64,000 bases of DNA. It comes from a virus. Made by a program: the position numbers and the translations under genes. Under the pieces are notes generated by a model that saw only the letters and a program-made list of their open reading frames with translations, did no database searches and was not told the DNA's origin. The DNA lies in IMG/VR virus record IMGVR_UViG_3300042361_000735, positions 1 through 64,000 of that record; one strand, given 5' to 3'. Of the stretch, positions 1 to 64,000 are shown piece after piece (the stretch's first letter is position 1; every line of letters begins with the position of its first letter).

Positions 1-64
1 TAACTGCAGGGTAATATGAGAAAATTGTTGCGTCCTTTTCAGGGAATAATTTATATACGGCCAT
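1..64 (-). CDS. 5' end of a structural-type protein (partial)
   Basis: The minus strand opens with ATG at 64 and stays open to the window edge for 21 codons (MAVYKLFPEKDATIFSYYPA...). An N-terminus of this kind (MAVYK.YP.KDAT.YS) is familiar to me from virion proteins of T4-like marine phages, but that is memory, not a search. It sits just downstream of the endolysin gene and only 6 bases after a strong hairpin. Confidence 0.55.
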   Translation of the reverse strand, partial: MAVYKLFPEKDATIFSYYPAV

Positions 65-114
65 GTAAAAGAGTTTCCGGTTATGCTACATATAAATATA
101 GCAACCGGAAACTC
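65..114 (-). terminator. Strong hairpin with T-run after the endolysin gene
   Basis: A perfect 12-bp inverted repeat (71-82 with 103-114, arm GAGTTTCCGGTT) is followed on the minus strand by TTTT. The loop carries TATATTTATA, the candidate late-promoter motif. The hairpin could therefore end the endolysin transcript while a new one starts just before the ATG at 64. Confidence 0.7.
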
Positions 115-141
115 CTATTTAATTATGTGTTATTTAAAATA

Positions 142-741
142 TTATGCTAATAATGCATGATATTCTTTAAAGTGTTTAATTCTATCTGCTAATCCAATAG
201 TTCCACCGTTAACACGCTTAGTGATTTGTGTAACAACTGCATCAGTTGCACCACCATCTGCTAATTTATGTAAACCATTTTTACTGAAGAACCATGCAGC
301 TGATAGTAAAGCATATTTTCCTGCTACTACTGTTGGGTCTGATATTAAGTCTTCATTAATAGATTTACCAAATGCAGTATAATTGTCTTTTCCTGTTAAT
401 TGAATATAACCACGGCCACAGAATTTAGCACCATCACCAGAAGATTCAGGTCCATTACCCATTCTATTACCGTAAACCTTGTTAGCAATTTTTTCAGGTT
501 TTCTAGCATATGCCGCAGCTGATGCTTCTGTTGGAAAATATTTTCTAAATGTGTTTGTTAATCCTTTAGCACTGTAATTCAAATTTTCTTTTGTTAGTCT
601 AAATCCACCTGATTCATGACCACATTGTGCTAAGAAATGAGCTAATCTTAATGGAGTATTTATTTGGAATTTTTCCATAACTCCTGGAATTTGGGCTATG
701 ACCGCCTCGGGAATGTGTCCTTTTAATTTTTCTAGGTTCAT
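142..741 (-). CDS. Endolysin, glycoside hydrolase family 19 (chitinase-like lysozyme)
   Basis: A 199-aa protein expected to cleave peptidoglycan glycan strands at lysis. Visible signatures are HFLAQCGHESGGF (residues 35-47, catalytic Glu43) and GRGYIQLTGKDNY (109-121), both typical of the GH19 chitinase/lysozyme fold. There is no signal peptide, so export would need a holin; two-helix membrane proteins elsewhere in the window (8473, 32038) are candidates. It lies 12 bases downstream of the gp6-like baseplate gene and is followed by a terminator, as expected for the end of a late transcript. Confidence 0.88.
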   Translation of the reverse strand: MNLEKLKGHIPEAVIAQIPGVMEKFQINTPLRLAHFLAQCGHESGGFRLTKENLNYSAKGLTNTFRKYFPTEASAAAYARKPEKIANKVYGNRMGNGPESSGDGAKFCGRGYIQLTGKDNYTAFGKSINEDLISDPTVVAGKYALLSAAWFFSKNGLHKLADGGATDAVVTQITKRVNGGTIGLADRIKHFKEYHALLA

Positions 742-753
742 ATTTTATTTAAT

Positions 754-2583
754 TTATAAAGTTACAATTCTTCCTTGTATATCTATATCTGGGAATCTGA
801 TTTCAAATATAGATGGGTCTAATGAAGGATACAATATATTATTTCTAATAGCACCATTAATATCATAGCTATATGGAGAATAATTACCTCCAGATTTATT
901 TACAATTTCAACCTTAGATATTGATTGAACTCCTCTAACTTGTAATAAAGTTGAATTTACATCAGATATAACTAATGGTTTATTTATTTGCATATTTTCA
1001 ATGCTAAATTTATCTTTTAATGCTTTTATACAATTACTTAATACTTCTTTATTATTAAACGTTGGTAAAACAGAAATATCAAAATTAATACCTATATTAA
1101 GATAATAAGCATTTTTAATATTAATAGCATCAGTGGCCATTCTATACTGTGATAAATAATTTTTAATGTTATTTTTTAATACAGAAGATGGCATGATTAA
1201 TTGTTTATTAGCGTTATATCCTAAAGTATATAAACTAATAGATAGTGGGTTATTATCTAATAAACGATCATTTCCTGAATTTTGAGATAGAGCAAAATCA
1301 TTAATTGCATATACTTTAGCTACAGAACCAAAATGACTAGGCATGCTAAGTACTCTATTAATGTAATCTTCTTTAGTTACTACTCTATTTTGAGAAGAGA
1401 ATGAATAAAGGGTATTTTGTCTAATTTCTTCAACAGTATCTTCATCTCTACCCCCAACCGCAGGTTCAGGATTAGTTATAATCATACTATTAAAAATATC
1501 AGTGTTTTGTGGAGATGTTACATTACCATTAAAAGTAATATCAGCTAAATTAAACTTTCTATTTACGATTTCATTAGATGAAATATTAGAAGCAACACCA
1601 CCACCTACAAGATATTTTATAGTTAAAACACCTGTTGGTGCTAATCCATATTCTCTAGTAGTTACTACGGTTGCTTTATTAAATGAATTAGCTGGGTCAT
1701 ATACGTTAGCATCTATACCAATACTTAAATTATTTGGATTAGGTAATATAGAAGAATCTGAAGATGAATTAATACCTGCTCCAAATTGTAATTCTAAATC
1801 GCCATTTTCTTTAAATCTAGTAACAAATCTTTTAGGTGATTCTATATAACTTAATAAATACGGAATAGAATCTGTATTATAAGTTGGGTTTGTTGCTCTT
1901 TGTGGGATACCTTGTTGCGCTAAATATGGTACTTCATACCAAATTCCATTTGTACTATCGGTTACTTGTAATATATTTAATATTCGATTATCAGATATAG
2001 TAGTACTTGTGAATTTTTGTGGGGTTTGTCCAAAATCAACAGTAGTTGTTTTAATTTCTGCTGAGATTGCTTTTACGGTTTTTGTAACTCTAGCAAATCC
2101 TGTGTTTTCAAAGAATATAGTTCTATTTTCTTCTTTAGAAAAATCAACCAATTCAGTAGTTAAAAATTTTACACCATTTATACTTTCAACAACACTATTC
2201 TCAGGAATTATCATATAATAATTACTATCTGGAATTTGTGTATTGTTTAATAAATTTGTAATCAAAGGTACTCTTTGAGACATTTGTAAATCAACATATG
2301 AAGCATATGACATTTTAGGTCTATACCCCAAAGCATAAGCTAAAGATAAAGCATTGCTTTTTTCTTTTGTGTATAAGAGTAAATTTTCTTGGAATTGAGT
2401 GTCTAGATAAAAAGATAAAACGTCTCCTACATAAGAAGCCATTTCAATAAACATCATTCCTGGTGATGCATCTGAAAAATCATTATGTACTGTAGGGAAA
2501 TAAGTCTTAGCATGATTAATCAAAGTTGATTTAAAATCACTAAAACTTTTGTTTAAATACGATATGTTTTTTGTTTCAGACAT
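754..2583 (-). CDS. Baseplate wedge protein, T4 gp6-like (baseplate J family)
   Basis: A 609-aa virion protein. The N-terminus (YLNKSFSDFKSTLINHAKTY, then DASPGMMFIEMASYVGDVLSFY) is the characteristic start of the gp6/baseplate-J wedge family, including the DxSPG..x(I/L)E motif. T4 gp6 is 660 aa, so length fits. The stop overlaps nothing, and the start overlaps the stop of the gp25-like gene by one base, so the two are co-transcribed and probably coupled. In T4 gp6 and gp25 touch in the wedge, which supports both calls. Confidence 0.85.
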   Translation of the reverse strand: MSETKNISYLNKSFSDFKSTLINHAKTYFPTVHNDFSDASPGMMFIEMASYVGDVLSFYLDTQFQENLLLYTKEKSNALSLAYALGYRPKMSYASYVDLQMSQRVPLITNLLNNTQIPDSNYYMIIPENSVVESINGVKFLTTELVDFSKEENRTIFFENTGFARVTKTVKAISAEIKTTTVDFGQTPQKFTSTTISDNRILNILQVTDSTNGIWYEVPYLAQQGIPQRATNPTYNTDSIPYLLSYIESPKRFVTRFKENGDLELQFGAGINSSSDSSILPNPNNLSIGIDANVYDPANSFNKATVVTTREYGLAPTGVLTIKYLVGGGVASNISSNEIVNRKFNLADITFNGNVTSPQNTDIFNSMIITNPEPAVGGRDEDTVEEIRQNTLYSFSSQNRVVTKEDYINRVLSMPSHFGSVAKVYAINDFALSQNSGNDRLLDNNPLSISLYTLGYNANKQLIMPSSVLKNNIKNYLSQYRMATDAINIKNAYYLNIGINFDISVLPTFNNKEVLSNCIKALKDKFSIENMQINKPLVISDVNSTLLQVRGVQSISKVEIVNKSGGNYSPYSYDINGAIRNNILYPSLDPSIFEIRFPDIDIQGRIVTL

Positions 2584-2993
2584 TATTCAAAGTTAATTTG
2601 TATTTCATCCGCTTCTCCTGATATTCTCATACTATATTCAACTTTTACATTTACATAGTTTTGATCTGGTTCAGGGGTAATGATTACGTTTTCTAAATTT
2701 ATTTCAGGTATAAATGTTTGTACACCAACCCTTATGTTATTATTAATTTTATTAATATTATCCGTGTTGATAAAATCAAATATAGACTTTTTAATATCAC
2801 AACCAAATTCAGGATTTTCAACTCTTTCACCTTTATTAGTTAATAAAAGATTAATTAAATTATATTTTACCTGTTCTTTAGTACTATACGTGCTTTTAAA
2901 AGCAGAGAACTTATTAAAAGGAATACTAAGACCAATTGCAATATTTTTTTGCAAATCTCTAGGATCAACACGATATATTCTTGGTGTAGGCAT
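2583..2993 (-). CDS. Baseplate wedge protein, T4 gp25-like (GPW/gp25 family)
   Basis: A 136-aa protein with the family hallmarks: IGLSIPFN near the N-terminus, a Q.KYNLINLLLTNKGERVENPEFGCDI block, and a C-terminal strand pair (NYVNVKVEYSMRI). GERxxxPxFG is the usual signature. In T4, gp25 sits at the centre of the baseplate wedge and nucleates the sheath. The next gene downstream is gp6-like, the next upstream is a small unknown; all overlap by one base. Confidence 0.87.
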   Translation of the reverse strand: MPTPRIYRVDPRDLQKNIAIGLSIPFNKFSAFKSTYSTKEQVKYNLINLLLTNKGERVENPEFGCDIKKSIFDFINTDNINKINNNIRVGVQTFIPEINLENVIITPEPDQNYVNVKVEYSMRISGEADEIQINFE

Positions 2994-3349
2994 TATCCTT
3001 GTGATTGTAACATTTGTCTCATTTCTTGAGGACTAAGGTTATTAGCAGTATCATTAATAAAAGCAGCAAATGGGTTATCACTATTTGGATCTACTTGTAG
3101 GTTTTTTGATTGAGGTTTAGCACCTGCTGGCATTCCGAACATTTCTGCCATTTTGTTACCAACTTGTGATCTCATTCCAACACTATGAACATCCCCACTA
3201 TCAAATGATAATGAACGATTTTCAGTAAGTGGTTTACTTTGTACAGCATTTCCACTTTTTAATTGTTCCAATAACATTAAGCCAATTTCTTCACGAACTG
3301 CTTCGCGAACTGCTTCTTTAATAACTGATTTGAATTGTTTAGCATCCAT
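2993..3349 (-). CDS. Small protein in the baseplate operon, unknown
   Basis: 118 aa. The first 30 residues form a charged amphipathic helix (KEAVREAVREEIGLMLLEQL); the middle is Gly/Ser/Asn rich and low in predicted structure; the end (LSPQEMRQMLQSQG) is again helical. No family recognised. Its place between baseplate genes suggests a virion or assembly role. It overlaps the gp25-like start by one base. Confidence 0.75.
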   Translation of the reverse strand: MDAKQFKSVIKEAVREAVREEIGLMLLEQLKSGNAVQSKPLTENRSLSFDSGDVHSVGMRSQVGNKMAEMFGMPAGAKPQSKNLQVDPNSDNPFAAFINDTANNLSPQEMRQMLQSQG

Positions 3350-3360
3350 AATAATAAATA

Positions 3361-4644
3361 TTAAGCTTTAAGATTTTGTTGATCTATGATTAATTTAAGT
3401 TCTTCAATAAGAATGTCAGGGTCTAGTGTAAAAGAACGTTGAGATTGTAATACTTCATTCTTATCTCGATTTAAAGCAACCGCATAACGACGAGAATTTC
3501 CAGCCACGACGAATCTTGAATCGTTTTCTTCTTTTATAGCAAATGTAAATCCTTTATAACCCGAATCTATAGTACCTAAGTTTCCTGATGGTGATAATGT
3601 TTGTAAAACTGCATCTAAATCAGTTCTATCAAATGCCGATAGATTTGAAGGCTCGTCAAAAAATTTATCAATTTCTTTAAGTCTTTCTTTTTGTTCTTCT
3701 AATTCTTCAATAATTCTGTCTAATAATAATCTTATAATAGAAATAGCAGCTAATAACCCAGTTAATATTTCAACAGCTAATTCATATTTTTTTCTAAATT
3801 TTTCTTTAGCTGGGGTTACAATATCAGGTAAAGGTCCTGGGGGTGTTGGTAATGGTAAAAGTACATCAGCTAATACTAATATGATATCTAATATAGATAA
3901 TATAAGTGAAATTCTTTCTAAAATACTCTTTATTGAATTAATTTTAGCTTCATTTTCATTTATAATTCTAATAGCATTATTTCTTAATAAAGTTGCTTTT
4001 TTAACGTCTTCTTTAGATTGAATATTATCAATAACACTATTAACATTATCAACTAATTCTTCAATTCTTTTATTTCTTACTGAAACTAGTTGACAAGTTA
4101 TAGTTAAAGAAGCCATGATTATAGGAACAGGATTCTTTTTAGCGGCATTTAATGCTCCTCTTAATAAATCTTTTATTATTTTAGCATTTTTGCCTTTAAC
4201 TCTTTTATGACTTTTCCTTAAAATACCTTTAATTTTTTCATCTGCTAATTTTAATTTAGCATTAATTGCTTCTTTACTATTACTAATTAATTTTTGATAA
4301 TCCTCTGTTTTATCAGCTATAAAATCTTGTAATTCTTCTTGTTCCTTATCAAAATTACCTTGTACAATTTGCTTAATCCTATCAGCCTCTTCCCTAGTAA
4401 TTGACTTATTCTCAATACGTTTATCTAAATCTGCAAATTTACCAAAAGTATCTGTTTTTAAAGTTTCAACTTTACTTTTAGCTTCTTCAATATCGTTTAA
4501 AATACGTTGAATAGGGCTTGTTGTTAGTTGTTTTAGCTTATCTTTTGCTAATTTCTCTACATTTATATTTTTAAGAGATTCTAATTTATTTTTAGCGGCT
4601 GATGCATTAGATGCTAACCCTGATATGTTGATTGTATTAGACAT
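3361..4644 (-). CDS. Coiled-coil protein with a hydrophobic central segment, putative tail/baseplate protein
   Basis: 427 aa. Residues about 5-160 are highly charged heptad-like helix (EEAKSKVETLKTDTFGKFAD..., DKEQEELQDFIADK). Residues about 235-310 hold hydrophobic helices around a Pro-rich turn (LLPLPTPPGPLPD), then another charged helix and a globular tail. It could be a tape-measure-like or baseplate hub-associated protein, but 427 aa is short for a tape measure. The start overlaps the upstream gene's stop by one base. Confidence 0.75.
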   Translation of the reverse strand: MSNTINISGLASNASAAKNKLESLKNINVEKLAKDKLKQLTTSPIQRILNDIEEAKSKVETLKTDTFGKFADLDKRIENKSITREEADRIKQIVQGNFDKEQEELQDFIADKTEDYQKLISNSKEAINAKLKLADEKIKGILRKSHKRVKGKNAKIIKDLLRGALNAAKKNPVPIIMASLTITCQLVSVRNKRIEELVDNVNSVIDNIQSKEDVKKATLLRNNAIRIINENEAKINSIKSILERISLILSILDIILVLADVLLPLPTPPGPLPDIVTPAKEKFRKKYELAVEILTGLLAAISIIRLLLDRIIEELEEQKERLKEIDKFFDEPSNLSAFDRTDLDAVLQTLSPSGNLGTIDSGYKGFTFAIKEENDSRFVVAGNSRRYAVALNRDKNEVLQSQRSFTLDPDILIEELKLIIDQQNLKA

Positions 4645-5828
4645 TATTTTGCTACTCTTACTTTCTGTGATTTAATTTTTTCTAATTTAGGGATTAAATT
4701 ATCTACTGATTCTTTTAACCCTCTGGCGGCAGTATTAAGTTGAGTTATAGGACTACCTTTAGATCCATTTAATGCTGAAGAGCATATAGTACTAAATGAA
4801 GATAAACTTGTAAGTAATGAGTTTAATAATTTAATAGTTTCATTACCTAATAGTACTGGTTCTTCAGGGACTGAGCTACCATTTAATCCTAATAAAATAG
4901 TAGGTGAATTAATTACAAATTTATCATCAGCATCTAAACTAATAGTATTTTTTGTATATAATTCAATATTATTTTGAGCAAATACTAAAACATTTTCTTT
5001 TTTAGAATTTATAATAACTCTATCAGATGTTAGAATTGCTTGAGAACCTTCTAAATATTTGTTTGGTAGGGTCGTTGTAGAAAGAGGATTTAATTTTGTC
5101 TTAGATACCTCTAATGGAACCTTTTGAGTAGATGTTAAATACAAAGCAGAAGCATCTTTATTAATATCTTCAACATATAACGTACCACTGCCAAAACTAT
5201 GACCATTAGCTAAAATAGTAATAGGATCACCATTTTTTCCACTATCACTCCAAAAATTTTCTCCTGTATTAATTTTATTCGTAGAACCAAATCTTAAAGT
5301 ATTTCCAAATCTTCCCTCAAGTATATAATCACCTTCAAAAGGTAAAATTGATTCAATAGATTGATTTTCCTCAAAACCTAAACCTAAAGGAGCTTCTGGA
5401 TCTGCTGTTTGAGCATTTTGATGATTATTACCCCATAAATTTATATTTGTAATATAATAATATGATGGAGTTGAACTTGAATCTGTTGTTTGTGTGTTTA
5501 TTGAAGGTAAAGAAAATATTAAGATTAATTCTCCTTTTAAAGGATAATATTTTTGATTTGGAAAAAGAGGTTTAGCTTTTGAATAACCTAATACAGTTTT
5601 GCTTGTTTGGTTTTCAATATAATTATCTTCGTTCCTACTACTATTATAAGGTTTAAATAAAACAGTACCTATTCCCTGCCAACCCCCACATTCATCAAAA
5701 ACCTTTTTAGAAGGAGTTTTTTCATCCATAACAGTAGCAAACACCTTCCCAACCTTAAATTTAAAGGGAGAAGATGATGATGTTGTAGGTGATTTTGTTA
5801 TAGATGATAAACCATACTTAATTGCCAT
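4644..5828 (-). CDS. Baseplate hub / OB-fold needle-type protein, possibly gp5-like
   Basis: 394 aa. The N-terminal part (KVGKVFATVMDEKTP..., GGWQGIGTVLFKPY) looks like the OB-fold domain that opens T4 gp5-type hub proteins. Residues about 265-325 are a regular run of short strands (SDRVIINSKKENVLVFAQNN, then IELYTKNTISLDADDKFVIN) resembling the beta-prism of gp5/VgrG spikes. No lysozyme domain is present. The C-terminus is a helix rich in Lys. It overlaps the next upstream gene by 11 bases. Confidence 0.6.
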   Translation of the reverse strand: MAIKYGLSSITKSPTTSSSSPFKFKVGKVFATVMDEKTPSKKVFDECGGWQGIGTVLFKPYNSSRNEDNYIENQTSKTVLGYSKAKPLFPNQKYYPLKGELILIFSLPSINTQTTDSSSTPSYYYITNINLWGNNHQNAQTADPEAPLGLGFEENQSIESILPFEGDYILEGRFGNTLRFGSTNKINTGENFWSDSGKNGDPITILANGHSFGSGTLYVEDINKDASALYLTSTQKVPLEVSKTKLNPLSTTTLPNKYLEGSQAILTSDRVIINSKKENVLVFAQNNIELYTKNTISLDADDKFVINSPTILLGLNGSSVPEEPVLLGNETIKLLNSLLTSLSSFSTICSSALNGSKGSPITQLNTAARGLKESVDNLIPKLEKIKSQKVRVAK

Positions 5829-6213
5829 TTTCTAATATTTTAGTAGCATTAGTATCAATATGTTCTAATTGTTTTGTTTCATCCCCCATTTTCTTAACTT
5901 CAAGTAATAATTGTTCTTTTTCTTCTTCAGAAATTAATAAGTCACTACTACCAGCAGAAGCGCTGTTAGTCATGGCTCTCTGAACAACAGATGCCATTCT
6001 TACTAAATGATCATTATTTTTTACCTGAACGTCCAGATATTCCTTAATAAGTGGAACAATCATCACAGCATCTGCTGGAGTATTGATGAATGGTTTAAGA
6101 GCCATGATTAGCTCTTCGATTCTATCCTCAGTTTTTTTCGTAGTCTTATATATATCCTGCAATAAATCCGAGAAAGTTTTTTTACCAAATATGACTTGGT
6201 TGAAATTTTCCAT
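5818..6213 (-). CDS. Small protein heading the baseplate operon, unknown
   Basis: 131 aa, mostly helical: TTKKTEDRIEELIMALKPFI near the start and EEEKEQLLLEVKKMGDETKQ near the end. No family recognised. It is the first gene after a TATTTATA-type promoter and its end overlaps the hub-like gene by 11 bases, so a virion or assembly role is likely. Confidence 0.75.
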   Translation of the reverse strand: MENFNQVIFGKKTFSDLLQDIYKTTKKTEDRIEELIMALKPFINTPADAVMIVPLIKEYLDVQVKNNDHLVRMASVVQRAMTNSASAGSSDLLISEEEKEQLLLEVKKMGDETKQLEHIDTNATKILENGN

Positions 6214-6234
6214 GATATTTATGTGTTATTTACG

Positions 6235-6242
6235 TATAAATA
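6235..6242 (-). promoter_or_regulatory. Candidate late promoter for the baseplate operon
   Basis: Minus-strand TATTTATACG lies 21 bases before the ATG at 6213, in the only gap between the baseplate operon and the late sigma gene. The same box recurs before other transcription units (8381, 38509, 42396, 56446). Confidence 0.45.
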
Positions 6243-6257
6243 TGAAAAAAATAAAGG

Positions 6258-7052
6258 TTACATTTTGATATATCCATGTTCATAAAATTCACTAAATAAT
6301 TTAAGACGTATTGTATCTAATTTTTTAATGATCTTAGTAATTTGAGGTGTATCAACATCTGTAATTTCACGAATATAAATGTATAATGCTTTTTTATTGA
6401 ATATTTCTAAATTTTCTCTCTTACGGAATAATTCAATAATAGCATCCGCTGTTCGTGCATCGTGTTGTTTAGGAAATATAGTATAAATGTGCTTATCAAT
6501 GTAAGCAACATATTGATCTAAAAACATATTAAGCTCATTCTTCTCCTCATCTAAACCTATGTTATTATCGACGAACATATCATTTTCATCGTTTACTTCG
6601 TCCATATTTACTTTTTCTTGTAGTTTCTTATAGTTGTTCTGGTTGTAAACTATTAAATAACGTTTAGCAATAGTACCGAAATATGAATATGCTTTACCTT
6701 TATCTTGGTTATATAGGTGGAGTTTCTCAAGAAGAAATGCTACTACTTCATGTTTTAGATCTTCAATCGTATCCATATCAGTATAATAAAACTTAAATGT
6801 ATGGATAATATTTTCTGCTAATTTATAAAAACCATATGCAATACGGGTATTATATATTTTATTACGAATATCTTGATCAGTATGTGATAAGTATTCAACA
6901 ATCGCATTTTCTGTATCCTCTGTAAAATATATTCTAGGTTGCTTTGGTTTACGTTTACGTACGTTTCCTTTCTTAGTTAAAGCAGGACCCATCTGTTCAT
7001 CTAAAAACTTAGCAGCATCGAAATTATCATTATCGTAATATCCGTTATACAT
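6258..7052 (-). CDS. Late-transcription sigma factor, T4 gp55-like
   Basis: 264 aa. Residues about 70-135 (IAYGFYKLAENIIHTFKFYY, DLKHEVVAFLLEKLHLYNQD, AYSYFGTIAKRYLI) match the pattern of T4 gp55 in the sigma-70 region 2-like segment (LAE....F.F, LH..., AY.Y). gp55 directs host core RNA polymerase to late promoters together with the sliding clamp, and a gp45-like clamp is present at 61905. The C-terminal 80 residues are an extra helical domain not seen in T4 gp55 (188 aa). It sits next to the late genes it would control. Confidence 0.8.
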   Translation of the reverse strand: MYNGYYDNDNFDAAKFLDEQMGPALTKKGNVRKRKPKQPRIYFTEDTENAIVEYLSHTDQDIRNKIYNTRIAYGFYKLAENIIHTFKFYYTDMDTIEDLKHEVVAFLLEKLHLYNQDKGKAYSYFGTIAKRYLIVYNQNNYKKLQEKVNMDEVNDENDMFVDNNIGLDEEKNELNMFLDQYVAYIDKHIYTIFPKQHDARTADAIIELFRKRENLEIFNKKALYIYIREITDVDTPQITKIIKKLDTIRLKLFSEFYEHGYIKM

Positions 7053-7332
7053 TATTTTCTACTTTTTTATCTAAATTGTTTAATAAAGTATCTCTCATAC
7101 TTTTTATTTGTTCAAAAAATGTTCCTATTTCATCATCGTTTTCAAATGCACCTGATGAGTCTAATTGTGTAATAACTTCATCTATTTTAATTACACTAGA
7201 AGTTAAATCATTAATTAACGTATCTTGTTCATTAATTAAATCTTCTGCTTTTTCATTCTTCATTAATAGATTCCAAGTTGTAAAACCTAGAACTATAATT
7301 ATAAATCCTAATATTCCTATTATTATTTCCAT
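7045..7332 (-). CDS. Single-pass membrane protein with coiled coil, unknown
   Basis: 95 aa. Residues 2-22 are one hydrophobic helix (EIIIGILGFIIIVLGFTTW); the rest is acidic and helical with heptad spacing. This is the layout of small phage inner-membrane spanin or anti-holin-like proteins, but no family is recognised. It overlaps the late sigma gene by 8 bases. Confidence 0.75.
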   Translation of the reverse strand: MEIIIGILGFIIIVLGFTTWNLLMKNEKAEDLINEQDTLINDLTSSVIKIDEVITQLDSSGAFENDDEIGTFFEQIKSMRDTLLNNLDKKVENNV

Positions 7333-7333
7333 A

Positions 7334-7576
7334 TTAAAATCCTTTTAAAATATTTTGTAAATTATCTGCGTTGGGGTTTTCCGATATAAGTTTATTCTGT
7401 ATATCTCTTTTAGATTGACGCTTTGGTTTGGCTTCCGTCTCGAGTTTAAAAAAAGTTTTCTTAGGTAATTGGGTCGCCTCAAACTTCTCACATAACGTAA
7501 GAAGTTGAGTGCGTTGAGGCTCATTTAATTCTGTTTTAACCCAATGTAATATGCCCTGCCATTCTTGACTTAACAT
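7334..7576 (-). CDS. Small protein, unknown
   Basis: 80 aa. A helical first half (EWQGILHWVKTELNEPQRTQ) is followed by a Lys/Arg-rich linker (KPKRQSKRD) and a short helix. No family recognised. Spaced by one base from the gene downstream and three from the one upstream, so it belongs to the same operon. Confidence 0.75.
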   Translation of the reverse strand: MLSQEWQGILHWVKTELNEPQRTQLLTLCEKFEATQLPKKTFFKLETEAKPKRQSKRDIQNKLISENPNADNLQNILKGF

Positions 7577-7579
7577 ATA

Positions 7580-7747
7580 TTAGTCTTCGTTTTCTAATGA
7601 AATTTGATAACGAATTTCCTCAATTTGGTCTTTTAGTTGTTCGAAGTGACCATCATTGATTTGTCCTTCTCTAGCAAGTAGGTTCAAGTTGTTAATCATG
7701 ATGTCCAACTGCTCAACTTTTTGTAATAGTAGATCTTTGTATCTCAT
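7580..7747 (-). CDS. Small coiled-coil protein, unknown
   Basis: 55 aa (MRYKDLLLQKVEQLDIMINN...), acidic and helical. An in-frame ATG exists 51 bases upstream, but a promoter-like site (7768-7798) lies inside that extension, so the ATG at 7747 is the better start. No function recognised. Confidence 0.7.
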   Translation of the reverse strand: MRYKDLLLQKVEQLDIMINNLNLLAREGQINDGHFEQLKDQIEEIRYQISLENED

Positions 7748-7767
7748 TATTTTATTATTTTTAATAC

Positions 7768-7798
7768 TCAATGTACGAACGGAAAATGGTGTAGCCAA
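7768..7798 (-). promoter_or_regulatory. Promoter-like site TTGG-N19-TACATTGA
   Basis: Boxes read TTGG (7795-7798) and TACATTGA (7768-7775) on the minus strand, 20 bases before the ATG at 7747 and directly after a terminator hairpin. Confidence 0.6.
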
Positions 7799-7800
7799 AG

Positions 7801-7829
7801 AAAGAGCGACTTGTTTTCACAAGCCGCTC
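7801..7829 (-). terminator. Hairpin terminator
   Basis: Arms GAGCG-CTTGT and ACAAG-CGCTC (7804-7829) with a 4-base loop and one mismatch; minus-strand downstream bases are TTTCTTT. It follows the stop of the 174-aa gene at 7857. Confidence 0.75.
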
Positions 7830-7856
7830 GATAATTATAAATTTACCTAGGAGTTA

Positions 7857-8381
7857 TTAGAAACCTTTAGATTTGCTGATTTGGTTAGCAACGCTTTGTA
7901 ATACTTGTTTCTTTTCTTCTGGAGTTTTTGCTTTTCTTAAGTCAGCAATGATTGAAGCTGCTAAAGTACCACCTACACCAAGTAAAGTAGCTAAAATTGG
8001 AGCAGCATCAGCAAGTAAACTTTCACTTACATCTTCATTCTCATCAATTTTTTCTTTTTTATCTTCGTCTTTAACTTTCTTCTTTTCAGCTAATACAGCT
8101 TGCAATTCTTGACGAACCATTTCTTTCAATTCGTCTTTAGTCATTTTTTTCTTGTTTTCCATTTCGCTTATTTTATTTATTGCGGGTGATTGGTTTAATA
8201 TAGAGTTAATTTTTTCTTCTTGTTCAGGATCGTTAACAGACAATTCAAAATAATTTACAACAGTTCCGTTTTGGAATGCAGATTTATTTTTCAAATCGTT
8301 TGAGTTGATATTAACGTTTAGTCTTTCTAAACGATTTAACAACGCTGCTTTATCTTCTGCTTTTACTTTATAAATTGCCAT
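7857..8381 (-). CDS. Two-part protein with a hydrophobic C-terminal helix, unknown
   Basis: 174 aa from ATG 8381; the 17 codons upstream that remain open lie over the promoter region and do not look coded. Residues 1-60 look like a compact alpha/beta domain, 75-120 are a charged helix (KKKMTKDELKEMVRQELQAV), and 122-150 are hydrophobic (LLADAAPILATLLGVGGTLA). The C-terminal part could insert in a membrane or pack as a helical hairpin. No family recognised. Confidence 0.75.
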   Translation of the reverse strand: MAIYKVKAEDKAALLNRLERLNVNINSNDLKNKSAFQNGTVVNYFELSVNDPEQEEKINSILNQSPAINKISEMENKKKMTKDELKEMVRQELQAVLAEKKKVKDEDKKEKIDENEDVSESLLADAAPILATLLGVGGTLAASIIADLRKAKTPEEKKQVLQSVANQISKSKGF

Positions 8382-8387
8382 GCTATC

Positions 8388-8402
8388 AATAAATATAAAT
8401 AG
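8388..8402 (-). promoter_or_regulatory. Candidate late promoter
   Basis: Minus-strand TATTTATATTTATT lies just upstream of the ATG at 8381. The TATTTATA core matches the boxes before the baseplate operon and others. Confidence 0.4.
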
Positions 8403-8472
8403 TTTAAATAAGACGTAACTCTCCTTGGTCAAAACCGTTTGAGAGCCACTACCCTACAACTATCCGTATATA

Positions 8473-8667
8473 CTATAAATATGTGGAAATTTTAGAGATC
8501 ATATGATTAAACAAACGATAGTGAACATATACCGCAAGTAAAAATACAGCTAACATAAAATGGATATAATGACCATAAATTTCCACTAAATAGTGGTGGG
8601 TGTTATAAACTAATACGTGAGCAAATACCCAAGTAATAATAACCATTAATAAATTAATCTTTTTCAT
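8473..8667 (-). CDS. Two-helix membrane protein, possible holin
   Basis: 64 aa with two hydrophobic helices (residues about 4-22 and 34-52) joined by a His-rich loop, and a short basic tail. Size and topology fit a class II holin, but no sequence family is recognised. It overlaps the gene upstream by 14 bases. Confidence 0.65.
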   Translation of the reverse strand: MKKINLLMVIITWVFAHVLVYNTHHYLVEIYGHYIHFMLAVFLLAVYVHYRLFNHMISKISTYL

Positions 8668-9151
8668 TCAATTGATTTTGATATTTAGAACCTAATTTTT
8701 CAATAATTTTACGCGCATCATCAGACGACATATAGAAACCCTCACGTTTTTTGTTGATCCGTGCGCCTAATTTCTCGAGTTCATTATGAACTTCACTCTC
8801 TAACATACGGCCGTTAGGACACTTATATGCAAATACAGGATACCATGGTGTAATCACACCCGTAGCTAAATTAAGCTGGCGAACGCGATCATAAACAGTT
8901 GTCGTCGTATACCCAATCTTACATATACCCGGCATAGATGGGTTACAAAGAACGTAAACGTAATGAGGATTGTGTGGGGTAAGAGTAGGATCGATCCAAC
9001 TAGCACCATAATATGTGATGGACTCCCAGCCTGGATTATTTGTATCGGGGGTAAGGGTGTAACCGATAGCAGACTTCATGTGGTACTTGAAATCGGTGTC
9101 TGGATTTAATTGACGGTATTGTTTGGCTTCATCGTGGGTGAGGCGTATCAT
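8654..9151 (-). CDS. GIY-YIG-like nuclease, T5orf172/MUG113-type
   Basis: 165 aa from ATG 9151; the frame stays open 69 bases further to a TTG. Residues 64-142 carry YVYVLCN, CKIGYTTTTVYDRVRQLN, HNELEKLGARI and EGFYMS, the order of motifs seen in the T5orf172 branch of GIY-YIG nucleases. Phages carry these as homing-type or host-DNA nucleases. Base composition is more GC-rich than the structural genes, as in the block to its right. Confidence 0.75.
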   Translation of the reverse strand: MIRLTHDEAKQYRQLNPDTDFKYHMKSAIGYTLTPDTNNPGWESITYYGASWIDPTLTPHNPHYVYVLCNPSMPGICKIGYTTTTVYDRVRQLNLATGVITPWYPVFAYKCPNGRMLESEVHNELEKLGARINKKREGFYMSSDDARKIIEKLGSKYQNQLNEKD

Positions 9152-9409
9152 GGCTAATGGTTTAACATTTGAGGTGAATATAACGTATATACCTTGCCAC
9201 TTGAAACGAGTTTTGTTCAAGACCTCTTTTTGGGGATTTGCAAATGTGGGACAAAGGGGTATTTTCGGAAATTAGAATCGCGATTTGGAGCCAAATATAT
9301 TCGTATATACCTGTCGGCCCATGTTTATAGTGTTTGTGTTGAGAATACCCATAGCTTTTTTGCGTTGCCTACGGCCCGTCGATTGACCGCAATTACCGTG
9401 GGAGCACTT

Positions 9410-9453
9410 CGCTATCAAACCGCTATTGTACCGCTATCGTCTCGATACCGTCT
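9410..9453. repeat. Four 11-bp tandem repeats
   Basis: Plus strand units CGCTATCAAAC, CGCTATTGTAC, CGCTATCGTCT, CGATACCGTCT, head to tail with no gap. The 11-bp period keeps all units on one face of the helix, as in iteron or operator arrays. Confidence 0.75.
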
Positions 9454-9471
9454 ATAAGGGTTTTTCGGTCA

Positions 9472-9503
9472 CGCGCCCGAGTGCCCGGTTGCCCGGGTGC
9501 CCG
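9472..9503. repeat. Four 8-bp GC-rich tandem repeats
   Basis: Plus-strand units CGCGCCCG, AGTGCCCG, GTTGCCCG, GGTGCCCG end exactly at the stop codon of the 57-aa gene. Such GC density is unusual in this AT-rich sequence. Confidence 0.7.
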
Positions 9504-9677
9504 TTACAGCTCGTTCGGGTGCTTCTTACGGTTGCGTTTTTTAAACTTCCGCGCCTTAATAATCACGGCAAACGGACCCACCATAATAAGTAATTCACCC
9601 TCGGCCTCAGCGATACCGAACATTATACCCGTAAATACTGATAGCTCGATCCAACTATTATTAATTAATACTTTCAT
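9504..9677 (-). CDS. Small membrane-associated protein, unknown
   Basis: 57 aa (MKVLINNSWIELSVFTGIMF..., ending RKFKKRNRKKHPNEL). Hydrophobic residues 28-42 (ELLIMVGPFAVIIKA) are followed by a strongly basic tail, suggesting an inner-membrane anchor with a cytoplasmic positive end. Reading frame, codon use and the clean ATG support a real gene; no family recognised. Confidence 0.6.
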   Translation of the reverse strand: MKVLINNSWIELSVFTGIMFGIAEAEGELLIMVGPFAVIIKARKFKKRNRKKHPNEL

Positions 9678-9741
9678 CTTATTATATCTTTATTGGTTAG
9701 TACTTGATAATCGTTTATATAGCTTATTTAATGGCTGATTA

Positions 9742-9948
9742 TTAGCTTATTTCATTTAATATCGCTTGCGCTTCAGCTTTAGTCACCCACCCATTACCAT
9801 CTACATCCACTAGGTTGCCTACGTAATACATATCGTTCATGTTCATTAAGGTGTTCACATCGATTGTATCCTTAATTTGCTTATTGACTGCAGCTTCTTC
9901 AATCGCGTCTGCTTGTCTTTCTAAATCGTTCATTCGTTTCGTTAACAT
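9742..9948 (-). CDS. Small EF-hand-like protein
   Basis: 68 aa. Residues 48-59 (DVDGNGWVTKAE) form a canonical calcium-binding EF loop: acidic or polar at 1, 3, 5, 9 and Glu at 12, Gly at 6. A helix follows (AQAILNEIS). Only one EF-hand is present, so it would pair as a dimer or bind a partner. The first half is helical and acidic. No promoter box is seen in the 20 bases upstream, so it is probably read with the gene before it. Confidence 0.7.
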   Translation of the reverse strand: MLTKRMNDLERQADAIEEAAVNKQIKDTIDVNTLMNMNDMYYVGNLVDVDGNGWVTKAEAQAILNEIS

Positions 9949-9968
9949 ACTTTTATTAGTTTAATGAT

Positions 9969-10187
9969 TTATAATCTATCGTCGTTTCTGAAGTCAATCT
10001 CATCCCACTTTCTCATTTGAGCGAGTTGGTAGTTAGTGAATTCAATGTATTTCTTACCTTCAAGAGCGTCATTTACAGCCATCATTCTGTTTTCACCCAC
10101 CACATACAGTCCATCTTTTCGTCTTTCTAAACGTAATGGCCCACTTAAATCAAACGTTTCACCGTCATTGAATTTTAACATGCTCAT
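9969..10187 (-). CDS. Small protein, unknown
   Basis: 72 aa; a beta-rich first half (FDLSGPLRLERRKDGLYVVG) and an acidic Arg/Asp-rich end (KWDEIDFRNDDRL). No family recognised. It has its own promoter-like site. Confidence 0.72.
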   Translation of the reverse strand: MSMLKFNDGETFDLSGPLRLERRKDGLYVVGENRMMAVNDALEGKKYIEFTNYQLAQMRKWDEIDFRNDDRL

Positions 10188-10208
10188 ATTTTATTTTTTA
10201 TTACGACG

Positions 10209-10239
10209 TAAATATACGAACGGGGCTTTGCCCCGCCCC
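10209..10239 (-). promoter_or_regulatory. Promoter-like site with inverted repeat
   Basis: -7-like TATATTTA (10209-10216); the 19-bp spacer contains the perfect inverted repeat CGGGGCAAAGCCCCG; the -33 position reads GGGG. Confidence 0.6.
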
Positions 10240-10241
10240 GC

Positions 10242-10472
10242 TTAACTGTTAAGTTGAAAGCCGATTTTCTCGTTCACGTTATCGTTTAACTCGAGATACA
10301 ATCCTGGATGGATTATCCCGTTGCTCCAACTCTCAGGGGTGTTGGTGATGCTATCCACTGTAGCATTCATTATAGTTACTATACGTTCCCTTAATAATGC
10401 ATTTTGCATCGGGGTATTTGACTTGATTAACTCGATCAGCATTTGATCGTTTGTTTTGCTTTTACGCTTCAT
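10242..10472 (-). CDS. Small helical protein, unknown
   Basis: 76 aa, basic start (MKRKSKTNDQMLIELIKSNT) then helical; the end is acidic. Could bind nucleic acid through the basic N-terminus, but nothing specific is visible. Confidence 0.7.
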   Translation of the reverse strand: MKRKSKTNDQMLIELIKSNTPMQNALLRERIVTIMNATVDSITNTPESWSNGIIHPGLYLELNDNVNEKIGFQLNS

Positions 10473-10491
10473 ACTTATTAATTTTATACCG

Positions 10492-10522
10492 TGAATATAC
10501 GAACCGAACTATGACCAACCAC
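10492..10522 (-). promoter_or_regulatory. Promoter-like site GTGG-N19-TATATTCA
   Basis: CGTGG with TTGGTCA directly after it, 19 bp to TATATTCACG, 20 bases before the ATG at 10472. It begins inside or right after the preceding stop codon. Confidence 0.65.
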
Positions 10523-10523
10523 G

Positions 10524-10742
10524 TTAGAACGTAGTTGGACGGTTTTTCTTAGGTGCTTCATCATCGTAGGCTTTATTAGCGAGCCATACGGCTAGGTAAA
10601 TGAGCATTGCTTGTGCAACGTACCCGAGCCAGTTGTACGTCTCGAATTTAAATGCACTACCTAATGTGACGATCCCTTCTAAGAATAATAATACCATTAA
10701 TCCTACAACTGAATACCCAATGCGATCTAATAATTGCTTCAT
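10524..10742 (-). CDS. Two-helix membrane protein, unknown
   Basis: 72 aa with hydrophobic helices at about 11-30 and 38-57 and a charged tail (KAYDDEAPKKNRPTTF). Could act as a holin-type or superinfection protein; only topology supports that. Confidence 0.7.
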   Translation of the reverse strand: MKQLLDRIGYSVVGLMVLLFLEGIVTLGSAFKFETYNWLGYVAQAMLIYLAVWLANKAYDDEAPKKNRPTTF

Positions 10743-10771
10743 AACTTTTATTTTTAATTTTTATTATACGT

Positions 10772-10802
10772 TAAATATATGAAGCGGGTCTTGACCCGCC
10801 TC
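10772..10802 (-). promoter_or_regulatory. Promoter-like site with inverted repeat
   Basis: TATATTTA box (10772-10779); spacer holds GCGGGTCAAGACCCGC, a 7-bp-arm inverted repeat; GAGG at the -33 position. Confidence 0.55.
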
Positions 10803-10805
10803 GCT

Positions 10806-11081
10806 TTAATCCTTCCACAACATGATTGTTCCTGGATCGTTCCACTCGAAGTACCAGCCTCTGCTTTCAGCCCACTCCTTGATACTGTGGTGAACGCCGA
10901 ACTCATACTGATCGTAATTTTCATTATAATAATCGAACAGCTCAAATCCTTCACCGTTTGTCTCTCCGTTCTCACCAGACATCCAGATGCCGTCTGTTGA
11001 ACCATTGAACTCCTCAGTCGTTCTTACGAACTTCACCTTCCACTTTTCGCTCAATAGAGCCATCATTTTTATTCTGTTCAT
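10806..11081 (-). CDS. Small acidic aromatic protein, unknown
   Basis: 91 aa, rich in Glu, Asn, Tyr and Trp (FELFDYYNENYDQYEFGVHH, then EWAESRGWYFEWNDPGTIML). Looks like a compact soluble domain. No family recognised. Confidence 0.72.
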   Translation of the reverse strand: MNRIKMMALLSEKWKVKFVRTTEEFNGSTDGIWMSGENGETNGEGFELFDYYNENYDQYEFGVHHSIKEWAESRGWYFEWNDPGTIMLWKD

Positions 11082-11103
11082 ACGTTTAATTTTAAGTACG
11101 TCG

Positions 11104-11134
11104 TAAATGTACGCAGATAGCTTTGACCAGCCAC
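11104..11134 (-). promoter_or_regulatory. Promoter-like site GTGG-N19-TACATTTA
   Basis: CGTGGCTGGTCAAAG upstream, then CGTACATTTACG; 22 bases before the ATG at 11081. Confidence 0.65.
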
Positions 11135-11141
11135 GTTCCGC

Positions 11142-11423
11142 TTATTTTTTCGGAACGTACTGAGCTTTAAGATCGTCAATGATCGACTCCATGTGCATGT
11201 CGATCTTGTCGGCGTCGGCTTTCGCCTCATCACTAGCCCAATTCAACACGCATGTATCATGGTAACTACGGCTCCACTCGATCGTGTCATCAGAATTTGT
11301 TGTTTCCGGTTTGATGAACGCAACCGATCCACCCATTCCATCATCATGCACTTCGTAACCTAGTGACTCAGCAAACTGATATGCTGCTTTGTTAATCGCG
11401 TTTTTGATTTCTTTTTTGTTCAT
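11142..11423 (-). CDS. Small soluble protein, unknown
   Basis: 93 aa from ATG 11423; an upstream in-frame start at 11477 would place the promoter inside the gene, so it is rejected. Starts with a basic helix (MNKKEIKNAINKAAYQFAES) and ends KAQYVPKK. No family recognised. Confidence 0.72.
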   Translation of the reverse strand: MNKKEIKNAINKAAYQFAESLGYEVHDDGMGGSVAFIKPETTNSDDTIEWSRSYHDTCVLNWASDEAKADADKIDMHMESIIDDLKAQYVPKK

Positions 11424-11446
11424 AACTTTTATTTTTAAGTACGGTG

Positions 11447-11477
11447 TAAATATACGATGTGAGCCCTGCCCAACCAC
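11447..11477 (-). promoter_or_regulatory. Promoter-like site GTGG-N19-TATATTTA
   Basis: CGTGGTTGGGCAGGG then CGTATATTTACA, 23 bases before the ATG at 11423. Confidence 0.65.
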
Positions 11478-11478
11478 G

Positions 11479-11694
11479 TTAAGCTAACTTGTAGTTCCAT
11501 CTGGTTCGGCAATCGTCATCCTCGATTTCGTCCTCAAACACCATCGCTTGAGATCCTAGGATGTCTTGAAGTTGATAAAGGTTGACGCGTTTCCAGAAGC
11601 CAAATCTGAGTGTGATCCTTCCACCCACCTGTGATATTGTGAAGTCTCCAATTTCGGAGCGGATTAATGCGAGAGTGTCTGCGCTTATATTCAT
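11479..11694 (-). CDS. Small soluble protein, unknown
   Basis: 71 aa with a likely beta-sheet core (DFTISQVGGRITLRFGFWKR) and an acidic end (VFEDEIEDDDCRTRWNYKLA). No family recognised. Confidence 0.72.
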   Translation of the reverse strand: MNISADTLALIRSEIGDFTISQVGGRITLRFGFWKRVNLYQLQDILGSQAMVFEDEIEDDDCRTRWNYKLA

Positions 11695-11717
11695 ACGTTT
11701 TAAATTTAATTACGTTA

Positions 11718-11748
11718 TAAATATACGCAGTGAACTCTGCCCCGCCAC
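11718..11748 (-). promoter_or_regulatory. Promoter-like site GTGG-N19-TATATTTA
   Basis: CGTGGCGGGGCAGAG then CGTATATTTATA, 23 bases before the ATG at 11694. Confidence 0.65.
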
Positions 11749-11759
11749 GTTAGGTTTAA

Positions 11760-11897
11760 CTATTCGTCATCACCTCCGTTTTCATAACATCTTTCACACA
11801 TACCGTTAATAGACATTCCTGAACCAGTCGATCCACAATCTCTACCACAGTACTTACAACTCAAATAACCGTATAGGTTCTTAATAATTTTAATCAT
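11760..11897 (-). CDS. Small zinc-ribbon-like protein
   Basis: 45 aa from ATG 11897; the longer frame to 11996 runs over a promoter and a terminator and is not used. Cysteines in CKYCGRDC and CERCY (two CxxC knuckles about 18 residues apart) suggest a structural zinc site. No wider family recognised. Confidence 0.65.
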   Translation of the reverse strand: MIKIIKNLYGYLSCKYCGRDCGSTGSGMSINGMCERCYENGGDDE

Positions 11898-11916
11898 AAC
11901 TTTTAATTTTATAACA

Positions 11917-11947
11917 TCAATGTACGCTGCTAGCCTTGACCAGCCAC
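11917..11947 (-). promoter_or_regulatory. Promoter-like site GTGG-N19-TACATTGA
   Basis: TGTGGCTGGTCAAGG then CGTACATTGATG, 19 bases before the ATG at 11897. Confidence 0.6.
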
Positions 11948-11954
11948 ATAAGCA

Positions 11955-11989
11955 TAGAAAGAGGGAGCCGGGTAGACACCCAGCTCCTC
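11955..11989 (-). terminator. Hairpin shared with the paralog at 19.4 kb
   Basis: GAGGAGCTGGGT pairs with ACCCGGCTCCCTC around a GTCT loop, followed by TTTCTATG on the minus strand. It follows the 130-aa MATRS-type gene; nearly the same hairpin and flank occur at 19402-19423 after its paralog. Confidence 0.7.
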
Positions 11990-12021
11990 TAACCATTAAA
12001 AATTAAAAGTATGAACCGTTT

Positions 12022-12414
12022 TTAAGCCACGTCGGCTACTATCTTTACTGGTACTAGCTCCCCTTCTGCATACTTCAGTCTGGAGCAATCCCATTCGAAA
12101 TTATCGTTATAAGTGTACACGTAATCCACCCCATAATCTTGGGCTACGGTACCCAATTCACTAGTATTCACTTCCCTGGGTTCAACCATCCCCCACGGTT
12201 CCTTCTTATCGCGGTGGTAAGCCACTGATTGTTCTGGAGTTGAAGCCAGTGTACTTAAATCACCCAATCTCAACAACGCATCTACTTTTGTAGGTGAAGT
12301 GTAATTTTCCATTAGCGTCTGACCCACCCCAGATGGATACCCATCCCAATGGCAGTAAACAATTTTAGTAATCCCGTTGTCTAAATTAATCCCAATCAAT
12401 GATCTTGTAGCCAT
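12022..12414 (-). CDS. Conserved phage protein of the MATRS...YCHWDGYP type (copy 1)
   Basis: 130 aa. The start MATRSLIGI and YCHWDGYPSGVGQTLMENY are shared with the 126-aa protein at 19460 and, from memory, with a widespread phage family of unknown function. WDC near the end (FEWDCSRLKY) is also conserved between the two copies. Cys, His and Asp in YCHWDG could be catalytic or metal-binding, but no role is known to me. Confidence 0.75.
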   Translation of the reverse strand: MATRSLIGINLDNGITKIVYCHWDGYPSGVGQTLMENYTSPTKVDALLRLGDLSTLASTPEQSVAYHRDKKEPWGMVEPREVNTSELGTVAQDYGVDYVYTYNDNFEWDCSRLKYAEGELVPVKIVADVA

Positions 12415-12437
12415 AATTTTAATTTTAATTTATAACG

Positions 12438-12468
12438 TAAATGTACACTAAAGAACTACGCCAGCCTA
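12438..12468 (-). promoter_or_regulatory. Promoter-like site TAGG-N19-TACATTTA
   Basis: GTACATTTACG box 24 bases before the ATG at 12414; GGCTGGCG in the spacer; the -33 region overlaps the stop of the upstream gene. Confidence 0.5.
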
Positions 12469-12720
12469 CGCCTCCGCAACTGGCTTCACACCACCCAACA
12501 TGTTAAGAACATCATCTTCACTTAACCCCTCAACACCTGCTTCCTCATCTTTCCTCATGGAAACAGCCATTAGAGCAAGAGTGATCACTTCAGCCAGATC
12601 AGGATTGTCGTTGATAACGTTTGCAAACAAATTCATCAATTCTTGACCCGAACCATCACACTCTACGTGGATCTGGTCTTCTTCTGTTAACTCTACTCTA
12701 AAATACGGTTTCTTGTTCAT
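12466..12720 (-). CDS. Small acidic protein, unknown
   Basis: 84 aa; a short beta hairpin (YFRVELTEEDQIHVECDGSG) followed by helices with a hydrophobic face (LAEVITLALMAVSMRKDEE). Pattern resembles small phage proteins that adapt host complexes, but there is no specific match. Confidence 0.72.
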   Translation of the reverse strand: MNKKPYFRVELTEEDQIHVECDGSGQELMNLFANVINDNPDLAEVITLALMAVSMRKDEEAGVEGLSEDDVLNMLGGVKPVAEA

Positions 12721-12752
12721 AACAATTAATTTTTTAAATTTTATTTATGTGG

Positions 12753-12783
12753 GAAAAATACGAAAAATTACTCTGACCTCCAA
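12753..12783 (-). promoter_or_regulatory. Promoter-like site TTGG-N19-TATTTTTC
   Basis: TTTGGAGGTCAGAG upstream and CGTATTTTTC as the -7-like box; longer leader (32 bases) than its neighbours. Confidence 0.5.
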
Positions 12784-12792
12784 ATTTATTTT

Positions 12793-13008
12793 CTAATAAT
12801 AAACTCTTTGTTGCACCCCATGGAGTGAACTCACCCTCAGATCACTCATCCATTTGAACTGGTCTGGCTGCGTCTGGGGCCTTACAGTGCGCTTCGGTTG
12901 CTCAACGCCGTACTCTAAATTGATGGGTTCACCCTCCGTACGTACTCCGAACAAAAACGCCGTAAAAAATTGCAATAAATCCACTTGAAAACCAAATAAT
13001 TTGATCAT
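12793..13008 (-). CDS. Small protein with hydrophobic N-terminus, unknown
   Basis: 71 aa: residues 3-21 are hydrophobic (KLFGFQVDLLQFFTAFLFGV), then a polar Pro/Gln-rich tail. Could be membrane-associated. No family recognised. Confidence 0.65.
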   Translation of the reverse strand: MIKLFGFQVDLLQFFTAFLFGVRTEGEPINLEYGVEQPKRTVRPQTQPDQFKWMSDLRVSSLHGVQQRVYY

Positions 13009-13030
13009 AATTTAATGTTTTTAGTTAACG

Positions 13031-13061
13031 TAAAGATACAATCTTACCTTTGCCAAACCGC
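13031..13061 (-). promoter_or_regulatory. Promoter-like site GCGG-N19-TATCTTTA
   Basis: GCGGTTTGGCAAAGG then TGTATCTTTACG, 22 bases before the ATG at 13008. Confidence 0.55.
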
Positions 13062-13181
13062 TCTACGGTCTCCTACTATACAGACCTGGCGTTTGGGTGC
13101 CTTAAATCGTCTGATCTTCATCTCCACAGAACATGATGTAAAAAATGAGATCAATACAACCGCAATAATAAATTTTTTCAT
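13044..13181 (-). CDS. Small lipoprotein, unknown
   Basis: 45 aa from ATG 13181: basic start, hydrophobic stretch and lipobox-like SFFTSC (MKKFIIAVVLISFFTSC), then a short basic tail (KIRRFKAPKRQVC). The mature part is only about 29 residues. It would be a small lipid-anchored envelope peptide. The promoter of the next gene downstream overlaps its end. Confidence 0.6.
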   Translation of the reverse strand: MKKFIIAVVLISFFTSCSVEMKIRRFKAPKRQVCIVGDRRAVWQR

Positions 13182-13198
13182 TGTAATAATGTTGGTGA

Positions 13199-13243
13199 TA
13201 AAAAAGCCCGTAGGGGTGGGTGAAAAACCCAACCCCTCACGGA
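13199..13243 (-). terminator. Rho-independent terminator
   Basis: CCGTGAGGGGTTGGGT pairs with ACCCACCCCTACGG, followed by GCTTTTTT on the minus strand. It ends the AT-hook gene at 13247. Confidence 0.85.
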
Positions 13244-13246
13244 CAA

Positions 13247-13504
13247 TTAAGCAGCCACCTCGGCTGGTGTCGTGTCTGGTGTCACCTTCTTAGGGGCTCC
13301 ACGCTTGATCACCTCACCGGCTGCGATCTTCGCTGCGCGCTCAGCTAATTTTCTTTGACGTGCTGACTCACCGTTTGCAGGACGACCTCTACTGATTGAT
13401 CCACCCGCTGCTGCTCTAGCTGCTCTGGCTGCTAGACGTGCTTGACGAGCTGATGTGTTTGATACTGGACGACCTCTCTGTGCTGATTTAACTTCTGTTG
13501 ACAT
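13247..13504 (-). CDS. AT-hook repeat DNA-binding protein
   Basis: 85 aa built of a 29-residue repeat: QRGRPVSNTSARQARLAARA and SRGRPANGESARQRKLAERA, then a third RGAPKK. RGRP (residues 10-13, 39-42) is the AT-hook core that enters the minor groove of AT-rich DNA. The repeats are Ala/Arg-rich helices between hooks. Likely a nucleoid or genome-compaction factor, or one that silences host genes; a second AT-hook protein is at 14602. Confidence 0.78.
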   Translation of the reverse strand: MSTEVKSAQRGRPVSNTSARQARLAARAARAAAGGSISRGRPANGESARQRKLAERAAKIAAGEVIKRGAPKKVTPDTTPAEVAA

Positions 13505-13540
13505 AACCTTTGATTTTGTTTTTTATTTAATATTATAATG

Positions 13541-13571
13541 TAAAAATACGATGTTTTGTTCCGCCCGCCAC
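13541..13571 (-). promoter_or_regulatory. Promoter-like site GTGG-N19-TATTTTTA
   Basis: GTGTGGCGGGCGGAAC upstream, CGTATTTTTACA box, and a 36-base AT-rich leader before the ATG at 13504. Confidence 0.55.
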
Positions 13572-13579
13572 ACTTATTT

Positions 13580-13885
13580 TTAAGCTGGATGGGTTTCGCT
13601 CTGGCTTACGGCCTCTAGTGTCTCATAGAACTCGTGAGTGGTGATCACTCTGGGCTCAAAAAACACTAGCTCGTGATCCAGACGCGTGTAACGGTAGTGG
13701 TCATCAGACCTGTCAGCAAGAATCTTGTCGATTGCTTTCTTGCAAGTTTCCTCACCGTAGAAAAAATCATCCGCATCTGCTCTGAGGTGAAACTCCTGGC
13801 CGCCCTTGGGCTTCCAATAAGGGGCTTCAGCCGAACCGTAGTTCTCATGGATCTGAGCCGTAATTCTTACTAACGTGTCTTTCAT
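13580..13885 (-). CDS. Small soluble protein, unknown
   Basis: 101 aa, mixed charge (HLRADADDFFYGEETCKKAI, DHYRYTRLDHELVFFEPRVI). Possibly an alpha/beta domain. No family recognised. Confidence 0.72.
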   Translation of the reverse strand: MKDTLVRITAQIHENYGSAEAPYWKPKGGQEFHLRADADDFFYGEETCKKAIDKILADRSDDHYRYTRLDHELVFFEPRVITTHEFYETLEAVSQSETHPA

Positions 13886-13910
13886 AACCTTTATATCTTT
13901 AAGTACAATG

Positions 13911-13941
13911 TAAATATCGGAACAAAACCCTGCCCAACCAA
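13911..13941 (-). promoter_or_regulatory. Promoter-like site TTGG-N19-GATATTTA
   Basis: TTGGTTGGGCAGGG then CCGATATTTACA, 25 bases before the ATG at 13885. Confidence 0.55.
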
Positions 13942-13944
13942 CCG

Positions 13945-14100
13945 TTACTTCACAAATCGGCCGTTACGCAAGTCACGCTTACGAACAACCCCACGTTTGT
14001 CGGCCACCGTAACGATGAAACGATTTTTAAACATGTTGTAGAGAAACATCCCCCCAAAAGCCAAAAGTACGGCCGATCCTAAAATTTGAAATAATTCCAT
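13945..14100 (-). CDS. Single-pass membrane protein, unknown
   Basis: 51 aa (MELFQILGSAVLLAFGGMFL...). One hydrophobic helix (3-22) followed by a basic soluble tail (FKNRFIVTVADKRGVVRKRD). Inner-membrane anchor with the tail in the cytoplasm by the positive-inside rule. Confidence 0.65.
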   Translation of the reverse strand: MELFQILGSAVLLAFGGMFLYNMFKNRFIVTVADKRGVVRKRDLRNGRFVK

Positions 14101-14124
14101 TTATTATTTGTGTTTAAGTGTAAA

Positions 14125-14334
14125 TTACTTTTTTGTAAATACTGCCTGCATTTTGTCCAAACCATACCTTACTCCAGAATGAAAAATGAACAACAAATCA
14201 GTGTCTCTTCTTAACTCAATTGAGATTTTCACCTGACCTGACTCATCTTCTTCCTGCAAAACAATGATTTGATCCCCTAATTCCTCTTGTAAATAAACAA
14301 GACGTTCTGATTGAATATAAATTTCTGCTTTCAT
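14125..14334 (-). CDS. Small beta-rich protein, unknown
   Basis: 69 aa with alternating hydrophobic residues (QIIVLQEEDESGQVKISIEL, LLFIFHSGVRYGL) suggesting a small beta sheet. No family recognised. Confidence 0.72.
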   Translation of the reverse strand: MKAEIYIQSERLVYLQEELGDQIIVLQEEDESGQVKISIELRRDTDLLFIFHSGVRYGLDKMQAVFTKK

Positions 14335-14356
14335 AACTTATTAATTTTTATTGACG

Positions 14357-14387
14357 TAAATGTACGAAGTGGGTTTTGCCCCACCAC
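14357..14387 (-). promoter_or_regulatory. Promoter-like site GTGG-N19-TACATTTA with inverted repeat
   Basis: GTGGGGCAAAACCCAC (6-bp arms) covers the -33 end of the spacer; CGTACATTTACG box 22 bases before the ATG at 14334. Confidence 0.65.
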
Positions 14388-14388
14388 A

Positions 14389-14544
14389 CTAGAATGAAAT
14401 GTAATCGATTGCTTTCTCACCTATCGACTTTCCATCTCTGGTGATCTCGTAATCAGGATCCATACCAGAAATCATGATATGAGCAATCAAATCACCAATA
14501 CAGGTAAATTCGGCTCTGTAATAATCACATTTTAAACTATACAT
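14389..14544 (-). CDS. Small protein, unknown
   Basis: 51 aa (MYSLKCDYYRAEFTCIGDLI..., ending KSIGEKAIDYISF), stop TAG. Clean frame between two promoter-like sites with the usual spacing. No family recognised. Confidence 0.6.
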   Translation of the reverse strand: MYSLKCDYYRAEFTCIGDLIAHIMISGMDPDYEITRDGKSIGEKAIDYISF

Positions 14545-14567
14545 ACGTTTTAATTTTTAGTACGTTG

Positions 14568-14598
14568 TAAAGGTACAAAAAAAACTGTGACCGAACAA
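14568..14598 (-). promoter_or_regulatory. Promoter-like site TTGT-N19-TACCTTTA
   Basis: TTCGGTCACAG upstream and GTACCTTTACAACG as the -7-like box, 23 bases before the ATG at 14544. Confidence 0.5.
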
Positions 14599-14601
14599 AA
14601 C

Positions 14602-15252
14602 CTATCGCCTAGATGTTTTCGGACGGCCGCGGCGGCCTCCAGTGCGTGCCTTAACCAGTGCCTTTTGAGCCGCGCGTGAGGAAATCATTTCACTAGTGAG
14701 TGAAGGACGTCCGCGCTTTCCTCCGGTGGAAGTTTTTGGTGTCTTTGGAGTGACACCAGAAGCGGGCCTTCCTCTCCGGCCTCCACTTCTTTCTGCACGC
14801 GCGACCTTCTCAAGTTCACGTGCGGCCTTCACCTCTGGATCAAGTGCTGGACGTCCCCTACGGGTGCCCTCGACCTTCTCCTTCTTCGGTTTTAAACCAC
14901 GTTGCAGATCACTGACGCGCTTACGCTCGGCTTTCTCATCACTGCGATTCATCATGTTAAGGGTGCGTCGGTGCTTAATCACGGACGGGTGTAAAATTAC
15001 CTGATCCAGATCAAAGCAACGACTAGCACCTCCCTCATCACGTACCTCATATCCACCACGGGGCCATCCTGGCTCACCTGGTTCGCGTTGTTTGATCAGT
15101 GAAAAAAACATACGCGTCTCATAAAAGTACGGTGCGGGTAAAACCCTATCACGTGGCTGAGGATTAGCTAGCTCAGGGAAAATATCAGCGTAGCGTTTCA
15201 CAGTTCCTATTTGGTCCTCACCAACCATAAACGGGGTTTCAATTATCTTCAT
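14602..15252 (-). CDS. Protein with four C-terminal AT-hooks
   Basis: 216 aa. Residues 1-100 form a soluble domain of unknown type. The C-terminal half is basic with four AT-hook cores (RRGRP 131-135, 159-163, KRGRP 179-183, RRGRP 207-211) spaced 20-28 residues apart. Such multivalent hooks bind clustered AT tracts; the phased A-tracts directly upstream (15.31-15.44 kb) would be a fitting target, which is inference. GC content is high for this window. Confidence 0.75.
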   Translation of the reverse strand: MKIIETPFMVGEDQIGTVKRYADIFPELANPQPRDRVLPAPYFYETRMFFSLIKQREPGEPGWPRGGYEVRDEGGASRCFDLDQVILHPSVIKHRRTLNMMNRSDEKAERKRVSDLQRGLKPKKEKVEGTRRGRPALDPEVKAARELEKVARAERSGGRRGRPASGVTPKTPKTSTGGKRGRPSLTSEMISSRAAQKALVKARTGGRRGRPKTSRR

Positions 15253-15271
15253 ATCTTAATTTTTATTGACG

Positions 15272-15302
15272 TAAATGTACGACAAAAACTCTGCCACAAC
15301 AA
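15272..15302 (-). promoter_or_regulatory. Promoter-like site TTGT-N19-TACATTTA
   Basis: TTGTTGTGGCAGAG then CGTACATTTACG, 19 bases before the ATG at 15252. Confidence 0.6.
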
Positions 15303-15644
15303 CACCCTCCTGCAACAAAAACGTCACAAAAAACCGCGACAAAATTGCTACAAAAAACACCTAAAGGTACGAACACTTTGTGCAACAACCAAAAAAAGTT
15401 ATGCAACAAAAAAGTGTAGTTGTGCGTCAAAAAAGGAATGGGGTTTGGGACAAAAAGTTCATAAAAAAAAGTTTGGATCGCGTGGAGAGAAAATGGGGTG
15501 GAACTCAACACCAAATCACCGTCACCAACCAACTCGTCACATACTATAACGAACCTAAACAAAACATTACGTGGATAAAAATCCGACTCGTTCCATACTA
15601 TCCCTATTCCTCACCCATTATATAACCTACGCTATAAAAAACAG

Positions 15645-15677
15645 CGCAAATTCAACGCAAAAACAACGCAAAAAACG
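15645..15677. repeat. Three 11-bp tandem repeats
   Basis: Plus-strand units CGCAAATTCAA, CGCAAAAACAA, CGCAAAAAACG without gaps. The period equals that of the array at 9410-9453, on the other side of the same gene block. Confidence 0.65.
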
Positions 15678-15722
15678 GCGGCCTCTACACAACAATATCA
15701 CTCACCGTCTCCGTATCTCTCG

Positions 15723-15965
15723 CTATTTAACCATATCTTCAGGATAACATTGTAACAAAAATTTCTTATTGTACACGGTATCCCATGCTCGTCCGTCCAA
15801 CGTACTCACAGCAGCATAATGAGCCGCCATTAGTGATTTGCGCACGTGCATCCTAGCAAACTCAGTCATCAATTCCTCCGTGTTCATTATACCACCAAGT
15901 TGCTTGATTAGTTCTTTCGCCGTCACCGTCTCACCCGTATGCTGAGTATTCATTATCCTATTCAT
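15723..15965 (-). CDS. Small soluble protein, unknown
   Basis: 80 aa from ATG 15965, which overlaps the upstream stop; ATGs at 15977 and 15953 are alternatives. Helical (EELMTEFARMHVRKSLMAAH), ends YNKKFLLQCYPEDMVK. No family recognised. Confidence 0.65.
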   Translation of the reverse strand: MNRIMNTQHTGETVTAKELIKQLGGIMNTEELMTEFARMHVRKSLMAAHYAAVSTLDGRAWDTVYNKKFLLQCYPEDMVK

Positions 15966-16254
15966 CATCGTCCTCATCCCCTTTCATCATTTTAACCCGT
16001 TGCTGTTGTAGCCGTTGAATCTCTAGTTTCAAATCCTCGTTTCCCGAACGTGTTTTTAGTTCAATTACCTTTTTAGCCATCGAATCCATTTTACCGTTTT
16101 TATGTTCCCTAACCATATGATCCAGTACGTCCTTAACCATATCAATACCGTGTTTGGTTTGTGTATCAATATATCCTGGATATTCTACTGTGGCTTTTGA
16201 GTAGTTACCCTCATCATCCACCAATTTAATTTCAATGTGTTTCAACTTGCTCAT
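15958..16254 (-). CDS. Small protein, unknown
   Basis: 98 aa from ATG 16254 (MSKLKHIEIKLVDDEGNYSK). An N-terminal beta part is followed by a charged helix (KLEIQRLQQQRVKMMKGDED). The end overlaps the next gene, and the start overlaps the upstream gene by 23 bases. Confidence 0.68.
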   Translation of the reverse strand: MSKLKHIEIKLVDDEGNYSKATVEYPGYIDTQTKHGIDMVKDVLDHMVREHKNGKMDSMAKKVIELKTRSGNEDLKLEIQRLQQQRVKMMKGDEDDDE

Positions 16255-16438
16255 GGTTCGTGATTTTATATATGATTGTTCTATCAATTGGGTAACACGC
16301 TACTATCTCACCTTGCTCCATTTTGAATAGATATATTCCATTCTCCACTGTGAATCCCTCCGCGTTGCATGTTGTTACATACGTTCCATTATTAACCGCC
16401 TTATTTCCCGTTATTATTTGTAGATGGAATGTTTTCAT
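16232..16438 (-). CDS. Small beta-rich protein, unknown
   Basis: 68 aa, a regular series of strands (FHLQIITGNKAVNNGTYVTT, GIYLFKMEQGEIVACYPIDR), like a small beta barrel. No family recognised. Confidence 0.7.
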   Translation of the reverse strand: MKTFHLQIITGNKAVNNGTYVTTCNAEGFTVENGIYLFKMEQGEIVACYPIDRTIIYKITNHEQVETH

Positions 16439-16571
16439 TGTCTTGAAATAGTTTTAACTCGCTCTTGATTCGGTAAATGTAGAGCATCTGTGCTCCGATC
16501 ATTCCCATTAGTATTAAGTACACTACTAGAATTAGGTTCCATTCTGTAATGAATCGTTTTATTCTTTCCAT
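16401..16571 (-). CDS. Single-pass membrane protein, unknown
   Basis: 56 aa (MERIKRFITEWNLILVVYLI...). Hydrophobic helix at 12-31, then a polar tail (KSELKLFQDNENIPSTNNNG). The last 38 bases overlap the start of the next gene in another frame, which is long but tolerable in phage DNA. Confidence 0.55.
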   Translation of the reverse strand: MERIKRFITEWNLILVVYLILMGMIGAQMLYIYRIKSELKLFQDNENIPSTNNNGK

Positions 16572-16784
16572 TTAATATTGTCTAATATGCTTGCTATATG
16601 CTTCTTCAATCGTTTGCTCAAGTTGTCTGGCTACGTTAAACACGATCACTGATAATTCCTTTATATGCTCACTATACTCGTCATGTTTCTCATAGTTGAT
16701 GCCCTTGATTATCTGCATCTTATACCATTCCAACATTTCGTTGTAGCGATCATACATCGCCTTCATGTCTGCTATTGTTAGCAT
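16572..16784 (-). CDS. Small helical protein, unknown
   Basis: 70 aa, acidic and helical throughout (DMKAMYDRYNEMLEWYKMQI, KELSVIVFNVARQLEQTIEE). Directly abuts the gene after it. Confidence 0.7.
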   Translation of the reverse strand: MLTIADMKAMYDRYNEMLEWYKMQIIKGINYEKHDEYSEHIKELSVIVFNVARQLEQTIEEAYSKHIRQY

Positions 16785-16807
16785 ATACTTCGTTTTAATA
16801 TTCTATT

Positions 16808-17020
16808 CTATTGATTTGGTCTTCTATAACTATTGAATGTGCTTTCGGTTGCTGTCCACTGTGACTTTCTCTTAAACGTTGGATCATAATTCTCTATACC
16901 CTTCAAATACATTTCCTTCATTTGCTTCTGTTCCATCTCCAACGCTTCCTGAAATACACCTGATGGTAATGTTTCACCACGCTCAATGTATTGTTGTTTT
17001 AGGTATTCTACTGCTGTCAT
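16808..17020 (-). CDS. Small helical protein, unknown
   Basis: 70 aa with a Glu/Lys/Met-rich helix (FQEALEMEQKQMKEMYLKGI) and a polar C-terminus. No family recognised. Confidence 0.7.
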   Translation of the reverse strand: MTAVEYLKQQYIERGETLPSGVFQEALEMEQKQMKEMYLKGIENYDPTFKRKSQWTATESTFNSYRRPNQ

Positions 17021-17024
17021 CTAT

Positions 17025-17270
17025 CTATAATTTTAAATACCATTTACTAATCATGTATAGTCCCTTACATAATCCAACTGCGATTAATACTGGTACTATC
17101 ATGAACCACATTACTGAGAATCCGAAGTATGCTTGTTCATTGCTCTCCCAATCTTCATACCATCCATCTTTATTCCATTCGTCATAATCGAATCCGATTC
17201 GCTTTCCAAAGTATTTGAAGAACGTTAACGTTATTAAGAATCCAAGTGGGTATATTAGCATTAGTATCAT
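17025..17270 (-). CDS. Two-helix membrane protein, unknown
   Basis: 81 aa. Hydrophobic helices at 2-20 and 50-74 flank an acidic, Trp-rich loop (GFDYDEWNKDGWYEDWESNE). The leader (17271-17387) holds a palindromic GTATATAC and an imperfect hairpin at 17367-17393, with no clear GTGG-type promoter. Confidence 0.7.
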   Translation of the reverse strand: MILMLIYPLGFLITLTFFKYFGKRIGFDYDEWNKDGWYEDWESNEQAYFGFSVMWFMIVPVLIAVGLCKGLYMISKWYLKL

Positions 17271-17387
17271 CTATCCTTCGTTTTAATTACTTCGTTAATT
17301 GGGTACCATGGTATGAATCTATTCATATTGGATCGTATATACGTATTTATATATGTGGTGTGTGAGCCATAAAGCTTAAGCTGAATT

Positions 17388-17663
17388 TTATGGTGCTATT
17401 TCTAGGTTCTGTATTTGTTCTAGTAATTTAGTCACATCATCTTCTGTTAGATATCCTTCAACATCATCTGTTACAGGTGTATCGTATGTTAATTTACCAT
17501 CACTACCTAAAATAACGGCTAATTCATATAATCCATCTTCACCACCGTATGTGTGTGGTCCTATTACTACACTCGCTCCGTATCCATTATCGAACATGAT
17601 TCGAGCTGCGTTTAGTCCTCGTTGTATGTCTTGTTTGAATTCTAAATCGTTAAACGTTTTCAT
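17388..17663 (-). CDS. Small acidic protein, unknown
   Basis: 91 aa (NAARIMFDNGYGASVVIGPH, ELAVILGSDGKLTYDTPVTD). Alpha/beta look with an acidic C-terminal helix (EDDVTKLLEQIQNLEIAP). One base from the gene upstream, so co-transcribed. Confidence 0.72.
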   Translation of the reverse strand: MKTFNDLEFKQDIQRGLNAARIMFDNGYGASVVIGPHTYGGEDGLYELAVILGSDGKLTYDTPVTDDVEGYLTEDDVTKLLEQIQNLEIAP

Positions 17664-17664
17664 A

Positions 17665-17874
17665 TTAGTTATTTATAGGGTTAAATACATAGTCGTAAAT
17701 AGTGTCACGCTGCCATTTACGTTTTGGTCTAGCTTCCATTTCGAACTTTAAATTATGCTCTGCTAACATTGCATCTACATTCTTCATTGTTTCAAGTATA
17801 TTATTTCTATCGCTGAATGCTACTTTATTTAATCCGATTCTGATTGTCTTTAAATCCTCAATTGTTAAACTCAT
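17665..17874 (-). CDS. Small helical protein, unknown
   Basis: 69 aa; two helices (MSLTIEDLKTIRIGLNKVAF, ILETMKNVDAMLAEHNLKFE) and a basic segment (ARPKRKWQRD). The EARPKRKW/KPKRKW string recurs at the C-termini of the 102-aa protein at 21381 and in related form in the 80-aa protein at 7334, hinting at a shared peptide motif. Confidence 0.7.
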   Translation of the reverse strand: MSLTIEDLKTIRIGLNKVAFSDRNNILETMKNVDAMLAEHNLKFEMEARPKRKWQRDTIYDYVFNPINN

Positions 17875-17893
17875 ACTTATTAATTTTATAACG

Positions 17894-17924
17894 TGAATCT
17901 ATGCTGTTTGCTTTGCCTCAACGA
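17894..17924 (-). promoter_or_regulatory. Promoter-like site TCGT-N19-TAGATTCA
   Basis: GAGGCAAAGC in the spacer and ATAGATTCACG as the -7-like box, 19 bases before the ATG at 17874; overlaps the end of the 292-aa gene. Confidence 0.55.
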
Positions 17925-18777
17925 ACTTATTGTAGCGTTTAGTTTCGTCTTCGTCACGCTTCTCTCTCAATCTAGTTTCCCAATTATATACCTCTGCGAT
18001 GAATTGATCGAAGAATTCGCCTTTAACTTCAATATCTTCCCAACGCTCATCACCTTCATTACGTTTAACTTGTATAGCTATTTTTCTATATTTAGCAGGT
18101 CCAATTACTTTATATGAGTTAACCCACATGTAATCCCACTTACCACTTCCTGTCTCTAATCTAATTGTATACGGTACTGTTTTTAATTCATATTCATTAG
18201 TATCGTAGTTCATTTTACAAGCAAGCTGAGATGTTACTGTATGTTCGAATCCTGGTGCTTTATATACTTCACGTTTATCATTGTGAATATCTTGTTTAAC
18301 TCCATTTATTTCACTCTCTAATTTACCTAATTCATTACTTAGTTCATAATATGGCTTGTAAATCGATTGATGTGTTGGTTTCCATTCAGACTTCATATTT
18401 TCAACTATCAAGTCAATGTTCTGTGCTACTTTACCTAATGTAGTTAGGTAGTACATGTCAGTTTGATTTTCTGCTTTACCATAACCGCTTCTGTAATCAA
18501 TGGAATATGTATCTTTTTCAATACCCCAACCTGAATTTCTTTTAATAGTAATCATGCTATGCCATTTACCTTCATCTGATGGAGTAATTTCTACATAATC
18601 ACCATTGAATGTAAGGCGGTATGGATTTAAGTCTAATACCATACTGAACCAATCACTGACAGTCTTATTCAGTTCGGCTAATGCTGGTTGATATACTGTT
18701 GTATCGTATTGTGTGAATTCATTTTGCTTAACTGCAAATTGTGCTGCTAATGCATCTAGGATAATTTGTTTACTCAT
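17899..18777 (-). CDS. 292-aa protein, unknown
   Basis: No family recognised. N-terminal helical region (AAQFAVKQNEFTQYDTTVYQ), a middle coiled-coil stretch (ELSNELGKLESEINGVKQDI) and a C-terminal beta-rich part rich in Trp/Tyr. It is the largest gene in this stretch of tiny genes. Possibly a DNA-modification or structural accessory protein, but I cannot support that. Confidence 0.75.
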   Translation of the reverse strand: MSKQIILDALAAQFAVKQNEFTQYDTTVYQPALAELNKTVSDWFSMVLDLNPYRLTFNGDYVEITPSDEGKWHSMITIKRNSGWGIEKDTYSIDYRSGYGKAENQTDMYYLTTLGKVAQNIDLIVENMKSEWKPTHQSIYKPYYELSNELGKLESEINGVKQDIHNDKREVYKAPGFEHTVTSQLACKMNYDTNEYELKTVPYTIRLETGSGKWDYMWVNSYKVIGPAKYRKIAIQVKRNEGDERWEDIEVKGEFFDQFIAEVYNWETRLREKRDEDETKRYNKFVEAKQTA

Positions 18778-18804
18778 AACTTTTATTTTTATTTTTAATA
18801 TACT

Positions 18805-18835
18805 TAAATCTACGGTTGTTGTTTTGCCTATTCAA
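18805..18835 (-). promoter_or_regulatory. Promoter-like site TTGA-N19-TAGATTTA
   Basis: CTTTGAATAGGCAAAAC upstream (TTTG one base further), CGTAGATTTAAG box, 27 bases before the ATG at 18777. Confidence 0.6.
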
Positions 18836-19040
18836 AGTAACATTTGGTTTGGGACCATTTACCATTGATTCGTGTTTCGAGGGTATAGTCACCATCGTAT
18901 GCTCTATTTTCACGTGGGTTAAGCCATATCCTAACATCACCATCTTCAATCTTTAATTCACTACCATCCCAAGCTTGTTCAATTGTGTCTAAATACACTA
19001 AATCGCGTTTTGTAAATTTCATTGTTTCAACTGTATTCAT
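18828..19040 (-). CDS. Small soluble protein, unknown
   Basis: 70 aa, acidic with a beta-rich second half (GDVRIWLNPRENRAYDGDYT). No family recognised. Confidence 0.72.
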   Translation of the reverse strand: MNTVETMKFTKRDLVYLDTIEQAWDGSELKIEDGDVRIWLNPRENRAYDGDYTLETRINGKWSQTKCYFE

Positions 19041-19063
19041 AACTTTTAATTTTTTAATATACT

Positions 19064-19094
19064 TAAATCTACGATTCGAACCCCGCCCTCCCTA
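19064..19094 (-). promoter_or_regulatory. Promoter-like site TAGG-N19-TAGATTTA
   Basis: GGGAGGGCGGGG in the spacer and CGTAGATTTAAG box, 23 bases before the ATG at 19040. Confidence 0.5.
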
Positions 19095-19343
19095 GTAGAA
19101 GAACGAGTTCCAAGCGAATTGTGTAGGTACTTTATATTGCACTCCTACCTTATATCCAGGTGCTAAAGTAGATAATTTGAAATCGGATTCTACTGATTCG
19201 AATACGCAATTTACTTTACCAACTTTAATTAATTTGGCTACGAGTGTTGGTGATTGGTTTTGTGATACTCTCTTACCAATTACTGATTTTAAATCACTTA
19301 CTATTGTGTTTTTATTAACACTTTCTAGATCTACATATGGCAT
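19092..19343 (-). CDS. Small beta-rich protein, unknown
   Basis: 83 aa (LVAKLIKVGKVNCVFESVES, LAPGYKVGVQYKVPTQFAWN); strand pattern suggests a small beta barrel such as an SH3-like fold. No family recognised. Confidence 0.7.
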   Translation of the reverse strand: MPYVDLESVNKNTIVSDLKSVIGKRVSQNQSPTLVAKLIKVGKVNCVFESVESDFKLSTLAPGYKVGVQYKVPTQFAWNSFFY

Positions 19344-19362
19344 ACTTAATAATTTTATAACG

Positions 19363-19393
19363 TGAATCTACGACTATTATTCTGCCTCCCAAG
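19363..19393 (-). promoter_or_regulatory. Promoter-like site CTTG-N19-TAGATTCA
   Basis: GGAGGCAGAATAATAG spacer and CGTAGATTCACG box, 19 bases before the ATG at 19343 and right after the 19.4-kb hairpin. Confidence 0.5.
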
Positions 19394-19401
19394 CAGCGAG
19401 A

Positions 19402-19423
19402 GAGCCGGGTAGAAACCCAGCTC
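19402..19423 (-). terminator. Hairpin shared with the paralog at 12.0 kb
   Basis: GAGCTGGGT pairs with ACCCGGCTC around TTCT. The flank GGTTCATACTTTTAATTTTTAATGG before it is also the same as at 11.99-12.02 kb. Confidence 0.65.
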
Positions 19424-19459
19424 AATCTAACCATTAAAAATTAAAAGTATGAACCCTCT

Positions 19460-19840
19460 TTAAACCGTTATTAAATTATCGGTTAATATATTTAATAGGA
19501 CGCCTTGTGAATTATAGCAATCCCATTCTAATTCGTTATTATATATGTAAATGTAATCAGCCCAACATTCTTTTCCAAATTGCTTTAACTCACTGAATGT
19601 CTTTACAAAGTCAGCTGCTTCATAATCGCGACCCATATCTCTATGGTATGCTTTAGTTGTTTGAAGTGTTACATCTAAAGAACTTAAATCTCCAAGTGCT
19701 AATAAATTATCTGCCATTATTGGTGTATTGTAGTTTTCTACTAATACAGCTCCATTGTGTGAAGGGTAACCATCCCAATGACAATAAACCGCTTTGTAAC
19801 CGTCGTTTGTTTGTTTTGCAATCAATGATCTTGTAGCCAT
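19460..19840 (-). CDS. Conserved phage protein of the MATRS...YCHWDGYP type (copy 2)
   Basis: 126 aa, paralog of the protein at 12022: shared MATRSLI, YCHWDGYPS, ALGDLSSL, AYHRD and EWDC motifs in the same order. The two genes also share about 60 bases of 3' flank and a hairpin, so the duplication took in the terminator. Sequence drift is large, so the duplication is old or the copies came separately. Confidence 0.75.
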   Translation of the reverse strand: MATRSLIAKQTNDGYKAVYCHWDGYPSHNGAVLVENYNTPIMADNLLALGDLSSLDVTLQTTKAYHRDMGRDYEAADFVKTFSELKQFGKECWADYIYIYNNELEWDCYNSQGVLLNILTDNLITV

Positions 19841-19868
19841 AACTTTAATTTTTTAATTTTAATATACT

Positions 19869-19899
19869 TAAATCTACAACTCTTATTTTGCCCAACCAA
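19869..19899 (-). promoter_or_regulatory. Promoter-like site TTGG-N19-TAGATTTA
   Basis: GTTGGTTGGGCAAAAT upstream and GTAGATTTAAG box, 29 bases before the ATG at 19840. Confidence 0.62.
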
Positions 19900-19907
19900 C
19901 TTATATC

Positions 19908-20075
19908 TTAATGATATAAATTATCTAAATCCACTACATTTGCACTCCACCACTTCCTAAATTTATTTGATTTTGGTTTACCACCCAAATAGCCTGTTAA
20001 TAATACCATTGTAAGTGCTGTTATTCCAAATAATGCTACACATGCAAACCAAATCAATATCAATTTAATTACCAT
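19908..20075 (-). CDS. Single-pass membrane protein, unknown
   Basis: 55 aa (MVIKLILIWFACVALFGITA...). Hydrophobic helix over residues 3-30, then a basic segment (GKPKSNKFRKWW). Overlaps the upstream gene by 11 bases. Confidence 0.65.
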   Translation of the reverse strand: MVIKLILIWFACVALFGITALTMVLLTGYLGGKPKSNKFRKWWSANVVDLDNLYH

Positions 20076-20325
20076 TCTCTGCTTGATTAAATGCGTCTTC
20101 TGCTAATTCCATATTCAGTGTTAGTAAGATATCGTCTTCTGTGGCTTCAATAATTTCAGTCATGGTTTCCTTAATTGTACTCCAATCATTAGTTAAATAA
20201 GCATTCATAACATCATCTACTAAGTGATATACTGAATCAGGTTCATTTACCAAATCAATGAAAATTGAATCTTTGATATCTGAAATCATTTGATCGCTTA
20301 ATACGCGTTCATTATTTCTTGACAT
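20065..20325 (-). CDS. Small acidic helical protein, unknown
   Basis: 86 aa, strongly acidic (EVIEATEDDILLTLNMELAE type composition). Could mimic DNA or cap a basic host protein; that is only inference from charge. Confidence 0.7.
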   Translation of the reverse strand: MSRNNERVLSDQMISDIKDSIFIDLVNEPDSVYHLVDDVMNAYLTNDWSTIKETMTEIIEATEDDILLTLNMELAEDAFNQAENGN

Positions 20326-20344
20326 AACTTTAATTTTTATAACG

Positions 20345-20375
20345 TGAATATATAACCTTAATCTTGCCCTCTATA
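20345..20375 (-). promoter_or_regulatory. Weak promoter-like site
   Basis: TATATATTCACG box with GAGGGCAAGAT upstream; no clear -33 box. 20 bases before the ATG at 20325. Confidence 0.4.
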
Positions 20376-20576
20376 ATAATCATCTCCATCATCACTGAAA
20401 TCGTATTCGTCTTTATCATCAATGTAAACGAATTCACTTATTTCATCTAGTTCACTGTAGTAACTTTCTAATGTGTCAATGAAGTCTTCCAAATCGAAGT
20501 TTTCAGGTACACCACGTTCATTTAATGCTGAGGTAGCTACTGTAATTAATTCACTAAGAATGTCTTTAATTTCCAT
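20358..20576 (-). CDS. Small very acidic protein, unknown
   Basis: 72 aa from ATG 20576, which overlaps the upstream stop (20566). The C-terminal 35 residues are dominated by Asp, Glu and Tyr (YIDDKDEYDFSDDGDDYYRG). A DNA-mimic role is possible but unsupported. Confidence 0.7.
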   Translation of the reverse strand: MEIKDILSELITVATSALNERGVPENFDLEDFIDTLESYYSELDEISEFVYIDDKDEYDFSDDGDDYYRGQD

Positions 20577-21003
20577 TTTGTTTCTTTTTACTATAAATAT
20601 AATGATAGAATTCAAGCAACGTACCATCGAAATTGAACATTTCATCTTCAACTTCATCTCGTTTCATTCTAAATGCTAACCAGAAATCCTTATACATTGC
20701 CTCTAATATTTTGGCTTCGTCTTTTTCAAAGTCATTTATTAATCTACGTCTACGCTCCCCAAATAAACATCTTGCTTCGTGTTGTTTACCTACATCAGTT
20801 ATTTTAGATAATGATTCCTGTTCTAATTCATCCTCCCATAACATCCACCAATGATAATCACTTGGTTCGTAATCGCCATTTACTATTTTATCTTTAAGTG
20901 GCTGATACTTATGAAGTGTTTCTCTACCCTTAAAACGCCTCCACCAGTAATACGGATTGTATTTTGTTGGGGTGTATGTTTCAATTTTATCTTTTAGTTC
21001 CAT
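20566..21003 (-). CDS. 145-aa charged protein, unknown
   Basis: Charged, Trp/Tyr-rich (YNPYYWWRRFKGRETLHKYQ, DYHWWMLWEDELEQESLSKI). Helical with no recognised family. Overlaps both neighbours, so translation is probably coupled. Confidence 0.72.
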   Translation of the reverse strand: MELKDKIETYTPTKYNPYYWWRRFKGRETLHKYQPLKDKIVNGDYEPSDYHWWMLWEDELEQESLSKITDVGKQHEARCLFGERRRRLINDFEKDEAKILEAMYKDFWLAFRMKRDEVEDEMFNFDGTLLEFYHYIYSKKKQNGN

Positions 21004-21350
21004 CCGTTATCAGCTTTTACTTGTTTAATGTGTTTACATCCACTATTACCTGACCAACCAAATGCAGGGCAAGTACAGCTCCATCTATCATCTTCATTTT
21101 TAACTGTATACTTCTTACCTTTACTGCCATCTACTTCCTGTTCAAATGTGTTTTTGAACGCTTCGTTTTTAGAGTTTTTATACTCTTTCTTGAAATGTAT
21201 GATGTGTTTTTGGCCTAAATGAAATGGTATTTCAGTCCATTTACCATCAGCAATAACGAAACGCTTATCTGATTTAATTGGGTCTGTAAACACAATTGGT
21301 GGAATGTAACTATGGACAATTATCTTGTCGCCTCCTACTATAACTGACAT
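20994..21350 (-). CDS. Small SWIM-type zinc-finger protein
   Basis: 118 aa. The C-terminus has WSCTCPAFGWSGNSGCKHIKQV, which fits the SWIM zinc finger (CxC...CxH). SWIM domains bind DNA or proteins in recombination and chromatin factors. The first 75 residues are a separate beta-rich region. Confidence 0.72.
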   Translation of the reverse strand: MSVIVGGDKIIVHSYIPPIVFTDPIKSDKRFVIADGKWTEIPFHLGQKHIIHFKKEYKNSKNEAFKNTFEQEVDGSKGKKYTVKNEDDRWSCTCPAFGWSGNSGCKHIKQVKADNGWN

Positions 21351-21367
21351 AACCTTTAATTTTATAA

Positions 21368-21398
21368 CGTCAATGTACGCTTAGTACTTCGCCTTCCA
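21368..21398 (-). promoter_or_regulatory. Promoter-like site TTTG-N19-TACATTGA
   Basis: Full TTTG at the -33 position (21395-21398) and CGTACATTGACG box, 18 bases before the ATG at 21350; closest match to the host-type consensus. Confidence 0.65.
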
Positions 21399-21689
21399 AA
21401 GCTGGTACCATTTGCGTTTCGGTTTGGGTTGACATACTGAGAACGGATTATCACCAAATGATGCTTTGTTACTATATTTAGACGTTAACATGTTTAAGAA
21501 TATTTCATGGTATTCTGAAGGTATACTGTTAAAGTCCGCTTCGATTTTAACGTTTAATTCAATTGGGTCTTTAGCTCCATTAATCAATATTAGTGTTTCG
21601 TTAATTGATACTAGTTGTGACGTTTGAACGTTTAGATGTGAACCAAATCCTAAATGTATTAAATGTATTTCGTTTTTATTTTCGTTCAT
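21381..21689 (-). CDS. Small soluble protein, unknown
   Basis: 102 aa from ATG 21689 (MNENKNEIHLIHLGFGSHLN); overlaps the upstream gene by 14 bases. Mixed alpha/beta. C-terminal CQPKPKRKWYQLWKAKY carries the KPKRKW string also seen at 17665. Confidence 0.7.
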   Translation of the reverse strand: MNENKNEIHLIHLGFGSHLNVQTSQLVSINETLILINGAKDPIELNVKIEADFNSIPSEYHEIFLNMLTSKYSNKASFGDNPFSVCQPKPKRKWYQLWKAKY

Positions 21690-21954
21690 ATTGTATTTCT
21701 TCAGTTTCAGTTTCAGTTTCAAATAGATCATCAGGTAATTCAAGGAACATATCTTCAACATGTGAACCTGTTTGTTCTAATAACCTGTAGAAGCCAACAC
21801 CGTTTGGATAATAACTTCCCGTATCTTGGAAATAATGCTTTCCTGGTTTGAAGTACGTCTCTGTTACGTGGTAGACTGAACCTTTATGAATAGCTAAATC
21901 AGTTAATGTTTTACCATCACTAAAGTAACTATCTCTAATTGCTATAACTCTCAT
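21676..21954 (-). CDS. Small soluble protein, unknown
   Basis: 92 aa from ATG 21954. Reads as a small beta domain (MRVIAIRDSYFSDGKTLTDL, KGSVYHVTETYFKPGKHYFQ) with an acidic Thr/Glu tail (FETETETEEIQYERK). No family recognised. Confidence 0.7.
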   Translation of the reverse strand: MRVIAIRDSYFSDGKTLTDLAIHKGSVYHVTETYFKPGKHYFQDTGSYYPNGVGFYRLLEQTGSHVEDMFLELPDDLFETETETEEIQYERK

Positions 21955-21959
21955 AACTT

Positions 21960-22169
21960 TTATTTTTGATTTGTATAATATTCCCTTGCTTCCATCCAAA
22001 AATGGGTTTCATATTCTTCCTTATCCAATTCCTCCATAGCAACCACTGTTATTGCTTTAGCTAGTGATTTGACTTGGTCCATAGGTAATTTATGTCCTAA
22101 TTCGGCTAGTATTGCTAATGAAAACTTAGCTATTAGTTTATCTATTTCTTCTTGATATGATTCGTTCAT
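21960..22169 (-). CDS. Small helical protein, unknown
   Basis: 69 aa (YQEEIDKLIAKFSLAILAEL, SLAKAITVVAMEELDKEEYE), all helix. No family recognised. Confidence 0.7.
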   Translation of the reverse strand: MNESYQEEIDKLIAKFSLAILAELGHKLPMDQVKSLAKAITVVAMEELDKEEYETHFWMEAREYYTNQK

Positions 22170-22185
22170 AACTTATTTATTTAGA

Positions 22186-22222
22186 TAAATATAAGGTGAG
22201 GGCTTTGACACCCCCACCTTTC
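22186..22222 (-). promoter_or_regulatory. Promoter-like site and hairpin
   Basis: TATATTTA box (22186-22193) with GGTGGGGG...CCCTCACC inverted repeat across the spacer; probably both the end of the DUF932 transcript and the start for the gene at 22169. Confidence 0.5.
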
Positions 22223-22226
22223 AAAA

Positions 22227-22973
22227 TTAAAGATATGCTTCAGCTAATTCGAACAATTGTTCGTTTAATTTAATATCCTGTTGGAAGTTCTTTACTGATC
22301 TAGCCTTACGGCCACCATATGTGTATGAACCACCTAACACTTTCTCTTGGATACGATTGAATACAACCCATAGATCATTACCTTGATCTTCAGCACGTGT
22401 TGGAGTAAGCATGTCCATAATATTAACACGTTGCTTAGTTCTCAATTCAGATGCTTTAGTAGCAAACTCATTCATTTGAGCTTCAGTCAACTGAGTTGAT
22501 TTGAATAAGTTAATTTTCTGAACTAATCCAGGTAACTTACTAATCATTTCAGCAACTTTAGATTGCAATGATTCGAAGGTATAATTCATATGTCTAATAG
22601 ACATCACTCCGAAATCAGCATCGCTAATTACCAATCCATTACTACATACCATTCTGAAGATACCCACTCTAAAGTTAAATGCGGCTTTACCGTCATGTGA
22701 GTTGGTTAATAGGATTTGAGGGAATGAATCATCTCCATTTGCACCCTTAATTGTGATTTCAGGATGACGAAACACTAACAAGTGTTTTTGGAAGCCCTTA
22801 TTCTTACGAGCTTTAACCTCTTGGGCTTTAGTTACTTCCCAACCTAAGTTCATTAAATCTTCTACTACTCTAATTGTAGGAGTTTGGATATATTTATCCG
22901 TTAAATGTGAAGCTTTTTCAGTTGTAAATACTGACGGTGCTAATTCCTTGATTCTTTCAATACTGTAAGTCAT
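22227..22973 (-). CDS. DUF932-type protein
   Basis: 248 aa. The pattern NSHDGKAAFNFRVGIFRMVCSNGL (as GIFRMVCSNGLV at about 105-117) and LWVVFNRIQEKVLGG near residue 200 are the hallmarks of DUF932, a family common on plasmids and phages and of unproven function. The C-terminus (RKARSVKNFQQDIKLNEQLF) also fits. Own promoter at 23003. Confidence 0.8.
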   Translation of the reverse strand: MTYSIERIKELAPSVFTTEKASHLTDKYIQTPTIRVVEDLMNLGWEVTKAQEVKARKNKGFQKHLLVFRHPEITIKGANGDDSFPQILLTNSHDGKAAFNFRVGIFRMVCSNGLVISDADFGVMSIRHMNYTFESLQSKVAEMISKLPGLVQKINLFKSTQLTEAQMNEFATKASELRTKQRVNIMDMLTPTRAEDQGNDLWVVFNRIQEKVLGGSYTYGGRKARSVKNFQQDIKLNEQLFELAEAYL

Positions 22974-23002
22974 AACCTTTTATTTTAATTTTTTATAATA
23001 CT

Positions 23003-23033
23003 TAAATCTACACTATCTACCCTGCCTGCCCTA
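23003..23033 (-). promoter_or_regulatory. Promoter-like site TAGG-N19-TAGATTTA
   Basis: GGGCAGGCAGGG spacer and GTAGATTTAAG box, 29 bases before the ATG at 22973. Confidence 0.5.
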
Positions 23034-23225
23034 ATTTAGGACTCCATACTTTGCGTATATAATCGCTTCACTGAACATTTCTTGTTCCCATGCTGATAGT
23101 GGTGGGTAATAGTTGCTAACAGCGTCAACTAACTTTCGATTATCCGTAACGCCATTCATTACCATTGCTCTAACCATTGCCTCAATTTTAAGGCATTTAA
23201 GTTCTAACTCTGTGTTGGTTGTCAT
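23031..23225 (-). CDS. Small protein, unknown
   Basis: 64 aa, helical (TELELKCLKIEAMVRAMVMN), ends YAKYGVLN. One base from the upstream gene's stop. Confidence 0.7.
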   Translation of the reverse strand: MTTNTELELKCLKIEAMVRAMVMNGVTDNRKLVDAVSNYYPPLSAWEQEMFSEAIIYAKYGVLN

Positions 23226-23226
23226 C

Positions 23227-23433
23227 TTAGCTATTTTTAATGTTGTCTTCTCGTTCTTTTTGTCTACGTCTCAATTTAATCCACTCTTCCTGCTCAGCCA
23301 ACGATGCACCTCTACGACTCAAGTCATCCCATGACTCTTGGCTCAATGGCACATGTTTTTTCTTTTTAAATAATGTTTTGTCTACTCTTCTACTGAATTT
23401 GTCTTGTGCTTCGTCTCTAGTTTGTATTGCCAT
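23227..23433 (-). CDS. Small basic protein, unknown
   Basis: 68 aa, Arg/Lys-rich (DKFSRRVDKTLFKKKKHVPL, IKLRRRQKEREDNIKNS). Likely binds nucleic acid, by charge only. Confidence 0.7.
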   Translation of the reverse strand: MAIQTRDEAQDKFSRRVDKTLFKKKKHVPLSQESWDDLSRRGASLAEQEEWIKLRRRQKEREDNIKNS

Positions 23434-23450
23434 TATTTATTTATTTGACG

Positions 23451-23481
23451 TAAATCTACGACCATTACTCTGCCTTCCACT
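23451..23481 (-). promoter_or_regulatory. Promoter-like site AGTG-N19-TAGATTTA
   Basis: GTGGAAGGCAGAG upstream and CGTAGATTTACG box, 17 bases before the ATG at 23433. Confidence 0.58.
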
Positions 23482-23863
23482 TCCCACTATCAATCAACTT
23501 GAAATCATCGCTATTCCTATCTATGAACTGCCATGTTGCTGATTGTAATGAGAAATTCTCATCGATGTGATTTAGTACTTGTTCAGGAGTAAAATCTGAA
23601 CAACTATATAAATCAAATTGGAACATAGGTAATTCTAAAGCATCCCACACGTGAATTGAAGCATGTGATGTAGCTAAAGTTACGGTTCCTGTTATGCCCT
23701 CATTTCCAGGTTCATTAACATAAACTGAAGTTGGTCCTGCGACAACAACCATTCCTACTTTATTTACTAATTCTCGAAACCAAATATTTAAAGTTTCTTC
23801 TGATTTTGGGGGGTTAGTGATATAACCTTTCACTAATAGGTGTAAGTGGTTTGGGGTAAACAT
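23465..23863 (-). CDS. speD: S-adenosylmethionine decarboxylase-like protein
   Basis: 132 aa. Residues 57-72 (ITGTVTLATSHASIHVW) match the prokaryotic AdoMet decarboxylase core, where the Ser of the (E)SH motif becomes the pyruvoyl group after self-cleavage (here Ser66-His67); FDLYSCSD (84-91) matches the FTCG strand with the catalytic Cys (Cys88). Length fits the bacterial class 1b enzyme. The residue before the Ser is Thr, not the usual Glu, so activity is not certain. It would make decarboxylated SAM for spermidine, a common DNA counter-ion in phage heads. Confidence 0.7.
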   Translation of the reverse strand: MFTPNHLHLLVKGYITNPPKSEETLNIWFRELVNKVGMVVVAGPTSVYVNEPGNEGITGTVTLATSHASIHVWDALELPMFQFDLYSCSDFTPEQVLNHIDENFSLQSATWQFIDRNSDDFKLIDSGKWKAE

Positions 23864-23867
23864 TGTT

Positions 23868-24500
23868 TTACTTAAATTTAAAGCCAGTTAATTTTTCAAT
23901 ATCAGCTAATGTTGCTTCATTATTCTTAAGTCCGTCTGCTTTACTTGTATTGTTATCAAATAAGAAAGCCATCCATTCGTTTGATTTCTTGAAGTATATT
24001 ACTTTCCAACACTGTGTTGGAACTGATGTTGTACCAATTTTCTTAGCTACACCTACTGACCCACACCAAACGTGTACTGAATCTTCTTTAATAGCGTAGT
24101 CGCGTACTAATGTTTCTAATGCTTTCCAATCACCACGATTGAGTGCTGGGTATTGAGCGGTCATGTTACTAAAATAAAATGATTCGTCGTTTGCCACTTG
24201 ATCACAAGCAGCGTCTGCTGCTGGGAAATTGTGTCCACGATCGAATCCTTGACCTGTATAATCTGCTTGTAAATTTGTTTCGGCTGGTAATTTAGGATCA
24301 GCTATAAATTTATCACCACGCTTGGCTTTAACAGCACATGTTAAATTTGCTCTAGTAACCCACCACTCTACCTTAACTGGATAGTGTTTTGACTTACTAT
24401 AATGTGTTGTATACGACTTGTGTGTTAATGTAACTACATCTTGACTATAAGATATAACTGCTACTAATGTTAATAGTAGGGATATTAGGCATTTCTTCAT
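23868..24500 (-). CDS. Exported DNA/RNA non-specific endonuclease (NUC1/EndA family)
   Basis: 210 aa. A signal peptide (MKKCLISLLLTLVAVISYSQ) leads to a beta-beta-alpha-Me nuclease with DRGH (87-90, His90 the general base) and FYFSNMTAQYPALNRGDWKALE-type helix start (Asn121 the metal ligand). The enzyme would act in the periplasm or outside the cell, degrading host or competitor DNA. Being exported is odd for a phage nuclease. The gene starts 4 bases past a TATTTATA box. Confidence 0.85.
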   Translation of the reverse strand: MKKCLISLLLTLVAVISYSQDVVTLTHKSYTTHYSKSKHYPVKVEWWVTRANLTCAVKAKRGDKFIADPKLPAETNLQADYTGQGFDRGHNFPAADAACDQVANDESFYFSNMTAQYPALNRGDWKALETLVRDYAIKEDSVHVWCGSVGVAKKIGTTSVPTQCWKVIYFKKSNEWMAFLFDNNTSKADGLKNNEATLADIEKLTGFKFK

Positions 24501-24503
24501 GCC

Positions 24504-24511
24504 TATAAATA
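24504..24511 (-). promoter_or_regulatory. TATTTATA box very close to a start codon
   Basis: Minus-strand GATATTTATAGGC ends 3 bases before the ATG at 24500. If it is a promoter the transcript would be leaderless. Confidence 0.35.
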
Positions 24512-24523
24512 TCCATAACTCTA

Positions 24524-24718
24524 CTAGAACGGAGTGGTTGAGATCGCTTCGTAGTATTCTTCACGTAAACGTCTAACTGCAGCTTCGGCGCTTGCTACAC
24601 CAGCTTTAAACATTTGATCATCGTGTTGATAACCACGCTCATTAATTACTTTAAATACTTCTTCGAATAATTCAAATCCGAAATAATTGTGAGGTAGTAA
24701 CTTATACTTATTTTCCAT
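24524..24718 (-). CDS. Small protein, unknown
   Basis: 64 aa (FGFELFEEVFKVINERGYQH, AAVRRLREEYYEAISTTPF), helical. No family recognised. Confidence 0.7.
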   Translation of the reverse strand: MENKYKLLPHNYFGFELFEEVFKVINERGYQHDDQMFKAGVASAEAAVRRLREEYYEAISTTPF

Positions 24719-24719
24719 A

Positions 24720-25010
24720 TTAGAATCGTTTTGCTAGTTCAATTACATATTGTTCTTGTTCCTTAGTTAACAGCCAACCCCTACCAAATAATATTTGTAG
24801 CGCTTTGTTAAAATCATCATTACTTTCAGCTATTTTATTTCGTTCTATATGGCCTGCTGCTTTAACTTCACCATCCTTTGTAATGATACATGATTTAGAA
24901 ATGTAACCTTCATCTTGCATTGATTTAAAGAATTCTCTTCTATCATAAGAGCCCATTCCCCAGATGATATCATCAATGTCTACGTCTATACTGATACTAC
25001 TCATAGCCAA
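24720..25010 (-). CDS. Small protein, unknown
   Basis: 96 aa with an acidic start (SISIDVDIDDIIWGMGSYDR) and a helical end. Spacing of one base to the next gene and a 10-base overlap with the previous one place it in an operon. Confidence 0.7.
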   Translation of the reverse strand: MAMSSISIDVDIDDIIWGMGSYDRREFFKSMQDEGYISKSCIITKDGEVKAAGHIERNKIAESNDDFNKALQILFGRGWLLTKEQEQYVIELAKRF

Positions 25011-25189
25011 TTGTATTTAGATTGTTTTATATCGTTTAGTGATTTATAAGGGACTGAATCTGGTCTAGTGTATTGTTTTGGTTTGCGGCCTCTAGGTTTA
25101 CATACTTTCTCATCACCAGCTCCCCAATTTGTTTCTCTTACCTGTTTATAGAAGCGTTCTCGAACGCGTTTCATATATTCGTCTTCCAT
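25001..25189 (-). CDS. Small basic protein with one AT-hook-like motif
   Basis: 62 aa; KPRGRKPKQY (residues 31-40) resembles a single AT-hook (PRGRKP). The N-terminus is a charged helix (YMKRVRERFYKQVRETNW). Probably binds DNA. Confidence 0.65.
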   Translation of the reverse strand: MEDEYMKRVRERFYKQVRETNWGAGDEKVCKPRGRKPKQYTRPDSVPYKSLNDIKQSKYNWL

Positions 25190-25195
25190 AACTAC

Positions 25196-25399
25196 TTATT
25201 TAATATAATCTAAGACTAGTTCCTCGCCCATACAAAGCATTTGTAACGTTCTAAATTTGCGTTCGTCGTCTAGTGGTTTTGCTTCGTTGTAATCACTACT
25301 CCATACTAACTGACCACCATACATTAATCCACAAAAGTATTCTAGTTGTGAGTTCATTACAATGAACCAGTTGCGTTTAGGTTGTTTTTTACCTGTCAT
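25196..25399 (-). CDS. Small protein, unknown
   Basis: 67 aa from ATG 25399, which overlaps the upstream stop as ATGA. Basic start (MTGKKQPKRNWFIVMNSQLE), then mixed. No family recognised. Confidence 0.68.
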   Translation of the reverse strand: MTGKKQPKRNWFIVMNSQLEYFCGLMYGGQLVWSSDYNEAKPLDDERKFRTLQMLCMGEELVLDYIK

Positions 25400-25626
25400 A
25401 GGTTTTCTATTTCTTGTTTTACATCTTCCCAATAGATATCGTGACTCAACATATCATATCCCACTACATATGAATATCCTTTTGTTGCTTTTATTATCTC
25501 ATCTACTGCTACCAATGCACACTGTTTATGTTGTAGTAAGTATATTATTGAATGATCATGTAAATTAATACTTCTTATACTCATGTATTTATTTACTATT
25601 TCTATTGCTTTTTCTTTTGGTGTCAT
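25396..25626 (-). CDS. Small helical protein common in phages
   Basis: 76 aa; MTPKEKAIEIVNKYMSI and CALVAVDEIIKATKG are typical of a short all-helical domain seen in many phage and Bacteroidota mobile-element proteins. Function unknown. Overlaps the upstream gene by 38 bases. Confidence 0.7.
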   Translation of the reverse strand: MTPKEKAIEIVNKYMSIRSINLHDHSIIYLLQHKQCALVAVDEIIKATKGYSYVVGYDMLSHDIYWEDVKQEIENL

Positions 25627-25897
25627 ATTTTGAATCTGATATTTTTAGTCCACAATATAAATCTAACATTCTCATTTCGCGATCTGCTAAGTACCTATTA
25701 TAACGTCGCTTTTTCATTATTAATTTAATACCCCAATCCCTCCACTCCTCATTTTGAGCCTCAGTCATTGTGTATTGTTGAAACCAATTATCCTTTCTAT
25801 CTTCTACATCTTCAAATTTAAGATCGTGTCCTGCCATCTCAAACATCTTATCAATCAGTTCCTTTAATATTAACTTATTTTTATCTTCTCGTTTCAT
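25589..25897 (-). CDS. Small charged protein, unknown
   Basis: 102 aa, charged helices (KNKLILKELIDKMFEMAGHD, NEEWRDWGIKLIMKKRRYNR) with a Lys/Ser/Asn-rich end. No family recognised. Confidence 0.7.
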   Translation of the reverse strand: MKREDKNKLILKELIDKMFEMAGHDLKFEDVEDRKDNWFQQYTMTEAQNEEWRDWGIKLIMKKRRYNRYLADREMRMLDLYCGLKISDSKYDTKRKSNRNSK

Positions 25898-25912
25898 TTC
25901 AAATATTTTGGT

Positions 25913-26533
25913 TTAATATTCTTCATGTCCTAATCTCATTAATTCTGCTTTCATACTACTAATTGTATAACCACTATTATATACCGTATCTGGATCTAAT
26001 TTTTTGATTTGATCTGCAAGGTCTGTTCTATAACCTACTTCATAGTATCTAGCTTCAATAGCATCAGTTAAATTTTGTACTTGCCTATTTCCTACAACTG
26101 ATATTCTTAAATCATAATCAGTCCATTTGGTTTTGTAGTCCATCATTGCAATGTGTCCTGTGATTTTGCATTTTAGATTGCTTAGAAACCTATTCCTAAC
26201 TCTCACTATTGAATTATCATCACCAAACAAATGTAAGAATCTAAGAAACCATCTAGGACACCACCAAGGCTTTGCTTTATAATCCATAAAGATTACTAAC
26301 GGCTCCATTGCTTCAAAAATAGGACCTAACTTATTATATGGAACTGATCCTAAGTAATGATATTTTTCATAGAAGTTCTTAGGGAAGAATACAGCTCTAA
26401 TATCATTCCAAGTAATATTCCTAGTATGAATCATACCTTTCTTTCTACCCCTCCAGAACAACATACTATGACCAAAGTCAGTTAGTTTCTGTTTTAGTGT
26501 TCGTTTATCCTTGATGTAGAATTTACTTTTCAT
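25913..26533 (-). CDS. 206-aa protein, unknown
   Basis: Basic N-terminus (KDKRTLKQKLTDFGHSMLFW), an aromatic middle (AKPWWCPRWFLRFLHLFGDD) and a helical end. Overlaps the metallophosphatase gene by 11 bases. No family recognised. Confidence 0.7.
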   Translation of the reverse strand: MKSKFYIKDKRTLKQKLTDFGHSMLFWRGRKKGMIHTRNITWNDIRAVFFPKNFYEKYHYLGSVPYNKLGPIFEAMEPLVIFMDYKAKPWWCPRWFLRFLHLFGDDNSIVRVRNRFLSNLKCKITGHIAMMDYKTKWTDYDLRISVVGNRQVQNLTDAIEARYYEVGYRTDLADQIKKLDPDTVYNSGYTISSMKAELMRLGHEEY

Positions 26534-27323
26534 CTTTATTATTTAATTCTCCTAAAGATACGACTCCATCTTTGATCACCAAATATTGATTTTGTCCATA
26601 TTCAAGTGTGTCTATGAAGTAATATCTACCGCCAGTAGATTTACCTTTAATATCAATTGTATCTTGTGGTGTATGTCCTACTACCTGAATGATATGGTTT
26701 TTAAGGGTTTCTTTATTAGTAAGTTTACCGTCTTGAGTAGACTTATTAGCAGCCATTAATGCTTTAGGTCTGATCCAAAGTGGACCCTGAAATGTTTCAT
26801 TACCATAACCACCAACTCCATATACTTTATCTCCAACTTGTTTATATGAACGATAAGCTAATTTTTGAGGTTGATAATAGAATAAATCATTAACATACAT
26901 TGCTAAATTAGGTACATCCCACATTACAATATTATCATCTAACCATTCACTACTTAATCCAGCGTGTGTAAAAACAAATTCGTCAACTTGATAAGCTGCT
27001 TGTAGATATTGTTTATTTTCGCTTACTACGTGTTTGATTGATGGCGCCATTAATGTTTGGTAGCCTGAGGTGCCATTATCCTCAATACCTGGGTAATAAT
27101 GATAATCGTGGTTACCAATTAATAATGTTACTTTATGGTATATAGATGTGTTTCTGAAATCAATAATGTCTAGAAAGTTATTTATTTGGTCTAGACCTTT
27201 AACTGTAAATGAATCAAAGTAATCACCTACAAATATAAATTCATCTGTATCGTCGTGCTCTTTAGCTACGATTTGTTTCCATATATCACGACCATGAATA
27301 TCGCCTATTACTACTAATTTCAT
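26523..27323 (-). CDS. Metallophosphoesterase (calcineurin-like)
   Basis: 266 aa with the full motif set for a two-metal phosphoesterase: GDIHGR (7-12), GDYFD (33-37), GNHDYH (70-75), then FTHAGLS and VVGHTPQ with the C-terminal metal-binding His. Phage members (T4/lambda PP types) act as protein phosphatases or nucleotidases; RNA or 2',3'-cyclic targets are also possible. The promoter -7 box ends 4 bases before the ATG. Confidence 0.85.
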   Translation of the reverse strand: MKLVVIGDIHGRDIWKQIVAKEHDDTDEFIFVGDYFDSFTVKGLDQINNFLDIIDFRNTSIYHKVTLLIGNHDYHYYPGIEDNGTSGYQTLMAPSIKHVVSENKQYLQAAYQVDEFVFTHAGLSSEWLDDNIVMWDVPNLAMYVNDLFYYQPQKLAYRSYKQVGDKVYGVGGYGNETFQGPLWIRPKALMAANKSTQDGKLTNKETLKNHIIQVVGHTPQDTIDIKGKSTGGRYYFIDTLEYGQNQYLVIKDGVVSLGELNNKDEK

Positions 27324-27327
27324 AGCT

Positions 27328-27358
27328 TAAATCTAAGCTATTGTTTTGCCTTCACCAA
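27328..27358 (-). promoter_or_regulatory. Promoter-like site TTGG-N19-TAGATTTA (leaderless position)
   Basis: TTTGGTGAAGGCAAAAC upstream, TTAGATTTAAGCT then ATG; a start point at the usual distance would fall on or next to the start codon. Confidence 0.55.
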
Positions 27359-27579
27359 ATATTCCACCAAGGTTTCTTAGGAGCTACTGTAGGTTTTTTA
27401 GAGAAATTGATGTGACGATTAAAAGCTACTGCAGATGTTTTATACAGTAAGTCTTTTTCCTCTTGAGTAAAACCATTAATATTAATTTGAACGTGCAGTG
27501 GGGATTTTAGCCCGTTAATTTCAAACGAGCTATCTATTACGATGTATTCTTTATTATTATGTTTAGCGTATCGTATCAT
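27352..27579 (-). CDS. Small protein, unknown
   Basis: 75 aa: beta-rich first half (RYAKHNNKEYIVIDSSFEIN), ends in a Trp/Pro/Lys tail (KKPTVAPKKPWWNIW). No family recognised. Confidence 0.7.
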   Translation of the reverse strand: MIRYAKHNNKEYIVIDSSFEINGLKSPLHVQININGFTQEEKDLLYKTSAVAFNRHINFSKKPTVAPKKPWWNIW

Positions 27580-27585
27580 AGCATA

Positions 27586-27593
27586 TATAAATA
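27586..27593 (-). promoter_or_regulatory. Candidate late promoter
   Basis: CGTATATTTATATATGC on the minus strand, 7 bases before the ATG at 27579. Confidence 0.4.
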
Positions 27594-27614
27594 TACGCTA
27601 ATTAGGAAGTGATA

Positions 27615-27875
27615 CTATTCAGTCTCGTGGTTCATAAAATTTACAAACTCAAGAGCAGCATTTGGATTTACTTTCTGTAAATGATCTAGAGATAACTCGT
27701 ATCTTTCATTTATAACGTGTCTAATAAATAATTCATCGTGTAAACTATCTGCTGTTGATTTTAATGTTTTTACTTCAAATTTAAATTGATTAACTCTTTC
27801 ATTCTGAAAGTAAATTGTTGTTAACAGGGCAATTAATGAGCATGCTGTTAATATTGGGCTAATGTATTGTTTCAT
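27615..27875 (-). CDS. Single-pass membrane protein with coiled coil
   Basis: 86 aa. Hydrophobic helix at 6-22 (SPILTACSLIALLTTIYF) followed by a long charged helix (NQFKFEVKTLKSTADSLHDE). Resembles inner-membrane spanin subunits in layout. Its ATG overlaps the stop of the next gene as ATGA. Confidence 0.68.
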   Translation of the reverse strand: MKQYISPILTACSLIALLTTIYFQNERVNQFKFEVKTLKSTADSLHDELFIRHVINERYELSLDHLQKVNPNAALEFVNFMNHETE

Positions 27876-28012
27876 ATTATATTGTTTTTATCTTCTTCAT
27901 CAAATAAATCGTATCCCTTATAGTCAGGATTTTGTTTCATGTTATCTATACCTCTAACCCAAAGTATAGATATAATAGTTGCTACTGCAATTGATATAAT
28001 TAGTGCTATCAT
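27872..28012 (-). CDS. Very small membrane protein, unknown
   Basis: 46 aa (MIALIISIAVATIISILWVR..., then KGYDLFDEEDKNNII). One transmembrane helix and an acidic tail. ATG overlaps the stop of the upstream gene and its TGA overlaps the next ATG, so three genes are translationally coupled. Confidence 0.65.
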   Translation of the reverse strand: MIALIISIAVATIISILWVRGIDNMKQNPDYKGYDLFDEEDKNNII

Positions 28013-28239
28013 CCTAATAATTCTTTAATTCGTTGCTTTAATGTTAAAGTTACAACTTCAAATTTAGTTCCATTCCATCTTACAACACTATCTCTACCTG
28101 ATTCTTTCCAAGAACATATTCTACATGTTCTAACTTTACCTAATTCAGTTGCAACTTGGTATACCCTACCATCCTTTCTAAACATAAATTTAGGATACCA
28201 ACGTAAACATTTAATACATTTTTTACCTAGTCCCACCAT
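28009..28239 (-). CDS. Small zinc-knuckle protein, HNH-like layout
   Basis: 76 aa with CIKCLRWYPKFMF (Cys8, Cys11) and CRICSW (CxxC) about 30 residues later, a four-Cys zinc site like that of small HNH-associated phage proteins. No active-site His is visible, so a structural or DNA-binding role is more likely. Confidence 0.68.
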   Translation of the reverse strand: MVGLGKKCIKCLRWYPKFMFRKDGRVYQVATELGKVRTCRICSWKESGRDSVVRWNGTKFEVVTLTLKQRIKELLG

Positions 28240-28592
28240 TTTTCAATGTTATTGTTTAGATATTTGAATAATTCTTGTTTAGCTTTATTATGATCCTTTA
28301 TAGCTTTATTCATTCCCTCAGTAGTCCACTCAGTTGCTTCTGATAAGTATTTATCAAGATGATATTCAGTTTGTACTTTCTCTATCATTTCGATTGCTGT
28401 TTTAATACTATCAGCATCGTGCTCATTAAATACATGTAAACCATCTCTACGAATATACTTTTCAGTATCAATTAATTTTTGTTTTAATATTTCATAAACA
28501 AAATAATAATCCCAATCTCTATCTCTCCATAAGATAGGTATCCAACGTATTAATTTACGTATTTGTCTTATTTTGTTCTTAATCTTATACAT
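28227..28592 (-). CDS. Helical basic protein, unknown
   Basis: 121 aa, basic N-terminus (MYKIKNKIRQIRKLIRWIPI) and acidic/helical rest. Overlaps the next gene by 13 bases. No family recognised. Confidence 0.68.
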   Translation of the reverse strand: MYKIKNKIRQIRKLIRWIPILWRDRDWDYYFVYEILKQKLIDTEKYIRRDGLHVFNEHDADSIKTAIEMIEKVQTEYHLDKYLSEATEWTTEGMNKAIKDHNKAKQELFKYLNNNIEKWWD

Positions 28593-28610
28593 AATGTTAA
28601 TTTAAAGCAG

Positions 28611-28637
28611 AAAGTTGGCCCGTCCAAAAGACAGGCC
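28611..28637 (-). terminator. Hairpin terminator
   Basis: GGCCTGTC pairs with GACGGGCC (28617-28637), followed by AACTTTCTG. It ends the lipoprotein gene at 28645. Confidence 0.6.
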
Positions 28638-28644
28638 ACGATCA

Positions 28645-28806
28645 TTACTTAGTAGTAGTTGAATCAACACTCGTCGAGTCAGCAGCTACTACAGCAGTAG
28701 TATCAGCAGACACAGCAGTTGAATCAGTTGCTACAGTCTCAGTGTTTCCAGTTCCGCAAGCAGCTAATGTTAATGCTACTACGAATACTAATGTTGCTTT
28801 TTTCAT
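28645..28806 (-). CDS. Small Ser/Thr-rich lipoprotein
   Basis: 53 aa with a lipoprotein signal (MKKATLVFVVALTLAACGTG; lipobox LAAC). The mature 36 residues are almost only Ala, Val, Asp, Ser and Thr (TETVATDSTAVSADTTAVVA), so disordered or O-glycosylated. Bacteroidota O-glycosylate D-S/T-(A/V/L/I/M/T) motifs; ATDSTA and ADTTA fit that rule. It closes the envelope gene cluster. Confidence 0.72.
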   Translation of the reverse strand: MKKATLVFVVALTLAACGTGNTETVATDSTAVSADTTAVVAADSTSVDSTTTK

Positions 28807-28841
28807 AATAATTGTGTTTTTGTTAATTAATTAAGCGAGAA

Positions 28842-28872
28842 TAAATATACGTTAAAATTTTGCCCAACCCAA
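28842..28872 (-). promoter_or_regulatory. Promoter-like site TTGG-N19-TATATTTA
   Basis: TTTGGGTTGGGCAAAAT then CGTATATTTATTC; 36-base leader to the ATG at 28806. It starts in the stop region of the gene at 28875. Confidence 0.62.
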
Positions 28873-28874
28873 AT

Positions 28875-30326
28875 TTATAGTTGTAATCTTGAACCTACAA
28901 GGAAGAAGCTAAGTATTGGTGTACCTGGTACTGTTGATAAGCTTGCTTTATAGTCAATATTAAACCCAAATCGTTTACTCAATTTAAAACTATATCCTGT
29001 GCCCACCAAACCCATTACATTGTAATTCCATGTACTGCCTGATTTGCTGTTGTACGTGTATGGCGACGCCATTAAGAATACACCTGGAGATAATGTTGAT
29101 TTTCTGCTTATTTGATATGGTTTAGTCCAGAATGCTGTTGTTGATGACATCATTGAATATGAGTAACCAACAGCTTCTTTCAATTTAATATTAATAACAG
29201 ATAAGTTATAGCCGAACGTACCATATTTTGGATGTGGTATAATGTGAGTATAACCACCAAAAGTCATATGCGTACCTGCGACGTAAGCAACGGTATATGA
29301 ATAAGCATCTATTGATTTGAGTACTCCGTTCTTAAAGTTCATATCGCTTTTATTCGCAGATAAAGCGAATGACTTTAAATCAGCCCATACCATACTTGAT
29401 ATACCCCAACTTGATTCGCCTGTAGCAGATGCTTGAGACATACTTAATGATATGATTGGTGTGAATCCACCTGTAGGATTTTGTGCTACAGTTAGATCTG
29501 AACCTATCATTATAGGATTCATTTTGGCTTGTTTCTTATCATCCTTTTTGTCTTCTTTCTTATCTTCTTTTTTCTCTTCCTTTTTTTCCTCTTTAGATTC
29601 TTCTTTCTTCTCCTCTTTTTTTTCCTCTTTAGTTTCTGATTTCTTTTCTTCTTTAGATTCGCTTTTACTTTCAGATTTAGATTCGCTCTTTGATTCTGAT
29701 TTTGTCTCTGATTTGCTTTCGCTTTTGCTGCTTCCAGATGAGCTTGATGAAGACGATTCCCCAGATGAGGATGACGAACCAGAAGATGAAGACGAGGACG
29801 AACCCGATGATGATTGGGATGAAGATCCACTCGAGGATGCTGCTGTACCGCTTGAGGCTGAAGCGCCACTTGAAGCTGCTGCTCCGCTTGATGCTGCTCC
29901 ACTTGCGGCTCCGCTTGCTGCTCCTGAAGCTGCTCCACTTGCTGCGCTTGAGGCTGCTGATGAAGCGGCTGATGACGCTGCTGAGCTTGCTGCTGATGAT
30001 GCTGCTTGTGATGCTGCCTGCGACACTGCCTGAGTCACTGTCTGTGTTACTACGGGAGTTGATACTGGACATGCTAGTGAATTGTAGGATACATACGTTG
30101 CTTGAAGCCAAGCTTGTAATTCTCCGTTTGTTACTTGCGCTGGAGTAAATGTCTTAATTTGACCATAGAATGAAACGATAGCGTTTCCGTTAACCATTGT
30201 AGTTGTAGCTACTTTGGTTTGACCAGTGCATTTGTCAATGAATGTTTGAGTGTAAACTTGTCCGTTCGCTATCTTAGCGAATAAACATATAACGATTAAT
30301 AATATACTTACTAACCATTTTTTCAT
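28875..30326 (-). CDS. Exported protein: low-complexity linker plus beta-barrel-like domain
   Basis: 483 aa from ATG 30326. Signal peptide (KKWLVSILLIVICLFAKIAN), a short folded part with two Cys, then about 160 residues of pure low complexity passing from Ala/Ser repeats (SAASSAASSAAS, GAASGAASG) to Ser/Gly, Ser/Lys/Glu and Glu/Lys/Asp-Lys blocks. The last 200 residues have alternating hydrophobic strands ending in a final aromatic/hydrophobic strand (PILSFFLVGSRLQL), as in outer-membrane barrels. Likely a surface or outer-membrane protein made in the infected host. Confidence 0.7.
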   Translation of the reverse strand: MKKWLVSILLIVICLFAKIANGQVYTQTFIDKCTGQTKVATTTMVNGNAIVSFYGQIKTFTPAQVTNGELQAWLQATYVSYNSLACPVSTPVVTQTVTQAVSQAASQAASSAASSAASSAASSAASSAASGAASGAASGAASGAASSGAAASSGASASSGTAASSSGSSSQSSSGSSSSSSSGSSSSSGESSSSSSSGSSKSESKSETKSESKSESKSESKSESKEEKKSETKEEKKEEKKEESKEEKKEEKKEDKKEDKKDDKKQAKMNPIMIGSDLTVAQNPTGGFTPIISLSMSQASATGESSWGISSMVWADLKSFALSANKSDMNFKNGVLKSIDAYSYTVAYVAGTHMTFGGYTHIIPHPKYGTFGYNLSVINIKLKEAVGYSYSMMSSTTAFWTKPYQISRKSTLSPGVFLMASPYTYNSKSGSTWNYNVMGLVGTGYSFKLSKRFGFNIDYKASLSTVPGTPILSFFLVGSRLQL

Positions 30327-30327
30327 T

Positions 30328-31155
30328 TTAGAAATTAACACCCAATCCAAAAGTTCTATTATTGATTATTGGGTCATAATCAAACTTTATTGTAAAATTT
30401 TTATAGTCGTGTAGTGCACCTATTTTTACTGTTGTAAATCTATCTAAGTACTTAGGAAATGTTATGTAACCTAAATCATCTTTACCTCTCCATTTAGCGT
30501 CTTCACTTACAGTTCCAATCATCATATGGATACCTGTTCTTTTAATTCGCTTACCTACACCAACATAAAAGCTCTGTCTTTGAACTAAGTCGTTTACCAT
30601 TGGAAAATCAACTTGAGCTATATTTCCAAAAGGAAAGAATGTTGAGTTATCTCTTAGATTACTTGCTGTATATTCTACTATAAAGTATCCTTTATTTCCT
30701 ATTGTAAAGAAACCACCCACTTGATCATCTGTTGTTCCCTGAATACCAAAGCTGATAATTGGTTTTTTGCCTTTAATAGTATCTCTCTTGCCATTATCAT
30801 ATACATAGATTCTTGCAGGTTGTCTATAACCCCAATCATTCCAGTACCACATTGGTTGCCAAAAGTTCCAACCAAATGCTGGTGCACCCCACATATCCCA
30901 TCTATTCCATCCCCAACCCCAGTTATTACCTAACCAAGGATCATTAACAATAATATTTGAGCCTGATCTTGTTCTTGCAGGTCTATTAAATTCTCTTGGT
31001 GATTCGTTTCTCCAGCTACTAACATTTCGCTGTGGAGTTGATTGTTGAAATGATTGTGTTGATACTCTAGGTGTTGACGTAGCACCTCTCCAAGTGCTAA
31101 CTTGTGATAAAGCTAATGTTGGAAGAAATACTAATAAAAATAATAAGTTTTTCAT
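30328..31155 (-). CDS. Exported beta-barrel-like protein with Trp-rich segment
   Basis: 275 aa. Signal peptide (MKNLLFLLVFLPTLALSQVS), a polar Ser/Thr/Arg stretch, a Trp-rich segment at about 80-115 (GNNWGWGWNRWDMWGAPAFG), then about 160 residues of beta strands ending NNRTFGLGVNF, a terminal pattern of outer-membrane barrels (last residue Phe). Stop and the next ATG are 1 base apart. Function unknown. Confidence 0.7.
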   Translation of the reverse strand: MKNLLFLLVFLPTLALSQVSTWRGATSTPRVSTQSFQQSTPQRNVSSWRNESPREFNRPARTRSGSNIIVNDPWLGNNWGWGWNRWDMWGAPAFGWNFWQPMWYWNDWGYRQPARIYVYDNGKRDTIKGKKPIISFGIQGTTDDQVGGFFTIGNKGYFIVEYTASNLRDNSTFFPFGNIAQVDFPMVNDLVQRQSFYVGVGKRIKRTGIHMMIGTVSEDAKWRGKDDLGYITFPKYLDRFTTVKIGALHDYKNFTIKFDYDPIINNRTFGLGVNF

Positions 31156-31156
31156 A

Positions 31157-31264
31157 CTACTTTAGTTTTGAAAGGATTGCTAAATTTTTGCTTATTTGAG
31201 CTACTGTTTTAAGTCCAGATTTTCTAGATCTCATTGCTCTTTTCTTTTTTGCTTTTGTTCCCAT
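31157..31264 (-). CDS. Very small basic protein
   Basis: 35 aa (MGTKAKKKRAMRSRKSGLKT..., ending ILSKLK), with 12 Lys/Arg. Fits exactly between the CsgG-like gene (5 bases) and the barrel gene. Could be a nucleic-acid-binding or membrane-active peptide; too short to be sure it is a gene. Confidence 0.5.
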   Translation of the reverse strand: MGTKAKKKRAMRSRKSGLKTVAQISKNLAILSKLK

Positions 31265-31269
31265 TTTAA

Positions 31270-31986
31270 TTAGTTTGGAAATACACCCTTTTTAATCATA
31301 CGAGGTAATATACGAGCACAAGCAATGTCTAATGCTTTTTTAGTCGCAATACTAACTGTTGATTGATTAAATTTAACTGGATCTATTGTTGCGTCAGATA
31401 ATAATGTTAATTCTCTTGTTGTTTTAGCTTCACCTAAACCAGATGCTGCTATAATTTCTCCTGTTTCAGCATCTGTAAAGCGTACTTGTAAGCCTAAACG
31501 TGTAACCATTGTATTTTTAACTCCGTCTTTTAAGTTTACTTCTTCGTCATCTGAAACTGACCAATCGTATACTTCAATTTCAACGAAGTAATGAGCTAAT
31601 CTAATCTTACCTCTACCATCTAATTTATCTTGGCTAATTCCAGCTTGTGATGCTTGGAATTGCTTTACCATTCTGTTTTTAATTTCTGTTTTATCTTCTG
31701 TAAATGTAAAGCGGTTAAGATTTTCAAGATATTCAAGCGTGATGTTAGCCACACCCAAACCCACTTTCTTTTCTTTGAGTTCAGGATATTGCTCATAAAG
31801 ATCATCACCAATACCGCATTTGAGAATCTGAATCGGTATTGTTTTGCCTTCATAATTTAAAAATTGACTAATGTCTATTTTGGTTTCGAATGAAGCTTTG
31901 TACTGCTCTGTCTTCGTTGATCCGACAGTTTGGGCACCCGCACTTATGGTCAGTAATAGACCTAATAATATTAATAAATTTTTCAT
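31270..31986 (-). CDS. csgG: CsgG-like curli secretion channel protein
   Basis: 238 aa. Signal peptide (NLLILLGLLLTISAGAQ) without a lipobox Cys. The C-terminal half has LGLQVRFTDAETGEIIAASG, a helix pair (NQSTVSIATKKALDIACARI) and the general CsgG alpha/beta pattern. CsgG is a nonameric outer-membrane pore that exports curli; here the usual acyl anchor is missing. Phage-borne csgG genes are known in some marine T4-like phages. A terminator hairpin lies upstream at 32002. Confidence 0.75.
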   Translation of the reverse strand: MKNLLILLGLLLTISAGAQTVGSTKTEQYKASFETKIDISQFLNYEGKTIPIQILKCGIGDDLYEQYPELKEKKVGLGVANITLEYLENLNRFTFTEDKTEIKNRMVKQFQASQAGISQDKLDGRGKIRLAHYFVEIEVYDWSVSDDEEVNLKDGVKNTMVTRLGLQVRFTDAETGEIIAASGLGEAKTTRELTLLSDATIDPVKFNQSTVSIATKKALDIACARILPRMIKKGVFPN

Positions 31987-32001
31987 ACATAAATTTGATT
32001 T

Positions 32002-32027
32002 AAAAAAAGGGAACCGAAGTTCCCTTT
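32002..32027 (-). terminator. Rho-independent terminator upstream of the csgG-like gene
   Basis: AAAGGGAAC pairs with GTTCCCTTT around TTCG, then TTTTTTT on the minus strand; follows the stop at 32038. Confidence 0.85.
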
Positions 32028-32037
32028 AGTTTTGTTT

Positions 32038-32277
32038 TTAATCTTCTTTCTTTTTATGAGAGAATTTGTCAAATGTATCAGCACCCATTCCAATACCAGT
32101 AATAATCATTACTGCATTTACTAGTTCTGCTGATGGAGCAAAATCTGCATGTGAAAATGAATTTAACATCATTGTTACACATAAAAACATTGCACCTACA
32201 AACGCGATAACCGGTTTTACTGAAGTTGATCCTCTTTCATCTTTGAATAGATCAATAACCCACTGTTTGAAATTCAT
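32038..32277 (-). CDS. Two-helix membrane protein, possible holin
   Basis: 79 aa: charged N-terminus (FKQWVIDLFKDERGSTSVKP), helices at about 21-40 and 53-70, and a basic tail (FDKFSHKKKED). Class II holin layout. Sits upstream of a terminator. Confidence 0.65.
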   Translation of the reverse strand: MNFKQWVIDLFKDERGSTSVKPVIAFVGAMFLCVTMMLNSFSHADFAPSAELVNAVMIITGIGMGADTFDKFSHKKKED

Positions 32278-32295
32278 ACTTTTAATTTTTAATGG

Positions 32296-32904
32296 TTAGT
32301 GAGATTCGTCGTAAGCATCTTTTAATAGACCACATTTTTGGCATTCTAGTTCACCATCATTGTCTGAGTCACCCCATTCATGTTCGCAATATCTATGTGC
32401 TTTAAGTTCGTGTTCTAATTTTAATTTAGCCATTTCCTGCTCGTGCTCTTGTTGGTCAGCTTCTAACTTTTGATCATGTTCTTGTTGATCAGCAGCTAAT
32501 TCAAAGTTTTGTTTGTTTTCAACTACAGCTAAATCTCTAGCGGCTGCTGCACCTGCTACGAAAGCATCTGGAATTAATGGAGTAAATGGTTTGTTTGATT
32601 CTTTAATGTCATTAACACTACCTAGTGCTACACCATCTTCTTCATCCATTTTCTGTACTAACATTTTATCTTTGTCAGTATCACTGAACCAGTAGTCGAT
32701 GATTTTACCATAGCTACCAATGAAGGCACCTAATAATAACATTAATAATTCTTTCCATGCTGCGGCCATTGGTGTTTGTAAACTGATTGCTGCGAATATA
32801 CCAGCAATGATTACAATGAATCCACCTAATACCATAGCTGTGATGTACCATCTGCGGGACATCATTTTATTTAATAGTTCTCTAAATCCTGTATTTGGTT
32901 GCAT
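32296..32904 (-). CDS. Membrane protein with coiled coil and zinc ribbon
   Basis: 202 aa. Two hydrophobic helices (22-42, 48-66), a Ser/Asp linker, a long Gln/Glu/His coiled coil (ADQQEHDQKLEADQQEHEQE) with an exact 10-11-residue repeat, and a C-terminal zinc site (YCEHEW...CQKCG). Holin-like helices joined to a cytoplasmic stalk is an unusual build. Confidence 0.7.
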   Translation of the reverse strand: MQPNTGFRELLNKMMSRRWYITAMVLGGFIVIIAGIFAAISLQTPMAAAWKELLMLLLGAFIGSYGKIIDYWFSDTDKDKMLVQKMDEEDGVALGSVNDIKESNKPFTPLIPDAFVAGAAAARDLAVVENKQNFELAADQQEHDQKLEADQQEHEQEMAKLKLEHELKAHRYCEHEWGDSDNDGELECQKCGLLKDAYDESH

Positions 32905-32921
32905 ACTTTATTTTTTATAAA

Positions 32922-33230
32922 TTACCACTGTGGTTCTTTTTCTTTAAATTCGTCACCGTCTTTTTTCTTAACTGGAGCTGCTGGTTTAGCTGGTTCTGCT
33001 GCTTTCTCTTTAATGATTACAGTTTTACCACCTGCTGCTTGTTGTTGTTGGTTGCTGTTAGTAATGTTAATTACTGGAGCTGCTGCTGGTGCAGGAGCTG
33101 CTTCATCACCACCACCTGTTAATTTGTTAGTAATAAATCCACCTACACCTAGTGTAACTGTACTAACTAGACCAATGATAATGTTTTTAAACGATTTACC
33201 AGTTGATTCTTGTTCTACTTCTTCTGACAT
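32922..33230 (-). CDS. Membrane protein with Ala/Pro/Gln-rich tail
   Basis: 102 aa. Acidic start, one hydrophobic helix (IIIGLVSTVTLGVGGFITNK), then an Ala/Pro-rich linker (AAPAPAAAPVINITNSNQQQ) and a charged end (KKKDGDEFKEKEPQW), as in TonB-like or periplasmic linker proteins. Confidence 0.68.
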   Translation of the reverse strand: MSEEVEQESTGKSFKNIIIGLVSTVTLGVGGFITNKLTGGGDEAAPAPAAAPVINITNSNQQQQAAGGKTVIIKEKAAEPAKPAAPVKKKDGDEFKEKEPQW

Positions 33231-33242
33231 GTTATTTAATTT

Positions 33243-33617
33243 TTATAGTTTGTTAAAATCTGTGATTCCTAATTGATTACCATTAGCATCGAATAATCCA
33301 ATTCTGTACGCTGATGGTGGTAATGCTGATGTGTATACTTTTAAGATATTATCACCAACGATTACGTTTACTGTTTCTTTTGATACTACTCTGTTTGAGA
33401 TATCAAATATTCTAATTGTAACTGACTGCGCTACATCACTTTTAACATTCATAGCAACTTCGTTTGTTACGAATGGTGATTGTAATTTAATACCTACTGC
33501 GCTAGTTATTTTTAATTCAGCGTTTGTTACTGGGGGTTGTGGTGTTGGTACATCCACTTTAGTACATCCTACAAATAGGATAGCTGCAACTGCTAATATT
33601 TTCTTCATTGCGTTCAT
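33243..33617 (-). CDS. Lipoprotein with a T9SS CTD-like beta domain (copy 1)
   Basis: 124 aa (ATG 33608 is an alternative). Lipobox LFVGC followed by TKVDVPTPQPP; the mature domain (SVTIRIFDISNRVVSKETVN, LKVYTSALPPSAYRIGLFD) has the strand order and phrasing of type A C-terminal sorting domains of the type IX secretion system. Paralog of the next gene. Confidence 0.68.
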   Translation of the reverse strand: MNAMKKILAVAAILFVGCTKVDVPTPQPPVTNAELKITSAVGIKLQSPFVTNEVAMNVKSDVAQSVTIRIFDISNRVVSKETVNVIVGDNILKVYTSALPPSAYRIGLFDANGNQLGITDFNKL

Positions 33618-33619
33618 CT

Positions 33620-33955
33620 TTAATTAATTTTAATGGCGGTTTTACCTATTTGAGTACGGGATTGGTCTTCCAGTACTAGATATAAATATTTAACTGGTAG
33701 CGAACTAGTGTATATTTTTAATTTGTTTTGGCCAACTTTACCACTAATACGCTCCCTTGTGATTACGTTTTGGGTTTGGTCTAACATTGTTAAGGTATAT
33801 GTACCTGCTGCTTTCAAATCAAAGTAAATATCTCCACCATTAGACACAGTAGATTCAGCAACGCTGAATATATCCTGTACCGTTGGTGGTTGTGGTGGTA
33901 CGTCTACCTTTTTACAAGCTGATAATAGTAATAATATGAATAGTAATTTTTTCAT
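33620..33955 (-). CDS. Lipoprotein with a T9SS CTD-like beta domain (copy 2)
   Basis: 111 aa. Lipobox LLLSACKK followed by VDVPPQPP; mature part has YTLTMLDQTQNVITRERISG and KLKIYTSSLPVKYLYLVLED, the same plan as copy 1. The two lie 2 bases apart and share the (K)KVDVPxxQPP start after the Cys, so a tandem duplication is likely. Confidence 0.7.
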   Translation of the reverse strand: MKKLLFILLLLSACKKVDVPPQPPTVQDIFSVAESTVSNGGDIYFDLKAAGTYTLTMLDQTQNVITRERISGKVGQNKLKIYTSSLPVKYLYLVLEDQSRTQIGKTAIKIN

Positions 33956-36228
33956 TATTTTACTTTAACTTTTAATTGTACGCCTGCTTTATTAACGGCA
34001 TCAGTAGCACCTATTGATATTAAACCTAATATATTATCAAGTTTAGTTGTTGATGTGAATGTTATTTTATATTCAGTAGTATTATCTAATGTAGTACTAC
34101 CATCACTAATTAGTGAGCCTAAATTTATAAAGCTATTTTTATTAGTACCATAGTTCATTGGACTACCCTTAGTTTTAAATTCTACACCTTCAAATTTCAA
34201 TACTGAATTATCATAATTTAATTGGAATTGGGTTCCCACTACTTGTTGTTGTAGTGGGTCTAAAGTAATGTAAGCATATATTTTATCACTTACCTCAGTA
34301 ACAATTGAAGCGTTAATTTCATTTGGTACAGATGTAGTACCTACAGACATAATTGTTACGTTATTTGAAGCAGGTATTGCTGAGTGGGATAAGTTTACAT
34401 CACCAACCCAAGTTACATCTATATTGTAAGTGTTGTTAAGTGTACCTGTATTTAGGCTGAATGGGTATAAATTTCTTGTATAGTTAAACTGTGTATTCCA
34501 ATTTGATTTAGTTATAGCGTCGTAATCCGATTTACCATACAATTTCATTAAGTACGTTAATGTTGAATATTCTGTAAGTGATTTTACTCCTGTTAAATGT
34601 TGTAATAGTCTATAAGTATCTGCTTCATTGAATACACCATTGCCATCAACATCAGCATTCATATATTGAATACCATACGCAAACTCATTACCAGTTTCAT
34701 TTCCGAATATACCACCATTTGATAATTCTTTAAATGCTATAAACACATCTGATACAGTTACTATACTATTATATAATGTATTTAAATCAGTTTGATTAGT
34801 TGTTAATTCAATACCATGTTGTTTAAACATTGTATTTGGTGCAAATGAATAATCTGCTCTAAATGCATACCACCCATCTTGTAATCGTATATTATTTTGA
34901 AATGAACTTGCTGTTACTTTACTAGCCAAATTAACATTTCCAGGTACTACCCATTGTTTCCACCATCCATTAAAATCCATTGGTGCGATTGGACCTTCGT
35001 ATATATCAAATAACTTTACATATTTTACTGTGTTTAAGTTAATACCAGTCCCACTAAATACTCTTTCATCGATTTGCAATCTATGTCCGTTTCTTGATGT
35101 TTCATATGGGTTTATAAGTGACCATTCTACTTGTCCTGGTACTATAGTTGCTTTAATACCATCATTAACTTTTAGGGTATCTAATAGGCTCGTTGCATCC
35201 ACTTTACCTAAACCACTTAATGGTCTAGTTATACTACTTACTTCATTCCAAGTATTGTTTACAAATGTATTTGCTTTAGTTGAGAATCTAGTTTCATCTA
35301 CATTACCTCCAAAATCAAAATTAAAGCGTGCTGTTAATACTTCACCATTTGAGTGTGTTACACTATTAGTATAGAATTCAGTGAATGTAGCATCATCAGG
35401 ATTAGTCCAAGTTCCATATTCAATTACATAAGGATTCCAAAAACCATTTGGTAAATCATTCCATTGAGAACCACCACTCCATTTAGTTACTGCGTAATCT
35501 TCATTACCACTATTGTTCGGTTCACCAGGTGCCCAGTTATTGTATTGACCTGGTATGTTTCCATTTAATTGACCATTATTGATTTTAATTAAAGTTCCTT
35601 TTTCAGGACCTGCATCAATTGTCCATCTTGCTTCACTTGCTTCATCGGTTAATGCAAACCAAATATTACCTTGTGGTACATTATTAAAAATAAAAGCATC
35701 TTCATCGGCTGAAGTTATTGTTACTAAATATCCTTGCTGGCCTTTGAATGTTGTTAATTCAGCGGCCGCTCTTGCTCCTGTATAAGTTGCCGTTGTTGAT
35801 ATTGGTCTATAAAAGTGTCCGTTTGTTCCATTGTAAAAGAAACCAGTTGGGTTTACAGTTGCTGCTACCGATAATTGAACATTACCTCTTACCGAACCTG
35901 TGTTTACTTTTAGAGATGCTAATGCCGTATTGATATTAGCCATTGTTCCTGTTACCACTAAACGAGTTTTATTACCTGCTAAAGTGAATCCACTTGCTGC
36001 GGTTAGACCTGTTGTTGTAGTTAGGTTAAATGTTGTACCAGTTGGTGGATTAACTAAACTGATTGATGCTAGTAAATTAGCAGTTGAGCTAAAACCACTT
36101 AAACTAAACCCACTAGCATCTTGCCCTGCTGTAGAAGGTAAGAACGATTTAGAGTCCGGAGCAGATACACTCTGTCCGAACCCTAAAAATGATATCAATA
36201 AGAATAATGTAACTAATATTTGTTTCAT
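33955..36228 (-). CDS. Large secreted protein: C-type lectin, dockerin-like and cohesin-like segments
   Basis: 757 aa from ATG 36228. Signal peptide (KQILVTLFLLISFLGFGQ). Residues about 135-270 show a C-type lectin domain: YTGARAAAELTTFKG, WFALTDEASEARW, EPNN (236-239) and WND (256-258). Residues about 525-547 read DVDGNGVFNEADTYRLLQHL, like half a dockerin with a calcium loop. The last 120 residues (FQLNYDNSVLKFEGVEFKTK) look like a cohesin. A sugar-binding, calcium-dependent surface protein is the natural reading; virion adhesin or host-surface protein cannot be told apart. Confidence 0.72.
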   Translation of the reverse strand: MKQILVTLFLLISFLGFGQSVSAPDSKSFLPSTAGQDASGFSLSGFSSTANLLASISLVNPPTGTTFNLTTTTGLTAASGFTLAGNKTRLVVTGTMANINTALASLKVNTGSVRGNVQLSVAATVNPTGFFYNGTNGHFYRPISTTATYTGARAAAELTTFKGQQGYLVTITSADEDAFIFNNVPQGNIWFALTDEASEARWTIDAGPEKGTLIKINNGQLNGNIPGQYNNWAPGEPNNSGNEDYAVTKWSGGSQWNDLPNGFWNPYVIEYGTWTNPDDATFTEFYTNSVTHSNGEVLTARFNFDFGGNVDETRFSTKANTFVNNTWNEVSSITRPLSGLGKVDATSLLDTLKVNDGIKATIVPGQVEWSLINPYETSRNGHRLQIDERVFSGTGINLNTVKYVKLFDIYEGPIAPMDFNGWWKQWVVPGNVNLASKVTASSFQNNIRLQDGWYAFRADYSFAPNTMFKQHGIELTTNQTDLNTLYNSIVTVSDVFIAFKELSNGGIFGNETGNEFAYGIQYMNADVDGNGVFNEADTYRLLQHLTGVKSLTEYSTLTYLMKLYGKSDYDAITKSNWNTQFNYTRNLYPFSLNTGTLNNTYNIDVTWVGDVNLSHSAIPASNNVTIMSVGTTSVPNEINASIVTEVSDKIYAYITLDPLQQQVVGTQFQLNYDNSVLKFEGVEFKTKGSPMNYGTNKNSFINLGSLISDGSTTLDNTTEYKITFTSTTKLDNILGLISIGATDAVNKAGVQLKVKVK

Positions 36229-36229
36229 A

Positions 36230-37858
36230 CTATTCAACTATTAATTCTATCTTTTTACCAGTCGCATCAACTGCATCTGCTAATACTGTATAGAATAAAC
36301 CTGCAGTGTTACTTAAAGGTACTTTAGGCGTGAATATTAATTTATATGGAGTACCAACTTTAATTCTAGCTGTCTTTAATTGATCAATAGAACCAAATGT
36401 TAATCTACCATCATTGTGTGTTGAGAAATTTGTAATTGTGCTACCAGCATCAAATATAACATCTGTTAATGTTAATTTAGTACTATCATATTGCATAATT
36501 ACTTCTAAACCAGCTAAATCCGCTTTAGTTAAGTTTGCTGATAATGTTACTTTGTTATTTTCAATTGCTGAGGTTAAACTTAATGTTGCTTTCTCTAGTA
36601 CTGGTGCTTTGTAAGACATAGTACCAATTTTTATAGTTTCACCTGTACTATTTGTAAATACACCACTTGATATTCTTGCAGCGATTGTATCAGGATGAGA
36701 TGAATGTGACCAATCTAAGTCACCACCCCAAGCAAATACAGCATCTACTGTTTGTGCAGGTTGAGTAATATACACTCTATATCTTGAAGTACCATCTAAC
36801 CAACTTTGATTTAATAATCCACTATGCCATCTCCAAGATGTAGATGTTGATGTTGGAATGAAAGCATTAGCAGATACATCAATTCCCATTACGTGTGCAA
36901 ATGAATAATAAGCATCTGCTTCAGTAAATGTCATATCGTTTCTAGTCACATTACCAATTCTTCTTTCAAGTGTAGGTCTTGTAAAGAATGTACTATTACC
37001 TGCTATATCAGTTTGAGAATGTCCTAAAAATGCTCTATATGCATCTGATACAGTTATTACATTATTCATCCAGCTTTTAGATGATGCGTTTCCAACGAAT
37101 ACACCTAACGAATCACCAACTTTAACACCTGTTGTGAATATAGCCTCACCACTAGCATCTAATGCTTTCTGTAAAATTGGTTGTTGTGACCAATCAATAT
37201 CACCACTACCATCAGTTTTTAATCTCATTAACTGAACTGAATGATCACTGATATTGTATCCAGATGGAAATAATACTCTTACTTTAAAGAAAGATGTATT
37301 ACCACTTACTCCAGTAATTGATAAAGGAACAGCAGTTGTTCTAACAAACGGAATATTATTACCAGTTGCACTGTCTAACGCATATGATAAATCTAAATCA
37401 TGAAAATTCTCATATACATTTTGGTCTTTAAGAATATATCTTTGAGTTGCTATTATACCATCTATACTTCTGTCTGCTCTTTGGATTGCTAATTGTCCAA
37501 CATTCCAATCTGCGTTTACAGCATACGACCAAGGTGTAGCTTGATACTGACCATACAGCGATGTATCGCTTATATTTGATTTAGGTGTAAATCTATAGTT
37601 AGTCCAACCAGTATAGAATGTTTGAGCTTGACTACCCTGTGAGAATGTAGTTGATAAATAAGTTAAAGCCTTATTGTTAAATTGGTATCTTAACCAGAAA
37701 TAACGTGGTTTAGTTATACCCTTATCAACTGTATAAGTTACAGTAACTGTATCACCTACTTTATAAGGTCCAGCAGAAATAGATTGGTTTACAACTATCT
37801 GAGCATTAGTTGTTATGGATACTATTAGTATCCCAATAATTAGTAATAGTTTTTTCAT
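36230..37858 (-). CDS. Large secreted protein with cohesin-like domains
   Basis: 542 aa. Signal peptide (KKLLLIIGILIVSITTNAQ). N-terminal domain with YKVGDTVTVTYTVDKG and strands as in cohesins; an acidic helix pair around FTEADAYYSFAHVM similar to the dockerin-like part of its neighbour; C-terminal cohesin-like domain (AGLEVIMQYDSTKLTLTDVI, PYKLIFTPKVPL). Same build and same C-terminal domain as the 757-aa protein, so the two are probably partners or paralogs. Confidence 0.68.
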   Translation of the reverse strand: MKKLLLIIGILIVSITTNAQIVVNQSISAGPYKVGDTVTVTYTVDKGITKPRYFWLRYQFNNKALTYLSTTFSQGSQAQTFYTGWTNYRFTPKSNISDTSLYGQYQATPWSYAVNADWNVGQLAIQRADRSIDGIIATQRYILKDQNVYENFHDLDLSYALDSATGNNIPFVRTTAVPLSITGVSGNTSFFKVRVLFPSGYNISDHSVQLMRLKTDGSGDIDWSQQPILQKALDASGEAIFTTGVKVGDSLGVFVGNASSKSWMNNVITVSDAYRAFLGHSQTDIAGNSTFFTRPTLERRIGNVTRNDMTFTEADAYYSFAHVMGIDVSANAFIPTSTSTSWRWHSGLLNQSWLDGTSRYRVYITQPAQTVDAVFAWGGDLDWSHSSHPDTIAARISSGVFTNSTGETIKIGTMSYKAPVLEKATLSLTSAIENNKVTLSANLTKADLAGLEVIMQYDSTKLTLTDVIFDAGSTITNFSTHNDGRLTFGSIDQLKTARIKVGTPYKLIFTPKVPLSNTAGLFYTVLADAVDATGKKIELIVE

Positions 37859-38509
37859 TTATTTTTCTAATAGTTTTGTGATTAATTTATCACAACCCTT
37901 CTTAAGTGCATTACTTAAGCTTGTTTGGTTGAATTTACCACCTTCATCTACTATTAGAGTTGACATAGAGATTTCAGATGATGATTCTTCAACTATTACC
38001 TCTTTCTCTTTAATACCGTCTTTGTATAGTATACCTTTTAAGCGAATAACGACTTCTTGTTCGTTTTTATGAAATACAGACACATTTTTCTTAGTAGTTA
38101 AAACATCTAAATAAATGATTTCTACTTTAATTTTTTGTTCAGCATCTGGGGATAGGTTTAATCCTTTTTCTTGTAAGTACTCTTCTAGTACGTTTTTAAC
38201 ACCGAACTCTAAGTTGCGGTTACCTGCTAATTTACCGATAACTACTTTGTTAGTTACGCTTTGAACCCAGATATGTTCATCTGCGTTATACCAAATGTTG
38301 TTTGGGTCGTTTTTCCACCTACCGTCAATTTTCCAGTTAATTTCATTAACCATTTGTAGGTTTTCTTCGTGTGATTTGAAAATCTCACAATATACGAAGT
38401 ACAACTGAGCTACTAGGGCAGCCATAATAATGACTCCAACAAGCATAAAAAAACCCAGTACTAATTTGTCGCGCATGCCTATGGCGATAGCACTAATTTT
38501 TTGTTTCAT
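37859..38509 (-). CDS. Membrane-anchored protein heading the envelope cluster, unknown
   Basis: 216 aa. One transmembrane helix at about 15-40 (KLVLGFFMLVGVIIMAALVA), then a soluble alpha/beta domain. The C-terminal region (NQTSLSNALKKGCDKLITKL) resembles the NQSTVSIATKKALDIACARI helix of the CsgG-like protein, so it may be a distant relative or a partner of it. First gene after the tmRNA terminator, 24 bases past a TATTTATA box. Confidence 0.65.
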   Translation of the reverse strand: MKQKISAIAIGMRDKLVLGFFMLVGVIIMAALVAQLYFVYCEIFKSHEENLQMVNEINWKIDGRWKNDPNNIWYNADEHIWVQSVTNKVVIGKLAGNRNLEFGVKNVLEEYLQEKGLNLSPDAEQKIKVEIIYLDVLTTKKNVSVFHKNEQEVVIRLKGILYKDGIKEKEVIVEESSSEISMSTLIVDEGGKFNQTSLSNALKKGCDKLITKLLEK

Positions 38510-38532
38510 CTTTTTAATTTATAATGGTTACC

Positions 38533-38540
38533 TATAAATA
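38533..38540 (-). promoter_or_regulatory. Candidate late promoter of the envelope cluster
   Basis: Minus-strand CATATTTATAGG, 24 bases before the ATG at 38509 and just after the tmRNA terminator. Confidence 0.45.
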
Positions 38541-38545
38541 TGATG

Positions 38546-38573
38546 AAAAAAAGCAACCAGTTACGGTTGCTTT
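38546..38573 (-). terminator. tmRNA terminator
   Basis: AAAGCAACC pairs with GGTTGCTTT around GTAACT, followed by a run of seven T. It begins 7 bases past the tmRNA 3' end. Confidence 0.9.
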
Positions 38574-38579
38574 AAGTTG

Positions 38580-38945
38580 TGGAGATGACCGGAGTCGAAC
38601 CGGTGTCTCTATAACGAACAATAATACCAACGTCTCACACGCTTAGTTTAACAGTTTAATCTTACTACTGTTCCAAAAGAATTGGGGCCATATGGTTAGT
38701 ATAGCGTTCCACCAACCCATTTAACGTTTGGGTAAACTGCTTGTAACTTCTGTTCCTAGGATGTTACACCCGACGCTAATTAAGCCGCTAATGCGTACTC
38801 GTTCGCACCTACGAAAGACATCATGTCGTCGAAGGTCATAGTAGATAATTCTACAGTTATTGTTTCGCAAGGGTTTAAGGACATTCATGCTTTGTCCGCG
38901 TGTGGTACTACCTCCAGATTATAGATCAAATACCTGGACATCCCC
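38580..38945 (-). ncRNA. ssrA: tmRNA (trans-translation RNA)
   Basis: 366 nt. The 3' end has a perfect T-arm (ACCGG TTCGACT CCGGT) and acceptor strand CATCTCC with discriminator A, which pairs with GGGGATG at the 5' end (one G-U). The tag frame runs GGT GCG AAC GAG TAC GCA TTA GCG GCT TAA (38809-38780), giving (G)ANEYALAA, close to the tags of Bacteroidota. CCA is not encoded. It rescues ribosomes on broken mRNA and tags the product for ClpXP-type proteolysis; a ClpP-like gene lies 3.5 kb upstream. A perfect terminator follows. Confidence 0.93.
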
Positions 38946-39251
38946 TGATTTTTTACTTTTTGATTTCTTATCAATAAATTTCTTGATCTCAGCGCACAAT
39001 TCGTATTCTTCAAGTGCGATTAGATCGTTTAGGCAGTTGCTTAATAATTCGGTATACTGCGATTTATCAATAGTAAAAATCAAACCATCTGTATTTTTGA
39101 ACGTGATATCAAATATATCGATGGTTTTTTTATTTCGTTTAGCTGCACTAAGTACACATTTGACCATCTTCATGATCATATCTGAATCTCTACTCTTTAA
39201 TAATGAGTAAAATTCATCTGAATTTTTCAAGTATAAGCAGTGACATGCCAT
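38919..39251 (-). CDS. Small protein overlapping the tmRNA, unknown (paralog of 41785)
   Basis: 110 aa from ATG 39251; the longer frame runs into tRNA-Leu and is rejected. The second half (TIDIFDITFKNTDGLIFTID, then SQYTELLSNCLNDLIALEEY, CAEIKKFI) parallels the 100-aa protein at 41785 (SLFEV..., EEYNRCAECRDLI). Its last 8 codons and stop are the first 27 bases of the tmRNA. So RNase P cutting of the tmRNA 5' end would remove its stop codon. Confidence 0.7.
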   Translation of the reverse strand: MACHCLYLKNSDEFYSLLKSRDSDMIMKMVKCVLSAAKRNKKTIDIFDITFKNTDGLIFTIDKSQYTELLSNCLNDLIALEEYELCAEIKKFIDKKSKSKKSGDVQVFDL

Positions 39252-39266
39252 GTATATAATTATTTG

Positions 39267-39352
39267 TGCCTCAGGCGAGAATCGAACTCGCACTCGCATT
39301 GCTGCGAACAGGATTTTAAGTCCTGCGTGTCTACCTATTTCACCACCAAGGC
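39267..39352 (-). tRNA. tRNA-Leu(UAA)
   Basis: 86 nt. Acceptor GCCTTGG/CTGAGGC, Leu-type D-arm (GGTGGTGAAATAGGTAGACAC), anticodon stem CAGGA/TCCTG with loop CTTAAAA, long variable arm and T-arm GCGAG TTCGATT CTCGC. Lies 5 bases downstream of the odd tRNA-like RNA. Confidence 0.92.
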
Positions 39353-39357
39353 ATTTG

Positions 39358-39516
39358 CTGTAGGGGCTGGGGTTGAACCAGCACGCTGCGATTCAATGTA
39401 AGACAAATAAGCCGGCTTTGTGGTCAACCCATATCTTACATCTGTCTCTGATCAGCACCCCCTAGACGAGAGGGCACGTCTGCCACGAGGAGCTACCTCT
39501 ATTCCGCCACCCTACA
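39358..39516 (-). ncRNA. 159-nt tRNA-like RNA of unknown type
   Basis: Ends form a tRNA: acceptor TGTAGGG/CCCTACA (7 bp) and T-arm GCTGG TTCAACC CCAGC; the 5' part GTGGCGGAATAGAGGTAG is a Leu-type D-arm. Between lie about 110 nt instead of about 55: a GGCA-GACG-TGCC hairpin, a possible anticodon arm (CCCTC/GGGGG, or CTCTC/GGGTG with loop GTCTAGG giving CUA), and a long arm with a perfect 8-bp stem ATGTAAGA/TCTTACAT. It could be a tRNA with a giant variable arm, an intron-bearing tRNA, or a new tRNA-like RNA. Its first bases overlap the stop of the 75-aa gene. Confidence 0.6.
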
Positions 39517-39739
39517 GTGTATTGTTTCTTCGTCTTGCTTCTTCAGCTTCTTTATAAATTCTTATCCAAGTTAAAGTAACGTCAACTACAGCTAATACTG
39601 GTGCTAGGAAAAGTACCATAACTCCATCTAATCCTGGGGCTGAATCTAATCCACCACCTCTTAAGTCAGTTGCTCTGTAGCGTTTTACTAATTGATAAAA
39701 GCAATAAATAACGCTTATTGCGTAAATTGTCCAAAACAT
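39512..39739 (-). CDS. Small membrane protein inside the RNA cluster, unknown
   Basis: 75 aa with two hydrophobic helices (2-17, about 41-57) and a basic loop (KRYRATDLRGGG), ending KEAEEARRRNNTL. Its TAG stop is part of the 5' end of the tRNA-like RNA (ACACTG TAG GG). It may belong to the RNA operon or only be read through it. Confidence 0.65.
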   Translation of the reverse strand: MFWTIYAISVIYCFYQLVKRYRATDLRGGGLDSAPGLDGVMVLFLAPVLAVVDVTLTWIRIYKEAEEARRRNNTL

Positions 39740-39770
39740 AATTTTTTATTTTTAAGATAATAATCTAATG

Positions 39771-39841
39771 TTGCCCCTCAAGGATTCGAACCTCAACAAA
39801 CAGTACCAAAAACTGTCGTACTACCGTTATACTAAAGGGCA
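39771..39841 (-). tRNA. tRNA-Gln(UUG)
   Basis: 71 nt. Acceptor TGCCCTT/AGGGGCA (one G-U), anticodon stem ACAGT/ACTGT with loop TTTTGGT, T-arm TTGAG GTTCGAAT CCTTGA type. Confidence 0.9.
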
Positions 39842-39846
39842 GTTTG

Positions 39847-39933
39847 CGGAAGCTCAGGGATTCGAACCCCAGATACCGTTTCCAGTATGACGGTTTTCAA
39901 GACCGTTCCATTCAACCACTCTGGCAAGCTTCC
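39847..39933 (-). tRNA. tRNA-Ser(UGA)
   Basis: 87 nt. Acceptor GGAAGCT/AGCTTCC, anticodon stem ACGGT/ACCGT with loop CTTGAAA, class II variable arm, T-arm CTGGG TTCGAAT CCCTG type. Confidence 0.92.
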
Positions 39934-40040
39934 ATTTGGTATAGCACCCCTATACCTGGCTCATATTAGGTCGTTAGCCTGTGCTTCCACGGCCGTGGTT
40001 GAGCTTTTGCACTTGGTTTTCCGATTACGATTCGGCTTGG
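39934..40040 (-). other. Structured spacer between tRNA-Ser and tRNA-Thr
   Basis: 107 bases without a gene. Holds inverted repeats: GGTATAG-GGGTG-CTATACC (7-bp arms), the palindrome CCACGGCCGTGG, CCGA...TCGG and GGCT...AGCC. No tRNA T-arm is present, so it is not a standard tRNA; it may be a tRNA remnant or processing spacer. Confidence 0.5.
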
Positions 40041-40113
40041 ATCCAGAAACAAGAATCGAACTTGCGACCTACTGATTACAAATCAGTTGCTCTACCTGCT
40101 GAGCTATTCTGGA
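40041..40113 (-). tRNA. tRNA-Thr(UGU)
   Basis: 73 nt. Acceptor TCCAGAA/TTCTGGA, D-arm TAGCTCAGCAGGTAGAGCA, anticodon stem ACTGA/TCAGT with loop TTTGTAA, T-arm GCAAG TTCGATT CTTGT. Confidence 0.93.
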
Positions 40114-40118
40114 GTGTG

Positions 40119-40190
40119 TACTCAGTACGGGATTCGAACCCGTATTACATCCGTGAAAGGGATGTGACCTAACCCTTAGTCGAACTGAGC
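40119..40190 (-). tRNA. tRNA-Glu(UUC)
   Basis: 72 nt. Acceptor GCTCAGT/ACTGAGT, anticodon stem CATCC/GGATG with loop CTTTCAC, T-arm ACGGG TTCGAAT CCCGT. First RNA of the cluster. Confidence 0.92.
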
Positions 40191-40196
40191 TGCTGG

Positions 40197-40418
40197 TTAT
40201 TCTGCTGAATCAGCAACAATTACTTGAGCAATTTTAGATTCAGATGCTGCTTTAACTTCAAAGTTAGTTTCATCTTCATCTGTCAGGAATTTTACTACTC
40301 TAGCTTCTGCCTCAGTTACTGACTGCGCGTCGACTAAATATGCAATGTTTTCCTTTTTTACCTTTCCTTTATCATCGATATCAGAAAATTGTACTTTTAC
40401 TTGAAAATACTGTCCCAT
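40197..40418 (-). CDS. DUF4494-like small protein
   Basis: 73 aa. MGQYFQVKVQFS...KKENIAYLVDAQSVTEAEARVVKF follows the pattern of DUF4494, a family of small proteins found in Bacteroidota and their phages, of unknown role. It ends 6 bases before the tRNA-Glu 5' end. Confidence 0.72.
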   Translation of the reverse strand: MGQYFQVKVQFSDIDDKGKVKKENIAYLVDAQSVTEAEARVVKFLTDEDETNFEVKAASESKIAQVIVADSAE

Positions 40419-40423
40419 GTTTA

Positions 40424-40717
40424 TTAATTTTGGTTTTCGTATACTGAATAATCGTACAAATATGCTCTGTACTTATATAATGCTTGTGAGAATTTACCTC
40501 GTACTTTCATTTGTTCTACTGTCTCGTCTTCTTGTCTTTGAGGTTTTCTGTTCATGTAATAATCAATATCATCGTTTGTGATTTGATTTTCATTTGCGAA
40601 CATCATCATCTTAGTAAATCCTAATGATCCAGCTAGTTGTACTCCTGATTTGTACGCTTGTTTAATTTCCTTTGGAATTTGAAAGTCAGCGTATTTTTGT
40701 GCTAATTCGTAACTCAT
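40424..40717 (-). CDS. Small helical protein, unknown
   Basis: 97 aa, helical (QIPKEIKQAYKSGVQLAGSL, EDETVEQMKVRGKFSQALYK). Leads a short operon (97-aa, DUF4494-like, tRNAs). No family recognised. Confidence 0.7.
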   Translation of the reverse strand: MSYELAQKYADFQIPKEIKQAYKSGVQLAGSLGFTKMMMFANENQITNDDIDYYMNRKPQRQEDETVEQMKVRGKFSQALYKYRAYLYDYSVYENQN

Positions 40718-40737
40718 ATTTTTATTTATTTATACCG

Positions 40738-40768
40738 TAAATGTACGACTTTATTTTGCCTAATCCAA
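40738..40768 (-). promoter_or_regulatory. Promoter-like site TTGG-N19-TACATTTA
   Basis: GTTGGATTAGGCAAAAT then CGTACATTTACGG, 20 bases before the ATG at 40717; a likely start of the tRNA/tmRNA transcript. Confidence 0.65.
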
Positions 40769-41362
40769 CAATCCTAATGCTTTCATGTTCTCTAAAGCGG
40801 CTTCATCTAGGTCCCAGTCGTGCGCTACTGCTCTAACACCTGTATTATCTTCAATGTGACGTACTTGATCTGGTGTTAGTGGGTCAGCTACTAATAGGTA
40901 ATAGTGGTTATAACATAACAATTCTAAGTTATCTAATAGATAGTTGTTCTTGTAACCATCTTTAAAATTAAGTAGTAACGGCATTTTGTAGTCTGTAACT
41001 CGACGTTCACAGAATCCACAAGCGTAACATTCTTCCTTTAAATAACCTTCAGCAACTAATCTTGCTTTAATTTTTTCAGGTGTAAACGATTCCCATCCAG
41101 TACCTGTTTCAATTATGTTTTTAACATTTGGTTCCTTACGTCTATTAGGTAGGAATTTAGGAATACCTTTACCACATTGGTTTTTATGAGCATCAAATAA
41201 TGTAGACGAAGTATGGTCATTTTCATCAACCCTATATAACTTAGCATACGGTTTATAGTGTTGGTATGAACATCCCAAATATTTAGCTGCTGCACGATTT
41301 GATTTCGTGTAGCGCATTGCTCTGAGAATATCATCTCTACTATATACTTTACGTAATGGCAT
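40760..41362 (-). CDS. HNH-like protein with N-terminal helix-turn-helix
   Basis: 200 aa. Residues 5-45 look like a helix-turn-helix (DILRAMRYTKSNRAAAKYLG). A zinc-knuckle pair CYACGFC (112-118) and LELLCYNHYYL (147-156, Cys150/His153) frames the segment where an HNH fold sits, but the canonical catalytic His is not clear. Phage HNH genes often lie next to tRNA clusters, as here. Confidence 0.65.
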   Translation of the reverse strand: MPLRKVYSRDDILRAMRYTKSNRAAAKYLGCSYQHYKPYAKLYRVDENDHTSSTLFDAHKNQCGKGIPKFLPNRRKEPNVKNIIETGTGWESFTPEKIKARLVAEGYLKEECYACGFCERRVTDYKMPLLLNFKDGYKNNYLLDNLELLCYNHYYLLVADPLTPDQVRHIEDNTGVRAVAHDWDLDEAALENMKALGLLD

Positions 41363-41781
41363 TATTTGCTTTTCTTATTTTTCATGAACTGAATTAATTC
41401 CCATAGGTCTGAAGGTCCATTCATTGGAACTACATTTCCGTCTACATCGGCTAATGCGTTAACACTACCATCTGGATTTATTCGTTCATAAACGTAGAAG
41501 AATATAATTTCAGATGCTTCCTTACCAAAGTGCATTAGTATTAAGTTATCAATTATCTCGTAAAATGTTTCATCATATTCAGTGAAATCTAATTGAAAAT
41601 CACCTCCAATAATAGATGATCTAACACTTGCCTTTTCTAGGGCTAGTATTATTTTCTCAAATGTTTCTCGATTGATGTCTCTTTCTGTCTTGCGTTTGCG
41701 TTTAAGAGATAAATCTGCACCCATTATACCCTCAAGAGATGATTTAACCCCTTGAGCGTGTTGCTCACCTTCATTTTTCAT
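41362..41781 (-). CDS. 139-aa protein, unknown
   Basis: Basic start (ADLSLKRKRKTERDINRETF), then helical and acidic (DNLILMHFGKEASEIIFFYV), ending KNKKSK. Overlaps the HNH-like ATG by one base. No family recognised. Confidence 0.7.
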   Translation of the reverse strand: MKNEGEQHAQGVKSSLEGIMGADLSLKRKRKTERDINRETFEKIILALEKASVRSSIIGGDFQLDFTEYDETFYEIIDNLILMHFGKEASEIIFFYVYERINPDGSVNALADVDGNVVPMNGPSDLWELIQFMKNKKSK

Positions 41782-41784
41782 AAC

Positions 41785-42087
41785 TTAATTTATTTTGTTA
41801 ATCAAGTCTCTACATTCAGCACATCTATTATATTCTTCTTTTTCAAGAAAATATTCTAAAGCACTTTCTAGGGACGATTTAAACTGCTCTTTCTTTAGTT
41901 CAATATAATAACCTGAATTTGCTACTTCAAATAAAGATATGCTTGTTTTTTTAGTTTTGATAGCTTCTTTAATTGCAACAATAACCTCTTCTATTACTAC
42001 TTCTTTAACTCCTGGATGCTCTTCTAGCTGACTATAATCAGCACCAGGTTGAACACTCACTCTGAATACTGGTATTTTGCGCTTCAT
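41785..42087 (-). CDS. Small protein, unknown (paralog of 38919)
   Basis: 100 aa. The C-terminal half (TSISLFEVANSGYYIELKKE, SSLESALEYFLEKEEYNRCA, ECRDLI) lines up with the protein overlapping the tmRNA. The N-terminal half differs. Helical with Cys pairs (CAEC). Confidence 0.68.
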   Translation of the reverse strand: MKRKIPVFRVSVQPGADYSQLEEHPGVKEVVIEEVIVAIKEAIKTKKTSISLFEVANSGYYIELKKEQFKSSLESALEYFLEKEEYNRCAECRDLINKIN

Positions 42088-42093
42088 TTTAGA

Positions 42094-42396
42094 TTATGCT
42101 TTTGGCTCTTCTTCTGGGGCTGCTTCTGCAGTTCCACTAATAGCGTTTTTAATAAACAATTTGATATCAGCGATTGGAATTAAAAATCCAATTACATTTG
42201 AATAAGGAACGTCCGTGTCTTGGCTTACTGTTAGATTATACTGAGATAATCCTTGGTTTAATTTTGCTTGTAATTTCTGAGTAGCAGTTGCTTTAGCATC
42301 ACCTTCAAGTTCTTGAGGTAATACGAATTGTACTTTAACACCCTTTTTAGTTGGGTTATGATTTACATCTACTCTAAGTTTAGGACTAATTGCCAT
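42094..42396 (-). CDS. Small protein, unknown
   Basis: 100 aa. Beta-rich first part (LRVDVNHNPTKKGVKVQFVL), a Gln-rich helix, and an acidic Ala/Glu/Pro tail (EAAPEEEPKA). No family recognised. Confidence 0.7.
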   Translation of the reverse strand: MAISPKLRVDVNHNPTKKGVKVQFVLPQELEGDAKATATQKLQAKLNQGLSQYNLTVSQDTDVPYSNVIGFLIPIADIKLFIKNAISGTAEAAPEEEPKA

Positions 42397-42410
42397 TGTT
42401 TATGTTTACG

Positions 42411-42418
42411 TATAAATA
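42411..42418 (-). promoter_or_regulatory. Candidate late promoter
   Basis: Minus-strand AATATTTATACG, 14 bases before the ATG at 42396. Confidence 0.42.
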
Positions 42419-42955
42419 TTATAAAATTTCATCTACTAACCCATATCTTTGCGCGACTTTCACATCGAAATACCATTCTGCTTGTCTGTCTCTATGGGGT
42501 TTTAATACTTTGTCTGTTAATTTGGTTTTAGATATTAAATAGGCATCACATATTTTATCAATACGCTCTGTTTCTTTTAATTCCTGTTTATGGAATGCTA
42601 CTTTACCTTCTATTTCATATGCCGCTTCATGGTACATGAATGTCGAGTATTTACTCGCATATCTAACATGTCCAGCAGCATATACTATTAGAGCCATGGA
42701 CATTGCCGTACCGTGACATATAGTGTGGATTGGAGTCTGCGAAGTATCAATTACATCAATTAAGGCCAATCCACTAAATACTTCCCCACCAAATGAGTTG
42801 ATAATGAGCTTTATTGGTTCTACTGTTTGTTTTTTAGCGTCCTCTTCATTAATCTCATATATATCTTGTATTATTTCATTAACTGTTTCACATTCTATAT
42901 CACCCAATGTTATAATGCGACTTAACGGATCTAGTTTGGAACGACGCTCTCTCAT
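42419..42955 (-). CDS. clpP: ClpP-like serine protease
   Basis: 178 aa with the ClpP core: INSFGGEVFSGLAL, nucleophile Ser86 in GTAMSMALIVYAAG, His109 in FMYHEAAY, and an Asp (156) in HRDRQAEWYF followed by YGLVDEIL. Host ClpP is about 190-200 aa, so the N-terminal axial loop region is short. Could work with host ClpX, including on tmRNA-tagged proteins, or be a head-maturation-type protease; the neighbours do not favour capsid assembly. Confidence 0.85.
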   Translation of the reverse strand: MRERRSKLDPLSRIITLGDIECETVNEIIQDIYEINEEDAKKQTVEPIKLIINSFGGEVFSGLALIDVIDTSQTPIHTICHGTAMSMALIVYAAGHVRYASKYSTFMYHEAAYEIEGKVAFHKQELKETERIDKICDAYLISKTKLTDKVLKPHRDRQAEWYFDVKVAQRYGLVDEIL

Positions 42956-42987
42956 AGACGTATTTTTTGATAAATATAAGACCCATT

Positions 42988-44160
42988 TTATGACTTACAA
43001 AGTAATTTTGGTGTGTGTAATTCTAAACTGCTAATTGCTATATTAAATATGTCTAGTTCAAATACACCTATTTCACCTGATTCTGTTAGTATTTCTGGGA
43101 GTTGTTGAATTAATTGATAGCTTTGTTGTGTTAGTTTAGTAGCATCAAATTCAACTATTACATCATCATAATCTGTTGGGTTTTGAGATTTTATATTCAT
43201 GACTCTCGTTAATAGATCCATAGTCGTATTTGGTTGTTCTTCATTTACATAGCGAGAAATAAATGAATCATTATCAATATAGATCCTGTCACACCATGGT
43301 TCTAATGCACTGAGTAATTCATAACTGCAATTATGTACTGCAAATCCAATGTTATATTTGTTAGGTATAATTGGTTTCATGTATGGATCATGCTTAACAA
43401 AATGTCCCCATTTGCGAATGAAATTTCTACCGTTTTTAGTTGTAGTATAAAGCCATTCATTGCTATTTTTACCAGCACCACCACCAACATGCTTATTAAA
43501 TCTACTACCTCTACTTGTAAAGTGATAAACTAAACCATCCCATGATTGTATTACTTTATATCCACTTAATACAAAGCGATTAAATAGATCACTGTCTTCT
43601 TTAGATTGAGGAGCAAATAATTCATCATGTCCTAGAAAATCAGATTTATACATACACCATGGAGCAAATATACCTTCTGTTGTTTTATCTTTATTTTCTT
43701 CAATTGTTTTTAAACAAAATTCATTAAATTCATTCCATTTAAATTCATTATCTTCAACTCCAAAATCTTGAGTTATTTTTTCTACTCCTGGAGGGTGAAG
43801 TGGTGGTTCTATTCTAGTTGCACTTACTACTACTCCTGGTTTTAGATGTTTTAATATATTTTCATCTAATTTAGGTGCAGCTACCATATCAGCGTGAAAT
43901 GCAAATATAATTTCTGTTCTAGCCATTTCAATGCCTTTATCAAACATACCTACAATACCAATACGTTCTGGTCCTGGATTGTGGTATGTGATTAAATCCT
44001 CATCATTAAGTGATTTAATCCACTCTTGAGTACCATCTATACTAGCATCATCTAAAACTAATACTTCATGTTTAGTTTCTAAATTGCGAATCGATTTATA
44101 TGCTAGTTGAAGAAATTCTAAATTATTTCTACTAGGTAATACAAATGTTATTTTTTGCAT
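42988..44160 (-). CDS. Family 2 glycosyltransferase with extra C-terminal domain
   Basis: 390 aa. GT-A start (KITFVLPSRNNLEFLQLAYK, VLVLDDASIDGTQEW) with the donor-binding DDAS and FAFHADMV as the metal (DxD-like) site. Residues about 270-390 form a separate domain of unknown role. Overlaps the epimerase gene by 13 bases. Last gene of the glycan cassette. Confidence 0.8.
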   Translation of the reverse strand: MQKITFVLPSRNNLEFLQLAYKSIRNLETKHEVLVLDDASIDGTQEWIKSLNDEDLITYHNPGPERIGIVGMFDKGIEMARTEIIFAFHADMVAAPKLDENILKHLKPGVVVSATRIEPPLHPPGVEKITQDFGVEDNEFKWNEFNEFCLKTIEENKDKTTEGIFAPWCMYKSDFLGHDELFAPQSKEDSDLFNRFVLSGYKVIQSWDGLVYHFTSRGSRFNKHVGGGAGKNSNEWLYTTTKNGRNFIRKWGHFVKHDPYMKPIIPNKYNIGFAVHNCSYELLSALEPWCDRIYIDNDSFISRYVNEEQPNTTMDLLTRVMNIKSQNPTDYDDVIVEFDATKLTQQSYQLIQQLPEILTESGEIGVFELDIFNIAISSLELHTPKLLCKS

Positions 44161-44996
44161 AAGTAATCTTTAATATAATCTTCAATGTTAATTGTTGGTT
44201 CCCATCCTAATATTGAATTAGCAACACTGTAATCACATAAAGTAACATCAGCTTCACCTGGTTTATTATCTTCATATACAATATCTTTACCAAACATATC
44301 AGCTATGTCTTTAATAGAGTAGTTTTTACCTCTACCTAATTCAAACACATTCCCCCAAGCTTGTTTTTCGTTTATTAATACTAAAGCGTCTACAATATCA
44401 TCAATATGAGTAAAATCTCTACGTTTAGTACCATCACCATATATTGTTAATGAATTACCATCTTCAATTGCTTTTTCCCATTTACCAATCAGAGTACAAT
44501 ATCCACCTTCTTTCAAATGATGAGGACCATAAACATTATAGAAACGAGTTGTTGATGCTTTTAATCCAAAATGAATTTGATATAGATTAATAATTTCCTC
44601 ACCTACATCCTTACTGAATGTATATGGATTTTTGAGTTTACCTGAGTGGTGTGAGCTACTTCCAGCGTATACTAAGGGTACATTGTTTTTGGCACAGTAT
44701 TGAGCTATAAGTAAAGTACTATTAGCATTAGTTGTAAAGTAATCAATTGGATCTTTAAATGATGGTTGTATTCTAGCTATAGCAGCTAAATGGTATATTA
44801 CATCAATTGGACCCCAAGCTGAATAATCTGTAATATTTCTGATATCAAAGGAAATATATGTTGCTCCTGGTTGGTGGTTATCTTTGAATCCAGTTTTGTA
44901 ATTATCAATTGATATTACTTCATGTCCTTCTTTTAGTAATCGTTTAATTAGATTGGTACCTACAAACCCGGCACCTCCTGTTACTAATACTCTCAT
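44148..44996 (-). CDS. NAD-dependent sugar epimerase/dehydratase (SDR)
   Basis: 282 aa. Rossmann motif GGAGFVG (7-13), catalytic Tyr125-x3-Lys129 (YTFSK), and YNVYGPHH and RRDFTHIDD typical of UDP-glucose 4-epimerase-type enzymes. Supplies an epimerised nucleotide sugar to the cassette. Confidence 0.88.
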   Translation of the reverse strand: MRVLVTGGAGFVGTNLIKRLLKEGHEVISIDNYKTGFKDNHQPGATYISFDIRNITDYSAWGPIDVIYHLAAIARIQPSFKDPIDYFTTNANSTLLIAQYCAKNNVPLVYAGSSSHHSGKLKNPYTFSKDVGEEIINLYQIHFGLKASTTRFYNVYGPHHLKEGGYCTLIGKWEKAIEDGNSLTIYGDGTKRRDFTHIDDIVDALVLINEKQAWGNVFELGRGKNYSIKDIADMFGKDIVYEDNKPGEADVTLCDYSVANSILGWEPTINIEDYIKDYLCKK

Positions 44997-45952
44997 AAAA
45001 ATTTATTTATTTCTTGTTTAAAGTTTTCAACTACTGTTTGACTATTATATTTTTCTTTAGTGTTAGTTAATGCTTTATTACTTACCTCTTCAAAGAAATC
45101 TTTATCATTTAGGAGTAAATTAATTGCATTTTTAATTCCGTCGTAATTATTAAATTCAAATGATAAGTCAGGGAATATATCACGCTGTGTATCTAAATTA
45201 ATGTTACCTATTAAAGGTACGCCCAAAGATCCGAATTCCAAAGAGCAATTTCCTCCTGAAAATTCACGATGAATATCAATTCCAAATTTAGCATTATATA
45301 TGAACTGTAGCCATTCATTTAAATTCATTCTATTTGATATTGTTATTCCTTCTAATTTATAAACATCAGGGAAAGCCAATAGTTCTGTTGTTTTTGGTCT
45401 ATTATAGGCCATTGAATATATAGGAACGTTCTTGATAAATGATTGAGCTATCTTATGTGATATCATTCCTCTCTGATATCTTTTTATAGGATTTGGAATA
45501 ACTACATAGTCACCTTCGTTAAACTTCTTAGGTTGATCTACTGATATGTTTATACATCCTGGGTATTTGACAAAGTTATTAGTAAATATTTTCATCACAT
45601 CTTTATCATGTTCACTATGGTAGCAGAAGGCTCTACATTTAGACAAACATTCAATATATGCTTGTTGTGTGGGACCATCCCAATCAAACCAGTCAAATAT
45701 ATTTGATTCTTGATTTATAAATACTGTATTATTATCAATTATAGAAAGTAACTTATTTAATTTATTAAGTTCATCACTACATGGAGACTGAACAATTATA
45801 ATATTATTTTCTCCTTGTATTTGATCAATGTTTTCCCATCCAAGGCAATACCATGGAAATAATTCTATATATGCCTGTGGTAGACGATGAAGATCAAATT
45901 GATGGTTTCCAGGTGAAAAACCCAATTCATTTATATAATAGATATGTTTCAT
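44993..45952 (-). CDS. GT-B glycosyltransferase-like protein
   Basis: 319 aa. C-terminal part has EFSGGNCSLEFGSLGVPLIG, the E-x(6-7)-E-like donor site of GT4-type enzymes. The N-terminal part is less typical. Overlaps the epimerase start by 4 bases. Confidence 0.68.
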   Translation of the reverse strand: MKHIYYINELGFSPGNHQFDLHRLPQAYIELFPWYCLGWENIDQIQGENNIIIVQSPCSDELNKLNKLLSIIDNNTVFINQESNIFDWFDWDGPTQQAYIECLSKCRAFCYHSEHDKDVMKIFTNNFVKYPGCINISVDQPKKFNEGDYVVIPNPIKRYQRGMISHKIAQSFIKNVPIYSMAYNRPKTTELLAFPDVYKLEGITISNRMNLNEWLQFIYNAKFGIDIHREFSGGNCSLEFGSLGVPLIGNINLDTQRDIFPDLSFEFNNYDGIKNAINLLLNDKDFFEEVSNKALTNTKEKYNSQTVVENFKQEINKFL

Positions 45953-46815
45953 TTTAATAAGTTAAGTCTTTCTATTATTCTGTCCATCATACCTTCTATT
46001 GTATATTGCTGACAGAATTGTTTTCTATCTTGTAAATCTATGTCTTCTTTTAATTCCCACAACATTTTTACTTTAGATTTAAAATCTTCTATATCACCAT
46101 CTTTAAAGTAATATGCTCGATCTCCAAAGTAATCTCTTGCTCCCTGGTATATAGAGTCAGATATTAAGACATTTTTGCCGTGGTAATATCCTTCTATTAG
46201 TGTTAGTCCTCCAGTTGACGCTTCCATATATTCAGTAACCAGAAATGAGGATCTTAAAATAGTATCTTTATACTTTTCAAAATCTAAATTATGAGCACTT
46301 CTTATATAAGGTATATTTAAAGAGTCACATGCTTTGTCTGTAAATTTAAAGTTTGGATCTTTATAATCCCTAGCAAAATGATAAACATAGTCCCTATTGG
46401 AAGATACATTATCAACATCTTCAAAGAATTCAGTATAACATTTAATTACTTTTACTTTAGATGTAGGGACATCATATATTTCATTTAATCTTAAAGCTAC
46501 TTCATTTGATGGTACCCATATTTCTACTATTTCCTTTGCATTTATCCAATCATATCCTTTAACATATTCAGTCCAAGGATATAAATCCCAAACATATACT
46601 ATTACTTTTTTAGTTGGGTATTTATCACTAATTGCCTTAATTTGAAATAAATGGCTAAGTCCATTTATTGAAAGTATAAATTCACATTCATTATCACAAT
46701 CATTAATTACTAAATCAATACCTCTTTTATTGAATTCAGGTATTAAATTACGAGAAATTCTTGTTTCTGTCCCACCAGCATGCATGTTTTGAATATATGA
46801 TATTTTTCTTATCAT
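45949..46815 (-). CDS. GT-B glycosyltransferase (group 1-like)
   Basis: 288 aa. HAGGTETRISRNLIPEFNKR at the start and MEASTGGLTLIEGYYHGKNV with the donor-binding Glu near residue 205 fit GT4. Shorter than the usual 350-400 aa. Four-base overlaps on both sides. Confidence 0.72.
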   Translation of the reverse strand: MIRKISYIQNMHAGGTETRISRNLIPEFNKRGIDLVINDCDNECEFILSINGLSHLFQIKAISDKYPTKKVIVYVWDLYPWTEYVKGYDWINAKEIVEIWVPSNEVALRLNEIYDVPTSKVKVIKCYTEFFEDVDNVSSNRDYVYHFARDYKDPNFKFTDKACDSLNIPYIRSAHNLDFEKYKDTILRSSFLVTEYMEASTGGLTLIEGYYHGKNVLISDSIYQGARDYFGDRAYYFKDGDIEDFKSKVKMLWELKEDIDLQDRKQFCQQYTIEGMMDRIIERLNLLK

Positions 46816-47435
46816 AAGTTATTATATTTCTCTATTAGTGATTCGAAATAATCATTACTAACATTATGTTTTTCTAAACCAAATGTATTATCTTTTAAAT
46901 AAACGGCAGGGGCCCCCACATACACTTTTCCTGGTTCTATTTTAGATGTTTTTGTTATTATACATCCCATTCCTATCATAGTATAAGCACCTATTATACT
47001 TCGTTGATGGCATATACTCCCTAATCCAAAGTTAACTCCTTCCATAACATAAGAAAACCCACCAATAATAACATTACAAGATAATGATGTTAAATTTTCT
47101 ACAATACTGTCGTGGCCAAGATGACTATTTCTTTGCATTATTATATTATCACCTAATATAGTAGTTTTTTCTGTGCCTTGATGTATAGAGATGTATTCTC
47201 TAAATATATTGTTATTTCCAATAACAGTTTTACCTGTTAATGATTCAAAATAACCTTTATGTTCAGCAGGAGTACCTACGGAGCAATACGCTTCGAATCT
47301 ATTATTATCTCCAATAATAGTATCCCCTACAATATAACAAAAAGGCCCTATGTAATTGTTATTTCCTAACACTACATTAGGGCCTATTATGGACGTAGGA
47401 TGGATGTTATTTAACCCAATTCCATTTTTTTCCAT
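46812..47435 (-). CDS. LpxA-like left-handed beta-helix acyltransferase
   Basis: 207 aa. Hexapeptide repeats (IHPTSIIGPN, NNYIGPFCYI, IIGDNNRFEA), IHQGT (84-88) and SHLGHD (104-109, catalytic-type His108) align with UDP-GlcNAc acyltransferase LpxA. The C-terminal helical domain of E. coli LpxA (262 aa) is missing. It might acylate an amino sugar made by the neighbouring aminotransferase rather than lipid A. Confidence 0.8.
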   Translation of the reverse strand: MEKNGIGLNNIHPTSIIGPNVVLGNNNYIGPFCYIVGDTIIGDNNRFEAYCSVGTPAEHKGYFESLTGKTVIGNNNIFREYISIHQGTEKTTILGDNIIMQRNSHLGHDSIVENLTSLSCNVIIGGFSYVMEGVNFGLGSICHQRSIIGAYTMIGMGCIITKTSKIEPGKVYVGAPAVYLKDNTFGLEKHNVSNDYFESLIEKYNNL

Positions 47436-48366
47436 TGTTATAATAATACTTAATAGTTTTATCTAAAGCATCTTCTAAACTTGTTATTGATTTAGATTCA
47501 ATTACTGAATATAGTTTAGTATTGTCTGATTGTAAGTGCCAGATTTCCCAAGGGCGAATTCTAGCTTGATCAACATTAATAATAATTTCAGAGTGGCCTA
47601 TTAACTTACCAATTAAATTAGCTAAGTCGTAGATTTGAATTCCATCTTCACTACCCATGTTATATACTTCACCAAATTGTCCTTTTTCTAATAATTCAAC
47701 AGCCATTCTAACAGCATCACCAGCATATAAGAAATCTCTGAATGAATTATTACCTAGGTTAACTACATTAGATTCAGCTAATTGGCTGATAATTTCAGGA
47801 ATAACATATTCGTGAGTTTCCCTTTCACCTACACAATTGAATTGTCTTAAAGCAATAGCTGGTACTTCAGCTTCTTTCCATCTTACTTGTACTAAGCCAT
47901 CTGCTGCTAATTTAGAAACACCGTATGTTGAGTGTGGTTCTACAGGATCGTTTTCTTTAATTTTACCCTTCATATCACCGTAAATTTCGGCTGAAGATAC
48001 TTGTAATAGGGCTTTAATACCTGCTGTTTGACATGCATTTAATACTCTTAATACTGAAGTGGCATTAATATCAAAGAAATGCATTGGACGCTCAAAACAC
48101 TCTGGAATGTAAGGTTCAGCAGCGTAGTTGAAAACATATTCAATACTATTTTCTTTTAATATTCTAGCTAATTCATTCTCATTGTCTCTAATATCATGCC
48201 AAATAAATTTAGCTTTAGAGTTAATGTTTTTGGTTTGACCAGTAATTAAATTATCTAGTACAATTACATTACAGTTTTTTTCTTCTACTAAGTAATCAAC
48301 TAGATGAGAGCCAATAAAACCAGCCCCTCCAATTACACATACATTTGAATTTTGTACTTTTCTCAT
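47407..48366 (-). CDS. NAD-dependent sugar epimerase/dehydratase (SDR)
   Basis: 319 aa. GGAGFIGSH (13-21), SSAEIYG, catalytic Tyr148-x3-Lys152 (STYGVSK), and RQFNCVGERE, as in GDP-mannose 4,6-dehydratase/UDP-sugar epimerase types. Overlaps the acyltransferase by 29 bases. Confidence 0.88.
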   Translation of the reverse strand: MRKVQNSNVCVIGGAGFIGSHLVDYLVEEKNCNVIVLDNLITGQTKNINSKAKFIWHDIRDNENELARILKENSIEYVFNYAAEPYIPECFERPMHFFDINATSVLRVLNACQTAGIKALLQVSSAEIYGDMKGKIKENDPVEPHSTYGVSKLAADGLVQVRWKEAEVPAIALRQFNCVGERETHEYVIPEIISQLAESNVVNLGNNSFRDFLYAGDAVRMAVELLEKGQFGEVYNMGSEDGIQIYDLANLIGKLIGHSEIIINVDQARIRPWEIWHLQSDNTKLYSVIESKSITSLEDALDKTIKYYYNNGKKWNWVK

Positions 48367-48367
48367 T

Positions 48368-48865
48368 TTATTTTTTATTTGTTCCTGTTATTAAAAAGTC
48401 TCTTTTTGGGTTATTATGAAAATATCCTTCATAAGCATCAATATCTTTAAACCCTGCTTTATTCATTAGGTCACCTAAAGTCTCAGGACACCAAGCCCAT
48501 TTATGACCTGCTGTTGTTTCCCATCCGAATAACTGCATTACACCATTACTACCATTTATTTCATTTGGGTCGTTATTGCTTAGTATATGTTGAGCTATGG
48601 ATTTTACATTTCCTGTTTCTATTATCAATTTACCACCTTCTTTTAGCCATCCCAACCATCTTTTTAGAAGTATTTCCATTTCTTGATATGGGATATACAT
48701 AGCAAAATGAGATAAAATTATTTCATCTACAGTATTATCTTCCCATTCTAAGGTAAATATGTCCGCTTCCTTATCAACCATCATATTCCCATGATACATT
48801 GATTTATTATCTATATTAACGTATCCTTCTAGATACATATGTCCTGATGCTAGATTTAGTTTCAT
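48368..48865 (-). CDS. SAM-dependent methyltransferase, small class I
   Basis: 165 aa. Motif I-like MKLNLASGHMYLEGYVNID, motif II/III region (DEIILSHFAMYIPYQEMEIL, LKEGGKLIIETGNV). The start is short, so the SAM-binding glycine loop (LASG) is at residue 5. Likely methylates a sugar. Confidence 0.75.
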   Translation of the reverse strand: MKLNLASGHMYLEGYVNIDNKSMYHGNMMVDKEADIFTLEWEDNTVDEIILSHFAMYIPYQEMEILLKRWLGWLKEGGKLIIETGNVKSIAQHILSNNDPNEINGSNGVMQLFGWETTAGHKWAWCPETLGDLMNKAGFKDIDAYEGYFHNNPKRDFLITGTNKK

Positions 48866-49935
48866 AGTTGTTTTAATATTACTTCAGATATGAAGTCTAT
48901 TTGATTATTAGTTAATTCAGTGAATGTAGGTAGAATCAATCCCTGTCCTGATACATACTGAGATGTAGGGAGTAAGACATTAGTTTTTATGAATGGTTGT
49001 AGATGCAATGGGTAGAAGAAATGTCTATAATCAATACTGTTTTCATCTAATGCTTTAAGTACATTATTGTGATTTGACTTAACTAAGATTGAGTAATACC
49101 AGTACACGTTGTAATTATCTTTATCTTCAAAGGGTAATTGAATATGAACGTGACTTAAATTGTTATTATATCTTTCAGCTATTCTTCTTCTATGTTCAAT
49201 TGTTTTATCTATATTTTGTAGTTGACCTAAACCTAAACAACATTGTAGATTCGTTAGTCTGAAGTTCCATCCTGCATCTGAATGGATATATTTTTTTCTG
49301 TTGGTGAAGTTAAGATTTCTTAACATTAATAGATGTTGGTATGTTTCTTCATCATCAGTTAATACCATTCCGCCTTCACCAGTAGTAATAATTTTATTAG
49401 CATAGAATGAAAATGTACTAATATCTCCAACAGATCCTGCTTTTATTCCCTTATAATTGCTACCGTGTGCTTCTGAAGCATCTTCAATAACTTTAATATT
49501 AGGATAATCTTGTTTTAATTTATTAATTTCATCTACATTTACAGTTAAGCCGTAAGTATCTACTACGATTAAAGCTGAAGTATTTGGTGTTATTTTATTT
49601 CTTACTGATTCAATATCAACATTCCATGTTATTGGATTAATATCACAGAATACAGGTGTTAAATTGTTTTCCACAATAGCAGTTAAACAAGACATTATAG
49701 TCATTGAAGGTAATATTACCTCACTACCCTCAGGTAAGTTAAGCGCTTTAATAGCTAAATATAAGGCAACAGTACCATTACTACAAGTAACACCGTATTT
49801 TCTATTACAATAACTAGCAAATTTTTCTTCAAACTCACTAATTTGTTTACCATTAGCTATAAATCCATCTTGAATGGCTTTAATTGCTAATTGCTTATCC
49901 TCTTCATACAAATATGGAATTGAAATAGGTATCAT
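48862..49935 (-). CDS. DegT/DnrJ/EryC1-type PLP aminotransferase
   Basis: 357 aa. SNGTVALYLA (52-61), EDASEAHG (151-158) and the Schiff-base Lys181 in FSFYANKIITTGEGG are standard for sugar aminotransferases (perosamine/GDP-4-keto-sugar type). With the dehydratase and LpxA-like acyltransferase this predicts an N-acylated amino sugar. Confidence 0.88.
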   Translation of the reverse strand: MIPISIPYLYEEDKQLAIKAIQDGFIANGKQISEFEEKFASYCNRKYGVTCSNGTVALYLAIKALNLPEGSEVILPSMTIMSCLTAIVENNLTPVFCDINPITWNVDIESVRNKITPNTSALIVVDTYGLTVNVDEINKLKQDYPNIKVIEDASEAHGSNYKGIKAGSVGDISTFSFYANKIITTGEGGMVLTDDEETYQHLLMLRNLNFTNRKKYIHSDAGWNFRLTNLQCCLGLGQLQNIDKTIEHRRRIAERYNNNLSHVHIQLPFEDKDNYNVYWYYSILVKSNHNNVLKALDENSIDYRHFFYPLHLQPFIKTNVLLPTSQYVSGQGLILPTFTELTNNQIDFISEVILKQL

Positions 49936-50789
49936 TATTTTAATAAATTTTTCTGGTATAGAATAGGCCCTATGGTACCTTTATGGTGAATCATAAAGCT
50001 GCCTAGTACCGATGCTTCAATAACTCTACTTCCAATAGGAGATAATTCACCCATAGGTTCACATAGATTATTGTAACTCAATGGTAATTCTTTTCTTGTT
50101 GCGTCGAAGGTATGACAATCTGTTTTGAACTCCAAGTTTAGAATATCTTGTTTTGTCCAATACTCGAAGTTTCTTTTTATAAACTCAGCAGTACCTTCTT
50201 TATTCATGTTGAATCCTAAATATCCTGTTTCAGTGTGAGTATCTTTTTTAGTTGCTTCAACGGTATTGGTATGAACATAATTTCCATCAGGAGCATACCC
50301 TCCATGTCTCATTAATTTAAAATTCTCTCTACCTAGGAAAGCAACATTATATTCAGATAATATAGAATCGAAAAATGATTCTTCAACTTTATTTATAAAT
50401 AAGCAATCGGAATCTATTGAGCTGAAGTTTTGGTTTCCTAATATTTCATAAGCATATTGCATAGCAGCTACTGGTCTAAACCATTTAACACTTCTAGGGC
50501 TGCTATATTCATCTGTAAATGATATTTTAGGTCCTAATGCTTCATCAACATATGGTATTATTTTTTTATTATCGTACTCATAGTTCATTAGATTAGCTAT
50601 TACTATACTAGGTTCATTAGCCCATTCTAATAACCATTCAGGATAGTATTCAGTATATAAATCACTTTCATTTTCAAAGAATACATATAATTGATGTGTT
50701 TCTGAGTTTTTAGTTTCAATAAATGATTTAAGTAGGTTTCTACCACATATATTATATATTTCTTCTGTAAATGTTGTTATGAATATCAT
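49935..50789 (-). CDS. Putative GT-A-type glycosyltransferase
   Basis: 284 aa. FSSIDSDCLF (DxD-like) and a Rossmann-type start (MIFITTFTEEIYNICGRNLL) suggest a nucleotide-sugar transferase. No finer family. Starts one base from the aminotransferase stop. Confidence 0.6.
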   Translation of the reverse strand: MIFITTFTEEIYNICGRNLLKSFIETKNSETHQLYVFFENESDLYTEYYPEWLLEWANEPSIVIANLMNYEYDNKKIIPYVDEALGPKISFTDEYSSPRSVKWFRPVAAMQYAYEILGNQNFSSIDSDCLFINKVEESFFDSILSEYNVAFLGRENFKLMRHGGYAPDGNYVHTNTVEATKKDTHTETGYLGFNMNKEGTAEFIKRNFEYWTKQDILNLEFKTDCHTFDATRKELPLSYNNLCEPMGELSPIGSRVIEASVLGSFMIHHKGTIGPILYQKNLLK

Positions 50790-50791
50790 TG

Positions 50792-51589
50792 TTAATTAAT
50801 TTCTATTATTGGTTGTTCTGCGAAATGAAAATGGCAAACTCCACTCATCATTATATTTTTATGGCTACCATCATGTACATTATATTGTTTTACTACTTCT
50901 AGTAAAGTAAAATATTCTTCTTTTGATAATAGAGGTAATGTAGTGAGATTATTTCGCTCAACACATTGTCTTAAAATTTGTTCACAGCAAAATCCTTCAA
51001 TGTAATCAAATATTCGTCCGTTATAATTAGGTGTTGTTTGAGTTAATGTGTAAGCATCATTCAAATCCTGTTTGCTGTTTAAGTAATCGGTTTTACTAAC
51101 GTTTATAAAATAAAAATTTGTTTGAGGATAAAATACTTCTTTAAATATTTTTTCAAAATCAAAATTATAATCATTTAATCCTGAAAATCCAATCCCACCT
51201 AAATAATAAAAATCAGCTTCATCAATTTCTTTTGTTAGTATACTTTCGTTTATAATAACGTCGTTTGCTGATTTGCATAACCATTCTTCATTATTTTTTT
51301 TGCAATAATCAAATACTATATTATCTAAATCAGCTGTTCCTAGAGTATGTCCTCTGTTTATTTTAGAATCAAGACAAACACAATTAGAAAAATATTTACT
51401 CCATAATTCATTGTTTTTAGAGGCTAATGAATTATCCTTATAGTTAGTAGCAACTATTATCTGTTTAAATTCCTTTAATACAGGTAAATTATATGAAATA
51501 TATTGTTCTAATAGGTTTAAGTCATCCTGAGATGAAATATATCCTATAGTACCATATATTGATTTATTAATAAGTTGCTTTAAATTCAT
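50792..51589 (-). CDS. Putative glycosyltransferase-like protein
   Basis: 265 aa, alpha/beta with GTIGYISSQDDLNLLEQYIS and FKQIIVATNYKDN near the start, as in GT-A folds, but no clear DxD. Overlaps the methyltransferase by 23 bases. Confidence 0.5.
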   Translation of the reverse strand: MNLKQLINKSIYGTIGYISSQDDLNLLEQYISYNLPVLKEFKQIIVATNYKDNSLASKNNELWSKYFSNCVCLDSKINRGHTLGTADLDNIVFDYCKKNNEEWLCKSANDVIINESILTKEIDEADFYYLGGIGFSGLNDYNFDFEKIFKEVFYPQTNFYFINVSKTDYLNSKQDLNDAYTLTQTTPNYNGRIFDYIEGFCCEQILRQCVERNNLTTLPLLSKEEYFTLLEVVKQYNVHDGSHKNIMMSGVCHFHFAEQPIIEIN

Positions 51590-52217
51590 CTACTGATATT
51601 AGATTTAATAATTCTTTTTTATTAGATTCAAATCTCTTCCAGGTCCATATTTCTTGTTGATAAGTAGATGTTTTGTCTCCTACTTTAATAACACCAACTC
51701 CAAAGTCAGTATCAACAACATTACATTGCATTTTAGGGTAATGTGCTTTAAAATCAACAAAAGCTTTCCAAGTATCACCGTTCCAGGCGATAGTTTCTCT
51801 TGGTACTAGCTGAGCATCATAGCTTGCAGGATTACAATCATGTAATAATATAAATCCACCATCTACAATATGATTAAGAGCGTTTTGAATATCTTTAGCT
51901 ACTTGATCAGCATGATGTAGACCATCTATAAAAATAAGATCATATTTAATTTCATCATGTCCTTTAATTAATTCAAAGAAATCATCTGATGTCATTGGAT
52001 AGTTTACCTCAGGTGGTACGTAACCTTCAACTCCTGGGTCAACCCCATCTTTATGTGGTGCTTTAATTTCTCTAATGTTTTCCCCTTTAAATACTCCAAT
52101 TTCTAAGTAATTAATAACTTTATATTTTTCAATTAAGTAGTTAATTAAATCAAATCGTTTAACGGTACTAGTTAAATTGCGAATAACTTCAGGCTCGGAT
52201 AAATTGTTTTTAAACAT
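51567..52217 (-). CDS. SAM-dependent methyltransferase (Methyltransf_24-like)
   Basis: 216 aa. NYLEIGVFKGENIREI (motif I), FIDGLHHADQVAKDI and FILLHDCNP are the usual motifs of this family, found next to glycan genes. The metal-binding Asp/His (DGLHH) is intact. Confidence 0.82.
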   Translation of the reverse strand: MFKNNLSEPEVIRNLTSTVKRFDLINYLIEKYKVINYLEIGVFKGENIREIKAPHKDGVDPGVEGYVPPEVNYPMTSDDFFELIKGHDEIKYDLIFIDGLHHADQVAKDIQNALNHIVDGGFILLHDCNPASYDAQLVPRETIAWNGDTWKAFVDFKAHYPKMQCNVVDTDFGVGVIKVGDKTSTYQQEIWTWKRFESNKKELLNLISVDEFKATY

Positions 52218-52246
52218 TTTTATTTATTTATACTACTTTTCCAATT

Positions 52247-52876
52247 TTAAATTTGGTCATAAAATGCATTTTGTTTTTCTTGCCTTGCTATATCTTTAGG
52301 ATGATATAAACACATTTCTTCTAATGGAGGAAAATTAGTATATAATCCAAATCCATCTAAACGCTCATGTACTTTATTTATCCATTTGATTGTAGATACG
52401 TTTTTCCAAACGCGCCATTGGTAATCGGGGAAGTTAACTCTATTATGGTAATCAACATTCCATCCCCATTGTTTAATATGTTGTTCAGTTAAGCCCTCTA
52501 CTGTATTAATTCTAGGAACTAGAAATACATCAGTATCATCGTTTGCCTCTAATATAGATGGCAATAATGGCACCAATTCTGGGTGTGGATATTCATCAGC
52601 ATCAATCTGGAATATGTAATCTTTGGTACATAGGCTACTAAGATTATTCTTGAATGTAGCGAAATCACCATTTAATGGATGAAAGTAATTCATTAACTTA
52701 TATTTGTTAACTACATCTTTTACTTCATCGGTAGCAGTAAAATCCATTTGTACTACTATTTCATCTTCATCTCTAATAGATGATGTTAGTTGATCTAATA
52801 AACGATCTAACTCAACATGCTCATTACAAGCTGTGATTGCATAACTGATTGAGGGCATATTATTGTTGTTGGGCAT
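52247..52876 (-). CDS. Family 2 glycosyltransferase
   Basis: 209 aa. SISYAITACNEHVELDRLLD at the start and the metal site IDADEYPHPEL (about 111-121). Shorter than typical (250+). Overlaps the zinc-ribbon gene by 17 bases. Confidence 0.8.
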   Translation of the reverse strand: MPNNNNMPSISYAITACNEHVELDRLLDQLTSSIRDEDEIVVQMDFTATDEVKDVVNKYKLMNYFHPLNGDFATFKNNLSSLCTKDYIFQIDADEYPHPELVPLLPSILEANDDTDVFLVPRINTVEGLTEQHIKQWGWNVDYHNRVNFPDYQWRVWKNVSTIKWINKVHERLDGFGLYTNFPPLEEMCLYHPKDIARQEKQNAFYDQI

Positions 52877-53261
52877 ACTTAAAGAAACCTACATAATCTA
52901 GGGCTTCCATAAAGTCGTATTGTTCGTATTCTTGTTTTGTAGTCATGTCTGCCTTACCGTCTTTAGACTGCACAGCTGCCCATTTCCAATCTTCAGTTGA
53001 TTTACCATCACCAAACACCATTGATTTGTCTTCTAGAATTACTGTGTTAGGATACCAATAGTATCCGTTTGCATCTTTAAATTTTAAATCTTTGTATAAT
53101 TGAGGTACTACTGCTTCTACTTCTTGTAGATTACCTTCTACCATAGTTGAGTTAGATGTAAATCCACATCCGAAGCAACTCCAAACAGTAAGTTTTTCAT
53201 TTGATGCTTCGTGACATGCGTCACCACCACATCTAGGGCATATCGTTAATTTCTCATTCAT
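52860..53261 (-). CDS. Zinc-ribbon protein, unknown
   Basis: 133 aa with CPRCGGDAC and CFGCGF (two CxxC) forming a ribbon at residues 8-34, then a mixed domain with Trp/Tyr. Not an obvious sugar enzyme despite its position. Confidence 0.68.
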   Translation of the reverse strand: MNEKLTICPRCGGDACHEASNEKLTVWSCFGCGFTSNSTMVEGNLQEVEAVVPQLYKDLKFKDANGYYWYPNTVILEDKSMVFGDGKSTEDWKWAAVQSKDGKADMTTKQEYEQYDFMEALDYVGFFKYAQQQ

Positions 53262-53496
53262 TGTTATCTAAATTTTGTGTTGTGTTGGTATAATGCCAAG
53301 CTCCACTACCAGTTGTATATATAGTACCTGTACTAGTAGTTCCAAACCCACCTATTCCTACAGATATTGAATATGGATGGTCATTTACTTCTGCTAATTT
53401 TTCCTTTAGTAAATCCCACTGTTTAGGAGTCACGTTAAAATCGTGAACTCCTTCAGTGAATCCTTTTAACCAAATAACAAATTCTTTACTTGTCAT
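53254..53496 (-). CDS. Small phage protein, helical domain plus Gly/Thr tail
   Basis: 80 aa. MTSKEFVIWLKGFTEGVHDF and PKQWDLLKEKLAEV form a short domain I recognise from many phages (function unknown). The Gly/Thr/Ser-rich end (GTTSTGTIYTTGSG) is likely disordered. Confidence 0.7.
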   Translation of the reverse strand: MTSKEFVIWLKGFTEGVHDFNVTPKQWDLLKEKLAEVNDHPYSISVGIGGFGTTSTGTIYTTGSGAWHYTNTTQNLDNNE

Positions 53497-54784
53497 CTTT
53501 CTTTAGTTTAGGTAATTCGATTTTCTTTAACTGAGGTAACTTAAATTCTACTTTTACAGGTACTTTTGTTTCTAATATGCTGATTAATTTTTCAGACATT
53601 TTATCTAGACTAAATTCAGTACGTGAACGGTATGATTGTCTCTTTGCCCCATCAGTATACTTTTTATAGTTTTTATAGACGTCTACTAATGTATTAGAAG
53701 CTGTACTATAATCAACTGTAAACCAGCTACTTTCAGGAAGCAACATGTTTTTTACTACTGCCGATCCGTGTATTTGGGTTAAATTTCCAGGTAATAATGT
53801 TGACATTTCAGCATCTAGAAAATCTGTGTGTCCGCTCCAGTTAGGAGCAATTACTGGTTTGCCTGAAATTGATGCTTCAAGTAGTGGTCTACCGAATCCT
53901 TCACCTTTAGCAAATGATACGTGTGCTTTTACTTTAGGGTGGTTATATAACTCGTTCATTTCATCGTTAGTTAATTCACCATGTACTAAGTAAATATTAG
54001 GTATATCACCACCTACTTCTTCTTCAATAATTCTAATTTTATCTAGTATTTCTTCTCTATCCATTACAGATGGAGTAGCACTTGATGTTTTTAGAATTAA
54101 ACCAGGGCGTTGTTTTTTATTTTTAAATGTTTCAAGGAATGTTTTAACTAACATACCTACATCTTTTCTATCTTGACCAGTAATACCTTGTAACCAATGT
54201 CCTACAAACAGATAGTTGAATTCTTCCTTAATAATACTTAAAGAATCACTTAAATCACCTTCTACTTTATCTAATTTTTTATAGATATTAGTATCAGCAC
54301 CTTCAAATAATACTTCTACTGGTGATTCTAATTTTATTACAGCCTCTACTTGTTGTGTTTGAGTATTACGTTTTTCAAATGCTGAATTTTCGAATACCTT
54401 TTTAGCATGATTTGAAGATACTAGTGTTAAATTCATTCTATTAACACCCTCAATCCAAGTAGCATCGCATAATGTAGTTTCAATACCTGCTGTAACGCCA
54501 ATATTGAATTTTCCAAGTGGTTGAAATTCGTTTGGTACTGTAATTTGCATCCATATGTCTGGTTGCTTTGGTAATTGAGGTGAACTCAATAGACAATCTT
54601 TCATTAATTTGTGATTAGGGTTTCCTTCTTCTAAGAATCCCCAAGGTGTACTACCCCATCTTTGAGGTAATACTTTTACCTCATATTTTTCAGATTTGAT
54701 GATTGATAATACTATATCTCTACTTCTTGCTCCATATCCTGAAAATGTATCGATTGGGCAGCTTATAACTATTAGTGGTTTCAT
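53486..54784 (-). CDS. GT-B (GT4-like) glycosyltransferase
   Basis: 432 aa. Donor-site region FAKGEGFGRPLLEASISGKP (EGFGxPxLE) and PNIYLVHGELTNDEMNELYN are classic for GT4. C-terminal 30 residues are Lys/Leu-rich. Overlaps the next gene by 11 bases. Confidence 0.85.
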   Translation of the reverse strand: MKPLIVISCPIDTFSGYGARSRDIVLSIIKSEKYEVKVLPQRWGSTPWGFLEEGNPNHKLMKDCLLSSPQLPKQPDIWMQITVPNEFQPLGKFNIGVTAGIETTLCDATWIEGVNRMNLTLVSSNHAKKVFENSAFEKRNTQTQQVEAVIKLESPVEVLFEGADTNIYKKLDKVEGDLSDSLSIIKEEFNYLFVGHWLQGITGQDRKDVGMLVKTFLETFKNKKQRPGLILKTSSATPSVMDREEILDKIRIIEEEVGGDIPNIYLVHGELTNDEMNELYNHPKVKAHVSFAKGEGFGRPLLEASISGKPVIAPNWSGHTDFLDAEMSTLLPGNLTQIHGSAVVKNMLLPESSWFTVDYSTASNTLVDVYKNYKKYTDGAKRQSYRSRTEFSLDKMSEKLISILETKVPVKVEFKLPQLKKIELPKLKKDDK

Positions 54785-54785
54785 A

Positions 54786-56243
54786 TTATTTTGCGATAAC
54801 GTGTTTTACAAAGTGTTTAGGTTGTTCAAGTGGTTTTACATTGATGATCTCATAAGCATATCTTGGCTCCCATTTATCAAATGTTTCATCAATACCATCA
54901 ATGATATTTTTAGACATTAATTTAGCTGACATCATTGATTCGTCTGAAGTAACCCACTCATAAGCTGCTTTGCATTGTTCTTCATATTCTTCAGGACCAT
55001 ACATTTTAGTAGCATAAAGTTCTGCAATAGCAGTAGCAATATCAAATGGTTCTGCTCTATCATCAAAGATATATGGTGTTGGTACTGATCCAACAATTGA
55101 TAAGTTAGATGGGAATACTGGGTAGGCCCATTTACCATGTTTTCTATATTTACCTCTATGGTTTGATCCAAATTCAGAAGTAAATTTAATCCACTCACCA
55201 TTTTCGTCTTCAAATCTCATTTGGTCTTGCATACCACCTGTTACGGTAGCGATAATAGGTTTACCACACATCATTGCTTCAGTTAATGATAATCCCCATC
55301 CTTCATTAGATGAAATTAAAGCACATCCATCTACTGAGTTGTAAAGTAAATTCATTAAGTTTGTTGGGTACTTACTTTCATCAAATATGATTTTATACTG
55401 AGGTAAGTTACCAAACATCATATCCTTTACTGCTGGTAAGTCAGTTCCATTATCATCTATTCTTTGAGTATGCATTACTAAAGCACACTTCTTAGCCTTA
55501 TCTTCTGGTAGTTGGTCGATGAATATCTTCCATGCTAACATCAAATCAGGAACAGATTTACGACGGATGTTACGCGCATTATATAATAGAGTAAAATCGT
55601 ATGTTTCTTCTCCATATAAACGTTTTTTAAATTCTTGTAGTGTTAAGTATTCTGGGTGTTCTGTTTTGATTGGGAAGAAGAATTTTTCATTAATTCCGTG
55701 AGGAACATATTTAATTACTTTCTCTTTAGCTACATCACCTAATACTGTTAGATTAATGTTTTCTGTTTGTTTACTAATAGCTAATAAACCATCACATGAT
55801 TCATAATACGATTTATTATACATTGGATAAGGTAAATCATCCCAAATGTTTAAATAAATAATAGGCATTTGTTTCCTAATTTCATGCTCCATCTGAAATA
55901 ACCAAATCCAATAGCGTGGATCTGTAAACATCATAATAGCATCTGGCTTTTCAAGTTCTATCATTTGTCTAATAAGCTCTGGAGAGCCATAACCATCAAT
56001 TGGGTAAAGATAAACACTTGCATCGCTAATACCAGCTTGTTTATTGGTATCGTCATTTAAGTCAAATCTTTTACCTTTATCAGGATGTGTAATTGCACCT
56101 CCAATATTAACCCAATTATAATGATGGGCTGTACCAATAACGATTTCACGAGCCATAGTGGAAATACCACTTGTCATTCGAATGTCGTCACATAACAATA
56201 AGATTTTCTTACGTTTTTCTTGTGGAATATAACCTTCTTTCAT
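54786..56243 (-). CDS. GT-B (GT4-like) glycosyltransferase
   Basis: 485 aa. N-terminal KILLLCDDIRMTSGISTMAR; C-terminal SSNEGWGLSLTEAMMCGKPI (EGWGxxxxEAM...GKP) with GMQDQM. First gene of the cassette; one base from the next. Confidence 0.85.
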   Translation of the reverse strand: MKEGYIPQEKRKKILLLCDDIRMTSGISTMAREIVIGTAHHYNWVNIGGAITHPDKGKRFDLNDDTNKQAGISDASVYLYPIDGYGSPELIRQMIELEKPDAIMMFTDPRYWIWLFQMEHEIRKQMPIIYLNIWDDLPYPMYNKSYYESCDGLLAISKQTENINLTVLGDVAKEKVIKYVPHGINEKFFFPIKTEHPEYLTLQEFKKRLYGEETYDFTLLYNARNIRRKSVPDLMLAWKIFIDQLPEDKAKKCALVMHTQRIDDNGTDLPAVKDMMFGNLPQYKIIFDESKYPTNLMNLLYNSVDGCALISSNEGWGLSLTEAMMCGKPIIATVTGGMQDQMRFEDENGEWIKFTSEFGSNHRGKYRKHGKWAYPVFPSNLSIVGSVPTPYIFDDRAEPFDIATAIAELYATKMYGPEEYEEQCKAAYEWVTSDESMMSAKLMSKNIIDGIDETFDKWEPRYAYEIINVKPLEQPKHFVKHVIAK

Positions 56244-56251
56244 AAACTAAT

Positions 56252-56446
56252 TTAAATACTTCCTGTAAATTGTGTGTCTAGTTGATTGTGAATTGTTTTT
56301 CTGAAGTCATCATTTGTTAGGTATAAGTACATTGAGCGTTCTGTTAATTTTTGTACGCTAAATTTGTACTTTACACATGCAATCTTAAATTGCTCAAATA
56401 AATCTTCAGGAACTTTCACGCTTGTTAATTGCATTTTGTTTCCCAT
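56252..56446 (-). CDS. Ribbon-helix-helix-like small protein
   Basis: 64 aa. LTSVKVPEDLFEQFKIACVK then a second helix (SVQKLTERSMYLYL) resembles the RHH fold of small repressors. It heads the glycan cassette and could control it. The TATTTATA site is just upstream. Confidence 0.6.
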   Translation of the reverse strand: MGNKMQLTSVKVPEDLFEQFKIACVKYKFSVQKLTERSMYLYLTNDDFRKTIHNQLDTQFTGSI

Positions 56447-56461
56447 AATATTATATTTTGA

Positions 56462-56469
56462 TATAAATA
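56462..56469 (-). promoter_or_regulatory. Candidate late promoter
   Basis: Minus-strand CGTATATATTTATATC, 15 bases before the ATG at 56446. Confidence 0.42.
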
Positions 56470-56476
56470 TATACGC

Positions 56477-57421
56477 TTATATAGAGGACGCAACTTTATC
56501 GCAAAGTTCTGGTTTGTCTCTGTAAGGACACCATTTGCAGCTACTCTCACCTATATTTTTAAGGTACGACTTCATTTGAGGCTTACCACCTTCATCAAAG
56601 CAATCCTTTATAAATGATTGAAAGCTATCTACTGCTAATTTCCGTTTATTCTTTCCACTTGCTGGTTTGAAGCTTTGTGTTCTTGGGATTGGATATTCTG
56701 ATTGCTCCCAGATTCTGCGTTTAACAATAAAGAATTCAACATCAATTTTTTCAACGTCAAATCCAAATTGTTTTGAAAAGTATTCCTTGTATAGTAAGAT
56801 TTGAGCAATTTTACTATCGTCTTTCTTTTCTTTATCGCTCCAGCCTCGTGTTGATGTTTTGATATCATATATGTAAACTTTATCTAGATCTTCATCATAC
56901 AAAACAAAGTCAATGAAACCTTTTAAATAAACGTTATTTGCTACTTTTAGTAATAGAGGTATCTCTATACCTAATAAGCGCATTTTACGTATGGTAAATA
57001 GTTTATTACGGTTTTTCTTTATGAAATTTAATATTGCTACGCTATCATCAAAGAATTCACTCATTTCACCAGCATTGCTGAAGTGTGCTCCTGCTTTTTT
57101 ATATTCTTTAGCGTATATTTCTCTAAACTTGTCTTGAAATAATGTGATCAGATCCATTCTATCAGCAGCAGCTCCACTTTGTTCATACATTACTGTAATA
57201 TAGTCTTGTAATGTTTCATGAAATGCTGTTCCAAACACAGTATGAATACTAGCTTGGTATGGCTGCTTGTTCTCTACATAAGTGAGATACCATTGGTAAG
57301 GACATTTGTCCCACATTGAATATTGAGAATAGGATACAGTTTTATGAAACGCAGGGTTAATCTCTGGTGCTTGATAATTCTTTATCTTGAGCTCTATCTC
57401 AGTAGATTTTGCCTTGGCCAC
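56477..57421 (-). CDS. PD-(D/E)xK nuclease of the Cas4/RecB type
   Basis: 314 aa. TAFHETLQDY, KGFIDFVLYD (Asp171) and YIYDIKTS (Asp186-x-Lys188) give the nuclease core, and Cys40, Cys295, Cys298, Cys307 (CKWCPYR...C) the four-Cys site expected to hold an iron-sulfur cluster, as in Cas4 and AddB. Placed with the replication genes, so a 5'-3' exonuclease role in recombination or host-DNA breakdown is likely. Confidence 0.82.
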   Translation of the reverse strand: MAKAKSTEIELKIKNYQAPEINPAFHKTVSYSQYSMWDKCPYQWYLTYVENKQPYQASIHTVFGTAFHETLQDYITVMYEQSGAAADRMDLITLFQDKFREIYAKEYKKAGAHFSNAGEMSEFFDDSVAILNFIKKNRNKLFTIRKMRLLGIEIPLLLKVANNVYLKGFIDFVLYDEDLDKVYIYDIKTSTRGWSDKEKKDDSKIAQILLYKEYFSKQFGFDVEKIDVEFFIVKRRIWEQSEYPIPRTQSFKPASGKNKRKLAVDSFQSFIKDCFDEGGKPQMKSYLKNIGESSCKWCPYRDKPELCDKVASSI

Positions 57422-57611
57422 TTACTTCTTGTTTAATTTTTTCTAAATATAGGATAGCATCCATGTGTTCTTGTTTAGCATGCTCAATCCATTCTAATAA
57501 TGTTAAATCAGTACGATCAAGGTCAACACCGTACTTTGCCTTTCCCATTTTAGCTCGGGATGTGAATTGCTCTATAATTGCAGTAACTACTGAATCTAAT
57601 TTATTATCCAT
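57399..57611 (-). CDS. MazG-like NTP pyrophosphohydrolase-type small protein
   Basis: 70 aa. F.SRAKMGKAKYGVDLDRTDL and HAKQEHMDAILYLEKI fit the short all-alpha dNTP-pyrophosphatase (MazG/dUTPase-2 like) pattern with acidic metal-binding residues. Overlaps both neighbours. Confidence 0.62.
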   Translation of the reverse strand: MDNKLDSVVTAIIEQFTSRAKMGKAKYGVDLDRTDLTLLEWIEHAKQEHMDAILYLEKIKQEVSGQGKIY

Positions 57612-57975
57612 TGATTTGTGCTGTTATATTTTCTACTTCTGATTTAGGTAACATGCTAATATATTCCTTAGCTTCCTTCTTACTAACTTCAAAATAAATA
57701 GCTACTGCTTCTACTTGTTCGACTTTATATTCTTTCTTGTTTTTAGCCTTAATATATTTTAGATACTTGTATTGTTGAGGTATAAGGTCCTTATACAGGT
57801 TGTATAGGTACTCACCTTTCATCTGCCAAGTATTCTTTTGCACAATATTAACTACCTCACAGTAATCAGGGTCCATACTGAGATAACGATTAATCATCCA
57901 GTTATTCCAACCTTCGTCACCTAAGTATGGTCCCTTATTGGTTGTGATATTCTTAATATGGTCGAATATATTCAT
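57604..57975 (-). CDS. Clamp loader small subunit, T4 gp62-like
   Basis: 123 aa. NNWMINRYLSMDPDYCEVVN, a KYLKYIKAKN basic stretch and a YFEVSKKEAKEYISML end match the layout of short gp62-type subunits in T4-like marine phages (INRxLS..., Y...YIP.KR.KW). gp62 joins gp44 to load the clamp; gp44-like lies 470 bases upstream. Confidence 0.68.
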   Translation of the reverse strand: MNIFDHIKNITTNKGPYLGDEGWNNWMINRYLSMDPDYCEVVNIVQKNTWQMKGEYLYNLYKDLIPQQYKYLKYIKAKNKKEYKVEQVEAVAIYFEVSKKEAKEYISMLPKSEVENITAQING

Positions 57976-58223
57976 TAATAGTATCTTGAATCGTTTTTGT
58001 CTTTGGAATTATCAACCTGCATTTTAAGATAACCTACTTCATTTGTTAAATCAAGTATGTTTTTATTAGCTGTTGTTAATGCTCGTTCTGATAGATCTCT
58101 TTCAGCTTTCATAACGCGAACTGATTTTTCAAGTTGTTCGTTTCTTTCTATTAGCCTATCTATAACAACATTTAAACGTTCTATTTCACGTTTACGTTTA
58201 TTAAATAGATTCAGTATCTTCAT
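57975..58223 (-). CDS. Small coiled-coil protein, unknown
   Basis: 82 aa, heptad-rich (EIERLNVVIDRLIERNEQLE, LTNEVGYLKMQVDNSKDKND). Overlaps the clamp-loader gene by one base and the zinc-ribbon gene by 23. Confidence 0.7.
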   Translation of the reverse strand: MKILNLFNKRKREIERLNVVIDRLIERNEQLEKSVRVMKAERDLSERALTTANKNILDLTNEVGYLKMQVDNSKDKNDSRYY

Positions 58224-58446
58224 TTTTCCTTAGTTGTGGTGGTAATAAATCTTCATTTACGTGTCCACATTTAACACAGGCAAATGCTGGGATAGGAATA
58301 AGAGCGTCTTGTGCTGTTCCTGTTACGAAGCGAGATGCTTTACGAAGTAATACTACTTCATGGAATGTCTCACTACCACATTCATCACATACTACTGGTG
58401 TTGTTTTGTCTAAAGTGATGTTTAGATTCATTTGTTGTTGATCCAT
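58201..58446 (-). CDS. Small zinc-ribbon protein
   Basis: 81 aa. CDECGSETF and CVKCGHVN (two CxxC 33 residues apart) make a zinc ribbon. In replication operons such proteins often contact DNA or RNA polymerase; no family recognised. Start overlaps the gp44-like stop. Confidence 0.7.
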   Translation of the reverse strand: MDQQQMNLNITLDKTTPVVCDECGSETFHEVVLLRKASRFVTGTAQDALIPIPAFACVKCGHVNEDLLPPQLRKNEDTESI

Positions 58447-59369
58447 TATAATACTTGTTTTTTATTTGTGTCTAATATTTTAGCTATTGCAGCTGCAAAG
58501 TTAATTTCCTTATCTGGCACTACACCTGCTCTCCAGATAAAATCATCTAATATAACTGATAATTCAGCATCGTGTCCGTAACTGAAGTCAGCTAGGTGGT
58601 CAAACATATAGCGATAAGCGGTTTGAAAATCATCTACTTGCGCGTCAGCTACTAGTTGTCTAACTTGATACCAAGCGTTTTTCTCGCGTTTATTTAGTAT
58701 TTGAACTAATTGTTTACACCAGTTATCATCCAATGTAGTGATAGTTAATTTACTATCTTTAACATTTGATTGTAATACTTTAATAATAGAGCGAACGTCA
58801 GGATATAGTTCATTAATTACCTTAGCTACATCTTGGATATCATATGTTACACCTTCAACATCTAAAATGTTAGTGCAAATGTGTTTTGCAACAGCAGATT
58901 TAGTTGGTGGTTTTAAAATATGAATTTCGCAACGAGACTGAAGAGGCTCAATTAGACGCTCAATGTAATTACAAGTAAGTACAAATCGAGTTACCATTGA
59001 ATACTCTTCAATCAAATTACGAAGTGCGGCTTGGGCGGGTTGAGTTAAGAAATCAGCCTCGTCCAATATGACTACCTTGAGTGGTTGGAAGGATGACGTA
59101 GAGGCAAATGTTTTTACTTTGTCTCTAATGATGTCAATTCCATTTTCGTCACTGGCGTTAATGTAAAGATAATCACATTTGATGTTCTTAACAATTAACT
59201 TCGCGAGGGTAGTCTTACCTGTCCCTGCGCTACCAGCGAAGATGAAATGGGGTATATCGTTATTAGCAATACAATCGGCGATGCGGGCTTTAACCGCATC
59301 ATTGCCGATGTATTGTTCTAATGTTTCTGATCTATATTTCTCAATCCAGAGAGTATGTTGTTTGTTCAT
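58446..59369 (-). CDS. Clamp loader ATPase, T4 gp44-like (AAA+)
   Basis: 307 aa. Walker A GSAGTGKT (46-53), Walker B VVILDEAD (99-106), sensor 1 LTCNYIERLI, and arginine-finger SRC (145-147) are all present. Opens the gp45 clamp. T4 gp44 is 319 aa. Confidence 0.93.
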   Translation of the reverse strand: MNKQHTLWIEKYRSETLEQYIGNDAVKARIADCIANNDIPHFIFAGSAGTGKTTLAKLIVKNIKCDYLYINASDENGIDIIRDKVKTFASTSSFQPLKVVILDEADFLTQPAQAALRNLIEEYSMVTRFVLTCNYIERLIEPLQSRCEIHILKPPTKSAVAKHICTNILDVEGVTYDIQDVAKVINELYPDVRSIIKVLQSNVKDSKLTITTLDDNWCKQLVQILNKREKNAWYQVRQLVADAQVDDFQTAYRYMFDHLADFSYGHDAELSVILDDFIWRAGVVPDKEINFAAAIAKILDTNKKQVL

Positions 59370-59387
59370 AACTTATTTTTAATCAAA

Positions 59388-61013
59388 TTACATTCCTAAT
59401 CCTGCCATATCAAAATCACCACCTGATTTTTTCTTATCTTCAGGTTTATCATTGATAACACATTCAGTCATTAGTAAGGTAACGGCAGCAGCAGCGGCAT
59501 TTTCAAGTGCGCAACGTACTACTTTAGTTGGGTCGATAATACCTGCTTCAAATGCGTCTACTAATCTTTCTTCACCAATATTAGGTACAACCTTGTTATT
59601 TACAGCTTTATCTAAATGAGATGCCCATTGATGATAATCTTCACCAGCATTACTTAAGATTTGTTGTAATGGTTTAGCACATGCTTTAAATACTATTTGA
59701 CCACCTTTACCGAAATCATTATTGTCTCTATTGCTGATTGAGTTTCTAGCGTTTAGTAATGCTACACCAGCACCAGGTAAGATACCTTCTTCTAATGCGG
59801 CTTTAGTTGCTTGTAAAGCATCATCAATACGATCTTTCTTTTCTTTCATCTCGATTTCAGTACCACCACCTACATTGATAATAGCTACACCACCAATCAT
59901 TTTAGCTAAACGATCTTGTAAACGTTCAATTTCGTATGGTGAATTAGATCCTTCGATTTGAGCTTTTAATTCTGAAATGCGTTCATTAATTTTGGCTGTA
60001 TCACCTTTACCATCAACAATTGTAGTTGTTTCTTTACCTACAGTAACAGTCCTAGCGTTACCGAACCATTCCATATTGAAACGATCTAATTTCATACCTT
60101 TAGTAGGTGAAATTAAAGTACCACCTGTTACAGCAGCGATATCTTCTAAGATTAATGTTCTACGTTCACCGAAGTCAGGTGCTTTAACAGCTACTACCTT
60201 TAAGATACCTCTCATTTTATTTACAATAAGAGTAGATAACGCTTCACCATCAATATCTTCAGCTACAACTAATAATGATTTGTTTTCTGATGATACACGC
60301 TCTAGAATGGGTAATAAATCCTTTACAGCGCTAATTTTACCATCAAATAACAATACTAAAGCATCAGTTAATACTGCTTGCATTGAGTTGTTATCTGTTA
60401 CCATGTAAGGTGACTTATAACCTCTATCAAACTGTAAGCCTTCTACTACTTCAAGTGATGTTTCACCTGAACGAGATTCTTCTACAGTTACTACTCCGTC
60501 TCTACCTACTTTATCAATAGCAGTAGCTACTAATTCACCAATCTCAGTATCACCATTTGCTGATAATGTAGCAATTTGCTTGATTTGTTCTTCATTAGTA
60601 ATGTCTACTGACATTGTTTTTAATTCAGCAACTACTTCTTTAACAGCAGCTTCAATACCACGTTTTACTTGAGTAGCATTTGTTGAAGCATACGATGTTG
60701 CTTCTAATGCTTGAGTTGCAATTGAATGAGCTAATACTGTTGATGTTGTAGTACCATCACCTGCTGCATCTACTGTTTTTGATGCTGCTTGCTTAATTAC
60801 TGTTGCAGCCATATTCTCAATTGGATCTTCCAATGTGATTGTTTTAGCTACAGTAACACCGTCTTTAGTAGATACTACTTGACCATGTTCTTTTTCAATT
60901 AACACGTTACGTCCAAAAGGACCCATTGTAACGGATACTGCTTTGTTTACTTTATCGATACCTTTTTGAAGCTTTTCTTTTGCTTCACGATCGAAACTTA
61001 TTATTTTACTCAT
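59388..61013 (-). CDS. groL: GroEL chaperonin
   Basis: 541 aa, full length. [40 protein letters not shown] (nucleotide site), [12 protein letters not shown] and [19 protein letters not shown] are all present. The C-terminal tail ends DFDMAGLGM and lacks the usual GGM repeats. It probably folds capsid or other phage proteins, with the GroES below. Confidence 0.95.
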
Positions 61014-61016
61014 AGT

Positions 61017-61310
61017 TTATTTTTCTAAAATTGCTAATAAATCTTGTTCCTTCATAACAACGAATTCTTCACCTTCAATAGTCATTTTGGTACCTCCAAA
61101 TGCAGGAAATACTACTAGTTCACCCACTTGAATTTTGGTTTCCAAAAATGCTTCTCCAGTAACAGAATAGACACCAGGTCCTACTGCTACTACTTCACCC
61201 ATAAGTGGTTTTTCTTTTCCTAAATCAGGTACTACAATGTTACCGTACATTGTTTCAGTTTCGTCTTGTTGTTTAATCACAACGTGATTGTGTAATGGTT
61301 TTATTTTCAT
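61017..61310 (-). CDS. groS: GroES co-chaperonin
   Basis: 97 aa. KPLHNHVVIKQ, a mobile loop (ETETMYGNIVVPDLGKEKPL, shorter and less typical) and GEVVAVGPG match GroES. Three bases from the GroEL gene; own TTTG-N19-TATCTTTA promoter. Confidence 0.93.
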   Translation of the reverse strand: MKIKPLHNHVVIKQQDETETMYGNIVVPDLGKEKPLMGEVVAVGPGVYSVTGEAFLETKIQVGELVVFPAFGGTKMTIEGEEFVVMKEQDLLAILEK

Positions 61311-61326
61311 ATTATAAATTGTTTTA

Positions 61327-61357
61327 TAAAGATACGACAGATCTTCTTAGTTTCAAA
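61327..61357 (-). promoter_or_regulatory. Promoter of groES-groEL, TTTG-N19-TATCTTTA
   Basis: Near-perfect host-type layout: TTTG (61354-61357), exactly 19 bp, TATCTTTA (61327-61334), 17 bases before the ATG at 61310. An AAGAT...ATCTT inverted repeat overlaps the -7 box. Confidence 0.72.
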
Positions 61358-61359
61358 AC

Positions 61360-61815
61360 TTATTTTTTCTTGCTTGTTTTTAATTCAAGCGGAGTATTGA
61401 TTGTTATTTTCTTAGGTGCTTTTTCTTCCGAAATTGGGATATCAATGATTAACAATCCCTTATCCATTGTAGCTGTTAGTTGACTTAAGTCAAACTTGCT
61501 TGCTACTTTCCAAGCTAAATCAAATGAGCGTCTAGCAATACCCCTTTGAATATAAGGGCGAGTGTCATCTGTTTTCTTTCTGTCGTGTGTAATTCTAAGT
61601 GTATCTCCTTCTACTAGGATATCTAAGTCTTCTTGATCGAGACCTACTACTGCTAATTCGAAACGTAAATCGTTTCCTACTTCATAAATGTCAACTGGGT
61701 AGTTGATTTTGTTTTCTAGTGTGTTAAATTGTGCGTTTGAATCGAAGAAGTTCTTCCAAACGATGTCAAATGGGTCTAATGCCCAATGTTCAAATCCACG
61801 AGGTATTTGTGTCAT
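61360..61815 (-). CDS. Small heat-shock protein (Hsp20 / alpha-crystallin)
   Basis: 151 aa. YPVDIYEVGNDLRFELAVVG opens the alpha-crystallin domain; GIARRSFDLAWKVAS and ATMDKGLLIIDIPI are its later strands. N-terminal arm has FEHWALDPFDIVWKNF. Present in many T4-like phages; likely holds unfolded proteins for GroESL. Confidence 0.92.
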   Translation of the reverse strand: MTQIPRGFEHWALDPFDIVWKNFFDSNAQFNTLENKINYPVDIYEVGNDLRFELAVVGLDQEDLDILVEGDTLRITHDRKKTDDTRPYIQRGIARRSFDLAWKVASKFDLSQLTATMDKGLLIIDIPISEEKAPKKITINTPLELKTSKKK

Positions 61816-61904
61816 TTTTTTACATTTGTGCTCCCCTAAGGTGAGCGGTTTAATAATAATACATAACTGAGACCTGTCGTATCTCGTTAATAAATATATA
61901 CGGA
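61816..61904 (-). promoter_or_regulatory. Hsp20 leader with hairpins and a TATATTTA box
   Basis: CGTATATATTTATT (61891-61904 side), then GAGATACGACAGGTCTC and GCTCACCTTAGGGGAGC hairpins in an 70-80-base leader. The ATACGACAG string repeats, inverted, in the groES promoter. Confidence 0.45.
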
Positions 61905-62636
61905 TTAGTTCTTCGGTGGGAGATAATATAAGGCTTTGATAGATTTTTCGTCGGTAAATTCTAGTTTCAAAATACCATTCTCATCAAAATAACCTACACC
62001 TTCTGCTCCCTTATTATTAGCAAATATCTCTAATAGATAATCTGCATTATATAGAAATTCGGGTGATGGGATTTCAAATGTAGATGTACTAGTTTGAAAT
62101 GCTACTTTATTATCGTGTGATGTTTTACCACCAATTGTAAAGTAAATACCTTTATCACCACTACTATTAATTAATGCTTGTACTTTTACTTCATCACTAC
62201 CTAATGCTTTTTTAGCCTTACCATAGCGCTCTATAAAGTCACTATCAATTTCAAATGAGTAATCAAATGAAATTTGTGTTTCATCTAATACCATTGTTTC
62301 GGTAGGCATCATCCTTAAATCAGCTAAATTGTAAACTAAATCATATTCATTATCAGCAATTGATAATTTAGTTGATGTGCCGTTTTTAGTTTCAACGTTT
62401 AATTGAATGAATTGATTAGTGATGTTTACTAATTTAAGTAATTTATTTGTGTCATAGATACCTAAAGTACAATCATCAATATCAAAGTCAGGTGCTTCAA
62501 TTGAACCTGCTAGATCCTTTGTTTGTGATGTGAATAGTACTTGTACTTTCTTATCTTTAATTGTCCATTTTACCTTATCGTGAATACCACCTAAGTAATA
62601 TTTTTCGATGACTGATGTTAGTAACTGTTTTTCCAT
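61905..62636 (-). CDS. Sliding clamp, T4 gp45-like
   Basis: 243 aa (T4 gp45: 228). DNTLG/CTLGIYDTNKLLKLVN, DLRMMPTETMVLDET and the paired-domain layout (second domain from about 130) match. Processivity factor for the polymerase; in T4 also the co-activator of gp55 late transcription. Confidence 0.88.
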   Translation of the reverse strand: MEKQLLTSVIEKYYLGGIHDKVKWTIKDKKVQVLFTSQTKDLAGSIEAPDFDIDDCTLGIYDTNKLLKLVNITNQFIQLNVETKNGTSTKLSIADNEYDLVYNLADLRMMPTETMVLDETQISFDYSFEIDSDFIERYGKAKKALGSDEVKVQALINSSGDKGIYFTIGGKTSHDNKVAFQTSTSTFEIPSPEFLYNADYLLEIFANNKGAEGVGYFDENGILKLEFTDEKSIKALYYLPPKN

Positions 62637-62637
62637 A

Positions 62638-62976
62638 TTATTTCCAAAATATTTGAATTAAAATTATGACAACTCCTAGGCTCAAACAAGTAAGTGTTTT
62701 AGGAGTTAAAGGTTCATTAAACATATAATGAGACATAACTGTAAATACTACTACCCCAATACCAAATCCGATCAAACGTGATGGCCATATTTGACCATCA
62801 TAAGCAGCTACAAAATTACGTACTGAGTACATAAATAGTAGTGATATTGGTACACCCATAAATGCTACTATTAGTGGGTTATTTTTAAACCATTCATATT
62901 TGATTTGTCCTTGTAGTTGGAGAAATGTAACGATTTGGGCTAATAAACCAAATATAAAACCTTTTAATAAATTCAT
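62638..62976 (-). CDS. Four-helix membrane protein, unknown
   Basis: 112 aa with about four hydrophobic helices (3-17, 34-56, 65-83, 93-110), the size and spacing of small multidrug-type transporters. Short protein of this kind sits in the replication region of several T4-like phages; role unknown. Confidence 0.72.
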   Translation of the reverse strand: MNLLKGFIFGLLAQIVTFLQLQGQIKYEWFKNNPLIVAFMGVPISLLFMYSVRNFVAAYDGQIWPSRLIGFGIGVVVFTVMSHYMFNEPLTPKTLTCLSLGVVIILIQIFWK

Positions 62977-62980
62977 AACG

Positions 62981-63011
62981 CGAATGTATGATTAATATTT
63001 GGCCTAGACAA
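62981..63011 (-). promoter_or_regulatory. Promoter-like site before the membrane protein
   Basis: TACATTCG box with GGCCAAA in the spacer and TTGT at the -33 position; weaker match, and the polymerase gene ends inside it. Confidence 0.45.
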
Positions 63012-64000
63012 ATTTGAAGAATTTATTTACCTTATCATTTAATGATGGGAATGTCCATCCTAAATCTTCATAAATGCCTTTTAGTTTATTTAGTAGTGTT
63101 GATTCGAATCCCTCCTCTCTATCAGCAAATTCCTCAATTAATTTATTAATCACTTCAGGATCATTACCTGTAAATCCAATTACATCGATGTTATATGGAT
63201 TAGTTTTAAGTTGAATGTATTTCATCTTATCACCAGCAGTGAATAATGGATATTGCTTTTGTACTTTCTTAAATTTAAGTAAGTCATTGTAGTAGATAGC
63301 TGCTTTAGCATTGATAGGACATTTCAATTTCAATGTACTAAATATCTCACCTGTTCTAGGAGCACGCTCAATATATGACTCTACATTTTTAACTCCAGTA
63401 GGTTTAGCTAATTGATCAATAGGAATATCCTTAACGTATTTTTTAAAATCAATTATTTGTTGATCAATTTCTGGTTTAGGTTTACCAAACATAATGTCTT
63501 GAATCAATTTCTCTCCAAATTTAGAATACATTGGAGTCATATTTGATTTCATTAGGTCTAGACCCTTCATATCTAATTCATCAACAGTAACACCTTCTTT
63601 ATTTACAATATACATTGCATAACGACGTTTACCTGCAAAGTAACCCCGTTCAATAATCACTTCTTGCTTTAACTCAAAGTAATGATCACGTGTACCAACA
63701 TTAAAGTAATCTCTAGTTACTCTATCAATATTATTATTTGCTGCTGTTTGTATTTCAGTAGCAATTTCTAATACTGCTTTAATGTATTCGTCCTTAGTTG
63801 ATGTTTCAGGATAGCGTTGTAATACTAGATCCTTACATTGAATGAATAATGAGTCAGTATCAGATGTAACTACATAATCTTTATCTTCAGTACCTAATTT
63901 TTCATTCATCCATTCATTTACAAACTTAATTGATTCTTGAGTTACACGTTGACCAGTTAATGTGATTGCTTTAGATATCATTTTATGACCATCAGTATAG
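63004..64000 (-). CDS. Family B DNA polymerase, C-terminal part, T4 gp43-like (partial)
   Basis: At least 331 codons; the frame runs open past the window edge. Motif C SDTDSLF (about 39-45 of the visible 325-aa frame), GKRRYAMYIV (KKRY-type motif) and VDELDMKGLDLMKSNMTPMY are classic. The C-terminal KFFKFV could hold the clamp-binding peptide. Replicates the phage genome with gp45/44/62. Confidence 0.93.
   Translation of the reverse strand, partial: YTDGHKMISKAITLTGQRVTQESIKFVNEWMNEKLGTEDKDYVVTSDTDSLFIQCKDLVLQRYPETSTKDEYIKAVLEIATEIQTAANNNIDRVTRDYFNVGTRDHYFELKQEVIIERGYFAGKRRYAMYIVNKEGVTVDELDMKGLDLMKSNMTPMYSKFGEKLIQDIMFGKPKPEIDQQIIDFKKYVKDIPIDQLAKPTGVKNVESYIERAPRTGEIFSTLKLKCPINAKAAIYYNDLLKFKKVQKQYPLFTAGDKMKYIQLKTNPYNIDVIGFTGNDPEVINKLIEEFADREEGFESTLLNKLKGIYEDLGWTFPSLNDKVNKFFKFV

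Follow-up and report, generated by a model that had tools for sequence, protein, structure and literature searches.

The 64,000-nucleotide stretch of DNA analyzed here (the window; positions 1 to 64,000 of IMG/VR virus record IMGVR_UViG_3300042361_000735) carries a module of exported and membrane proteins that is a trait of one family of large Bacteroidota-infecting viruses. We infer, with slightly better than even confidence, the display, assembly, and function of its products: the infected cell would show a glycan-binding complex on its surface, exported as lipoprotein or through the type IX secretion system (T9SS) of the host, with conserved envelope proteins assisting. The gene block at 28645-38509 comprises 12 genes, all on the minus strand and separated by intergenic gaps of -1 to 114 bp; the first-pass annotation had placed it correctly and put the number at about 13. 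Its features, with the hairpins that frame it, are as follows.

38550-38573, minus strand: terminator-like hairpin between the tmRNA and g1
37859-38509, minus strand: g1, 216 aa, N-terminal membrane segment then a YajG-like (Lipoprotein_16) domain (PF03923 E 2.3e-5, score 24.6 against a cut-off of 25)
36230-37858, minus strand: g2, 542 aa, exported, with a degenerate dockerin-like middle and a C-terminal cohesin (Cohesin E 0.0032, under cut-off; alignment A3)
36233-36646, minus strand: cohesin region of g2, approximate limits (Pfam cohesin stretch 440-491; HMM seed)
33955-36237, minus strand: g3, 760 aa, exported lectin-dockerin-cohesin protein (ATG start probably 36228)
35404-35850, minus strand: g3 residues 130-278, a C-type lectin domain carrying EPN and WND motifs (VIA Z 11.9)
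34558-34794, minus strand: g3 residues 482-560, dockerin-like (Dockerin_1 under its cut-off at E 4.2e-4)
33958-34332, minus strand: g3 residues 636-760, a cohesin domain (Z 14.3 and rmsd 2.2 across 124 residues)
33620-33955, minus strand: g4, 111 aa lipoprotein, CTD-like (lipobox; its group scores 84.8% in hhalign against the T9SS CTD set)
33243-33617, minus strand: g5, 124 aa lipoprotein, CTD-like (DUF3244, Por_Secre_tail weak; lipobox; hhalign to the T9SS CTD set 79.7%)
32922-33230, minus strand: g6, 102 aa, with a single membrane segment, an arm rich in Pro and Lys, and Trp as its last residue (72/72 sampled loci)
32296-32904, minus strand: g7, 202 aa, with a hydrophobic membrane region followed by a hydrophilic C-terminal portion (alignment A5; 42/72 sampled loci)
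32038-32277, minus strand: g8, 79 aa small membrane protein (alignment A4; 53/72 sampled loci)
32006-32027, minus strand: terminator-like hairpin between g8 and g9
31270-31986, minus strand: g9, 238 aa, CsgG-fold exported protein without lipobox (AlphaFold pLDDT 76.8; VIA Z 11.4 to CsgG)
30328-31155, minus strand: g10, 275 aa, exported, C-terminus barrel-like by eye, accessory (signal; 9/72 sampled loci)
28875-30326, minus strand: g11, exported, two-Cys N domain, low-complexity linker, and C-terminal beta-rich barrel-like domain (N domain in 72/72 sampled loci)
28645-28806, minus strand: g12, 53 aa small lipoprotein (lipobox)
28616-28638, minus strand: terminator-like hairpin after g12

The framing hairpins are weak evidence because terminator-like sites in the window barely exceed those in shuffled sequence (8 against a mean of 4.8, sd 2.5), and consensus promoters were not commoner than in shuffles (31 against a mean of 46.3). 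The export signals noted earlier on most of the products were borne out by a simple signal-peptide heuristic that flagged 9 of the 12 cluster genes but, among 64 other ATG-initiated ORFs on the minus strand with 90 aa or more, just 4 (Fisher p 9e-7), the cluster genes being taken without a size filter and g1, among the nine, looking more like a membrane anchor. Signal-peptide, lipobox, dockerin, and curlin counts throughout derive from our own simple patterns. Searches against PHROGs with 10 cluster proteins gave weak matches only, the best (E 0.0024) falling in the low-complexity part of g11.

Relatives were drawn from the best 80 of 477, the best 80 of 92, and the best 80 of 113 found. The resulting 243 loci included 210 with g9, 157 with distinct g9 DNA, and finally 72 with more than 7 kb before and more than 5 kb after g9, comprising 65 from g9 searches, five from the g2 search, and two that were the Immuto record and MAG contig L163. 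Among these 72 distinct loci, in counts that are not independent of phylogeny, g6, g9, and g11 occur in 72 and g1 in 69, the latter after its profile had drifted onto g9 in 139 ORFs and assignment was made by the better E-value; cohesin occurs in 71 and a g11 C domain in 72, both figures depending on profiles seeded jointly with window and Immuto proteins. The module lies on one strand in all 72 loci, and the 446 kb outside it in the same loci yielded matches to four cohesins, one CTLD, one g6, two g1, and two g8.

The cultured Flavobacterium phage vB_FspM_immuto (Immutovirus immuto) carries, like the window, homologs of the lectin, cohesin, g6, g9, g11 N domain, and g1 in one run (gp013-gp019), its g9 homolog being 53% identical to that of the window and g1 being homologous to gp019 (BLAST 9e-5). 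Unlike the window, Immuto has the lectin, gp014, and the anchor as separate genes, with the sorting domain fused to the cohesin protein and no separate CTD-like lipoproteins found. Its modules comprise a lectin with dockerin (gp013), the adaptor-like gp014, and a cohesin with a true T9SS sorting domain (gp015), and the Pfam matches all exceed the cut-off (gp013 Lectin_C 3e-15; gp015 Cohesin 5.9e-9 and Por_Secre_tail 2.4e-8); existing annotation of the module lists a lectin, a cohesin, and hypothetical proteins only. Matches to Immuto are partly built in, since the family profiles combined window and Immuto proteins wherever these were paired. When Immuto was excluded and only window proteins served as seeds, Immuto was still matched by the profiles of g6 (8.5e-28), the g11 N domain (1.8e-20), g1, g9, and the lectin, such seeds recovering 26-32 of the 32 Immuto-clade loci, and g6, g9, and the g11 N domain are again found in 72 of 72 sampled loci. 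Window-only cohesin seeds reached just 5 and 6 of those 32 loci and the window-type g11 C domain, present in 40 of the 72 sampled loci, reached 1; the cohesins are thus related at the level of the family, and the g11 C domains are possibly different.

The sugar-binding component is most apparent in g3, whose residues 130-278 have C-type lectins as their structural match in the predicted structure. On g3 alone, Pfam Lectin_C (PF00059) falls just under its cut-off (21.3 against 22.6 bits), and it matches 32 of 34 aligned g3-type proteins, g3 included (E 0.01). EPN and WND motifs, which denote mannose-type sugar binding, are invariant across the 34 aligned sequences, and in lectin ORFs generally EPN was found in 87 of 95 and WND or WSD in 84 of 95. 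Within g3, the lectin and the N-terminal domain are the most conserved parts (mean pairwise identities of 0.76 and 0.75), ahead of the middle (0.51). Judged on these motifs, the domain looks intact and is putatively sugar-binding. A lectin had been expected in both large secreted proteins; it was found in g3, and g2 has no Pfam lectin match. No CTLD was found near the module in 25 of the 72 sampled loci, a point against the display reading.

C-type lectin folds occur in phage adhesins, so the lectin and cohesin proteins might conceivably decorate the virion as tail or capsid adhesins. The FGS domain has been described in this connection (PMC7824862). Decoration is nevertheless very unlikely, given that the proteins have export-type N-termini, a T9SS sorting domain, and lipoboxes, and that the baseplate wedge gene of the window (754-2583) is distant from the cluster.

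The cohesin parts reported in the first-pass annotation are real. That of g3 is a close structural match and reaches E 2.4e-6 with PF00963 (23.5 bits against a cut-off of 24.1), and Pfam Cohesin was found in 11 of 11 records at E 0.001 and exceeded its cut-off in seven, the window record not among them. g2 is kin to proteins of about 630 aa that end in a T9SS sorting domain, with 21-23% identity to the L035 and L075 proteins; a solved-structure sequence search with g2 gave no match at the limits used. The dockerin-type segments score below the Pfam cut-off. One canonical calcium loop lies at residue 529 of g3, with D529, F536, and D540 invariant in the 34 aligned sequences, while Dockerin_1 (PF00404) exceeded its cut-off in 0 of 11 records, reached E 0.001 in two, and had no match in Immuto. 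By our own pattern the loop is present in g3 and Immuto gp013 and absent from g2, gp014, and gp015; across ORF classes it occurs in 29 of 39 CTLD-only, 30 of 55 cohesin+CTD, 27 of 56 CTLD+cohesin, and 2 of 101 cohesin-only proteins. Of the dockerin-like segments earlier assigned to both large proteins, that of g3 has a canonical loop by this pattern and that of g2 does not. The window's g2 lacks both a sorting domain and this loop, which counts against surface display, and the cohesin and dockerin within the single g3 chain could make an internal contact instead of acting as a connector.

Anchoring appears to take one of two forms, and this exchange, invisible in a single sequence, is the chief comparative result. 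Among the 72 sampled loci, 36 have the CTD in one chain with the cohesin, 34 have separate CTD-like lipoproteins instead, none has both, and two (L181 and L060) have neither; at least three switches between forms were seen on the g9 tree, too few for a tree-aware test. TIGR04183 exceeded its cut-off in eight of nine cohesin+CTD proteins tried (that of L075 falling below) and in the lipoprotein of L068. A gp014-like gene lies directly upstream of short cohesin+CTD genes in 19 of 19 cases, and a gp014 part lies within the same chain in 31 of 36 long ones. The window's own g2 and g3 contain no T9SS sorting domain (PF18962, record G000); the window has g4 and g5 in tandem, which are CTD-like as first described. 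The published export signal of surface lipoproteins is C-X-K-(D/E)2-X. In lipobox-bearing lipoproteins here, lysine stands at +3 in 97 of 103 and an acid at +5 in 73 of 103, and g4 and g5 have the signal in part (C-x-K-V-D, the lysine plus one acid). In another record (G002), a 113-aa ORF away from the module gave a weak PF18962 match (21 bits).

That the CTD-like lipoproteins stand alone fits a reading in which superinfection exclusion is the whole purpose, overlapping with surface display: lectin and lipoproteins would cover receptors or, acting as CTD decoys, block the T9SS of the host, and a nuclease would destroy DNA that enters all the same. An EndoG-type exported nuclease is encoded in 24 of the 72 sampled loci, glycosyltransferase genes are present elsewhere in the window, and g9 has a weak structural match to TraT (Z 6.8). 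The fused CTD-cohesin forms, however, resemble cargo and not decoys, the nuclease was not found in 48 of the 72 loci, jamming needs no lectin, TraT matches of this strength are rated common by the tool, and the PHROG 'Cor superinfection exclusion' match of g4 and g5 (E 0.083 and 0.021) spans signal peptides only. Exclusion as the sole purpose appears improbable.

Placement of such proteins would call on g9 and its neighbors. The top structural matches of the g9 monomer model are eight CsgG entries (Z 10.7-11.4, 162-180 residues aligned), and the fold is also near PelC (Z 9.2) and PelBC (Z 8.3). Membership of the CsgG family was rejected on sequence and the fold kept: PF03783 (CsgG) was found in 0 of 11 records at E 0.001, with four control genomes positive, and hhalign of g9 against the E. 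coli/HTVC008M CsgG pair gave a probability of 0.4, five shuffles giving 0.1-0.6. A solved-structure sequence search with g9 found no match at the limits used. None of the 38 members of alignment A1 has a lipobox, and a looser pattern allowing internal starts flagged 48 of 157 g9 ORFs, not including the window's. Between author-chosen anchors on the monomer model, the hairpins of g9 span 33/30 residues, compared with 39/39 in E. coli and 39/40 in HTVC008M. Without a detectable CsgG sequence relation or a lipobox, and with seemingly shortened hairpins, g9 is therefore unlikely to be a curli pore; the CsgG-like label first given survives at the level of the fold alone. A pattern-based scan of 84,980 genomes, which distant host relatives of g9 would escape, returned two loci, both MAG contigs.

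The csgGF clusters of pelagimyophages and Melnitz (PMC7029224, PMC9004378) share with the window a phage-encoded CsgG-fold protein and exported neighbors. HTVC008M differs in having a CsgF gene, full hairpin spans, and a lipobox by eye, none of them seen in the window cluster, which shows no sequence relation to it. No CsgF was found by Pfam among 10 cluster proteins (g1-g5 and g7-g11), and our own pattern detected no curlin array, only a lone match in g3. A lysis role, suggested for the Melnitz CsgGF (PMC9004378), would here make g9 a CsgG-type or gated pore and the small membrane proteins g6-g8 holin- or spanin-like, timing release. It is poorly supported and quite unlikely: besides the properties of g9, an Immuto-type endolysin (the sole type searched) occurs in only 4 of the 72 sampled loci, no lysis family appeared among the matches of g7 and g8 (PHROGs best E for the g8 and g7 families 0.0024 and 8.3e-5, with no function beyond 'membrane protein'), Immuto gp016, the g6 counterpart, has no Pfam match, and such a system would have no use for a lectin, cohesins, or T9SS parts. 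The earlier inference thus holds insofar as an exported, surface-oriented module, its lectin and cohesin components firmly grounded, lies apart from the baseplate genes; its csgGF-like secretion or lysis route is not supported.

Of the remaining envelope proteins, g6 is distinguished by a C-terminal tryptophan in 152 of 153 family members. That g10 and g11 are beta-barrel proteins is weakly suggested by their sequence appearance and a weak DUF5777 match in 2 of 29 g11-type sequences; the g11 C domain gave no solved-structure match by sequence search at the limits used. The PelC/PelBC exopolysaccharide exporter places a CsgG-type ring beside a barrel protein, and its fold resembles that of g9. 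Unlike that system, no polysaccharide synthesis gene was seen among the 12 cluster genes, and g11 has no solved-structure match.

In the favored reading of surface display, cluster proteins would leave the cytoplasm by Sec, and the cohesin protein would reach the surface through the host T9SS or, in the window's clade, be held by the CTD-like lipoproteins g4 and g5 instead. Dockerin-cohesin contacts would join the parts, and g6, g9, g11, and g1 may together make up an assembly in the envelope, with a CsgG-fold ring, a barrel-like protein, and a tether in the membrane, that export or placement requires. Cellulosome scaffolds likewise comprise an anchor, an adaptor, and a terminal module joined by cohesin and dockerin. 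A more elaborate version, which we hold tentatively and consider rather less likely, is a viral cellulosome-like surface organelle in which a T9SS-tagged cohesin or CTD-like lipoproteins provide the anchor, a gp014-type protein (cohesin-like plus a dockerin-type segment) the adaptor, and a lectin with dockerin the terminal module, placed by a dedicated machine of g9 ring, barrel-like g11 with its long linker, g6 tether with near-invariant C-terminal tryptophan, and YajG-like g1. Unlike a cellulosome, the window module would end in a lectin and not an enzyme, would be anchored by a T9SS sorting domain or lipoproteins, is encoded by a virus, and has dockerins below the Pfam cut-off. The 'Cryophage' likewise encodes proteins with a T9SS type A sorting domain; its variable genes supply three of them, an endoglucanase, a glycoside hydrolase, and a PA14 protein (PMC7468147), whereas here one tagged cohesin protein belongs to a conserved module.

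If the complex is displayed, the likeliest gain for the phage, though itself short of an even chance, is that rival phages are blocked by surface masking; somewhat less likely is that the infected cell adheres to siblings or particles. Adhesion as the overall explanation, overlapping with display, would have the lectin tie infected cells to siblings or particles so that progeny meet new hosts. Conserved sugar-binding motifs and the logic of surface anchoring favor it, and 'sibling capture' was suggested for pelagimyophages with CsgGF (PMC7029224). Against it, the CsgGF phage Melnitz, although its module is another one, gave no clumping according to its authors (PMC9004378). Adhesion as a full account is doubtful.

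Phages are known to change the surface of their hosts by means of individual proteins or enzymes that modify sugars. If surface display is correct, a conserved multi-gene viral module using the host T9SS and cohesin-type connectors to display a lectin would constitute a new control over infected-cell binding or exclusion and a novel means of viral remodeling of the host surface, and several 'hypothetical' genes recurring in public viral contigs would gain meaning. As the module is carried by a cultured pair, Immuto and Flavobacterium sp. LMO8, this reading is testable now.

Genes for a baseplate wedge protein, a DNA polymerase, GroEL and glycosyltransferases identify the source of the window as a large tailed phage; the window lies in a 69.8-kb virus record, and all 12 module genes have 100% matches in locus L003, carried on a 179-kb contig. 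The first-pass annotation had described about 13 exported and membrane genes; 12 were counted, g1-g12, filling the minus strand from the tmRNA gene to 28616. Their mostly exported character was upheld, as signal-type N-termini were found by one heuristic in 9 of 12 products versus 4 of 64 elsewhere (Fisher p 9e-7). Terminator-like hairpins occur ahead of g1, in the g8/g9 gap and past g12. A division into g1-g8 and g9-g12 is only a suggestion, because terminator-like sites in the region are just slightly commoner than chance predicts (8 against a mean of 4.8). Features outside the module are as follows.

Features of the window flanking the module
23465-23863, minus strand: S-adenosylmethionine decarboxylase-like gene (phrog_3125, E 8.7e-16)
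23868-24500, minus strand: predicted exported nuclease with signal-type N-terminus (phrog_14168, E 1.3e-23)
38579-38945, minus strand: tmRNA, tag ANEYALAA
38579-40190, minus strand: the tmRNA plus five tRNAs, adjoining the module on its upstream side
42988-56243, minus strand: glycosyltransferase-like and aminotransferase genes, perhaps another module, for modifying the surface or DNA
59391-61013, minus strand: phage-encoded GroEL (phrog_5725, E 4e-150)

The best evidence that parts of the module may act together comes from sequence comparison, in the exchange of a type IX secretion (T9SS) C-terminal sorting domain (CTD) between cohesin proteins and lipoproteins. Among 72 distinct loci (with >7 kb before and 5 kb after g9, from the best 80 relatives in each of three scans with 477, 92 and 113), the CTD is fused to a cohesin in 36, one or two CTD-like lipoproteins occur instead in 34, both forms together in none and neither in two. 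On a g9 tree built by a quick method the exchange took at least three switches, too few for a tree-aware test, and the fused forms of L022/L024 and L075 are nested within the lipoprotein clade. That the tandem lipoproteins (g4 and g5) are CTD-like, as first proposed, was confirmed by hhalign of three lipoprotein groups to the CTD set (94.4%, 84.8% and 79.7%); one lipoprotein passed TIGR04183 itself, and among 20 aligned, DUF3244 matched 10 and Por_Secre_tail 4. The lipoprotein export signal is defined in PMC5080379. Cohesin+CTD proteins (n=55) are of two lengths, 36 of ~630 aa and 19 of ~243 aa; a gene resembling gp014 of Flavobacterium phage vB_FspM_immuto (Immuto) lies directly upstream of all 19 short genes, and the gp014 part lies inside the same chain in 31 of the 36 long proteins.

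Immuto, which infects Flavobacterium sp. LMO8, is a cultured relative, and four queries against 50,697 phage records matched only its isolates (4 records). Its gp013 combines a lectin and a dockerin loop, and gp015 a cohesin and a T9SS type A sorting domain; Lectin_C, Cohesin and Por_Secre_tail matches all exceed curated cut-offs. gp016, gp017, gp018 and gp019 correspond to g6, g9, g11 and g1, also with window-only profile seeds (for gp018 and g11, the N domain only). The dockerin-like end of gp014 is recognized by eye only and the loop pattern finds no match there; the corresponding part of fused relatives does better, the pattern matching 30 of the 55 cohesin+CTD ORFs. A 633-aa ORF of relative G006 matches Dockerin_1 under the cut-off (E 7.6e-5), and a gp014-like ORF of G005 has a cohesin match over it.

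Lectin, dockerin and cohesin segments had been attributed to both large secreted proteins. They hold for g3, which has one canonical dockerin loop; a loop pattern search found none in g2. Structure comparison of the g3 AlphaFold model (pLDDT 78, alignment of 34 sequences) identified a cohesin at 636-760 (Z 14.3) and a C-type lectin at 130-278 (Z 11.9), yet with pLDDT of 48-66 in lectin blocks at ~190-270. EPN and WND are invariant across the 34 sequences, and of 95 lectin ORFs, 87 carry EPN and 84 carry WND or WSD. Mean pairwise identity is 0.76 in the lectin, 0.75 in the N-terminal domain and 0.51 in the middle, so hypervariability is not a feature of the lectin. It was found in 47 of the 72 loci, less constant than g6, g9 and the g11 N domain, each present in 72/72.

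The proposed CsgG-like pore, g9, retained its fold assignment (pLDDT 76.8, Z 11.4; PelC next, Z 9.2), and its best viral model match is a phage protein named CsgG. Family search and profile comparison revealed no sequence-level link to CsgG, however, a pattern check found no lipobox, and, measured between chosen anchors, each hairpin spans fewer residues than its counterpart in CsgG of E. coli and pelagiphage HTVC008M. A PelC-like ring beside another barrel would suit g9 better than a curli pore. CsgG/CsgF of marine phages have been proposed to act in sibling capture (PMC7029224) and in lysis (PMC9004378, which also reports a tmRNA in the CsgGF phage Melnitz); a lysis role fits the present module less well than display on the cell. 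HTVC008M gp016 and gp018 (L245, 8871-9557 and 10638-11963), near its CsgF/CsgG genes, look curlin-repeat-like by eye, although the pattern detects no more than one repeat apiece. In g11, a linker of 39-268 residues (median 135, n 128) joins a two-cysteine domain to a C-terminal domain rich in beta structure. Of 153 members of the g6 family, 152 have tryptophan as the last residue, although the tail is otherwise variable.

The nuclease at 23868-24500 is kin (blast 3e-13) to Immuto gp012, which is annotated as endonuclease G (NUC1) and encoded just before the lectin gene, and EndoG-type homologs share the locus in 24/72. The nuclease could cut incoming DNA.

T9SS type A sorting domains are reported on three Cryophage genes (PMC7468147), and the accessible part of PMC10013915 holds nothing bearing on the module. 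No title among the matches listed on cohesin/dockerin, T9SS, C-type lectin or CsgG/curli in phages names such a module, most subscription papers being outside coverage. Direct observations cover the sequence modules and their folds, N-termini of the export type, synteny and the exchange of modules; the module is real, conserved and under-described, and its combination is unusual for a phage system. Most of its parts are members of known families or look like them, and a virus-made cellulosome-like surface organelle with a dedicated envelope machine is kept as a separate, more novel and rather doubtful case. The best explanation, at roughly even confidence, is a glycan-binding complex displayed on the infected Bacteroidota cell; a virion role fits less well. 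Confidence in both readings is tempered because gp014 is without a canonical dockerin loop and because the counts for cohesins and for the g11 C domain depend on profiles seeded jointly from window and Immuto proteins. In the displayed complex, module proteins would be exported by Sec, placed on the surface through T9SS or the lipoprotein route and assembled by cohesin-dockerin contacts, with g6, g9, g11 and g1 assisting. The displayed lectin would then bind sugar, and the likely use would be exclusion of other phages, perhaps aided by the EndoG-type nuclease, or adhesion.
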